DNA of 37,293 bases from a bacterium (GTDB lineage: Bacteria; Bacteroidota; Bacteroidia; NS11-12g; UBA955). Position numbers and translations under genes: made by a program. Under the pieces are notes generated by a model. That model searched no databases, was not told where the DNA came from, and was given only the letters and a program-made list of their open reading frames with translations. The DNA is taken from contig JAQSCZ010000029.1 in NCBI GenBank assembly GCA_029945665.1, positions 1 through 37,293 of the forward strand, given 5' to 3'. Below, in pieces: positions 1 to 37,293 of this stretch. Position 1 is the first letter of the stretch. The number at the start of each line of letters is the position of its first letter.

Positions 1-569
1 GTGCAATTTACAATATTACGTATACTTGTGCAAGCTTTCTGACAGTCATATTAATAAACTATCATTATCTGTTTTCAAATAGGTGTCTTTCATTATCTGC
101 TATTCTCGATATTTTACTCACTTGAGCTCTATCAATTTTACAAATTTCTAAAACAAATGAATGAAAAGGATTTAAATGATATTAGTTGCTTTTTTGTCTT
201 ACGCCCAGCGTTTTTTGTTAACAAAATACTTTCTTAATGGGTTCGCAAGATAACAAAGTCCTACTTTTAATTCAATTTAACCGAAAAAGAATGTCTTTGT
301 GAGTAGGGTATTGTCCAAAAGTACATAATTAAAATCATCGGTCTATTTTTTGATGGTATCCATTCCAAAAGCATTTTGGACCGAGAGAATTGGGCTGGGT
401 AGGAATTTTATTTTTTTTAATATTTCAAGAATCAAGGATTTTTCAAAGGCCTTGCAATTATTAAGTATGATTTGACATAAAGCAAAAGGGGCTGTTATTG
501 CCGGTGATAAGGTAAATTGTACAACTGCCAATTTTGTTCTTTAATTATATCAAATTTGTCGAAGCGTAA
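1..569. other. Intergenic / gene-poor left edge
   Basis: No convincing gene is visible. The stretch is AT-rich, with many stops in all frames. It contains a 14-bp perfect palindrome (listed separately). A 62-codon minus-strand frame at 343-531 starts only with TTG, immediately after an in-frame TAA, and looks like no family I recognise. It could be a decayed gene tail, since it lies directly downstream of the ATP-grasp gene on the same strand. Confidence 0.5.
213..226. promoter_or_regulatory. Perfect palindrome TTTTGTTAACAAAA
   Basis: A 14-bp perfect inverted repeat with no spacer in the gene-poor left edge. It could be an operator half-site pair or chance in AT-rich DNA; no adjacent gene start supports a function. 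Confidence 0.2.
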
Positions 570-1580
570 CTACTTGACTTTGTGTAGTGCGTGTTTGAAA
601 AGAATTTTAAATCCTTCTATGGTACTTGGGCATTTGAAACCCTTTTTGATTTCTAATAAACTCAGTAGACGAATGATATTCCAATTTTCAAAAATGATAC
701 AATAGGCTTGCCATAAATTATATTTACCATCATAAATTTGAACAGGTTCTCCTTTTACGCCATTGATTTCTAAGATTTGAATTTTGCCTATTTCTAAGTC
801 ATGATAGTATTTACATTTAAAATCAATTCTTGCATAATTGAAAATGGCGATGTCTTTCATCATACAATCGAATGTTTTTTTTAAAGCGATGGTATTCAAT
901 TCGGGCCGTTCTTTATAGGTGGCCCCAAAATCCCAATTTCCAATACTGCCTGCATTTACTAGTTCACCCTTCTCAGGTACAGTAGCCAAACGGTCGCCAA
1001 ATAAACCCTCAATTCGACGTTTATTATACACTCCTGTTTCTGATTTGGTGATGAGTATTTTTATTGTTGCTTGTCCATCGCCTATAACTTTAAAAGGAAT
1101 ACGTTCAACAATACTGCTAACAATAAAATCAATACCTTTCTTGTAGGTCAGAATTGTTAACTCGTGTGCATCATCACAATATAATTGTATCAAATAATCC
1201 ATTGGATTGTTTTGGTGGTATTGTTTCAGATCCAGTTCATTGTCTATTTTTTTTACTTTAAATCCACCTTCCCCTATATCTGGCTTGGCGATTAGTGGAT
1301 AAGCAAATTGTCGCATTTTGTTTTTAACGGACTCAAAACTTTCTCCCTTTCTCACCAAAATAGTGGCAGGCTTTAAAGTTTCCGGAACATGGTCGAGTAT
1401 GGCCTTTTTTGAATCGCCTGCAAATCCACCTAGACTTATACTTGGATTAGCTGCTGCAAAATAAAAAAGATGTTTCGTTCGCAAAGATTCTACAAGTATA
1501 ATATACAGTGTGAGCGGAAAATAAAGTATTTCCTTTGGCCAATAGCGCCATTGATACCATATCTTAAACCATTTTAACAA
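570..1580 (-). CDS. ATP-grasp domain protein (D-Ala-D-Ala ligase-like)
   Basis: A 336-residue protein with the layout of a carboxylate-amine/thiol ligase of the ATP-grasp superfamily. Visible signatures are the nucleotide-binding segment AKPDIGEGG (K99, glycine-rich loop about 101-106), a basic/acidic middle strand (HE at 139-140), ARIDF (R251, D253) and the C-terminal metal-binding ILEINGVKGEP (E271, N273). The N-terminus is aromatic-rich with one hydrophobic stretch (about 17-32), so it may be membrane-associated. It is the last gene of a three-gene operon, 2 bp after the upstream desaturase gene. From the family, it should join an acyl or carboxyl group to an amine using ATP. From context, I infer an amide- or ester-linked lipid, but the substrate is unknown. 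The ATP-grasp fold assignment is firm; a true D-Ala-D-Ala ligase is unlikely. Confidence 0.8.
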   Translation of the reverse strand: MLKWFKIWYQWRYWPKEILYFPLTLYIILVESLRTKHLFYFAAANPSISLGGFAGDSKKAILDHVPETLKPATILVRKGESFESVKNKMRQFAYPLIAKPDIGEGGFKVKKIDNELDLKQYHQNNPMDYLIQLYCDDAHELTILTYKKGIDFIVSSIVERIPFKVIGDGQATIKILITKSETGVYNKRRIEGLFGDRLATVPEKGELVNAGSIGNWDFGATYKERPELNTIALKKTFDCMMKDIAIFNYARIDFKCKYYHDLEIGKIQILEINGVKGEPVQIYDGKYNLWQAYCIIFENWNIIRLLSLLEIKKGFKCPSTIEGFKILFKHALHKVK

Positions 1581-1582
1581 AA

Positions 1583-2644
1583 TTAAGTACCTTTCACTCC
1601 CATCTTTTTAAGTAAATTTAAATGAGAATAGACGCCACCTCCAAAACTTGTAACGCTAGGTTCTATGCCGTGTTGACGGAGATGTCTGAATAATATAGTG
1701 TTGACTTTAGGGTAGTGATAATGGCTAATGTGTGGGAATAGATGATGTGCAATATGGCTATTAACGCCTCCAAAAATACTATTTGCTAATTGGCTAAATG
1801 GGTGAAAATTATTAGAACTTTTGATTTGGTTCATAACCCATGATGTGTTGATATTTCCGCTTTCATCTGCCTTAGGATATAATGAACCATCAATGTGATG
1901 TGTAATGAAAAAGGTTAATAAAGTATAGAGTGACTGAACTAGGTGCATTGCTATGAATCCTACTAAAACCCACGTCATCACTTGGTGTGAAAATATTAAA
2001 GGCAGTATCAATAAGTATGTGATATAAAAAGCTTTTAATACCCAAAATTTCAAGCCATAAATAAATTTGCTTCCTGTGTATGCATGTTTCTTCTTAATAA
2101 AAACAATAAAATCTTTGATTAATACCCAATACAAGGAATAGGTTGTGTAGGCAATTGGCCCATAAATAAATTGATAACGGTGGTACCATTTCCATTGGGA
2201 GCCTGGGATTAAACGAATCAAGCTTGTTATTGCCAAGTCAGTATCAAAGTGTTCAACATTTGGAGCAAAATGGTGGGCATTGATATGTCGGCCTTTCCAA
2301 GCTGCGGGATGAGCACCTACCAACGTATATATAAATTCAAAAAAGAGATTATCCCAAAAAGGCTTTTTAAAGATGGTGTGATGAGAAAAATCATGTGCAA
2401 AGTTAAAACAAAGCATAACTGTTAATAGGCCAAATATAATATAGTCCAATACAAATAAGAATGGATTTTCAATCGTGTAAATTCCAATATAAGCAAAAGC
2501 TGTCAATACCGCATAGACAGCGCCCTTGATAATGAAATATTGATTGGCCTCTGATTTCTTTAGCGGCAATTTTTGTTCAATTTCTTTTAAAATACTATTG
2601 AATAGGGCAGTATCTTCGGGCAGGTTAAGATGTTTGGCTTTCAT
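1583..2644 (-). CDS. Membrane fatty acid desaturase (second of tandem pair)
   Basis: A 353-residue integral membrane di-iron desaturase/hydroxylase (fatty acid desaturase superfamily). All three histidine boxes are present: HDFSHH (H84, H88, H89), HINAHH (H120, H124, H125) and HIAHH (H297, H300, H301), the last followed by the usual LFPHISHYHY. Hydrophobic segments lie at about 38-80 and 190-240. The family inserts a double bond into acyl-CoA, acyl-ACP or lipid-bound chains using oxygen and reduced electron carriers; regiospecificity cannot be read from sequence. Its first 20 bases overlap the end of the upstream desaturase gene, which implies translational coupling, and the ATP-grasp gene follows after 2 bp. 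No fused cytochrome b5 domain is visible. It is clearly diverged from its neighbour, so this is not a recent duplication. Confidence 0.88.
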   Translation of the reverse strand: MKAKHLNLPEDTALFNSILKEIEQKLPLKKSEANQYFIIKGAVYAVLTAFAYIGIYTIENPFLFVLDYIIFGLLTVMLCFNFAHDFSHHTIFKKPFWDNLFFEFIYTLVGAHPAAWKGRHINAHHFAPNVEHFDTDLAITSLIRLIPGSQWKWYHRYQFIYGPIAYTTYSLYWVLIKDFIVFIKKKHAYTGSKFIYGLKFWVLKAFYITYLLILPLIFSHQVMTWVLVGFIAMHLVQSLYTLLTFFITHHIDGSLYPKADESGNINTSWVMNQIKSSNNFHPFSQLANSIFGGVNSHIAHHLFPHISHYHYPKVNTILFRHLRQHGIEPSVTSFGGGVYSHLNLLKKMGVKGT

Positions 2645-3731
2645 AAATTAATGAATTAAAGTGTTTTTGATGACCCATGGAATATAAAAATCTGTAATAT
2701 GATTTTAATGCTTCAGAATAAGGCATATTCATATAAACAATACCATGTTTTAATGCTGTAGCCTTAAACAATGGAAGTATTTTTAAATAGTGCACATGGC
2801 TGATATTTGGAAGTAAATGGTGCAAGGCATGGGCGTTAAAACCGCCCAGGGTCCAGTTTAAAAACACACTTTCTGCATTATAATCTACAGAAGTTTTCAT
2901 TTGTAAAGAAGCCCAACTTATATCCAATCGGCCATCCTCGTCAGGCACAGGATGTTCGACATAATCCGATAAATGGGAAACGCCTAAAACACTTGTGAAT
3001 ATGATGGATACCATAAAGTGATTGAGAATAAATGCGATAATTACTGTGCCAATACTGAATGGTAAGAACATGATTGGAAATATAATCATGTAAAGCAAGT
3101 AGATAATCTTAAATATAACTAATTTGATAATTTCTATATTTGGAATTTTGATTTGGATGGTTCTGCTTGTGAATTTAAATAACATCAACATTTCACGCAT
3201 AAAAAACCAGTTTAAACTGTAAAGTAAACTTAATACAGGCGCGTATAGAAATTGGTATTGATGATACCATTTAAGAGGTTGTGATTCTGTCATTCTAAGC
3301 AAAGGATTGTTAAGCACATCAATGTCACTTCCTTCAATATTAGTATACAAATGGTGTGATTCGTTGTGGTTCTTGCCCCATACAAAGGCATTGTTGCCCT
3401 GAAGATTAAAACTTATTGAAAACAAAATCTTGTTCCAATATTTGCTTTTAATTGCAACACCATGCGTAGCATCGTGTGAAATATTGAAGGCTGTTAAAAG
3501 CACAGCTAAACCCATTAGCAAGTAATACAAATAAAATTCAATTAAACTTGAACTGTTCATCATCAAACAATAGAACAATATGTCTAAACCAAAATACAAT
3601 ACTATTTTGATCAACATAATGTAATTGCCAGTTTTAGCTATTTTATTTTGCTCGAAATAGGTTTCTATTTCTTGATTGAGTTCTTTGTAAAATTTGGTAC
3701 CTGCGTCTTTGCTAAACTTGAGTTTTTTCAT
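2625..3731 (-). CDS. Membrane fatty acid desaturase (first of tandem pair)
   Basis: A 368-residue di-iron membrane desaturase. The histidine boxes are HDATH (H86, H90), HNESHH (H122, H126, H127) and HALHH (H301, H304, H305), followed by LLPNISHVHY. The first box is one residue shorter than in the downstream paralogue (HxxxH versus HxxxHH), a known variation in this superfamily. Membrane segments are visible at about 40-82 and 200-245. It is the promoter-proximal gene of a three-gene operon with a second desaturase (20-bp overlap) and an ATP-grasp ligase. It diverges from an AraC-type regulator about 505 bp away, the obvious candidate controller. A perfect inverted repeat lies 40 bp upstream of its start. 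Substrate position is unknown. Confidence 0.88.
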   Translation of the reverse strand: MKKLKFSKDAGTKFYKELNQEIETYFEQNKIAKTGNYIMLIKIVLYFGLDILFYCLMMNSSSLIEFYLYYLLMGLAVLLTAFNISHDATHGVAIKSKYWNKILFSISFNLQGNNAFVWGKNHNESHHLYTNIEGSDIDVLNNPLLRMTESQPLKWYHQYQFLYAPVLSLLYSLNWFFMREMLMLFKFTSRTIQIKIPNIEIIKLVIFKIIYLLYMIIFPIMFLPFSIGTVIIAFILNHFMVSIIFTSVLGVSHLSDYVEHPVPDEDGRLDISWASLQMKTSVDYNAESVFLNWTLGGFNAHALHHLLPNISHVHYLKILPLFKATALKHGIVYMNMPYSEALKSYYRFLYSMGHQKHFNSLIYESQTS

Positions 3732-3770
3732 GTCTTTTGAATGGGTAATATTTTGTGATTAAAATACGAT

Positions 3771-3795
3771 GACAGAAAAATATTTCATTTCTGTC
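3771..3795. promoter_or_regulatory. Inverted repeat, possible operator of the desaturase operon
   Basis: Arms GACAGAAA (3771-3778) and TTTCTGTC (3788-3795) are perfectly complementary over 8 bp, separated by a 9-bp AT-rich spacer. The centre is about 52 bp upstream of the first desaturase start codon, where a regulator could overlap the promoter. The arms contain mixed-sequence bases and so are not simple AT noise. The function is inferred. Confidence 0.4.
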
Positions 3796-4202
3796 AAAAG
3801 GAGTTTCATATTGTTTTTTGATATTGCAGGTTAAATTAATTTAAAATATAGCTATTAGTTGTTGTCTTTTCTGTAGCAAATATCTCAGAATGGGTATTCA
3901 CAAAATAATTAGATAGTGCAGATGTGGTGTAATTTATTATTGTTTTGTGCAACTTTTATCTAATTTTCAATTAAAAAAAATAAAAAATCACGCAGTTAGA
4001 AATTATTTATTACCAAACAATAAAATTGATAATTTAATATTCTTGGAAACGGAATGAAAACATGAAAATAGAGTTGCCACTTTAAAAATTAAGAAAGAAC
4101 AAATACATTATAGCAGTATAGATAGGCTTATTTTAAGAGGTAATTTATACCTATAATGATAATTATGTGCAGACAGTCAGTTATATAGTAAAATATTAAA
4201 CT

Positions 4203-4210
4203 TATTTTTG
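4203..4210 (+). promoter_or_regulatory. Bacteroidota-type -7 box before the AraC-type gene
   Basis: TATTTTTG matches the Bacteroidota -7 consensus TAnnTTTG and ends 26 bp before the start codon at 4237. No clear -33 element was seen. A two-codon frame (ATG GCT TAA, 4229-4237) precedes the gene, and its stop overlaps the real ATG as TAATG. Confidence 0.5.
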
Positions 4211-4236
4211 CGACTCAAAATATAACTTATGGCTTA

Positions 4237-5592
4237 ATGGCCATTTTTATGTTATTGCTTGTTTTAACTATGTGGGTCAGCTTGAATTTGGTAACCGCGA
4301 TACTCGGTTTTGTAGTATCTGCCATGCTATTGCTTTCGGCAAGTAGGAATCAATTTGTCAATATTTTCTTAGGTGTTGGTTTTTTCGCAATGGCTTATCG
4401 CTCCTTGTCCAATTATATAATCGCTTATCAGCTAATGGACAATACCTTTTTAGTTGGCCATGTTTCCTTTGTTTATTATTTCATAGGCCCTAGTATATAT
4501 CTCTATTTCCGCTCTGTTCTAAACGACGAACAAAGTTTGTCTAAAAGAGATTGGTTACATTTTTTATTACCTGTGTGGGCCATACTTTTATTGCTATACT
4601 ACCTAATAGAAGGGTCTATAATTTTTGGAAAATTTTATCTCCAAGCTTCTACAAGCGTTTCTAACAATGTAACGCCTTATTCTTTTTACCTACAACCTAT
4701 CTATCATGTAGTTTTAATAGTTGCGCAATGTTTTATATACACCGTCCTCTCTTGGCGACTTGTCCATTTAAAATTGAAAACAAAGAAAAATGAGCATCCT
4801 CAATTAAAAAAGGTAAGAACTTGGATTATCACTTTTCTGAGTTCCTTTACTTTGCTGTTGATTATTGCATTCACAGGGGCCTTCTTAAAAATTGTTTTCA
4901 ATATAGAAAAAAAATTCCTATTCAATGTCGATTTTGTCAGGTCAGTATTTTTAATTTATTTATTTACTAGGGTCCTCTTTAAAAATGATTTGCTCTACGG
5001 CATGCCGAATCTTAAAACTGAATTGCCTGTTATTGATTCGCTGCCGCCGAATGAACTAGAAGAGCCAATAGACAAGGAGAACAGTGCCGATACATTAAAA
5101 ATAAATGCAAATTCGGTTATAATTACTACACCAAACCATGTCCATTTTGATTCCAATGGATGGATAAAGCCCCATGAGGCTATGATCAGTGAAGTGTTTT
5201 CGCAGATCTCGCCATCTGGTACTTTAGAAACAGACAAGGTGTTAGATTATATTAACAGAATTAATGAATATCTTGAGAAGAAGCCTTATACCAGTGTCGA
5301 TTTTGATATTAAATCTATCTGCACCGAGCTCAAAGCACCTTTATACCATATTGAATATTTATTCAGGTATTATAATAAATACAGTTTCTCTGAATTTAGA
5401 AACGTCATGCGGGTTAATTATGTTTTAAAACAATTTGAGGCAGGTAGTTCTCAAAATTTTACAATCGAAGCCATCGGTTTAAATGCTGGATTCAGCTCAA
5501 GATCAAGTTTTTTTAGAGTTTTCAAGCAAATAACAGAAAAAACGCCAAAACAAGTATCTGATTACCTTTTAAACAAGGATTTAAAAGTTTAA
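4237..5592 (+). CDS. Membrane-anchored AraC-family transcriptional regulator
   Basis: A 451-residue protein. The first roughly 250 residues form about seven hydrophobic segments (for example 1-35, 40-60, 75-95, 107-125, 155-175, 200-225), a membrane sensor module. A polar linker (about 255-340) leads to a C-terminal AraC/XylS-type DNA-binding domain. The second helix-turn-helix is recognisable as FTIEAIGLNAGFSSRSSFFR, followed by VFKQITEKTPKQVSDYL near residues 425-445. No kinase or receiver domain is visible, so it is a one-component regulator acting from the membrane. The ATG at 4237 was chosen because the upstream ATG at 4229 hits a stop after two codons and a TAnnTTTG box ends at 4210. 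It diverges from the desaturase operon and may control it; the ligand is unknown. Confidence 0.85.
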   Translation: MAIFMLLLVLTMWVSLNLVTAILGFVVSAMLLLSASRNQFVNIFLGVGFFAMAYRSLSNYIIAYQLMDNTFLVGHVSFVYYFIGPSIYLYFRSVLNDEQSLSKRDWLHFLLPVWAILLLLYYLIEGSIIFGKFYLQASTSVSNNVTPYSFYLQPIYHVVLIVAQCFIYTVLSWRLVHLKLKTKKNEHPQLKKVRTWIITFLSSFTLLLIIAFTGAFLKIVFNIEKKFLFNVDFVRSVFLIYLFTRVLFKNDLLYGMPNLKTELPVIDSLPPNELEEPIDKENSADTLKINANSVIITTPNHVHFDSNGWIKPHEAMISEVFSQISPSGTLETDKVLDYINRINEYLEKKPYTSVDFDIKSICTELKAPLYHIEYLFRYYNKYSFSEFRNVMRVNYVLKQFEAGSSQNFTIEAIGLNAGFSSRSSFFRVFKQITEKTPKQVSDYLLNKDLKV

Positions 5593-6052
5593 AAATCTAA
5601 ATTTGTTTTTACAATTTTATAATATAAAAATTGCGTTAGCTGTTTTTTGTTAGTCTCATTTTTCAGAATCAAGTACCATTTTACCCAAATTGGCAGACTG
5701 AATTTTTCCTTAGAATACTTATAACTTTACTTTGCACTTTTCCGTAAAACTAAAAATGAAAATTCCTGCGTTATTTAAAAAAATGCATAAATCGATTGTT
5801 AAACTTAAAAATTCAGTTTTGTTTTCGTTGATCTTCAGACGAAAATAGTTTGATCAAATTAAACAATCATTTATTTAATTCGAGATGGCTTTTGCTCGGG
5901 AGTCCAACATACAGCAATATCAAGACACTTTGTAAAAGCCATGAATGCAGATTGGCGCACTTGATTCAAGTTTTTTGAACTTTTTAAATTCAATTTCGCT
6001 CATAATTTAATACAACCACAATTATTTCAATTGGTAATCTATGTAATTGGCA
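5593..6052. other. Intergenic region between convergent genes
   Basis: About 460 bp between the AraC-type gene and the convergent delta-60 gene. It holds a weak AT-only hairpin just after 5592 (CAATTTT...AAAATTG, 5622-5643, followed by a T run), a 30-codon basic frame at 5756-5848, and a 9-bp perfect inverted repeat ATGGCTTTT / AAAAGCCAT (5885-5893 and 5934-5942). Confidence 0.5.
5756..5848 (+). CDS. Possible 30-residue basic peptide
   Basis: A short ATG frame encodes a lysine/arginine-rich peptide that begins MKIPALFKKMHKS and ends LIFRRK. It is amphipathic in pattern, with no recognised family. An imperfect -7-like box (TTACTTTG) lies about 20 bp upstream. At this length and base composition a chance frame is quite possible. 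Confidence 0.2.
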   Translation: MKIPALFKKMHKSIVKLKNSVLFSLIFRRK

Positions 6053-7624
6053 TTATTCAACTACAAAGGATTGTACTTGAACCGAAGTGGCAGACCTTAT
6101 AATTAACTGATAAATACCCTTAGCTAAATAAGTACTATCGGGTAAAATATTAGCGTTTTGATCCTCTAATTTTATAGGAGAAAATAATGCTTTTCCATCG
6201 TAGCTAATGATTTGAAATGTTAATTCATTCAATTGAACTTCATTGCTATTTGCTTTAAAATAGAGCGGCATTCCAGACTTTAGCGGATTTGGATAAATAA
6301 CATAAATGGATTTTTCAATCAGGGTTTGAGCAATAAATGAGCCATCGGAATTCTGCTTACTACAGCCATTTACTTTTAACTTCATAATTCCCGAAGTTGT
6401 TAGCAAATCACCACTATTAATTCTGCCACAAACGACAATGGCTGAATCGCTACTAAAAGCCATGGCTTCTATCACCTCGTCATAATTGTTATTAATTCTA
6501 CGGCTAAAATATCCATTGTTTCCAAAATTTGCATCCATAAGACCCTTAGAAGTTATTTTACCTACTCTAAATTGTACATTGCTATTTTGACTGACATACC
6601 CGCCTAAAAAAAAATTATCTTTACAATCTTTCAATATCTCCGTGAACGAAGAATTCGTATTCACAGAATCTGTCCATATCCCAGCATTGCCAAATGAAGA
6701 ATTTAAGGCGCCATTAAATAAGAAAGCGCACACAATCGCATGTGTATTATAACTGCTATCATTTATATAATTACCTGCAAATACAAGCTGCTTATCTGCA
6801 ATGCTTACCCCATATAATCTGGTTTCACTTGTGTTATATCTGTATTTTAAATAACCACTAGCATTAAAGTTCGTGTTCATGTTGCCATTGGTGTCCAACA
6901 TTACAATGGTTGCTGAATTATAAGATCCGTTATAGCTTGTCCCCACCCCCACAATCATTTTTCCGGTATCATTCATTGCTATGTCTAATAACCTTTCGGC
7001 ATTCGTATTGACATTAATCACAACCGAGCCATTGTTGCCAAAAGCCGAATTAATAGTACCGTTTGGATTTACTTTCCAGATAATACTTTGAGTTACCCAA
7101 TTAGTGGTAATATATCCTGCAGCATAGATGCTTCCACTTGGTGAAACTTCAAATGCCCACGCATCGCTATTATCCAATGGCGCACTTAATAAACAAATAC
7201 CATCGGTGCCAAAAGTTGAGTCAATGATACCGTCGCTGGTTATTCGTGCTACAAATGGTCTGAAATAAGGCCCAACCGAGTTTTGCCCGCTAATTAGATA
7301 CTTGCCATTGTCCAATGCTTTAATGCATCTACCATAATCGTAATCATCATTTAAGTCAATGTTTAGTCTGCCATTGGTGCCAAAGGAATTGTCTAAATTG
7401 CCATTGGTTAAATAGCGTTTTACAAAAATATTAAGTGTACTGCTTTCTCTGTCATGACCAATAACCATTACCTTATTGTTTTTATCGGTGGTTATGCCGT
7501 TTGCTGTTTCGTCAGAAGAATTAATAATACCAGTCGAATTGAAACTCAAATCTAGGGTGCCATTTTGCGCAGTAGTTCTTAGAATTGCGGCAAAAAGTAC
7601 AATTAGAATTAGATTTTTTTTCAT
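6053..7624 (-). CDS. T9SS-secreted delta-60 repeat protein
   Basis: A 523-residue secreted protein. A Sec signal peptide (about 1-19, ending TTAQ) is followed by seven or so repeats about 50-60 residues apart. Each carries the delta-60 signature, such as NGTLDLSFNSTGI, NGNLDNSFGTNG, DGIIDSTFGTDG, NGTINSAFGNNG and KGLMDANFGNNG. These repeats build a propeller-like beta structure. The last roughly 80 residues (YPNPLKSG... KGIYQLIIRS... QSFVVE) are a T9SS type A sorting domain, so export across the outer membrane is expected. No catalytic motif is seen; a binding or adhesion role is only a guess. A TAnnTTTG match on the minus strand lies 141 bp upstream. It is a single-gene unit, convergent with the AraC-type gene. 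Confidence 0.88.
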   Translation of the reverse strand: MKKNLILIVLFAAILRTTAQNGTLDLSFNSTGIINSSDETANGITTDKNNKVMVIGHDRESSTLNIFVKRYLTNGNLDNSFGTNGRLNIDLNDDYDYGRCIKALDNGKYLISGQNSVGPYFRPFVARITSDGIIDSTFGTDGICLLSAPLDNSDAWAFEVSPSGSIYAAGYITTNWVTQSIIWKVNPNGTINSAFGNNGSVVINVNTNAERLLDIAMNDTGKMIVGVGTSYNGSYNSATIVMLDTNGNMNTNFNASGYLKYRYNTSETRLYGVSIADKQLVFAGNYINDSSYNTHAIVCAFLFNGALNSSFGNAGIWTDSVNTNSSFTEILKDCKDNFFLGGYVSQNSNVQFRVGKITSKGLMDANFGNNGYFSRRINNNYDEVIEAMAFSSDSAIVVCGRINSGDLLTTSGIMKLKVNGCSKQNSDGSFIAQTLIEKSIYVIYPNPLKSGMPLYFKANSNEVQLNELTFQIISYDGKALFSPIKLEDQNANILPDSTYLAKGIYQLIIRSATSVQVQSFVVE

Positions 7625-7764
7625 AATTAAAAATTGAATTTATAATGCAATTTAGTATTATTTATTTAATAATTGGTCATCTTAAATGGTAAGATTTTAA
7701 ATATCAATTTTTAAGCAGAAATAGAAAAGGCTGAGAACATCTAATTAATCTTGAATGACTCCCA

Positions 7765-7772
7765 CAAATTTA
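7765..7772 (-). promoter_or_regulatory. Possible -7 box for the delta-60 gene
   Basis: The minus strand reads TAAATTTG, an exact TAnnTTTG match, but it lies about 140 bp upstream of the start codon, so the leader would be long. Low information content means chance is possible. Confidence 0.3.
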
Positions 7773-7910
7773 TAAATAATTGGGAATCAAAAAAGCCATC
7801 CCATTTGGTTTTAACGATTCAATTATATTAACAAATGTTAAAAAATCATTACATAATTCTTGCGAAAAAGTTAAACCTTTGCCAAATAATTCAGTTTAAA
7901 GAAAGTATCT

Positions 7911-9077
7911 ATGTACAGTCTGTCTCCAAAAAACCCTCGTTTTTATCAAAAGCAATTCTTGCTATTAGCACTCATCGGCATTTCACTATTGGTAGCATGT
8001 AAAAAGGAAGCCGAACCTGAATCCAATGTCAATCAACCTACAGATGGTCAAATATTATTGGGTCCATATACCGCCGGCGACCAATCGGGTAGACTACAAA
8101 TATTAGATAAATATGGCAATACCATCAAAGAAAAACTAACTGCTGGTATTGTCATGAATTTTCAGAAATGGAACAACAATGGCACCATCCGTTACACCTA
8201 TTTGGTAGAAGATAAAGCGGCTTATCACATTAAAAACTTTTTTGGCTACATCCCCGGCTACCAAGTAATAGCCGACGAAAATATCAATGAAATTAAAAGG
8301 GTTTATTTGCATGCCTTTGGCAATATCGATACCAGTGTTCAAAATGTATTAGATGCCCATGATTTTATATACCTTAATGATAACCACTATATCACGATGT
8401 CTTACTACGAAAAGCGGGTTAACAACATTCCTCAAAACTTAAATCCAGCAGCCAACCTTAAAGTAATAGCGCCTATTATCCAAGAAATAGAAAATGGCCA
8501 AGTAATATGGCAGTGGGATGGGACCGATTATCCCGAATTGTATGCAGAAAGTATAGAGAATAATAACTATGCCGATACCACCACCATTCGCGATTATTTG
8601 CACATCAATGCCTTTGTTATTGACCCTAACGACAATCAGTTAATCTGCTCATTTCGCAATGCAGATTTACTATTAAAACTCAATAGAACCACCGGTGCTG
8701 TTATATGGCACCTTGGTGGTAAAAACAGCGATTTTGCGTTAACACCCGACCAGAAATTTTTAAGACAACACCACCTCTCATTTATTGAGAATGGCACCCG
8801 CCTCATGTTTCTTGACAATGGCGACGCCACCCTGCGTCCGACATCGCGCATCGTAGAATTTAAATTAAACCAAAGTGCTAAAACCATCGAAGATTTTTCT
8901 GCATTTCAGGTACCGGCAGCATTCATACAGTTTACCGGTTCGGTTCAAAAATTTGGCAATTCATATTTTATCAATGGTGGAACAAGCAAGTATTTATTAG
9001 AAGTAAATAGCCTTACTGGCGTTAAAACATTTGAAAAAATACTGGATCAAATGACTTATCGAGCCTTTAAATATTAG
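7911..9077 (+). CDS. Arylsulfotransferase-family (ASST-like) lipoprotein
   Basis: A 388-residue protein with a lipoprotein signal (hydrophobic 16-29, lipobox cysteine C30 in LLVAC, then KKEAEPE, an acidic stretch of the kind that can favour surface display in Bacteroidota). The body matches the arylsulfotransferase beta-propeller family. Diagnostic segments are DAHDF (H150), RDYLHINAF (H231), ICSFRNADLLLKLN, TGAVIWHLGGKNSDF (262-275) and RQHHLSF (H287/H288). ASST enzymes move sulfate between phenolic esters through a histidine, and the conserved histidines here fall where that family has them. Many Bacteroidota homologues are untested, so the activity is inferred. An imperfect -7 box (AACCTTTG, 7874-7881) precedes it. 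It ends 17 bp before the convergent SRPBCC gene. Confidence 0.82.
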   Translation: MYSLSPKNPRFYQKQFLLLALIGISLLVACKKEAEPESNVNQPTDGQILLGPYTAGDQSGRLQILDKYGNTIKEKLTAGIVMNFQKWNNNGTIRYTYLVEDKAAYHIKNFFGYIPGYQVIADENINEIKRVYLHAFGNIDTSVQNVLDAHDFIYLNDNHYITMSYYEKRVNNIPQNLNPAANLKVIAPIIQEIENGQVIWQWDGTDYPELYAESIENNNYADTTTIRDYLHINAFVIDPNDNQLICSFRNADLLLKLNRTTGAVIWHLGGKNSDFALTPDQKFLRQHHLSFIENGTRLMFLDNGDATLRPTSRIVEFKLNQSAKTIEDFSAFQVPAAFIQFTGSVQKFGNSYFINGGTSKYLLEVNSLTGVKTFEKILDQMTYRAFKY

Positions 9078-9094
9078 GCGCACCGTGTTTTTTT

Positions 9095-9583
9095 TTAAAA
9101 TTTAGAAGCCTCTTTTAATATATTTTGCCATTTATCAGATTCAGCATAATCCTTAATTACTTTATTTCTGGCTAGTAAAAAGCGCTTCATATAATTTGTT
9201 AAAATAAGCCAGTTAAATAGTCTTCCTAAAATGCCACAGGGTGATTCAAAGTAGAAAATATCCTTCATTATTACAGTCTCACCTCTTTGTTCAAACAGGT
9301 GTTCGTGATAAATCGATTTAAATGCACCTTTCATTTGTTCATCTCTAAAATAAGTGGGCCTATCAAAGGCCGTTATTTTCGAAGTGAGTTGTTGTTTAAT
9401 GCCAAAATGTGTTGCCTGCCATGTAACAGTTTCATCCAACCCTATCAAACCCTTGGTAGTTCCAGCAACAGCCTTTTCATGCGTGCCATTAGTACTTATG
9501 GTATGCAAATCGATACTGGTACTCAGGTCGAAACAAATGGCCATGGTCGATTTTATTTTGGTTGTCAATTCTAGGGTAGGCAT
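9095..9583 (-). CDS. SRPBCC-fold (START/polyketide cyclase-like) protein
   Basis: About 162 residues from the chosen start. The features are those of the SRPBCC ligand-binding superfamily: an opening beta strand MPTLELTTKIKSTMAICFDL with the following SIDLH, then VTWQATHFGIKQQLTSKITAF, FKSIYHEHLFEQRGETVIMKDIFYFESPCGILG and a long C-terminal helix. It should bind a hydrophobic ligand in a helix-grip cavity; no catalytic role can be read. The frame stays open upstream to an ATG at 9706. I place the start at 9583 because family members begin with this MPT strand and because a TAnnTTTG box at 9606-9613 leaves a leader of about 22 nt. The extra 41 upstream codons are partly the end of a mobile element. 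Confidence 0.82.
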   Translation of the reverse strand: MPTLELTTKIKSTMAICFDLSTSIDLHTISTNGTHEKAVAGTTKGLIGLDETVTWQATHFGIKQQLTSKITAFDRPTYFRDEQMKGAFKSIYHEHLFEQRGETVIMKDIFYFESPCGILGRLFNWLILTNYMKRFLLARNKVIKDYAESDKWQNILKEASKF

Positions 9584-9605
9584 CTGTTGGGTGTTAGGAG
9601 CGTTG

Positions 9606-9613
9606 CAAATATA
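9606..9613 (-). promoter_or_regulatory. -7 box of the SRPBCC gene
   Basis: The minus strand reads TATATTTG, an exact TAnnTTTG match, 22 bp upstream of the preferred ATG (9583) and just outside the inverted-repeat element that begins at 9642. It supports the shorter gene start. Confidence 0.5.
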
Positions 9614-9641
9614 AAGGCTATGGTTAACAAGATACCTAATA

Positions 9642-10157
9642 TAAAATGAGTTCGGGTTAAGCATATCATTTAAATTTGATTTCTCAAATATTTTAATCCT
9701 TCCCATTTCCTTCTCCTTTGGCTTCGTTGCGACTTAATGGTTTGTTTGGGCAAAAAAGTAACTATCTTAGCAGAAGGCGCTCTCATTAGCTTGGGAATAA
9801 AAATCCACTATGCATAGAAAAATTCAATTGGTCTTCTCGCACAGGCTAACCCTTCATCCCTGACCAAAAGAAATTTTTACGCATGCGTGGACCCAACGCG
9901 CAGACACTGCCTTCGATAAAATTTGGACAATTTTAGTAGGTAGTAATTTTAGTTATTGTTTTTTTATTCGCAGAAATCTTCATCTCTGACCAATTAAATT
10001 TTTTACGTCCCGATATCAATCGGGATGGACCCAGCCTGCAGATCCTGCCTTCGATAAAAGTTATAAAATTTTATAAGATGGTGGCATTATTTACACAAGA
10101 TTGGTGCAAAATAGTGAAGTTTTGTTGGGTATACTTCCTTAACCCGAACTCACGTTA
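9642..10157 (-). mobile_element. MITE-like inverted-repeat element, copy 1
   Basis: About 516 bp bounded by TAAAATGAGTTCGGGTTAAG (9642-9661) and CTTAACCCGAACTCACGTTA (10138-10157), inverted repeats with two mismatches. The interior, read on the minus strand, shares long blocks with the copies near 28.8, 29.4 and 34.0 kb: ATCGAAGGCAG, GGGTCCACGCATGCGTAAAA, TTTTGGTCAGGGATGAAGGG and GAGAAGACCAATTG. It also contains a second partial unit carrying the hairpin TCCCGATTGATATCGGGA. There is no transposase frame, so it is non-autonomous. Nothing recognisable lies between 10158 and the GH17 gene at 10434. Confidence 0.75.
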
Positions 10158-10433
10158 TTATAGTCCTTTTTACATTTGTTTTTGGTGGAAAATCCGAAAT
10201 ATATTAAAACATGGGGTTACTATCTAATTTTGGCAATAGCGGAATATAATTTCAGATGGCAGTTGCACCTTGGCAGACAAAAAATCTTCAAATTACTGTT
10301 TCAATTAGCAATTTGGAAAGATCAAAATCGCTGCTTTTATTTGGCTTAAAGCATTAAATAAAGAATGAATTTGGAAAAATTATGAAGGCCAATATTTTAT
10401 AATTACCAGTGTTTTCGAAACTTGATGTTAAGG

Positions 10434-11357
10434 TTATCGATCCTCAAAAACTAGTTTAGGTGTCCTATCTGCTTTAAATACCCCCCAATGTTTTTCCGGC
10501 TCTAGTGGATGTGACGAACCTTTCCATTTTTCATCAAATGCTTCAAAAAAGAAAGTGAGTATTTTATTTTTAGATGACCAGGCCATTAAATCATCAAAAT
10601 AAATTTTCTGATTGATTTCGTTTACATGCTCCGGATCAATTCCTCGGCCATTGGAATTGGTTGCCCAGCCTGCTTCGGTTATAACTATGGCTTTATCGGG
10701 ATAATGGTTTGCAATGGTTTTGTAATTTGCCATCGTATATTCAATGGCCTCATGAATATGCTTATATTCCCAAACTGGGTAGGTGTGGATAGATATAAAA
10801 TCAACAACTTCGGCCAATGGTTTGAGCTGACTTAACCATGGAACATAATTCTCACAAAAAGTAACTGGTTGTTTAATGTGGTGCTTTACTTTCTTTACAA
10901 ATTCAATAACTCTGTCAACAGATACGAAATGGTCGGTCCAGTCAACGCAAGCTTCGTTGCCAACGGAAACTGCACATATAATCTCTGGAAATTGGTTGGC
11001 CCAATCTATCAATTTTTGAATTTTTACGTTATTGTTTTTTTGATTTTCTACGAGTTGATCTTCGCTATAAATACCACCCCAAGGGCAACCATAGTTGTTC
11101 ATCTCAGCTTCAATGTAGGCACCTAGCATTAATTTGATATTTAATTTCTCATTGCGAATAACATTGATTACTGTTAAGGCATGCGCATCGCAATCATATA
11201 AGCGCAGATAGTTCCAATGTGGGACTAGCAACAATAAATCCTCCTTAACTTCGTCGTAAGTAGGGATTATACCTCCCGGTTGTTGCCCATTCCTGAACCC
11301 TGAATAACATATTGCATTTGCCATTGGCAAATTAAATTGCTTAAAAAAATCTGTCAT
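10434..11357 (-). CDS. GH17 family beta-1,3-glucan enzyme, no signal peptide (distal)
   Basis: A 307-residue clan GH-A TIM barrel of family GH17. The acid/base glutamate is E135 in VSVGNEACVDW and the nucleophile is E228 in VITEAGWATN; ISIHTYPVWEY (about 190-200) is also typical. The protein starts directly with the barrel (NAICYSGFRNGQQPGG) and has no signal peptide, so it should be cytosolic. GH17 enzymes cleave or transglycosylate beta-1,3-glucans; a leaderless enzyme beside a sugar symporter most likely acts on imported laminari-oligosaccharides. The start codon overlaps the stop of the upstream GH17 gene by one base (TAATG), implying coupled translation of two diverged GH17 enzymes. It is the last gene of the glucan cluster. 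Confidence 0.86.
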   Translation of the reverse strand: MTDFFKQFNLPMANAICYSGFRNGQQPGGIIPTYDEVKEDLLLLVPHWNYLRLYDCDAHALTVINVIRNEKLNIKLMLGAYIEAEMNNYGCPWGGIYSEDQLVENQKNNNVKIQKLIDWANQFPEIICAVSVGNEACVDWTDHFVSVDRVIEFVKKVKHHIKQPVTFCENYVPWLSQLKPLAEVVDFISIHTYPVWEYKHIHEAIEYTMANYKTIANHYPDKAIVITEAGWATNSNGRGIDPEHVNEINQKIYFDDLMAWSSKNKILTFFFEAFDEKWKGSSHPLEPEKHWGVFKADRTPKLVFEDR

Positions 11358-12253
11358 TAAAACTTCAGTTGTTCATCCTTGTCCCATATTCCCCAATAAG
11401 CACCTGCTAGTCCCTCTGCATCCACCTTCCAACTCTCGTCAAAGGTTGCGAAGTAGAATATTGGAACTTGATCCTTTTCAGACCAAAGTTGGGTATTAAT
11501 AAAATAATCTCTGGCACTTTTTTCTGATGGATAAGCACCCTTTAAATTTTGACCTTGGCTAGGCCAACCAGTTTCGGTAATGATTACTTTTTTACCATTG
11601 CCCGCCAACACGGCTTGGTTATACATCTGTTTCATATAATCGAGGGAATGTTCCACCGGACAACCCTCCCAAAATGGATAACAATTGCAAAGTATAATAT
11701 CACAAAGTTCTGTAATCCTTGGACGGTCCGTAAACTCATAATAGGCATCTACATAACCAAGGGGTATATTCGGAATTTCTGCTTTGGTTTTTCGCATGTA
11801 TTCCAATAATTCATCTTCTGTTAAATCTTTGCGATACATCACCTCATTGCCAACAGAAGCGATGTCAACAAATCCTTCCTTGGCCAACTTAATTAAACCG
11901 TCCAATTCTCGCTGATTTAGCTCAGCATCGTTACCTAGCCATGCACCAACCAATGTTTTTAAACCCATTTCTTTGGCCACAATAGGAACAAATTCATTGC
12001 CCTCAATACACGAAAATGAGCGCACCCATCGTGTATGTGGTTTTATAATCTCCATTCTCTTTCTCACTTGTTCTATCGAGATTATATCCCCAGGTTTTTG
12101 TCCATCTTCGTATATACTGAAGCAAAAACCATGGATCCCATTTTGCATTATTTCAGCAAAAAGGTTATTGAGTGTTTCTTCTGTTTTGCCTTCCACATAA
12201 TTGGAATGTGATTCATGTTTAAATGAAAGGACATGATCTTTTCTGTATGACAT
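11357..12253 (-). CDS. GH17 family beta-1,3-glucan enzyme, no signal peptide (proximal)
   Basis: A 298-residue GH17 TIM barrel. The acid/base glutamate is E137 in ASVGNEVMYR and the nucleophile is E227 in IITETGWPSQG; NCYPFWEG (about 189-196) and FYFATFDESWK near the C-terminus are also typical. Neither a signal peptide nor a lipobox is seen, so a cytosolic location is expected. About 40 residues precede the barrel core (GIHGFCFSIYEDGQKPGD), longer than in the neighbouring GH17. The two enzymes align along their length but are strongly diverged, which argues for different oligosaccharide lengths or linkages rather than redundancy. It lies 25 bp after the symporter gene and is coupled to the next GH17 by TAATG. 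Confidence 0.86.
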   Translation of the reverse strand: MSYRKDHVLSFKHESHSNYVEGKTEETLNNLFAEIMQNGIHGFCFSIYEDGQKPGDIISIEQVRKRMEIIKPHTRWVRSFSCIEGNEFVPIVAKEMGLKTLVGAWLGNDAELNQRELDGLIKLAKEGFVDIASVGNEVMYRKDLTEDELLEYMRKTKAEIPNIPLGYVDAYYEFTDRPRITELCDIILCNCYPFWEGCPVEHSLDYMKQMYNQAVLAGNGKKVIITETGWPSQGQNLKGAYPSEKSARDYFINTQLWSEKDQVPIFYFATFDESWKVDAEGLAGAYWGIWDKDEQLKF

Positions 12254-12278
12254 AGATTTAATTTATTATTGATTAATT

Positions 12279-13709
12279 TTATAATTTTCCCCTTCTGCTT
12301 TCTAATTCTGCTTTAATTTCTCTTGCCTTTTCTTCGCTCAAATCATAGTTCCACATGATGACAATGGCCATGCCTGCAGTAATGGATGGAATAATGATAT
12401 CGGCCAGGCGCAATTTGTTCATTGTCTCTAAACTTTGGGTGGCTACATTCTGGTCAAATCCTACATATTTTAGAACGATACCACTCAATACCAAAGCCAA
12501 AGCTTGGCCTAATTTTACCATCCACCAATACACTGCGCCAAATGTTCCTTCTCTTCTAGGCATGCCATTATTTAATTCATCTAAATCGCAAACATCTGCA
12601 GTCATCGACATCATTAATGTAAACAATCCTCCTAGTCCGAATGCAATTAATGGAAGCGGTAAAAACATGAGCATTGGGTTGGTTGGACTAAACCCCCACC
12701 ACTTTAAAAGATAACCGATAATTGAAATGGCTGTAGAAATAATGAAGGCTTTTCTTTTTCCAAATTTACTTGCTAAAAAAGTAACAATGGGAATTACAAA
12801 GAACGCTGTTAATAAAGCACTGACAGTGGAAAACCAAGCAGGTAATGTTCCTGCTATTTCGTAGCTACCATTGAACATATAAAAAACGATGATGAAAAAA
12901 CTAAACGATGCCACCATCTGGAATCCGTTGAACACTAAAAAAGTAGCCCCACATAGCTTCATAAATGGTTTATTTTTAGTCATGTTCTTCATGTTGGTAA
13001 ACAATATTTTCATATTGGCGCCAATCGTGTTAAAGGAAATTTCGGAGCGATTTTCAATGTGTTCTGCATCAAGTTCTCTACAAAAAATTGCGGGCAAAAT
13101 ACCAAGCACCATACAGATTGAACCTACTACAATTGATAGTTGCCTAACACCAATTGCCTGCGTTGCAAAAATATGTTGATCTGCAATTAACACCCAGAAC
13201 CAGGGAACAATGACCCATGCCAGCTGACCAATGGTTTGTGAAAAACCCATCAAACGGGTGCGTTCGTTATAATCACTCGTCATTTCATAACCTAATCCAA
13301 TTAATGGCGTAGCAAATAAGGCATTACTAATGATGAAAAGAATTGAAAAAACAAGGAAATACCAGAAGTTATAGGTTGATCCATTTTCAGGAAAAAGTTG
13401 CCATTGCACAAAAAATAAAATACTGCATAAAATGGCCCCTACAAAAATATAAGGTCTTCTTCTTCCATATTTTGATTTGGTATTGTCTGATATAAACCCA
13501 ATGATAGGGTCGGATAATGCATCAATAAATCGGGGAATTGCAGAAAGCAAACCGGCATAAATGGGATCTATGCCAAAAGCCGTGAGTAAAAAAAAGGAGA
13601 AAACGCCCAATGCTCCAGGGAACAGATTATTTACTAAATGCCCTGCACCAAATGCCATCTTCTGAATGGTTGGGACTTTATCCTTTGTACTGGTAATAAT
13701 TTTTGACAT
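12279..13709 (-). CDS. GPH-family (MFS) sugar:cation symporter
   Basis: A 476-residue polytopic inner-membrane protein with about 12 hydrophobic segments. Family signatures are SDPIIGFISDNTKSKYGRRR (residues about 67-86, the MFS loop 2-3 motif in its MelB-like form) and IGLGYEMTSDYNERTRLMGF, characteristic of the glycoside-pentoside-hexuronide symporters. The C-terminus (LSEEKAREIKAELESRRGKL) is cytosolic and charged. In this cluster it is the only transporter, and I infer import of beta-1,3-gluco-oligosaccharides into the cytosol, where the GH149-like phosphorylase and two GH17 enzymes lie. Gaps to the neighbouring genes are 15 bp and 25 bp, consistent with one transcript. The substrate is an inference. 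Confidence 0.87.
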   Translation of the reverse strand: MSKIITSTKDKVPTIQKMAFGAGHLVNNLFPGALGVFSFFLLTAFGIDPIYAGLLSAIPRFIDALSDPIIGFISDNTKSKYGRRRPYIFVGAILCSILFFVQWQLFPENGSTYNFWYFLVFSILFIISNALFATPLIGLGYEMTSDYNERTRLMGFSQTIGQLAWVIVPWFWVLIADQHIFATQAIGVRQLSIVVGSICMVLGILPAIFCRELDAEHIENRSEISFNTIGANMKILFTNMKNMTKNKPFMKLCGATFLVFNGFQMVASFSFFIIVFYMFNGSYEIAGTLPAWFSTVSALLTAFFVIPIVTFLASKFGKRKAFIISTAISIIGYLLKWWGFSPTNPMLMFLPLPLIAFGLGGLFTLMMSMTADVCDLDELNNGMPRREGTFGAVYWWMVKLGQALALVLSGIVLKYVGFDQNVATQSLETMNKLRLADIIIPSITAGMAIVIMWNYDLSEEKAREIKAELESRRGKL

Positions 13710-13724
13710 ATATTTATTGTTTTA

Positions 13725-15203
13725 TTAATCGATTAAAATGGTTTGAATTGCTTTAGCTGAAATAGAAAGGTTGTAATTTTCATCCTTATAGTTTAATTGA
13801 ATGGGCTTTTCTTTTTCAGTTGGGTTAAAAAGTATAATCGCCACAGATCCATTTGGATTTAAAGCTGCTGTAACTTTCAGATCCTTATCAGTACTTTCAA
13901 AACCAATTCTTACAGCTCCGGGTCGAATGTACTTACTAAAATGCGCCATGGTATAATAAAGGGGTGTAAAATAAACTTCATCCTTTTCTTCATCAACAAT
14001 AACGGGGGCTGTGCACCAGTTTTTAAACCAATTAGGGCCACCCTGTTTGTTTAAAACCAAGTTCCAATCAATCCAACCGTCTACATAATTATTAAGGCAG
14101 CCAATGATATCCTCTGCATAGCGATTTACTGGTGCATATTTTGGATGCAAATATTTCTCTTTGTCTGATGCCCAATCCCAACCCCAATCTGTAGCTTCCT
14201 TGCTCCAATACCAATTGTCATCCATCCATTTGGGTACTTCTGAATCGACACATGCTTCTGTATTTATTAAATATTTACTTGGATTTTTTTTATGCGCATA
14301 TTGCAGTGCTTCGCCAAAGTAATCATAGGTACTTTCATACCAGTGAACCGCCGTTCCATCAAAATACTTCGAAGATTTTTCTGATTTATACATCTCGTCA
14401 ACCCATTCTTTTAAACCTGCACGGTTTTGATCATAACCCAATATTTTGGTAGTATTAAAACCCGATTTTTCTAATTCAGGACCTAAGTATTGTTCAACAA
14501 AATCAGTCATTTCCTTGGGGCTATAATGCATGCTTTCCCAATTATTTCCGTTGCCATGTGGTTCATTCTCTACCGTAACTCCCCAAATTTCAATGCCTTC
14601 TTTTTGATAAGCATTCAAATATTTTGAAAAATAAAGGGCCCACGCAGGATAATATTGAGGCAATAATTTACCACCAACCCAATTGTTATTGTCCTTCATC
14701 CATGGCGGTGCCGTCCAAGGAGATGAAATCAATTTAAAACCACTTTTAGAGATTTTTTGAGCTGCTTGTATAATTGGTATAAGGTCCTTTCTGTCTTCAC
14801 TGATATCGAATTGCTTTAGGGTAACATCACCTGGAACATTGTTGTAAGCATAATGAAACAATGAAAAATCGCAAGAGTTGATGTGTGTACGAGTCAAAGA
14901 ATAATTGGCACCTTCTTCACTAAAATAGGCTTTGAGTATTTTTTCTCGATTAGCTTCTCCCAATTTATTCAGTAAATAAGCAGATGCCTGAGTAAACGAC
15001 CCGCCAAAACCGGTGATAGTTTGAAATTTTTGTTCAGGTAGAATAAGAATAATTGAAGCTGAATCGTTTGAAATGAATTCAGTTTTTTGCTTTAACTTAT
15101 CTCCATTTGCAGAGGTTTGGTAAACGGTAATATTTGTTATTTTTTTAGAATCACAGGCCATTAGTATGAGTGTTAAAGTAAATATGGTAAATGCGTTCTT
15201 CAT
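13725..15203 (-). CDS. GH30 family glycosidase, lipoprotein
   Basis: A 492-residue protein with a lipoprotein signal (MKNAFTIFTLTLILMAC, lipobox cysteine C17). It is a GH30 TIM barrel with flanking beta-sandwich. The acid/base glutamate is E214 in GVTVENEPHG and the nucleophile is E316 in LINTEACVD. Other family segments are GFGGSFTQASAYLLNKL (about 64-80), SSPWTAPPWMKDN (about 160-172) and GWIDWNLVLNKQGGPNW, which resembles the glucosylceramidase-type branch. In laminarin systems, GH30 enzymes remove or cut beta-1,6-linked glucose branches, and that is the likely job beside GH16 and GH17. It is outer-membrane anchored by prediction, with periplasmic or surface facing unresolved. The gene lies 4 bp after the GH17 lipoprotein gene. 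Confidence 0.88.
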   Translation of the reverse strand: MKNAFTIFTLTLILMACDSKKITNITVYQTSANGDKLKQKTEFISNDSASIILILPEQKFQTITGFGGSFTQASAYLLNKLGEANREKILKAYFSEEGANYSLTRTHINSCDFSLFHYAYNNVPGDVTLKQFDISEDRKDLIPIIQAAQKISKSGFKLISSPWTAPPWMKDNNNWVGGKLLPQYYPAWALYFSKYLNAYQKEGIEIWGVTVENEPHGNGNNWESMHYSPKEMTDFVEQYLGPELEKSGFNTTKILGYDQNRAGLKEWVDEMYKSEKSSKYFDGTAVHWYESTYDYFGEALQYAHKKNPSKYLINTEACVDSEVPKWMDDNWYWSKEATDWGWDWASDKEKYLHPKYAPVNRYAEDIIGCLNNYVDGWIDWNLVLNKQGGPNWFKNWCTAPVIVDEEKDEVYFTPLYYTMAHFSKYIRPGAVRIGFESTDKDLKVTAALNPNGSVAIILFNPTEKEKPIQLNYKDENYNLSISAKAIQTILID

Positions 15204-15207
15204 TCGG

Positions 15208-16491
15208 TTAATTCAATTGTTTTGCGGGTGAAAGTTCAGTGTCTTCTATTAAAGCATTCAAGTTTCCGTTATACGTTTTCTGTATGGTGTTGCCATTTCT
15301 GCCTAAGCCTTTAAAAACGCCCTTATCTACCAAAGTCCAAACAACATATTTAGCCTCTCCATTTATTTTAAAGAGTCCAAAATGGTTTTCAGAACCTCCA
15401 GGGTTTTGACTATCTTTCCACTTCTCATCAAAAGCTTCGAAATAGAAGCATGAGATACCTGCTTTGGTGGTCCATTCTCGCATCTTATGATAGTATAATC
15501 CTGCTTTGTATTCGTCACACGCTTTAGAACCCATCTTTCCATAAAGTCCTATTGATGAACTGGCCCAGCCTGTTTCGCCAATGTGCACCTGCTTGCTACT
15601 ATCAATGCTATGGATGTATTGCGCAGCGTTGTTATATTGTTTTTGTGCATAAAGTACCGCTCTATCCATGATAAGTTCCAAAGCTTTGGTTTTAGATAGA
15701 TTTTTTTCAGAGTCTAGGATACCCCAAAATACGGGGTTGTAATGTGTGTCGTGCATTGGGTAAGTATGCAACGATACGTAATCTACAGCTTTAATAAGAT
15801 TTTCCAAATCTTTACAGTGGTAAAGCGAATCTCCACCGCCCCATGAAGCAAAATTATCTGAACAAGTAATCCATAGGCTTGTGTCTAGCTTACTTTCTTT
15901 CTTAAGATTTTGTAAATGATTGACCCATTTTAATATGACCTTAGGTTTCACAAAATAGTTTGTTGCCCATGTTACCATGGCTTCATTGCCGACAGCTATT
16001 ATTTTCACAATATCTGGATATTTATTTGCCAACTCTACGGCACGATTTATCTCTGCATTATTTGCTTCCTCATTTTCCTCATCGTGATTTGGTGCAATGC
16101 CTGTCCAAGCATTTTTACAATCTATCCAAGCACCAAGCATTACGTACATTTCAAAATCTGAATTTTCGGCACTCATCTCACTTATCGCTTGAAGTAGGTT
16201 AGCCGCTTGCTTTTGTTTGGTGTTGTAGGTGCGCACCACTTTGATACCCATTGCAGATAGTATCTTCATATCATCTTTGAGTTGTGATATGGTGGGCTCC
16301 GTTTCTCTCGTAATCTCCCGGTATCCTCCGTAGCTAATAGCCAAGTAGTCGGAATTCCCTAAGATTTGAGAGGCAGTTTTGGTATTATTTAAAGGGCGTA
16401 GTTTATTGCTTTGGTTAGTATGATTACTGCAAGATATTAGAAAAATCGAGAGTAAGATTAAAACACAATATGGCAAACTCAATTTTATCAT
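15208..16491 (-). CDS. GH17 family beta-1,3-glucanase, lipoprotein
   Basis: A 427-residue protein with a lipoprotein signal (about 1-20, FLISC lipobox). A linker of about 30 residues precedes the GH17 TIM barrel, which opens at ISYGGYREITRETEPT. The acid/base glutamate is E170 in IAVGNEAMVTW and the nucleophile is E306 in HIGETGWASS; VSLHTYPMHD and CFYFEAFDEKWKD are further GH17 marks. It is the only one of the three GH17 proteins here with an export signal, so it should act on longer glucan at the outer membrane or in the periplasm while the other two act inside. Its start is only 4 bp after the stop of the large phosphorylase gene. Endo or exo action cannot be decided from sequence. Confidence 0.88.
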   Translation of the reverse strand: MIKLSLPYCVLILLSIFLISCSNHTNQSNKLRPLNNTKTASQILGNSDYLAISYGGYREITRETEPTISQLKDDMKILSAMGIKVVRTYNTKQKQAANLLQAISEMSAENSDFEMYVMLGAWIDCKNAWTGIAPNHDEENEEANNAEINRAVELANKYPDIVKIIAVGNEAMVTWATNYFVKPKVILKWVNHLQNLKKESKLDTSLWITCSDNFASWGGGDSLYHCKDLENLIKAVDYVSLHTYPMHDTHYNPVFWGILDSEKNLSKTKALELIMDRAVLYAQKQYNNAAQYIHSIDSSKQVHIGETGWASSSIGLYGKMGSKACDEYKAGLYYHKMREWTTKAGISCFYFEAFDEKWKDSQNPGGSENHFGLFKINGEAKYVVWTLVDKGVFKGLGRNGNTIQKTYNGNLNALIEDTELSPAKQLN

Positions 16492-16495
16492 TCCA

Positions 16496-19400
16496 TTATT
16501 TCAATATAGTATCATCAATATGCACGATAATTTTGGTAATTTCTCCAGTTCGATTAAAGAGGTGAGCACTCGTTTCAACGTCTAAATGAAGTGAATTATA
16601 GGTGTTCAAAGTTCTATCTTGTTTTTCTATCTCCACTTTGTTTTCCTTAGCCAATCTATAAATAATAGGCACTTGGCAGTAGGTAAAGCAAAGTGAACCA
16701 GGTTCTGGAGCAAATGTTTTATGTTCTTTGAAAATGGTTACATAATGAAACATACGGTCCTGTTTGGTAAACTCATCTTTACGAAGCAAACATGGGTGAA
16801 AATACAAACAACCTTTATTCACAAAAACACCCAACTCACCAAATCTACTTAAAATATCTTCTTTTACCTGACCTGTCATACCGGGCTGTTGAGCGCCTTT
16901 GCCAGCAGGGGTGTGCGAATAGGGGTCAGTTGGAAAGGCACCGTAAAGAGCAGGTGATTTATGCACACCCACACCAGCATTTATCTCGTAGTAATGTTCT
17001 AATAATCCACCGATAACCTCGGCAGTTTCTTTTGTTTCGACTGCCAAAAGACATACTTCTTGTACTGCCAATTGCAGCTTAGAAACCATGTGCCAATAGA
17101 TAGAACCGAGACCTTCGTAGCCATAGAATGTTCCTGAGCGGCCCGTAAATGATTTGTGGTTAAAAACAGCTTCAAAGGTATTTAAAAGCATATTTTTCTC
17201 TTTTTTAATTAAATCTGAATAATCTGAATCAACTAAATTTTCTATGGCAATGCTCAAATCAGCCGCATTTTTAAAGTTGCCATTAAAATGGTAATCTCCT
17301 TTTATATCGCGCTCCACCAGTGAATTATCGCCTGCAGCAAGCATAGCTGTCATGAGCTCAGAGTTTTTGATGGCCTCTTTGGGTATGTTATTCTTCTCCA
17401 AAAACTTGGGAAGTTGCTTGTTTGGATAAAGCAAGTAGCTATATTGGTCGTCGCGGAAAAGGGCACTTTCCTTCATATTGTCCAGTAGTATCAAAGCATT
17501 TTTAGGAGAGAGGTAGCCGGAACTTAGCACTGCAACCTGACCTTCGAGCATTTCACTGAGATAAGATATTGAGACTTCCTTATCATTCTTAATGGTCATT
17601 AAATTATAAGCATGATACATTTTGTCTTCGCGCTCATTGGCTTTTATGGTGTGTTCGATAAATCTCAGACTTACTTTTACGAAACTTCTAAGTCTTCGGT
17701 AAGAAATGGTTCTTTTCTCACCCCAAAAGGCCCGCTTGTATATATGTTCTCTATAGTCGCTTCCAGCTTGTCCTAAATTATCCAGTATTAATTTACGTTG
17801 AACATCACTAATAGAATCTTTAAGCAAATGTTCATTTTCATCAAATACGGCTTGTGTTTTCTTAAAAAAGATAATTAACTCATTGGATAATTCAATGCGT
17901 TCATCAGGGGTATCATCTATTAGTTTTCCGAAAAATATGAGAAACCGTCTGAGGTAGCAGAGTGTCACCATAGATACGCCATTGCCTACTAAAGCATTAT
18001 TGGCATCATTCCATTCCGGACGTTGGGTATTCATCCAGATTCCACCCTCGGGTATAAAGTTGGAGAGTTTAGCTAAAACTGTGGCCAGTATTTTTTCAAT
18101 AAAATTGACGGTGTATATTTTGTTGTCGTCTGCTACCAGTAATGCAGCGTCAGAACCAATAACGTCAATGTTCTTTCTAATTTTAGTATCTAACGCTTCG
18201 TCAAATTCAATCGTGTCTTTCGCATTTTTTAAAATTTCTTTGTAGCTTTTTAACTTGTAGGGTACATTAGCGTAAACAAATAAATCTTCATTAAATTGGC
18301 TACTCAATTGGCCCGGATAATATTGCTCATTGATTTCAAGCAACTTGAGCAGGTAAATAATCTGATGATCTCCCCAATAACCGATGTGTGACCAAGGATT
18401 GTCGTGTTCTATTGTTTCCCAGTCAAAGCCACTTTTGGTTACCCGATAAGGATTATACCCTTCAAAAGTCGTTGCATTCAGGAACTTATGAATCATGCTC
18501 TTTGTGAAAGCAGGATAGGAGAGTGCTAAAGCCTCCCAGTTTTGAAAAATATCTCTCCAATTGCCTTCGTAATCCAAAATTTTTGAATGGTCGATTGCAC
18601 TGCGTGTATTGATAGAAAATTTATTCCATGGTCGACTTGGATCACCGTGTCTTCTGCTAAATTTAAGCGGCATGTATTCTGTACAAAGACGCCTAAAGTT
18701 TTTATCGTCAATTTGGCTAGCTATTTTTTCTAGGTCAAAGGAGGTGAATAAATCAGGAAGGCTGTCTAATACAGCTTTTTGATTTTCGAATACCTTTTTA
18801 TTCGATGCGGCAAGGTAATTTCTCAAATCCCATTTTTCAATTTGATAATTGAAATCGAAAATACCACCTCTCATTATGTTGAAAAGGGTATTAGAAAAGT
18901 GGCGTGTATCTCTGAAAACATCTGCCGATAGTTGCATACCATCAGAAGAGGCAACAAGGTCTATCAATCGCTTAGAACCAAGTTCTATATCTTCCTCAAT
19001 CTTTGTTCTTAAGGCTTTGTTGGTTTGAATTTCATTGATAAGATAAACGACATTTGCTTGGCTTTGATTGACATCGGCGACTATCATCCAGCTTTTTTTG
19101 CTCGCAGGGGCTAAGGTAATTGCTGAGTTTATGAAATAGGCCCCTTTTTCAGCTTTGATATCTTCTTCTTGGGTTACAGCAGATCCTTTTCTAAAGGCAT
19201 CGAGTTGCAGCGAAGAAACCAGGTATTTAGGATTATCTAACCCTAAAGACCAAGCGATGTTGGCTTTAAGTGCCTCACTCGGCTCTGCTTTATCTACAAT
19301 GATCGCACTAAGTGCGAATATGCCCAACCCCGATGAGGTGTCAAGCTCATTGCGTTTGTAGGCATCAACTAGGTTACTGGTGCTGTTTTGTAAGTCGCTG

Positions 19401-19948
19401 CTAACACCGTCAGGCATTATATTTTGAATACCGTCGAGTATATTTATTGTCAGTGCTTGATCACCTTTATTTTCTAAAGAAGATTTTCGAACAAATCCAA
19501 AGAAATCACTTGAGTTCCACTCATATCTGAAGGTAAGGGCAAAGTTGTGATTGATTTCTTCGAAAATTATTTTGTTTCCAATGTTGTTTTTGTAAAGATT
19601 TCTTGTGGTGTGATATAAACCTGCATTTCGCTCTGAAAATGGCTCCCATACATGGGTTGCACCGTTTTGAATAATCTGAAATATTGACTTGCCTCCGGTG
19701 GTGTCATAGGATTCGGTAATTTTATCAACTGTATAATAAGGAAATAATGCGTATTCTGCATTCTTACGCCCAGCTGAGAGCGCTCCATTGCTCGAGATAA
19801 ACATCCAATGATGTGAATCGCTCACCACACTCATAAAAAAAGGACGCATTTCATCATAGTTGTAAATACAATAGAAGTTTTCTCCTTCTATTTTTAGTCT
19901 TTTGATTTCTATATGAGATTCTTCTTTTGTTTTTTTTTGACCTGTCAT
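16496..19948 (-). CDS. Beta-1,3-oligoglucan phosphorylase, GH149-like
   Basis: A 1150-residue protein with no signal peptide, therefore cytosolic. The N-terminal third is a beta-sandwich of GH94-like type (AGRKNAEYALFPYYTVDKI, FSERNAGLY, GVSSDLQNSTSN). The middle is an (alpha/alpha) helical barrel. RPEWNDANNALVGNG carries the likely catalytic aspartate D648 in the WND motif, shared in form with GH94 phosphorylases; HIGYWGDHQ lies earlier. It is longer than GH94 cellobiose phosphorylases (about 800) and fits GH149, whose bacterial members are about this size; GH161 is the alternative. The reaction is reversible phosphorolysis of beta-1,3-gluco-oligosaccharides to glucose-1-phosphate. The cluster with GH16, GH17, GH30 and a symporter agrees. 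The upstream gap is 235 bp, the largest within the cluster. Confidence 0.83.
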   Translation of the reverse strand: MTGQKKTKEESHIEIKRLKIEGENFYCIYNYDEMRPFFMSVVSDSHHWMFISSNGALSAGRKNAEYALFPYYTVDKITESYDTTGGKSIFQIIQNGATHVWEPFSERNAGLYHTTRNLYKNNIGNKIIFEEINHNFALTFRYEWNSSDFFGFVRKSSLENKGDQALTINILDGIQNIMPDGVSSDLQNSTSNLVDAYKRNELDTSSGLGIFALSAIIVDKAEPSEALKANIAWSLGLDNPKYLVSSLQLDAFRKGSAVTQEEDIKAEKGAYFINSAITLAPASKKSWMIVADVNQSQANVVYLINEIQTNKALRTKIEEDIELGSKRLIDLVASSDGMQLSADVFRDTRHFSNTLFNIMRGGIFDFNYQIEKWDLRNYLAASNKKVFENQKAVLDSLPDLFTSFDLEKIASQIDDKNFRRLCTEYMPLKFSRRHGDPSRPWNKFSINTRSAIDHSKILDYEGNWRDIFQNWEALALSYPAFTKSMIHKFLNATTFEGYNPYRVTKSGFDWETIEHDNPWSHIGYWGDHQIIYLLKLLEINEQYYPGQLSSQFNEDLFVYANVPYKLKSYKEILKNAKDTIEFDEALDTKIRKNIDVIGSDAALLVADDNKIYTVNFIEKILATVLAKLSNFIPEGGIWMNTQRPEWNDANNALVGNGVSMVTLCYLRRFLIFFGKLIDDTPDERIELSNELIIFFKKTQAVFDENEHLLKDSISDVQRKLILDNLGQAGSDYREHIYKRAFWGEKRTISYRRLRSFVKVSLRFIEHTIKANEREDKMYHAYNLMTIKNDKEVSISYLSEMLEGQVAVLSSGYLSPKNALILLDNMKESALFRDDQYSYLLYPNKQLPKFLEKNNIPKEAIKNSELMTAMLAAGDNSLVERDIKGDYHFNGNFKNAADLSIAIENLVDSDYSDLIKKEKNMLLNTFEAVFNHKSFTGRSGTFYGYEGLGSIYWHMVSKLQLAVQEVCLLAVETKETAEVIGGLLEHYYEINAGVGVHKSPALYGAFPTDPYSHTPAGKGAQQPGMTGQVKEDILSRFGELGVFVNKGCLYFHPCLLRKDEFTKQDRMFHYVTIFKEHKTFAPEPGSLCFTYCQVPIIYRLAKENKVEIEKQDRTLNTYNSLHLDVETSAHLFNRTGEITKIIVHIDDTILK

Positions 19949-20183
19949 TTTATGGTATCTATTGCTTTGTTGTTGTTACAGGTTAACACAGTTTTTTGTC
20001 ACGTATGTTTAACCATTTCTCATTCATTTTATTCACCCCTTCTTTAAGCATACACAGTAAGCGACCGAGTTCCCAAGAACCTTTTGATTTATAATTAGGT
20101 GTATTCATAACCATTATAAGAATTTGTTATCTTCGATAATTATACGCTTTTCGGAAGTTAAAACCTAGTAAACATGTATTGAT

Positions 20184-21014
20184 TTATAATTCTTTGTAAA
20201 CTCTAACATAATCAATAGACATGGAGACTGGAAAGCGGGTGTTAGCTGTTGGGTTACCAGCAAAACCTCCTCCTACTGCAACATTAAGCAAAAGGAAAAA
20301 AGGTTGCGTATACACCCATTCTCCGGCTGCATCAGATGGCGTAACGCGTTTATAAAGGTTGTCATTTAGAAAAAAATCTATATAGTTCTCACCCCATTCT
20401 ACAGAATAGGTATAGAATTCTGTATCAAAACGACCATTCAGGAGTCTATAAGAGTTTGTTATGGCATTTCCACCATAATAGTCTGGGCCATGAAGGCTTC
20501 CATAGGTTATGAAAGGTTCTTGTCCTTTTTGTTCCATGATATCAATTTCTCCGCATTTCGGCCATCCCACAGCACCTATATTCTCACCAAGCATCCAAAA
20601 TGCAGGCCATATCCCTTGGCCTGAAGGTGTTTTTATACGGGCTTCTATTTTGCCAAACTTTTGGGTAAATATACCCTCTGTTTTTAGGCGCGCTGAAGTG
20701 TAACCTCCAGCAGGGTTTTTGATCACTTTGATCACCAGATTACCATTGCCATCTTGCGAAACATTTTCTGGAGCTTTCGTATAGGTTTGGAGTTCATTAT
20801 TTCCCCAGCCATTTGAACCTGTTCCAATATCATACGTCCACTTTGTGGCATCAGGTAGAGAATTAATAGCCCCATCAAATTCATCACTCCACACCAAAGT
20901 ATAATTTCTTTTAGGTAAATTTTGCTTCGGCTCTACCTTACAGCTTGCAAGGAATGCAACTAATACAATTAAAAACTGCGTTTTAACCATTGTGTTTTGC
21001 GTTAATTTATTCAT
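20184..21014 (-). CDS. GH16 family endo-beta-1,3-glucanase (laminarinase-type), lipoprotein
   Basis: A 276-residue protein with a lipoprotein signal (AFLASC lipobox, C25 counting from 21014). A cleaner start could be the Met at residue 9 (MVKTQF). The remaining roughly 250 residues are a single GH16 beta-jelly-roll: LVWSDEFDG at the N-terminus, WGNNELQTYT, SGQGIWPAFWMLG, then the catalytic GEIDIMEQKG with nucleophile E156, D158 and acid/base E161, and SIDYVRVYKEL at the end. The insertion-containing EIDIME form is that of bacterial laminarinases and lichenase relatives. It should cut beta-1,3-glucan internally at the outer membrane. It lies 24 bp after the glycan-binding lipoprotein gene. Confidence 0.9.
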   Translation of the reverse strand: MNKLTQNTMVKTQFLIVLVAFLASCKVEPKQNLPKRNYTLVWSDEFDGAINSLPDATKWTYDIGTGSNGWGNNELQTYTKAPENVSQDGNGNLVIKVIKNPAGGYTSARLKTEGIFTQKFGKIEARIKTPSGQGIWPAFWMLGENIGAVGWPKCGEIDIMEQKGQEPFITYGSLHGPDYYGGNAITNSYRLLNGRFDTEFYTYSVEWGENYIDFFLNDNLYKRVTPSDAAGEWVYTQPFFLLLNVAVGGGFAGNPTANTRFPVSMSIDYVRVYKEL

Positions 21015-21038
21015 TTACACTTTTATGATTACTGACAA

Positions 21039-22445
21039 TTATTTATGAAAATATATATTATCTAAAATAAAATCGGGCCCCCCAGTTATAATTAAAGCGC
21101 CAAGGTTATTTTTCTGATTTAGGATATTTCCTCCTAAGGGAATATCAAATGACTTCCATACCCCCGTTTGAAAACCACTTAAGCTCGTTCTATAGTCTTT
21201 ATCGTCGGCTATAGGAAAGCCGGTATTAACATCAGTTTCTAAGATTTTATTTGCTCCTATGTCCCTAATTTGTATTCCAATTGTGGCAGCTGGATTTTGG
21301 ACATAAGCGTCAATGTGAAGAAAACCTAATGCAGCGGCATCTATAGGATTTATAAATATTATACCAGTATAATTATTATTGGTATACTGCAATACGGCTC
21401 CACTGCTTGTGTTGAGCAATGTAGTTTGGGTGGTAGATCCCCCAAATCCAGGCGCATAGTTGATCTCTGTCGCTTTTATATAACTTTCGCTAAATAAAGA
21501 CTTTACATCAACCTGGGCATAAGGTGGAGTAGGGGCTGCTGGCAAATTTCCGGATGACTTTATAATTAACTTACCGTCCGACGCAAAACCACCTAAAGAT
21601 CCTGTAATTTCTGCAGTACCGGTTCCTATAACACTGATTTCACCTAGTTCGTTGATTTTGGCTACCGAGGTATCAGAACTCAAAAAGGTGTAGTAATTTG
21701 CAGCACCCAGCACGGTTATATCCTGGCCATTTACAAGATTAAATAGTTGATTAAGTCCAGATAGCAGAATAGTAGATCCTACGAAGGTATTTACTGTGGT
21801 TGTGGTACCGCCTAAAATATTAGATTTTACTGGAAGTATATTGCCTAGTTTCTCAAATTTTATTTCGTCAAACCAAAGCGTGTATCCAGCACCACCAGTG
21901 CCATTACTTCCAGCCGCAAACCAAAATACACCTCTTTCTTCTAAAAGTTTTGAAGCCATAGGAATAGGTATAGTAACTTTCGACCAGCTTGTGCCGACAT
22001 TTACATTTTGGGTTGAAACTTTGTATTTATCCTTTATGTAGTCTATACCAAATCCTACCTCGCCAAGAACGACGCCCTGTGAAGCTTTTACATAAAACGT
22101 TAAAGCATCGTATTTTGTTAAGTTTCTGCCTGCACCATCCACTCTGAAGATAGCACCTGCATAACTGCCTGTAGGGTCGGTAGCGTTTGGCACATCTATT
22201 CTTATAGATGAATTGCTTTGAAAACCTTGCGTATTATCCACAGAAAATACATCTGGTTTTGCATCAGCAAAAGGGAAATAAAAATCTGTTCCCAATCCAA
22301 TAAAATTATCGGTAAATACCTCTGCAGTTGTTGAAAATGTTGGTAAGACAGCATCGTCGGATATTTTTCTTTCACAACTTACCATAAAAGCTATTATGGT
22401 AGCTCCAAGAACTGCCTTAAAAGAATATTGATTTAATGTACTCAT
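21039..22445 (-). CDS. Multi-module glycan-binding-type lipoprotein
   Basis: A 468-residue lipoprotein (lipobox ending FMVSC, cysteine about 24, then ERKISDD). Three parts are visible. The first is an N-terminal jelly-roll of carbohydrate-binding type (about 40-205: YAGAIFRVDGAGRNLTKYDALTFYVK, ending in LWFDEIKFEKLG). The second is a short bacterial Ig-like (Big_2-type) region (about 215-300: YYTFLSSDTSVAKINELGEISVIGTGTAEIT). The third is a C-terminal module (about 305-468: APTPPYAQVDVKSLFS... GVWKSFDIPLG... FILDNIYFHK) of the kind duplicated in the secreted protein at 29791-31659. There are no catalytic motifs. It occupies the operon position where a surface glycan-binding protein is expected, directly after the glycosidase-barrel gene. 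The binding role is inferred. Confidence 0.72.
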   Translation of the reverse strand: MSTLNQYSFKAVLGATIIAFMVSCERKISDDAVLPTFSTTAEVFTDNFIGLGTDFYFPFADAKPDVFSVDNTQGFQSNSSIRIDVPNATDPTGSYAGAIFRVDGAGRNLTKYDALTFYVKASQGVVLGEVGFGIDYIKDKYKVSTQNVNVGTSWSKVTIPIPMASKLLEERGVFWFAAGSNGTGGAGYTLWFDEIKFEKLGNILPVKSNILGGTTTTVNTFVGSTILLSGLNQLFNLVNGQDITVLGAANYYTFLSSDTSVAKINELGEISVIGTGTAEITGSLGGFASDGKLIIKSSGNLPAAPTPPYAQVDVKSLFSESYIKATEINYAPGFGGSTTQTTLLNTSSGAVLQYTNNNYTGIIFINPIDAAALGFLHIDAYVQNPAATIGIQIRDIGANKILETDVNTGFPIADDKDYRTSLSGFQTGVWKSFDIPLGGNILNQKNNLGALIITGGPDFILDNIYFHK

Positions 22446-22496
22446 TTTTTTGTTTTTATTAGTGACTAAAGTTTTTAACTTAGGTTCGGTTTTTAA

Positions 22497-25400
22497 TTAA
22501 TTATTGATATTTATCTGAATATAGGTTCTGAATTCCCATTCGTTTCCATTCGGGAAACCAAATGCTGTTGGATCAGGAACCAAAACGCCTGCATTGTTTA
22601 ATTTTTCAGTAGGAGAATATCTGTTTGAGTAATCATCAAGCGTTCGGTATGTGCATCTAAATCCTAATTTGGTGCCTGGCATCAAAAACCAATCTGGTTT
22701 GCCTACTTCTATTGACCAATCCCCAATAAGCTGAAGCGGGAATGTTTGGTTAAAATCTCTGTGGTAATCAAATGGCCCCCAATCATTAAATCTGGCGATA
22801 GTTGTAAGTTTCATCTTTTTGTAGATTGTCCTAATATCAAATCCAAGTCGATTGATGATTCTTTTATCATTACCATTTGCTTGACCGTTGCCATAATATA
22901 GGTTTCCAATAATTCCAAAATCATGATTTATTTTAGATACCATTCTAACATTGGCTTCCCATAAGTCATGGGCTGGCACTGAACCCGGAAAAACGAAGGT
23001 GGTACGACCATTTCCTAAAATACCTATGCCTGCATCCATCACTGTAGGCAGGTGGCGATATACAAAATCTGCACTCATAGCAAACTTTGCATCTTCCATT
23101 CTGTCATTGTCCCATTCATACATCCATGTGGCTGGTGTTGGATCATACGTAAGTAAGAGCTCTCCACCAACGGTTTCTCTGTTTCCTCTAACAGAGAAAG
23201 GATCATCTAATATATTTCTTGGACGAGCAGGAGCTGCAAAAGTAGAACTTATTGGACCTGCTAAAGGTTTTTGATAGAGGAAATTCGGCGCAATTTGGAT
23301 TTTACCAACGTTGTAGGTAAATCCTGTCAGTGCATTGTACATATTTCCACTGCCTACATCCTTGAGTCTCCATCCTGTAAAAGTCTTTGTTTGGTCAACA
23401 CCACCGTTGGCAACTAGTCCCATATACGAAGCAAGGCCATACCAGCGAATTGCTCCAGTGGAGTAGGTAAGTTTCATTTTGCCTCCGAAATTATCTGAAC
23501 TTTGTATTTTATCTTGGTAAACAACATCATCTTGTATTAATTGGAAGGTTCTTCCGTTAAGGGGCTGACCTCCCCAAATTCCACCTAAATCAAATGTGAG
23601 TTTCTCCGTCTTCTTGCTAATAGTTAATGTTGCTTTTCTTGTTTTTGGCACAGGAACAGCAAATGAACTTTGTAAATTATTCCTTTGTGTTATATCGTTA
23701 TGGAAAATCCCAGTGATGTCCAATCCAGCAATTTTTCTACTATACTTTAAGAGCAAAGCAGGGTTAGCTCCCCACCACAATTCTGGACCGAAAGCAAGTT
23801 TTAAACCTTTAATCTGTTTCTTACCCTCCATTTCAAACCCAAAAGGGGCATTGCCATTGTATATGTCGATATTTGGTCCATAATTGGCCTCAGGATACAG
23901 GCCAAAGAAATCACCCTCATATCCCCAATGGTAGTGGCCTGTTCTGTAAAAGCCCGTTAGTTTAAAATCCTTGGCATCCCAACTATAACTTGCTTTATAT
24001 AGTTGTACTCGGTTATTCGAACTGATTTGTTGTGGTCCATTAGAGGTCTGCACTGTTATTGGTCTTCCTCTGTTTTCATAGAAAATTTCATCGATGGGGT
24101 TTAAAGCAACATTACCTAGAATATTGAACTGTACATTGGCTTTCATATTGGGTGCTGGTCTTGCTGTTACTCCAACATTGAAAGACTCCATGTGGTCAAA
24201 ACCTTTACTCCTTGGATAAGTCGTAGTTAAAGGATTGGCAGTTGTTGGCGTTGTTATAAGACTGCCCCCAGTTTGGTAGGTATTAAAATTGGCCTGAAAA
24301 TTACTGAAATACAATTTACCTCTATCTTTCGACTCAAGCACCGCTTTATCGCCACGCGCTTTTAAAGTTGCATCTGCAATAGAAATACTGCCAAACAAAG
24401 CATTAGCAGTGGTAGCATTTTCAGTGTACGGATTAAATTGATGTATATCTTTCAATGCGTAGTATGCAGCACGCGGATATAGCTCATAGGTGCCGCGCTC
24501 ATTAGTTGAGCCTTTGGCGCAAATCCCGAACCATTCTTCATTCATGTTGTTTTCACCCAACTTAAAATCATTTTGGTAGCCACCATTCGACCAAGAAGCA
24601 GTAACATCATGTTCATCTAAATTTATAGTTTGACCTGTTTTCCACCAGCCATCGCTAAACTGAAAGGTGAAACCTCCCAAACTGTTTTCATTTTTACCCA
24701 TTCCATTGGCATTCATATAAATTTCCTTCCAATTGCTTAACAACACTTTTGTTTGGTATTCTTGATCTTCTTGGTTTGTTAGCGTGTTAAATGCATCACA
24801 ACCAAATTCTGTGAGAATTATAGGCTTATTTAGTTCTTTCTTTACTCTATCATACAAGTCAGTAAAAGTAAGGCCTCGGTAACTATTGATTCCCAGAATA
24901 TCAATATCTGTGCACTCTTTGGCAATAATATCAGCAAATAGCAAGTCACCATTACAAATGGCCATCGGATGGTTGGCATCTATTGCCTTCAATTCTTTTA
25001 CTGCATCATTAAAAAGTTTATATAAACCGTAGGCAGCTTGGGTTGACTTTCTGTCGGCCATTGGAACATTCTCAGTTTCAGCACCTCTCCAAAAAAGCCC
25101 ATAATTATTTTCGTTGCCTAATAAAAACAACAAAACCCCAGGTGTTTCTTTGTATTCTAAAACCATGGCTTTTGTTTCCTTCAGCAAAATCTCTCGAACG
25201 TTCGGATTAGAATAATCGGTATTAGGTTCCCACTTGCCATTTATAGTTAATCCATAGCGGCCAAATGAGTGATTTAGCATTGTATAAATTCCATACTTCT
25301 CATAAATATATTTGACCCATTTAGGGGGCACACCAAGGTATTGGCGAATAACATTTACGCCCATGTTTTTGAGTAACGACATTTCATTGTCCAATGCCAT

Positions 25401-25616
25401 CATGATTACATCGTCCGATTGGTTCCATAAACTGTAGTTGTAATTGGTTCCAATGGGTTGGTAATCCCAATTCATTCCATTAATGAACACATCTTTACCA
25501 TTTGCCGAAAGTTTAAATCCATTGCCCGTTTTAATTACTTCCACTTTGCTATTTTGAGCAAATGTAAAGTGGAAAGTAAAAAAGAGAAGTGTTAGAAAAA
25601 GTACATTTTTTACCAT
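22497..25616 (-). CDS. Clan GH-A glycosidase fused to an outer-membrane beta-barrel
   Basis: A 1039-residue protein with a signal peptide (1-20, cleavage after TFA). Residues about 28-400 form a GH2/GH5-like TIM barrel (FINGMNWDYQPIG, NVIRQYLGVPPKW). The likely acid/base is E169 in LFLLGNENNYGLFW and the nucleophile is E270 in KPIILTEFGCDAF. From about 410 to the end the sequence changes to alternating hydrophobic/polar strands rich in Tyr, Trp and Gly with polar loops, such as KLAFGPELWWGANPALLLKYSRKI, and the last strand WEFRTYIQININN. This is what an outer-membrane beta-barrel of roughly 16 or more strands looks like. No TonB box or plug is seen. It is the first gene of the cluster, with no SusC/SusD partner. 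I infer an enzyme-porin that trims and admits glucan oligosaccharides; the exact GH family is not assigned. Confidence 0.78.
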   Translation of the reverse strand: MVKNVLFLTLLFFTFHFTFAQNSKVEVIKTGNGFKLSANGKDVFINGMNWDYQPIGTNYNYSLWNQSDDVIMMALDNEMSLLKNMGVNVIRQYLGVPPKWVKYIYEKYGIYTMLNHSFGRYGLTINGKWEPNTDYSNPNVREILLKETKAMVLEYKETPGVLLFLLGNENNYGLFWRGAETENVPMADRKSTQAAYGLYKLFNDAVKELKAIDANHPMAICNGDLLFADIIAKECTDIDILGINSYRGLTFTDLYDRVKKELNKPIILTEFGCDAFNTLTNQEDQEYQTKVLLSNWKEIYMNANGMGKNENSLGGFTFQFSDGWWKTGQTINLDEHDVTASWSNGGYQNDFKLGENNMNEEWFGICAKGSTNERGTYELYPRAAYYALKDIHQFNPYTENATTANALFGSISIADATLKARGDKAVLESKDRGKLYFSNFQANFNTYQTGGSLITTPTTANPLTTTYPRSKGFDHMESFNVGVTARPAPNMKANVQFNILGNVALNPIDEIFYENRGRPITVQTSNGPQQISSNNRVQLYKASYSWDAKDFKLTGFYRTGHYHWGYEGDFFGLYPEANYGPNIDIYNGNAPFGFEMEGKKQIKGLKLAFGPELWWGANPALLLKYSRKIAGLDITGIFHNDITQRNNLQSSFAVPVPKTRKATLTISKKTEKLTFDLGGIWGGQPLNGRTFQLIQDDVVYQDKIQSSDNFGGKMKLTYSTGAIRWYGLASYMGLVANGGVDQTKTFTGWRLKDVGSGNMYNALTGFTYNVGKIQIAPNFLYQKPLAGPISSTFAAPARPRNILDDPFSVRGNRETVGGELLLTYDPTPATWMYEWDNDRMEDAKFAMSADFVYRHLPTVMDAGIGILGNGRTTFVFPGSVPAHDLWEANVRMVSKINHDFGIIGNLYYGNGQANGNDKRIINRLGFDIRTIYKKMKLTTIARFNDWGPFDYHRDFNQTFPLQLIGDWSIEVGKPDWFLMPGTKLGFRCTYRTLDDYSNRYSPTEKLNNAGVLVPDPTAFGFPNGNEWEFRTYIQININN

Positions 25617-25670
25617 ATTTGATTTTTTATGAATTATTGATTAGTTGTTGATTTTTTATTTTTAAGGATT

Positions 25671-28600
25671 TTGAAATGTCTGGGGAAAACAATTTTTAAA
25701 TTAATTGGTTTAAAAATTTTTAACGAATGTATAGAAAGGATGTATCACTCACCAAAAAAAATACTACAACTCTACTACATCAACATTAATTATTATTACA
25801 TTTACAAACTAAAAGTTAGCATTATAACTCACTTAAGCCAAAATATTATTTTTAAACGCAGGGTTGGTAAAATATTTTTTACGGCCATCCTTACCATGCT
25901 TTACGCATTTAGTAGCATTGGCCAACCACCTATAGGAAATGCAAAAGTATCCCTATTTACCAAATCTGAGTATGCTGCAGGTACTCAAAATTGGGACATT
26001 GAACGCGACAACTTTGGCAGGCTATTCATTGCCAATAATGAGGGCCTTTTGGTTTATAATAGCATTAATTGGCAACTGTACCCAGTTCCCAATAAAACCA
26101 TTTTAAGATCAATTGCCTTCGGAACCGATGGAAAATTGTATGCAGGTGCGCAAGATGAATTTGGTTATTATGCAGCGGATAATTTCGGGCGACTTGAATA
26201 CACCTCGCTCAAGAATCTATTACCAAAATCAGTAAATTCATTCGCAGATATTTGGAATATTGAAGTATTGGACGATGAAATATTTTTTATGGCCTCTGAG
26301 TTGATTTTTAGATTTGCTAATAAAAAACTGACCTATTATAAGCCTCAGTCTAAATGGCTATCACTCAAAAAACACCATCATAAATTATTGGCCCAGGATG
26401 ACAAAAGAGGTTTATTGATATATCACAATGGGCAATGGGAGACCATGATTAATCAAAATTATTTACCTCCCGGATTTCAGATAACAGATATTAAACCTTT
26501 CAGTAAAGACACTAGTTTAGTAAGCACTGCAGGCAATGGTTTGTTTCTTTTAACACAAAATTCTCTCCTTCCATTTTTAGTTAAAAATATCAATTTAGAA
26601 CAGCATTTTACCTCTTTAGAAGTTTTGGATAAAACAAGTTATTTGGTTGGAACCTATAATGCAGGCCTCTATAAAATTAATCGAAATGGAAATTTAGTAG
26701 GTAAAATTTCATCAACCAATGGTTTCATAAGCAATACCATCCATTGCACTTATACTGGATTTGATGGATGTACATGGATTGGATTAGATAATAGCATTGC
26801 GCTTGTGGATTGGAACTATCCTATAAGTCACATCAATCCCGTTTCTTTTAACAATGGGAGTGGACAAGGGGTCATTCACTTTAACAATGAATTATATTTT
26901 GCCTTGTCAACGGGTCTGCAGTGGGCACCGCTTCTAAAAAATACCGATTTGGGACAGGTCTCTATCGAGCCTAAAACTATTTTAAATGGTCTAACCTGGA
27001 ATCTCTCTGTTTTGGGCAATAAAGTTTTAGTCGGTCGTGATGATGGTTTGTGGACGGTTTCAGAACATATCGCAACCAATATTTCTCAATCATCAGGTTT
27101 TTGGACGTTTAAACCGCTCCTAACTGCAACACCTGCAAAAATTGCTTGTGGTAATTATTTAGGTATCCAAATATTTAAGGAAGAAGCGGGTAAACTTATC
27201 AATGAAGGCATTATCAATGATTTTACTGAATCAAGTCGATATCTCGAGGTGGATGACCAAGCTATTTGGGTATCGCACCCTTACCATGGCTTATTTAGAA
27301 TAGGTTTGAAGGATAATAAGATTACAAAATATACAAAACAAAATGGTTTGCCTACCGATTTAAATAACCATGTTTTTAAATTGAAGGGTAAAATTGTATT
27401 TGCAACAAAAAAGGGTATCTATGAATTGGATAATTCAGGTATGAAAATCGTTCCCTCTCCATATTATCAAAATTTATTTGGTATGCGACCGATACGCTAT
27501 TTGAAAGAAGATTCAACAGGCAATATTTGGTTTGTGCAAGAGAAAATGTTAGGTGTGGCCGATTTTAAGGCAACAAAACCTGTCATTAAATATATACCCG
27601 AATTATACAATCATATATTGAGTGGGTTTGAAAATATTTTTTCGTATGATAAAGAAAACATACTGGTTGGATCTGATGTCGGTTTTTACAACATCAATTA
27701 CAAGGCATACAGTGAGAAGCCACTCTCATTTGTAACCTACGTAAGCAACGTTAAAATATTTGGCAATGGCGATTCTATTATTTATGGCGGATTTAATAAG
27801 AACCTAAGCGGTAAGACGCTTAATGTTTCGATTCCCTACAAATCCAACTCAATCCATTTTTCTTTTGCCTCTTCATTTCTAAGGTATAAGCCTTTAACAG
27901 AATTCAGCTATTATTTAGAAGGGTATGAGACAAATTGGAGTGATTGGGGGTTTCAAGATGGCAAGGAATACACCAACCTTGGTGAAGGAAATTATATTTT
28001 CCATTTAAAATCAAGATATGGTCCATCTAATGAATTCAAGGATTTCACCTATTCCTTTAGAATCGAAGCGCCTTGGTATCGGACCATTTGGGCTTACCTT
28101 GGTTATTTTTTAGTACTTGCTTTGGTTATTTATGGTTTGCTTAGATGGCAGAAAATAAAGTTCTATAAGAAAGAGCAAAGTCGCATGCTAGCCGCCAAAG
28201 TTAAATTTGAAGAAGAACAACAACAAATAAACTATAAATACCAGCTTGAGATTGAGAAAAAGGAAAGGGCCATCATTCAACTAATGAAAGAAAATTTAGA
28301 AACTGAACTTCACCACAAAAATGAAGAACTTGGAAGTTCAGCAATGAATTTATTGCAGAAAAAGGCATTTTTAGGGAAAATAGCAGAAGAATTAAACAAA
28401 GTATATTTGCCAATAAAGGATCATGTGGATGCTTCGGAAATTAAAAAAATAATTCGCCGCCTAAGTTCAGAAGAAAAATTAGATGGGGAATGGAAACAAT
28501 TTTCAATTCATTTTAACAATGTGCATAGTAATTTTTTAATAACACTAAAAAATGCGTTTCCCGATCTTAATGCACACGATATGAAACTTTGTGCTTACTT

Positions 28601-28769
28601 GAGAATGAATTTATCAAGTAAGGAAATAGCACAACTTTTAAGTATATCTGTAAGGGGTGTAGAAATAAGTAGGTACCGCTTACGCAAAAAATTAAAGATG
28701 CAATCTCATGAAGATTTATTTCAATTTTTATTTAATCTTCATCCTACTGAAAATATCACCTTTGATTAG
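25671..28769 (+). CDS. One-component sensor/regulator: propeller, Y_Y_Y, LuxR-type HTH
   Basis: A frame of 1032 residues from 25671. After a signal-like segment (VGKIFFTAILTMLYAFSSIGQ, about 65-85) come about 600 residues of regulator-propeller blades (RDNFGRLFIANNEGLLVYN, FGTDGKLYAGAQDEFGYY, GCTWIGLDNSIALVDW). A Y_Y_Y domain (about 690-795, FSYYLEGYETNWSDW), one membrane helix (about 806-826), a coiled coil (about 840-910) and a C-terminal LuxR-type helix-turn-helix (about 969-1015, LSSKEIAQLLSISVRGVEI) follow. No kinase is present, so a periplasmic signal should pass straight to DNA binding. The start is uncertain: AAGGA precedes 25671, another ATG is at 25740, and operator A would lie inside the frame. 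No ATG, GTG or TTG follows until 25896. It is divergent from the glucan operon and its likely activator. Confidence 0.85.
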   Translation: MKCLGKTIFKLIGLKIFNECIERMYHSPKKILQLYYININYYYIYKLKVSIITHLSQNIIFKRRVGKIFFTAILTMLYAFSSIGQPPIGNAKVSLFTKSEYAAGTQNWDIERDNFGRLFIANNEGLLVYNSINWQLYPVPNKTILRSIAFGTDGKLYAGAQDEFGYYAADNFGRLEYTSLKNLLPKSVNSFADIWNIEVLDDEIFFMASELIFRFANKKLTYYKPQSKWLSLKKHHHKLLAQDDKRGLLIYHNGQWETMINQNYLPPGFQITDIKPFSKDTSLVSTAGNGLFLLTQNSLLPFLVKNINLEQHFTSLEVLDKTSYLVGTYNAGLYKINRNGNLVGKISSTNGFISNTIHCTYTGFDGCTWIGLDNSIALVDWNYPISHINPVSFNNGSGQGVIHFNNELYFALSTGLQWAPLLKNTDLGQVSIEPKTILNGLTWNLSVLGNKVLVGRDDGLWTVSEHIATNISQSSGFWTFKPLLTATPAKIACGNYLGIQIFKEEAGKLINEGIINDFTESSRYLEVDDQAIWVSHPYHGLFRIGLKDNKITKYTKQNGLPTDLNNHVFKLKGKIVFATKKGIYELDNSGMKIVPSPYYQNLFGMRPIRYLKEDSTGNIWFVQEKMLGVADFKATKPVIKYIPELYNHILSGFENIFSYDKENILVGSDVGFYNINYKAYSEKPLSFVTYVSNVKIFGNGDSIIYGGFNKNLSGKTLNVSIPYKSNSIHFSFASSFLRYKPLTEFSYYLEGYETNWSDWGFQDGKEYTNLGEGNYIFHLKSRYGPSNEFKDFTYSFRIEAPWYRTIWAYLGYFLVLALVIYGLLRWQKIKFYKKEQSRMLAAKVKFEEEQQQINYKYQLEIEKKERAIIQLMKENLETELHHKNEELGSSAMNLLQKKAFLGKIAEELNKVYLPIKDHVDASEIKKIIRRLSSEEKLDGEWKQFSIHFNNVHSNFLITLKNAFPDLNAHDMKLCAYLRMNLSSKEIAQLLSISVRGVEISRYRLRKKLKMQSHEDLFQFLFNLHPTENITFD
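25724..25787 (-). promoter_or_regulatory. Conserved promoter/operator module A (glucan operon)
   Basis: The module is shared with 31696-31764. A TAnnTTCG box on the minus strand (25724-25731) lies about 108 bp before the glycosidase-barrel gene. Upstream of it are a block around ACCAAAAAA (25751-25759) and the repeat pair ACTACA and CTACATCAA (25775-25783). On the minus strand TGTAG occurs twice, 11 bp apart, one helical turn. The distance from CGAAnnTA to CTACATCAA is 51 bp in both copies. I infer the binding site of the local activator next to the promoter. Confidence 0.6.
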
Positions 28770-29088
28770 TATGAGTTCTGGTTAAAGAAGTATATTCAAC
28801 TAAATCTAATTATTTCGATATTTTACTCCAATCTTGTGTAAATAATATCACCATCTTATGAAATTATACAATTTTTATCGAAGGCAGGGTCTGCGCGTTG
28901 GGTCCACGCATGCGTAAAAATTTCTTTTGGTCAGGGATGAAGGGTGAGCCTGCGCGAGAAGACCAATTGAAATTTTCTATGCGTGGTGGTTTTTTTGCTA
29001 CTTTTTTGTCCAAACAAAAAAGTAGGAGAAATGAATCTGATTAAAGTATTTGATATTTAATTGATATACTCAAAAAGAACTCACGTTA
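28767..29088 (+). mobile_element. MITE-like inverted-repeat element, copy 2a
   Basis: About 322 bp. The left end (TAGTATGAGTTCTGGTTAAA, 28767-28786) and right end (CTCAAAAAGAACTCACGTTA, 29069-29088) are degenerate versions of the family ends. The interior carries ATCGAAGGCAGGGTCTGCG, GGGTCCACGCATGCGTAAAA, GAGAAGACCAATTG and a perfect 12-bp hairpin CTACTTTTTTGT/ACAAAAAAGTAG (28998-29025). The TAG at the left end is also the stop codon of the regulator gene. Confidence 0.65.
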
Positions 29089-29139
29089 GTAAAGTTAAAA
29101 AATATTAAGGAATCGAAACTAGGGGCTGTGCCCACCTAT

Positions 29140-29645
29140 TCATAGTCAGGGACGAAGATTTGTGCGAATTAAAAAACCCCATAACCAAAACTACATCCTA
29201 CCAAAATTATACAATTTTTATCGAAGCCAGGGTCTGCGCGTTGGGTCCATCCCAATTGCTATCGGGACGTAAAATTTCTTTTGTTCAAGGACGAAGATTT
29301 GTGCGAATTAAAAAAACCTTAACCAAAACTACTATCTACTAAAATTTTAGAACTTTTATCGAAGGCAGGGTGCGCGCGTTGGGTCCATCCCGATTGTTAT
29401 CAGGACGTAAAAATTTCTTTTGGTCAGGTATCAAGGGCGCGCCTGCGCGAGAAGACCAATTGAAATTTCCTATGCGTGGTGGTCTGTTATTCGCAAGCTC
29501 ATGAGAGCACCTTCGGCTAAGTTTGTCTCCTTTTTACCCTCACAAACCACGAAGACGCAGCGAAGCTAAAGTGGAAGAAAATGGAATTGATAAAAATATT
29601 TGAGACATTATGTTTAATTGATATGCTTAACCTGAACTCTCGTTA
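29140..29645 (+). mobile_element. MITE-like element, copy 2b (left end missing)
   Basis: The right end CTTAACCTGAACTCTCGTTA (29626-29645) is intact apart from two changes; no left end is seen. Inside, a unit of roughly 110-120 bp (ATCGAAGGCAGGGT..., GTTGGGTCCATCCC, hairpin around CCCGATTGTTATCAGGAC, AAAATTTCTTTTG) appears twice in tandem (about 29216-29300 and 29352-29420), followed by the GAGAAGACCAATTG block. Start is approximate. The remaining bases between 29646 and 29730 hold nothing recognised. Confidence 0.55.
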
Positions 29646-29730
29646 GAATAAAAAAAGGCCTATATTTTTGCTTTCAAAGAATTTTGAATGTAACAGTAAC
29701 TTCACCATCAGTAGGTCGAAAATCATAAAA

Positions 29731-29773
29731 CAAAAAAACCGGACAATCTACTGAATAAGTAAATTGCCCGGTT
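29731..29773 (-). terminator. Rho-independent terminator of the secreted binding-protein gene
   Basis: The arms AACCGGACAAT (29737-29747) and ATTGCCCGGTT (29763-29773) give, in the minus-strand RNA, an 11-bp stem with one G-U pair and a 15-nt loop, followed by a run of seven U. It starts 18 bp after the stop codon at 29791. Confidence 0.85.
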
Positions 29774-29790
29774 AGTATTTAAATAATAGA

Positions 29791-31659
29791 TTATTCTACT
29801 ATTAGTTTTGAAGTATTTTGACCTTCTGCAGTAGTTGTTCTTAAAAAGTAAACACCAGTGCTAAGGCTAGAAATATCTAAATCAACAGTTTTAGAATCAG
29901 CATTTAAAGTAAGTACAATCTGACCTAAATTATTAATGACATTAACCATTTTGATTTCTTTATCTGAAGTAATTGTAACCACATCAGAAGCAGGAATAGG
30001 ATAAATATTAACGCTAACGACATTCAAACTATTGATAGAAGAAGCTGCTTTTCTATACAATACGTTATCAATAAACACTGTACCAGTACCAGTAGGATTT
30101 CCAACAAAAATCAATTGTCCGATATGTGATTTGTTGGTTAAACCTGTAAAGCTTGACAATGGGATATCGTAAGTATTCCAGCTGTTCAATGTAGGAGCTG
30201 TTAAAGTTAATTCGAATTCTGTATCATCTCCACCTGCAACTGCTCCATCGGCACCAAAATCAACTAATTTTACTTTGAATGCCGTTAAATTAGGTGTCCA
30301 AGCATTCAAGTAGAAATTCGTCATGGTTGAAGCATTAATTAGATTTGCACCAGTTGTTTCAACACCCACAAAATCAAGTGTAGAATATTTCTTGGTATCG
30401 TTGCCTGCAATCTGAAGATCTGTTAAAGTAGCAGCTGACCAGCTTGTGCGCCAAGTGTCAACATTGGCATTGGTGTATGCATTGCTAAACATTGAAATGA
30501 CATCTGTAGCAAGAAACGTTGGAGTAGGGGCAGCTGTTTGAGGGGTATTAGGATCTGTAACAGGTCCTTTGTGATAAAATACATTGTCTACATAAACTGA
30601 TCCACCACCTGCAGGGATGCAACTAAAAATTAACTGACCAATATGTTGTTTGGTGGTTAAACTTGTAAAATCAGAAAGTGCAAGATCAAAACTGTTCCAA
30701 CCATTTTGAGTAGGCGTTACACTTACTTCATGTTCTTTATCATCAGTGCCACCAACAGCAGCATCTGCGCCAAAATCTACAATTTTAACTCTAAAGGTTG
30801 TGATATCTGGCGTCCAAATATCGATGTGGAAATAGAGCATCGAAGAAATATCAATAAGGTTTGCACCCGTTGTTTCAATGCCAACATAGTCTAAAGAAGA
30901 ATATTTTTTGGTATCGTTACCTGCAATCTGCAAATCAGTAAGTGTTGCTGCAGACCAGCTGGTTCTCCAAGTGTCTACATTAACATTTGTATAGGCATTA
31001 CTGAACATTGAAATCACATCGGCAGCCAATCTGGTTGGAGTTGGTGCAGCCGTTGTTGGCGCAGTTGCCGTTCCAGCGCTGAAAGTGATATTGTCAAAAT
31101 AACAAACATTTGAATCAGATCTGGTTTGAAAATCAGGGAACACAATAATTTGGTCAATGTCGGTAGATGAAGACTCACCAATTTTACCTGCAAAGTTAAA
31201 CGTCAACTCTTCCCATTCGTTTATTTTGGTGTTAGCCACCTTAATTTCACCTGTAGAAGCGCCTGAATTGGTGGCGAATTTTATACCAACGTCACTCTTT
31301 ACTGATTTGTAAACCATTATTTTAATGGTAGAATTTGAAGCACTAAGCGTAAACTTTCCAATGTCGGCATGTGCACATTCCAATCCTGCATAAGGTTTGC
31401 CGTCTAATAAGGCCGTAAATTTAGCAACGTTAGAAGACGTATTAATCCCGCTCGATGAAGGATTAGATACTACCTTTAGCGGTGGATTGATTGAATTTTC
31501 AAAAGTGGTCCAGGTCCATGATGCACCGTTGCCACCCGATTCAAAATTAATTGGAGCATTCTGTGCAAATGCACCCATCGATCCCATCATAAAGATGTAG
31601 AAAGCCAGTTTTTTAAACACACTGGCGTGTGACTTGTTTGTTTTGTAATTTTTTTTCAT
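29791..31659 (-). CDS. T9SS-secreted multi-module carbohydrate-binding-type protein
   Basis: A 622-residue protein. An N-terminal signal segment (LAFYIFMMGSMGAFAQ, ending about 33) leads to three beta-sandwich modules. The first (about 35-195, APINFESGG... VCYFDNITFS) is unlike the others. The next two are a tandem duplication of about 172 residues each (about 205-375 and 377-545) that share blocks such as DVISMFSNAYTN, VDTWRTSWSAATLTDLQIAG and HIGQLIF and end in VDNVFYHK or IDNVLYRK. The last roughly 75 residues (NIYPIPASDVVTITS... STGVYFLRTTTAEGQNTSKLIVE) are a T9SS type A sorting domain. No catalytic residues are seen. It is probably a secreted or cell-surface glucan-binding protein; a related module ends the lipoprotein at 21039-22445. 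It has its own promoter module B and terminator. Confidence 0.8.
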   Translation of the reverse strand: MKKNYKTNKSHASVFKKLAFYIFMMGSMGAFAQNAPINFESGGNGASWTWTTFENSINPPLKVVSNPSSSGINTSSNVAKFTALLDGKPYAGLECAHADIGKFTLSASNSTIKIMVYKSVKSDVGIKFATNSGASTGEIKVANTKINEWEELTFNFAGKIGESSSTDIDQIIVFPDFQTRSDSNVCYFDNITFSAGTATAPTTAAPTPTRLAADVISMFSNAYTNVNVDTWRTSWSAATLTDLQIAGNDTKKYSSLDYVGIETTGANLIDISSMLYFHIDIWTPDITTFRVKIVDFGADAAVGGTDDKEHEVSVTPTQNGWNSFDLALSDFTSLTTKQHIGQLIFSCIPAGGGSVYVDNVFYHKGPVTDPNTPQTAAPTPTFLATDVISMFSNAYTNANVDTWRTSWSAATLTDLQIAGNDTKKYSTLDFVGVETTGANLINASTMTNFYLNAWTPNLTAFKVKLVDFGADGAVAGGDDTEFELTLTAPTLNSWNTYDIPLSSFTGLTNKSHIGQLIFVGNPTGTGTVFIDNVLYRKAASSINSLNVVSVNIYPIPASDVVTITSDKEIKMVNVINNLGQIVLTLNADSKTVDLDISSLSTGVYFLRTTTAEGQNTSKLIVE

Positions 31660-31695
31660 GCTTATATATCATTAATCGGCTTTCATACCGAAAAA

Positions 31696-31764
31696 CGAAT
31701 TTAGCGGTAGGTGTATTCACTTACCAAAAAAGGCACTACATCTCTGCTACATCAATCTGCAATT
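31696..31764 (-). promoter_or_regulatory. Conserved promoter/operator module B (secreted binding protein)
   Basis: Second copy of the module at 25724-25787. A CGAATTTA box (TAnnTTCG on the minus strand, 31696-31703) lies 37 bp before the start codon. Farther upstream are TGTATTCACTTACCAAAAAA (31712-31731), ACTACA, CTCT and CTACATCAA (31747-31755). The spacing between box and CTACATCAA is 51 bp, exactly as in copy A. TGTAG again repeats at 11 bp on the minus strand. A regulatory role is inferred from conservation and position. Confidence 0.65.
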
Positions 31765-32067
31765 AGTATTGATTTTAAATGACTTAGGGCCAATTTAGTT
31801 ATAAAATTTACAATACAACCTGCTAGGCTGCACTGCATAATAAGCGATTTGAACCGCTCATTTTCAACCCAATAACACTTATTGTTCAACCCAATGCTTG
31901 TTTGCTCCCAATTTTGAAGCGCCATTTTTTATATAAGCCTTGATTTACAATGTTTTATAATTTATACCGACCGTTAATTGCCCTGTGCGAATGGTAGCAC
32001 AACCAAATGAGGTGGTGAAAACAGGCTGATTAAAAATCACTGCGAAACATTTCTTTACCCAAAAGGT

Positions 32068-32075
32068 TATATTTG
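32068..32075 (+). promoter_or_regulatory. -7 box of the secreted GH16 gene
   Basis: TATATTTG, an exact TAnnTTTG match, ends 35 bp before the ATG at 32111. No clear -33 element and no copy of the glucan-operon module on this strand. Confidence 0.5.
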
Positions 32076-32110
32076 TTATTTAAATTAAAATTTTAACCCA
32101 TACTTTCATT

Positions 32111-33724
32111 ATGAATCATACAATTTTGCGGTATTGCCTTTGGTTTTTATTCCCGTTTTTTGCCAATTCTCAAACAATAATGGACGATTTTGAAGGAAAT
32201 GGTAATATAGGCACCTGGAAAGGTGATGATTGTTTTATCAATACCAATTTACAAAATCCGTTTATATCGAGCGCCAATAGCTCACTTAAAGTATTAGAAT
32301 ACCAAGACAATGGCGGTTTATATGCCAATATTCGTTTCGACTTAACCAAAAACCTCGATTTATCTAAAGAGAGTGTATTTTCATTTAAAATCTACATTCC
32401 ATCCAATAAGCTCTCTGGCAAACAAACCAATCAAGTGTCGCTTAAATTGCAAGATGGCAAAATTGCAGAACCATGGTCTACCCAATCAGAAATTATTAAA
32501 CCACTGCTTTTAGACCAGTGGCAAACGGTTACATTTGATTTTATAAAGGATAATTATAAGAATTTGAACGGTGGTTCGCTGCCGCCTTCGCAAAGAAAAG
32601 ATTTTAACCGAGTACTTATTCAGGTAAATGGCGAAAACAACAACGACAGTGTTTTAGCCTATATCGATGATTTTGAATATGTTAAAACAGCTCCACCAGG
32701 TTCCTTGTATACCAAACTCGTTTGGGCAGATGAGTTTGAGACCCTTGGCGCCGTAAATTCGGATAAATGGTTTCCGCAAACACGCTTGCCTTTATCGGGG
32801 AGTTGGTACAATGGAGAAATTCAACATTACACCAATAGAATAGACAATGCAATTGTTGAGAATGGTATTTTAAAGGTAATTGCAAAAAAGGAAACCTTTA
32901 CCGACCAAGGTTATACCAAGCAGTATACCTCTGCCAGACTCAATTCTAAGTTCGCATTTAAATATGGTAGAGTAGAGTTTAGGGCGAAACTTCCTTCGGG
33001 TGTAGGCACTTGGCCTGCTGTTTGGATGCTAGCTAAAAACATTGATGAAAACGGCGCTTATTGGGATAATTTAGGTTTTGGAAATACCGCTTGGCCGGCT
33101 TGTGGCGAAATAGACATTATGGAGCATTGGGGGCAAAATCAAAATTTTGTGCAAAGTGCAGTGCATACCTCTTCAAGTTTTGGAAATACTTGGAATTTGG
33201 GCGGACAAGTAATCAATACAGCTTCAACTGCTTTTCATGTTTACACGCTCGAATGGACCCCAACCAAATTGATTTTTAGTGTGGATTCTAATATCCATTA
33301 TACCTACGAGCCTGCTACCAGAGATAACAATACTTGGCCTTTTGATGCCGAGCAATATTTGTTACTCAATGTTGCATTGCAATCAAACATCAGCGCTTCT
33401 TTTACCCAAGGTGCTATGGAAATCGATTATATCAGAGTGTACCAAGAAAACACCACCAGTTCATTGGCATCCAATGATACCAAAAACCCAGTGTTTTATC
33501 CAAATCCTATAACCAACGAACTCACCATTATAACAGAAAATACCACCGAAAAAATGGTACCTGTTCAGATTTATACGGCAGATGGCCAATTGGTCGTGTC
33601 AAACAACTATGCGTTAAACAACAATCAAATAGTTATTAGCGATCTTAATATGTTAAATACGGGGGTTTATATTGTAAACTATACCTTAGGCAATCAGCAT
33701 ATTAGATTCAAAATTGTGAAGTAA
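32111..33724 (+). CDS. T9SS-secreted GH16 family endo-beta-1,3-glucanase
   Basis: A 537-residue protein. The signal peptide is about 1-20 (LWFLFPFFANSQ). The N-terminal module of about 170 residues (MDDFEGNGNIGTWKGDD... LAYIDDFEYV) is a jelly-roll of carbohydrate-binding type. GH16 catalysis follows (about 200-450): KLVWADEFETLG, WYNGEIQHYT, SGVGTWPAVWMLA, and CGEIDIMEHWG with nucleophile E333, D335 and acid/base E338, closing with MEIDYIRVYQE. The last roughly 75 residues (FYPNPITNELTIIT... NTGVYIVNYTLGNQHIRFKIVK) are a T9SS type A sorting domain. It should be released or displayed outside the cell and make the first endo cuts, complementing the lipoprotein GH16 at 20184-21014. It is transcribed alone, divergent from the secreted binding protein. 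Confidence 0.9.
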   Translation: MNHTILRYCLWFLFPFFANSQTIMDDFEGNGNIGTWKGDDCFINTNLQNPFISSANSSLKVLEYQDNGGLYANIRFDLTKNLDLSKESVFSFKIYIPSNKLSGKQTNQVSLKLQDGKIAEPWSTQSEIIKPLLLDQWQTVTFDFIKDNYKNLNGGSLPPSQRKDFNRVLIQVNGENNNDSVLAYIDDFEYVKTAPPGSLYTKLVWADEFETLGAVNSDKWFPQTRLPLSGSWYNGEIQHYTNRIDNAIVENGILKVIAKKETFTDQGYTKQYTSARLNSKFAFKYGRVEFRAKLPSGVGTWPAVWMLAKNIDENGAYWDNLGFGNTAWPACGEIDIMEHWGQNQNFVQSAVHTSSSFGNTWNLGGQVINTASTAFHVYTLEWTPTKLIFSVDSNIHYTYEPATRDNNTWPFDAEQYLLLNVALQSNISASFTQGAMEIDYIRVYQENTTSSLASNDTKNPVFYPNPITNELTIITENTTEKMVPVQIYTADGQLVVSNNYALNNNQIVISDLNMLNTGVYIVNYTLGNQHIRFKIVK

Positions 33725-33937
33725 AGCCTCCTTGTAGGCTACATTCATTGCGTTTTAAAAGGACCTTACTTTGCTAATTTGTAAGTACCTTTAAGTGTGT
33801 AGAGCAACAAAAATATTACCTAGGTTTTTTGCAAAGTATCTGATTGTGCTCTCTTTCGGGTTATTTAAACCGTGTTACGGGGCCATAGCGTTTTAAGTTT
33901 ATGGCAAGCCAATCAATTTTGGCATTCATAATTATTT

Positions 33938-34281
33938 TAACGTGAGTTCGGGTTAAGGAAGTATATTCAAACTAAAATAATTATGTCATTATTTTGCTAC
34001 TATTTTGTGTAAATGATTTGAAAAGAGGTAATCGAAGTAAAGAAATTGTAAATAAAATTAGCATTTTAGGACGACACTGCGGGCTGGGTCCACGCATGCG
34101 TAAAAATTTCAATTGGTCAGGGATGAAGGGCGAGCCTGTGCGAGAAGACCAATAGGAATTTTCTATACGTGGTGGGCTTTTTGTCTCCTTTTTGCCCACA
34201 CAAAAAGGAGAAGAAAATGAATATGATTAAAATACTTGAGAAATCATATTGAATTGATAAACTTAACCCGAACTCACGTTA
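33938..34281 (+). mobile_element. MITE-like inverted-repeat element, copy 3 (best preserved)
   Basis: A 344-bp element with perfect 20-bp inverted ends: TAACGTGAGTTCGGGTTAAG (33938-33957) and CTTAACCCGAACTCACGTTA (34262-34281). The interior shares GGAAGTATATTCAA, GGGTCCACGCATGCGTAAAA, GGTCAGGGATGAAGGG and GAGAAGACCAAT with the other copies and holds an 11-bp hairpin (TCTCCTTTTTG/CAAAAAGGAGA). There is no transposase. The terminal TA is compatible with a TA target, but no longer target duplication is evident. Confidence 0.8.
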
Positions 34282-34283
34282 TT

Positions 34284-34481
34284 TTAATAACCATGGTCAA
34301 TTTTTAAGACATTACTTTTATTGGTTTTTAGTACCTCATCCAGCTATCCGCTATAAGTAAGCCCTTATCTGCCAGTTTTTGCTAATAGGCCCTTGGCTTC
34401 CTGCCGGTCGCCCTGGCCCTTATTGCAAAAAACATGGGCATCTATGGTCTTCCTTGCCGCTTCTATCTGGGGTATAATCAA
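34284..34481 (-). pseudogene. Decayed coding remnant, unknown product
   Basis: One minus-strand frame reads like protein (IIPQIEAARKTIDAHVFCNK, then GQGDRQEAKGLLAKTG, LDEVLKTNKS) but is broken by two internal stops. It is visibly richer in G and C than the DNA on either side. It abuts the end of the inverted-repeat element. The family is not recognised; it may be a mobile-gene or recombinase tail, which is a guess. Confidence 0.3.
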
Positions 34482-34702
34482 GTTAGCTCAAAACTTAACT
34501 GCATTTTCAAAATTATTTTTTGTATTTATATTGTCGGGCTAAATCTTGTCCTTAAACTTTAAAATATAACAATATTTCAACCTCCTGTAACGCTCTGCTT
34601 TTTTAATTTAACTGAGAAATGAGGTCTATTTTTAATTTTGCAATAGAGTTTAGCCAATTTATTCAAAGCGGTGTATTTCTTCGTTTTTTAAATTGATATT
34701 AA

Positions 34703-34975
34703 ATGCTTTGCTTTGTTTTATTGAAAAGTGCCGATCGCATATTGCAAATAAGGGCAAAAATTATACCCGAGCTCATAAGTTGGGTAGAAACTTACAATCC
34801 AGAAAATATACTTTATAACAAAAACTCAATAGCAGAAGCTGAAGAGGAACATATGATTCAAGTATACGACCATTTGCAGCAAGTAATCGAAAGATTAAAG
34901 GCAAATCAATGCACTATGGAAGACTATGAAGTCATTAGTTTCCAATTGGAGCAAATGAGGCATGATGAAATTTGA
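34703..34975 (+). CDS. Hypothetical 90-residue helical protein
   Basis: The family is not recognised. The sequence after the first few residues is rich in Glu, Gln, Ile and Leu and strongly helical in pattern (ILQIRAKIIPELISWVETYN, AEAEEEHMIQVYDHLQQVIERLKANQ, EVISFQLEQMRHDEI), suggesting a small two- or three-helix cytosolic protein. There is no signal peptide and no cysteine pair; the start MLCFVLL is hydrophobic and the true start could lie slightly downstream. It stands alone between the decayed frame and a promoter for the next genes. Confidence 0.45.
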   Translation: MLCFVLLKSADRILQIRAKIIPELISWVETYNPENILYNKNSIAEAEEEHMIQVYDHLQQVIERLKANQCTMEDYEVISFQLEQMRHDEI

Positions 34976-35035
34976 AGATGATATTTACTTTACATTATAT
35001 TAATGATTGATATATAGATATTACCCGTACTGAAT

Positions 35036-35043
35036 TATTTTTG
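35036..35043 (+). promoter_or_regulatory. -7 box before the small gene / helicase pair
   Basis: TATTTTTG, an exact TAnnTTTG match, 84 bp before the ATG at 35127. It could serve both the small gene and the helicase that follows 23 bp after it. Confidence 0.4.
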
Positions 35044-35126
35044 AAGTTTATCAATCTATAATTTTACCGAGAAAACTTACGCCTTTGAGAGACTTTTTAA
35101 ATAACTACTTAAAATACGATAATAAA

Positions 35127-35387
35127 ATGAATAAATTTACTGCAATAGATGTCAGTTATCTTAGACCTTCCAGAACACTTGAAACTATTTTACTTGAAAA
35201 TAAAAATGATAATAGAGTAGTTTATGTCTATAACTTTGATGGGGTTAACTTTCACATTTTTTATTCTATTTCAGACATTCTTCAATCTTTTAATGGAGAA
35301 TTTGAACCTGAAATTAGTTTTAAAACTGAATATGAACTTGATAGTTATTTGGCTAATTTAAATTTAAAATCCTTTTTTAATATTTAA
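35127..35387 (+). CDS. Hypothetical small protein upstream of the helicase
   Basis: 86 residues from the ATG at 35127 (MNKFTAIDVSYLRPSRTLET). The frame can extend to a TTG at 35085, but the ATG is preferred. The family is not recognised. The sequence is mixed alpha/beta with many aromatic residues (RVVYVYNFDGVNFHIFYSIS, DILQSFNG) and an acidic second half, ending LNLKSFFNI. No signal peptide, membrane segment or metal motif is seen. It ends 23 bp before the PLD/DEAD-box helicase start, on the same strand and probably the same transcript, so a role linked to that putative defence-type enzyme is possible but unproven. Confidence 0.5.
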   Translation: MNKFTAIDVSYLRPSRTLETILLENKNDNRVVYVYNFDGVNFHIFYSISDILQSFNGEFEPEISFKTEYELDSYLANLNLKSFFNI

Positions 35388-35410
35388 ATTTTGAAAGAAT
35401 ATTTAAACTA

Positions 35411-37273
35411 ATGAATCAAGGAATTTACGAGGCACTGGTTACTCAATTAGTTACTCAAAAAATCAATGAGCTTGATAAAGATGCATACTACGTCAACAAA
35501 ACTACCATTGACAAAGCGGAGGCATCAACTATATTGTCACAGCACCTTTCTCAAACCATTAAACATGCCTTAGAGTTTGTAAAAGGTGAGAAACAGGTGG
35601 AGGTTCAGATAGATATTGCTAACAAAATTATTCTTTTCTTAAAGGAAGAACTAAAAAGGGAGGAATTCAGTAATGACTTAATAAAAGTTGAAGGCGAAAT
35701 TTTAAAAGCAGTATTTACAAAAGTAGACAATCATTTTTCAAATTTTGATTTGCGACTAAAAGAAATCACACCTTATACCAGGTTAACACATAGCGAATTA
35801 TTTACAGGTGGAAATGGAGGATTATCACTTGAAAGTGAACTTAAGAAAGAAATTTTATCATCTGATAGAATTGACCTTTTGGTTTCCTTTATAAAGTTTA
35901 AAGGTATTATTATATTAGAAAAGGAATTTAAAGAATTTACAGAAAGGGGTGGTCAGTTGAGAGTAATAACAACTACCTATATGGGGGCATCTGACTACAA
36001 AGCCATTCAACTGTTGTCAAAATTAGAAAACACCCAAGTAAAAATTTCTTATAACACTGGAAACGAAAGGTTACATGCAAAAGCTTATTTATTCTATAGG
36101 AATACAGGTTTTCATACCGGTTATATAGGCTCTTCAAATTTTTCAAGGTCTGCACTTACAGATGGGTTGGAATGGAATATCAAAATCACTACAAAAGAAG
36201 TAAGCCATATTATAGATAAATTTCAAAAAACATTTGACTCATATTGGCAAAGTGACGATTTTGAAATTTTTGATGATGTAATTCACAAGGAAAAACTCAT
36301 TTCAGCTTTAAATCAAGGTAAAATTTCTAAAAGCGCAGATTTAAATTTCTCTTTTTTTGACATCAAGCCATATCCATTTCAATCTGAAATTTTAGAAAAA
36401 CTCGAAGTTGAAAGAACCATACATAATCGATACAGAAATTTAATAGTTGCTGCTACTGGCACTGGAAAGACAGTTATCTCCGCTTTTGATTACAAACGTT
36501 TTAAATCGGAAAACAAGTCTGCTAAACTTTTATTTTTGGCCCATAGAAAAGAAATCCTTGAACAATCCTTAGCCGCTTTTAGAGGTATTCTAAGAGACAA
36601 TAATTTTGGAGAATTGTGGGTTGATGGAAAAGTTCCTGATACTTATGAGTTTGTTTTTGCATCAGTTCAAAGTCTAAATAATAAAATTAACTCAATAAAC
36701 CTTTCTTGCGAATATTTCGATTATATAGTTATTGATGAATGTCATCACTTAACAGCAAGTTCTTATAGAGGAATAATAAATTATTTTAAACCTAAGGTTT
36801 TGTTAGGACTTACAGCAACACCTGAACGGATGGATGGTGGAGATATACAGGAAGATTTTCATAATAGAATTGCTGCTGAAATTAGATTGCCAGAAGCCCT
36901 TAATAGAAAATTGCTATGTCCATTTCAATATTTTGGAATTACAGATAGCATTGATTTATCAAGTGTTGCATGGGAAAAAGGAAGATATGTTATAAGCGAA
37001 TTATCCAATATTTATACTGCGAATAATAGGAGAGTTGGAGAAATAGTTATGGCATTAAACAAATACACTAAAGATATAAACCATGTCAGAGCAATTGGAT
37101 TTTGTGTTTCCATAGAACATGCCAAATTTATGGCAGAAAAATTTCTTATGGCTGGTCTAAAAGCTGATTTTTTAACAAGTGCTTCAAATCAAAATAGAGA
37201 TACAGTAAAGCAGCAATTATTAAATAAGGAAATTAATTATTCTGAATGTCCGCAAAGTATCATAACCCTGTAA
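35411..37273 (+). CDS. PLD-nuclease/DEAD-box helicase (DUF3427 type), truncated
   Basis: 620 residues in this frame. The N-terminal helical part (about 1-115) is followed by a phospholipase-D-like HKD nuclease domain with HAKAYLF (H222, K224) and GSSNFS (about 240). A superfamily 2 helicase domain comes next: Walker A AATGTGKTV (K353), motif II DECHH (442-446) and motif III LTATPER (about 467-473). The second RecA domain starts (AIGFCVSIEHAKFMAEKF) but the frame ends after QQLLNKEINY with an unrelated SECPQSIITL and a stop. Relatives run to roughly 1000 residues with a C-terminal DUF3427, so motifs V and VI and the C-terminus are missing. From the family, a DNA translocase-nuclease of the kind found with restriction or defence genes. 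The break near 37241 may be an insertion junction or an assembly fault. Confidence 0.78.
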   Translation: MNQGIYEALVTQLVTQKINELDKDAYYVNKTTIDKAEASTILSQHLSQTIKHALEFVKGEKQVEVQIDIANKIILFLKEELKREEFSNDLIKVEGEILKAVFTKVDNHFSNFDLRLKEITPYTRLTHSELFTGGNGGLSLESELKKEILSSDRIDLLVSFIKFKGIIILEKEFKEFTERGGQLRVITTTYMGASDYKAIQLLSKLENTQVKISYNTGNERLHAKAYLFYRNTGFHTGYIGSSNFSRSALTDGLEWNIKITTKEVSHIIDKFQKTFDSYWQSDDFEIFDDVIHKEKLISALNQGKISKSADLNFSFFDIKPYPFQSEILEKLEVERTIHNRYRNLIVAATGTGKTVISAFDYKRFKSENKSAKLLFLAHRKEILEQSLAAFRGILRDNNFGELWVDGKVPDTYEFVFASVQSLNNKINSINLSCEYFDYIVIDECHHLTASSYRGIINYFKPKVLLGLTATPERMDGGDIQEDFHNRIAAEIRLPEALNRKLLCPFQYFGITDSIDLSSVAWEKGRYVISELSNIYTANNRRVGEIVMALNKYTKDINHVRAIGFCVSIEHAKFMAEKFLMAGLKADFLTSASNQNRDTVKQQLLNKEINYSECPQSIITL

Positions 37274-37293
37274 TACTAGCAATAACGAGCCTG

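Follow-up and report, generated by a model that had tools for sequence, protein, structure and literature searches.

A glycosidase joined to a predicted outer-membrane barrel in beta-1,3-glucan loci of Bacteroidota

Described routes of glucan uptake

Few carbon pools turned over by bacteria are as large as laminarin, and predictions of which bacteria import which glycan draw on SusC/SusD proteins. An N-terminal functional domain joined to an outer-membrane porin is reportedly found in Cyc2, a fused cytochrome-porin that is said to serve in electron transfer, not in glycan processing. Gene clusters without susCD are filed as "CAZyme clusters" (e.g., PMC10108472). GH149 clusters without susCD were noted in 2018, and the passages on these CAZyme clusters and PULs give the same gene set as the locus described here (PMC5827456). 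A laminarin cluster of Muricauda, in the passages devoted to that PUL, begins with a LuxR gene, carries a gene labelled "GH2 beta-glycosidase" ahead of GH16 and GH149, and also contains GH17, GH30, and MFS genes; it is syntenic with a laminarin-induced cluster of Formosa (PMC13188888, 2026). Neither the passages on GH149 clusters nor those on the Muricauda PUL mention a barrel. Finally, a bloom study recorded laminarin PULs of the type "GH149-GH0-GH30_1-GH17", with GH0 ranking among the top 10% by expression in a single genome (PMC10108472). The published "GH2" and "GH0" of laminarin PULs, compared here by description only, may be members of the fusion family reported below, the "GH2" probably so.

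The closest described parallel in design is the MFS-GH17 fusion of Formosa, for which coupled cleavage and uptake have been proposed (PMC6246565). Like the protein described here, it combines a transporter and a laminarin enzyme in one chain, in the same pathway and with the same proposed logic, but it differs in having a helical inner-membrane transporter and an enzyme of another family. No description of the present enzyme-barrel fusion was found in the open-licence literature.

The system encoded in the window analysed here, a 37,293-nucleotide stretch of bacterial DNA, resembles a SusC/SusD system (TIGR04056, PF07980) in possessing an outer-membrane barrel, an adjoining gene for a surface-type lipoprotein, a glycan locus, and a SusR-like regulator. 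It differs in that the barrel has neither a plug nor homology to SusC/SusD, that an enzyme is joined to the barrel, and that the partner is a CBM/BIG2 protein instead of SusD.

The fusion protein and its predicted barrel

The fusion is a single frame of 1039 aa on the minus strand (22497..25616), delineated by its ORF, Pfam matches, a structure model, Foldseek, and strand analysis. The first-pass annotation had placed it correctly, without giving either its strand or the membrane side of its enzyme. A signal peptide lacking a lipobox (residues 1-20; 25557..25616, minus strand; predicted from sequence to be cleaved after FTFA and before Q) leads straight into a clan GH-A TIM barrel (residues 23-390; 24447..25550, minus strand). 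The catalytic residues of this domain, E169 (LGNENNY) and E270 (LTEFG), are invariant across 65 homologs and are also retained in 14 homologs that lack the barrel, in agreement with the earlier description of this domain. PF02836, the GH2 TIM domain of Pfam, matches residues 72-304 with 26.7 bits against a cut-off of 21. This is the sole GH2 match of the fusion, with neither the sugar-binding N-terminal domain nor the Ig-like domain of GH2 found by Pfam or in the model. A GH72 match falls below the curated Pfam score (25.2 bits against 25.9).

Foldseek searches of the PDB returned GH158, GH157, and Gas2 (GH72) for the enzyme part, and FepA, PfeA, BtuB, OprC, MOMP, and AlgE for the C-terminal part, the matches being assigned to enzyme or barrel by the nature of the targets and not by the aligned ranges. 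For the enzyme domain, GH158 is both the best fold match and the best profile match, the latter (E=1.3e-5) covering part of the domain at positions 133-319. The fused enzyme resembles the GH158 endo-beta-1,3-glucanases (BuGH158, 6pal; GH158(Pro), 9oro) in fold, profile, and beta-1,3-glucan context, but it is 12-14% identical to them, and no barrel-fused GH158 was found. A sequence search found no solved relative. By analogy with GH158, whose members are endo-acting, the final trimming of glucan that had been proposed for this enzyme is just one possibility for its chemistry.

A linker with two predicted helices, helical over 401-430, follows the enzyme (residues 391-434; 24315..24446, minus strand) and is the least conserved part of the fusion, with an entropy of 1.94. 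Beyond it, the remainder of the protein (residues 435-1037; 22506..24314, minus strand) was modelled as long antiparallel strands from a 65-sequence alignment (mean pLDDT 75.5, pTM 0.60), which was used in place of a single-sequence prediction with a pLDDT of 30.6. The strands number 24, a count made by eye from the DSSP string of the pTM 0.60 model that may be off by two. Hydrophobic alternation in the barrel strands exceeds that of within-strand shuffles by 6.5 SD, versus -0.6 SD for strands of the enzyme domain, and the connections between barrel strands alternate strictly between long and short, with medians of 25.5 and 2 aa. The hydrophobic strand face consists chiefly of F, L, Y, I, A, V, and W, and the inward face chiefly of N, G, T, K, R, S, D, Q, and E; inward residues are the more conserved of the two (entropy 0.89 vs 1.23, p=0.0005). 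Several long loops, among them 558-591 (aromatic), 612-618, and 946-958, are near-invariant (entropy 0.18-0.30), a property that is unusual in loops at the cell surface and would fit contact with a ligand.

Across 32 aligned homologs, the barrel sequence is 53-83% identical to that of the window, a degree of retention indicating that the barrel is more than a chance feature. No Pfam family matched the barrel, no plug or TonB-receptor family of Pfam or NCBIfam, including TIGR04056, matched the fusion, and the organism's own genome contains no second copy related to the barrel. The C-terminal part is therefore predicted to be an outer-membrane barrel of about 24 strands without a TonB plug, as the first-pass annotation had surmised from some 600 residues of strand pattern, and its suggested structural check came out in favour of a barrel rather than against it. 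In known barrels, the long loops lie outside the cell, and the periplasmic side bears the short turns together with both termini. Given the even strand count and the position of the short turns, which face the same way as the termini, the fused enzyme most likely sits in the periplasm, a probable placement relative to the barrel that is read from topology.

Partner lipoprotein, gene neighbourhood, and occurrence

Immediately downstream of the fusion is a gene for a lipoprotein of 468 aa (21039..22445, minus strand), in which the lipid-anchor residue, Cys24, precedes a run of acidic residues. The Cys is invariant in its relatives, with E-R and acidic residues after it in most cases, and BIG2 and CBM11/CBM30-like domains are found among these relatives. 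By a crude lipobox pattern, the mean number of acidic residues at +2 to +9 is 2.7 for the partner; SusD has 3.7, and the lipoproteins of GH17 and GH30 type have 0.9. The acids after the Cys suggest that the partner is surface-exposed, and it looks like a surface glycan-binding protein.

A CBM/BIG2 lipoprotein lies directly downstream in 153 of the 154 fused loci with enough sequence for the call, versus none of 11 barrel-less loci (p=3e-16). On the tree, all five independent pairs agree with this pairing (sign-test p 0.0625). This contrast argues that barrel and lipoprotein form a unit, apparently one resembling SusC plus SusD, the pairing being genetic. The first-pass annotation had missed the partner, which makes the analogy that it drew with SusC/SusD far stronger. 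The sole exception among the 154, locus L151 of genome G144, has an 816-aa gene in the partner's place, with GH149, GH30, and MFS genes upstream.

As originally noted, the fusion heads a beta-1,3-glucan locus. Past the partner, and likewise on the minus strand, domain matches identify a GH16 lipoprotein, a putative surface laminarinase (20184..21014); a GH149 1,3-beta-glucan phosphorylase without a signal peptide, placed in the cytoplasm (16496..19948; NF058639, 1765.5 bits); a likely periplasmic GH17 lipoprotein (15208..16491); a beta-1,6-glucanase-like GH30 lipoprotein (13725..15203); an inner-membrane GPH/MFS sugar symporter (12279..13709); and two GH17 proteins without signal peptides (11357..12253 and 10434..11357). 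Divergent from these, on the plus strand, is a regulator of SusR-like layout, with a Reg_prop propeller, Y_Y_Y, and a LuxR-type HTH (25671..28769; true start probably ~25896). Among 180 annotated loci, the genes commonly run as regulator, fusion, CBM lipoprotein, GH16, GH149, GH17, GH30, and GPH symporter. Scans for promoters and terminators remained at background.

Two proteins with T9SS tails lie beside the regulator (29791-33724) and probably serve this system outside the cell. One, with CBM11-like domains, is similar to the partner lipoprotein (29791..31659, minus strand); the other is a secreted GH16 with a CBM and a T9SS sorting tail (32111..33724, plus strand) that is likely part of the same regulon.

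A scan of reference genomes matched at least 585 stretches, and 576 of those listed were confirmed as relatives. The architecture is widespread, with 166 fused loci ranging from Flavobacteria to Kapaibacteria and named hosts in Flavobacterium, Chryseobacterium, Chitinophagaceae, Saprospiraceae, Bacteroidales, Cytophagales, and Kapaibacterium, although some of the record titles are doubtful metagenome labels. In 395 Bacteroidota genomes, the enzyme domain was present in 43 and the barrel in 35; all 35 also possess the enzyme, and a barrel without the enzyme was never found. The architecture is genuine, conserved, and apparently overlooked in Bacteroidota. Frames of 1040-1090 aa with 20-28% identity were considered as distant fusions and rejected, their similarity falling at residues ~340-500 of the frame, as in ordinary GH2 enzymes.

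Barrel-less copies are nested among the fused ones, and at least seven changes are required on a tree whose root was not inferred. This nesting makes it likely that the barrel has been lost repeatedly from fused enzymes, within the limits of an unrooted tree. A degenerate barrel-like stretch lies in the frame downstream of a barrel-less enzyme gene in genome G119 (contig C314, ~3390-3611, locus L132), with 36% identity and one stop. It resembles the start of the barrel, as expected of loss, and suggests that the loss in G119 was recent. At several barrel-less loci (L126, L127, L132, L133, L135, and L140), a divergent upstream gene of ~350 aa replaces the SusR-like regulator, and in L126 and L127 its product has a LacI-type N-terminus.

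SusC/SusD and passage across the outer membrane

Scans of the window recognised neither SusC nor SusD. The organism's genome, 98.8% complete, contains no match to PF07980, the one SusD model used, and no SusC above the TIGR04056 cut-off, with 12 weak TonB-receptor-like matches elsewhere; the reported lack of the pair at this locus was thus upheld. Profiles built on a genuine SusC/SusD pair detected the two at 20 of the 134 fused loci that have at least 6 kb upstream, and not at the other 114. An earlier motif search of 80 loci, run without a positive control, had detected none. In 27 sampled genomes with the fusion, PF07980 was absent from five and some SusD was present in 22. All 20 loci with SusCD belong to one family (f5), which is probably Flavobacteriaceae, as judged from its diversity. 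SusC and SusD there stand directly upstream of the fusion in one colinear cluster. At L141-L144, L180, L182, L183, L187, and others, one or two extra genes lie between SusD and the fusion; they are often 450-770 aa in length and mostly of an unlabelled family, and perhaps encode a second surface glycan-binding protein.

The tabulation of SusCD at related loci, which the first-pass annotation had called for, gave a mixed answer. SusCD occurs near five of eight barrel-less enzymes versus 20 of 134 fused ones (Fisher p=0.0045 without tree correction), and several barrel-less loci read SusC, SusD, (other genes), GH16, enzyme, GH149. After tree correction, the association still points the expected way (2.9 of 5 pairs vs 0.1) but is not significant (median p 0.25). 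The proposal that the fusion takes the place of SusC/SusD accordingly agrees with the 114 loci that lack them and the five genomes without PF07980, but strict replacement was rejected, since 20 loci carry both.

The reading that we favour, at a probability of roughly 0.6, is that the fusion forms a channel for glucan in the outer membrane, carries its own enzyme, and works with its partner as SusC works with SusD, alone or alongside them. Prediction or comparison shows the architecture, the barrel fold, the linkage, the conservation, and the absence of SusCD; from these we infer its substrate, direction, and energetics, and the side and activity of its enzyme, as follows. GH16 enzymes at the surface would cleave beta-1,3-glucan, and the partner lipoprotein, anchored on the outside, would bind the fragments and deliver them to the mouth of the barrel. 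Oligosaccharides would then traverse the barrel, whose lumen is polar and conserved and has no TonB plug. The GH158-like GH-A domain of the fusion would cleave them immediately on reaching the periplasm, blocking back-flow and making net entry irreversible without TonB; such enzyme-driven trapping is suggested by the periplasmic placement and the missing plug. The GH17 and GH30 lipoproteins would shorten the products, the GPH symporter would import them, and GH149 would phosphorolyse them in the cytoplasm. The fullest form of this proposal, a plug-less, TonB-independent importer that has a CBM/BIG2 lipoprotein of its own and owes net import to prompt cleavage by the periplasmic glycosidase fused to it, as a second SusCD-equivalent machine across Bacteroidota, is put forward tentatively, with the odds somewhat against it.

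The fusion may instead be an auxiliary, as the 20 loci with both systems suggest: an accessory passage, inward or outward, for small oligosaccharides, with the main import carried out by TonB-dependent transporters elsewhere or, in f5, by the adjacent SusCD. The shared direction of SusC-SusD and fusion at these loci is in keeping with such a role, as is the presence of some SusD in most fused genomes, but PF07980 is missing from the window's own genome and five others, and most lineages have no SusCD in the sampled locus. We regard an accessory role as unlikely.

It is less probable still that the barrel mainly anchors or displays the GH-A enzyme on the surface in the manner of an autotransporter, with the linker helix passing through the pore and uptake left to other proteins. 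The order of N-terminal enzyme, helical linker, and C-terminal barrel is that of an autotransporter, and order alone leaves sidedness unsettled. However, type V barrels have 12 strands in ~300 aa, against about 24 in ~600 aa here, without a family match, and an export barrel would not be expected to have a lumen so polar and conserved or long loops that hardly vary. The poor conservation of the linker and the disappearance of the lipoprotein whenever the barrel is gone also speak against display. Finally, synthesis or export of glucan, with the enzyme editing polymer on exit, could be read from the GH72 fold (GH72 enzymes are transglycosylases) and the export barrel AlgE among the Foldseek matches, but is highly improbable beside the catabolic GH149, GH30, GH16, GPH symporter, and SusR-like regulator, and with no glycosyltransferase recognised in domain scans of the window.

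Taken as a whole, the glucan channel favoured here suggests that many Bacteroidota possess an overlooked route for the uptake of an algal storage sugar. If the barrel-lipoprotein pair is an importer, many "CAZyme clusters" would be complete uptake systems that current surveys overlook, raising the question of whether enzyme-coupled trapping can stand in place of TonB energy for glycan uptake. New here are the lipoprotein pairing, the probable periplasmic side of the enzyme as read from topology, and the nesting of barrel-less copies among fused ones, with SusCD more often at the barrel-less loci before tree correction.

Elsewhere, the window (1583-3731 and 7911-9077) encodes two adjacent fatty acid desaturases and, nearby, a lipoprotein of the arylsulfotransferase (ASST) family. 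At the contig end (35411-37273), PLD-like nuclease and ResIII helicase domains mark a possible defence or restriction gene.
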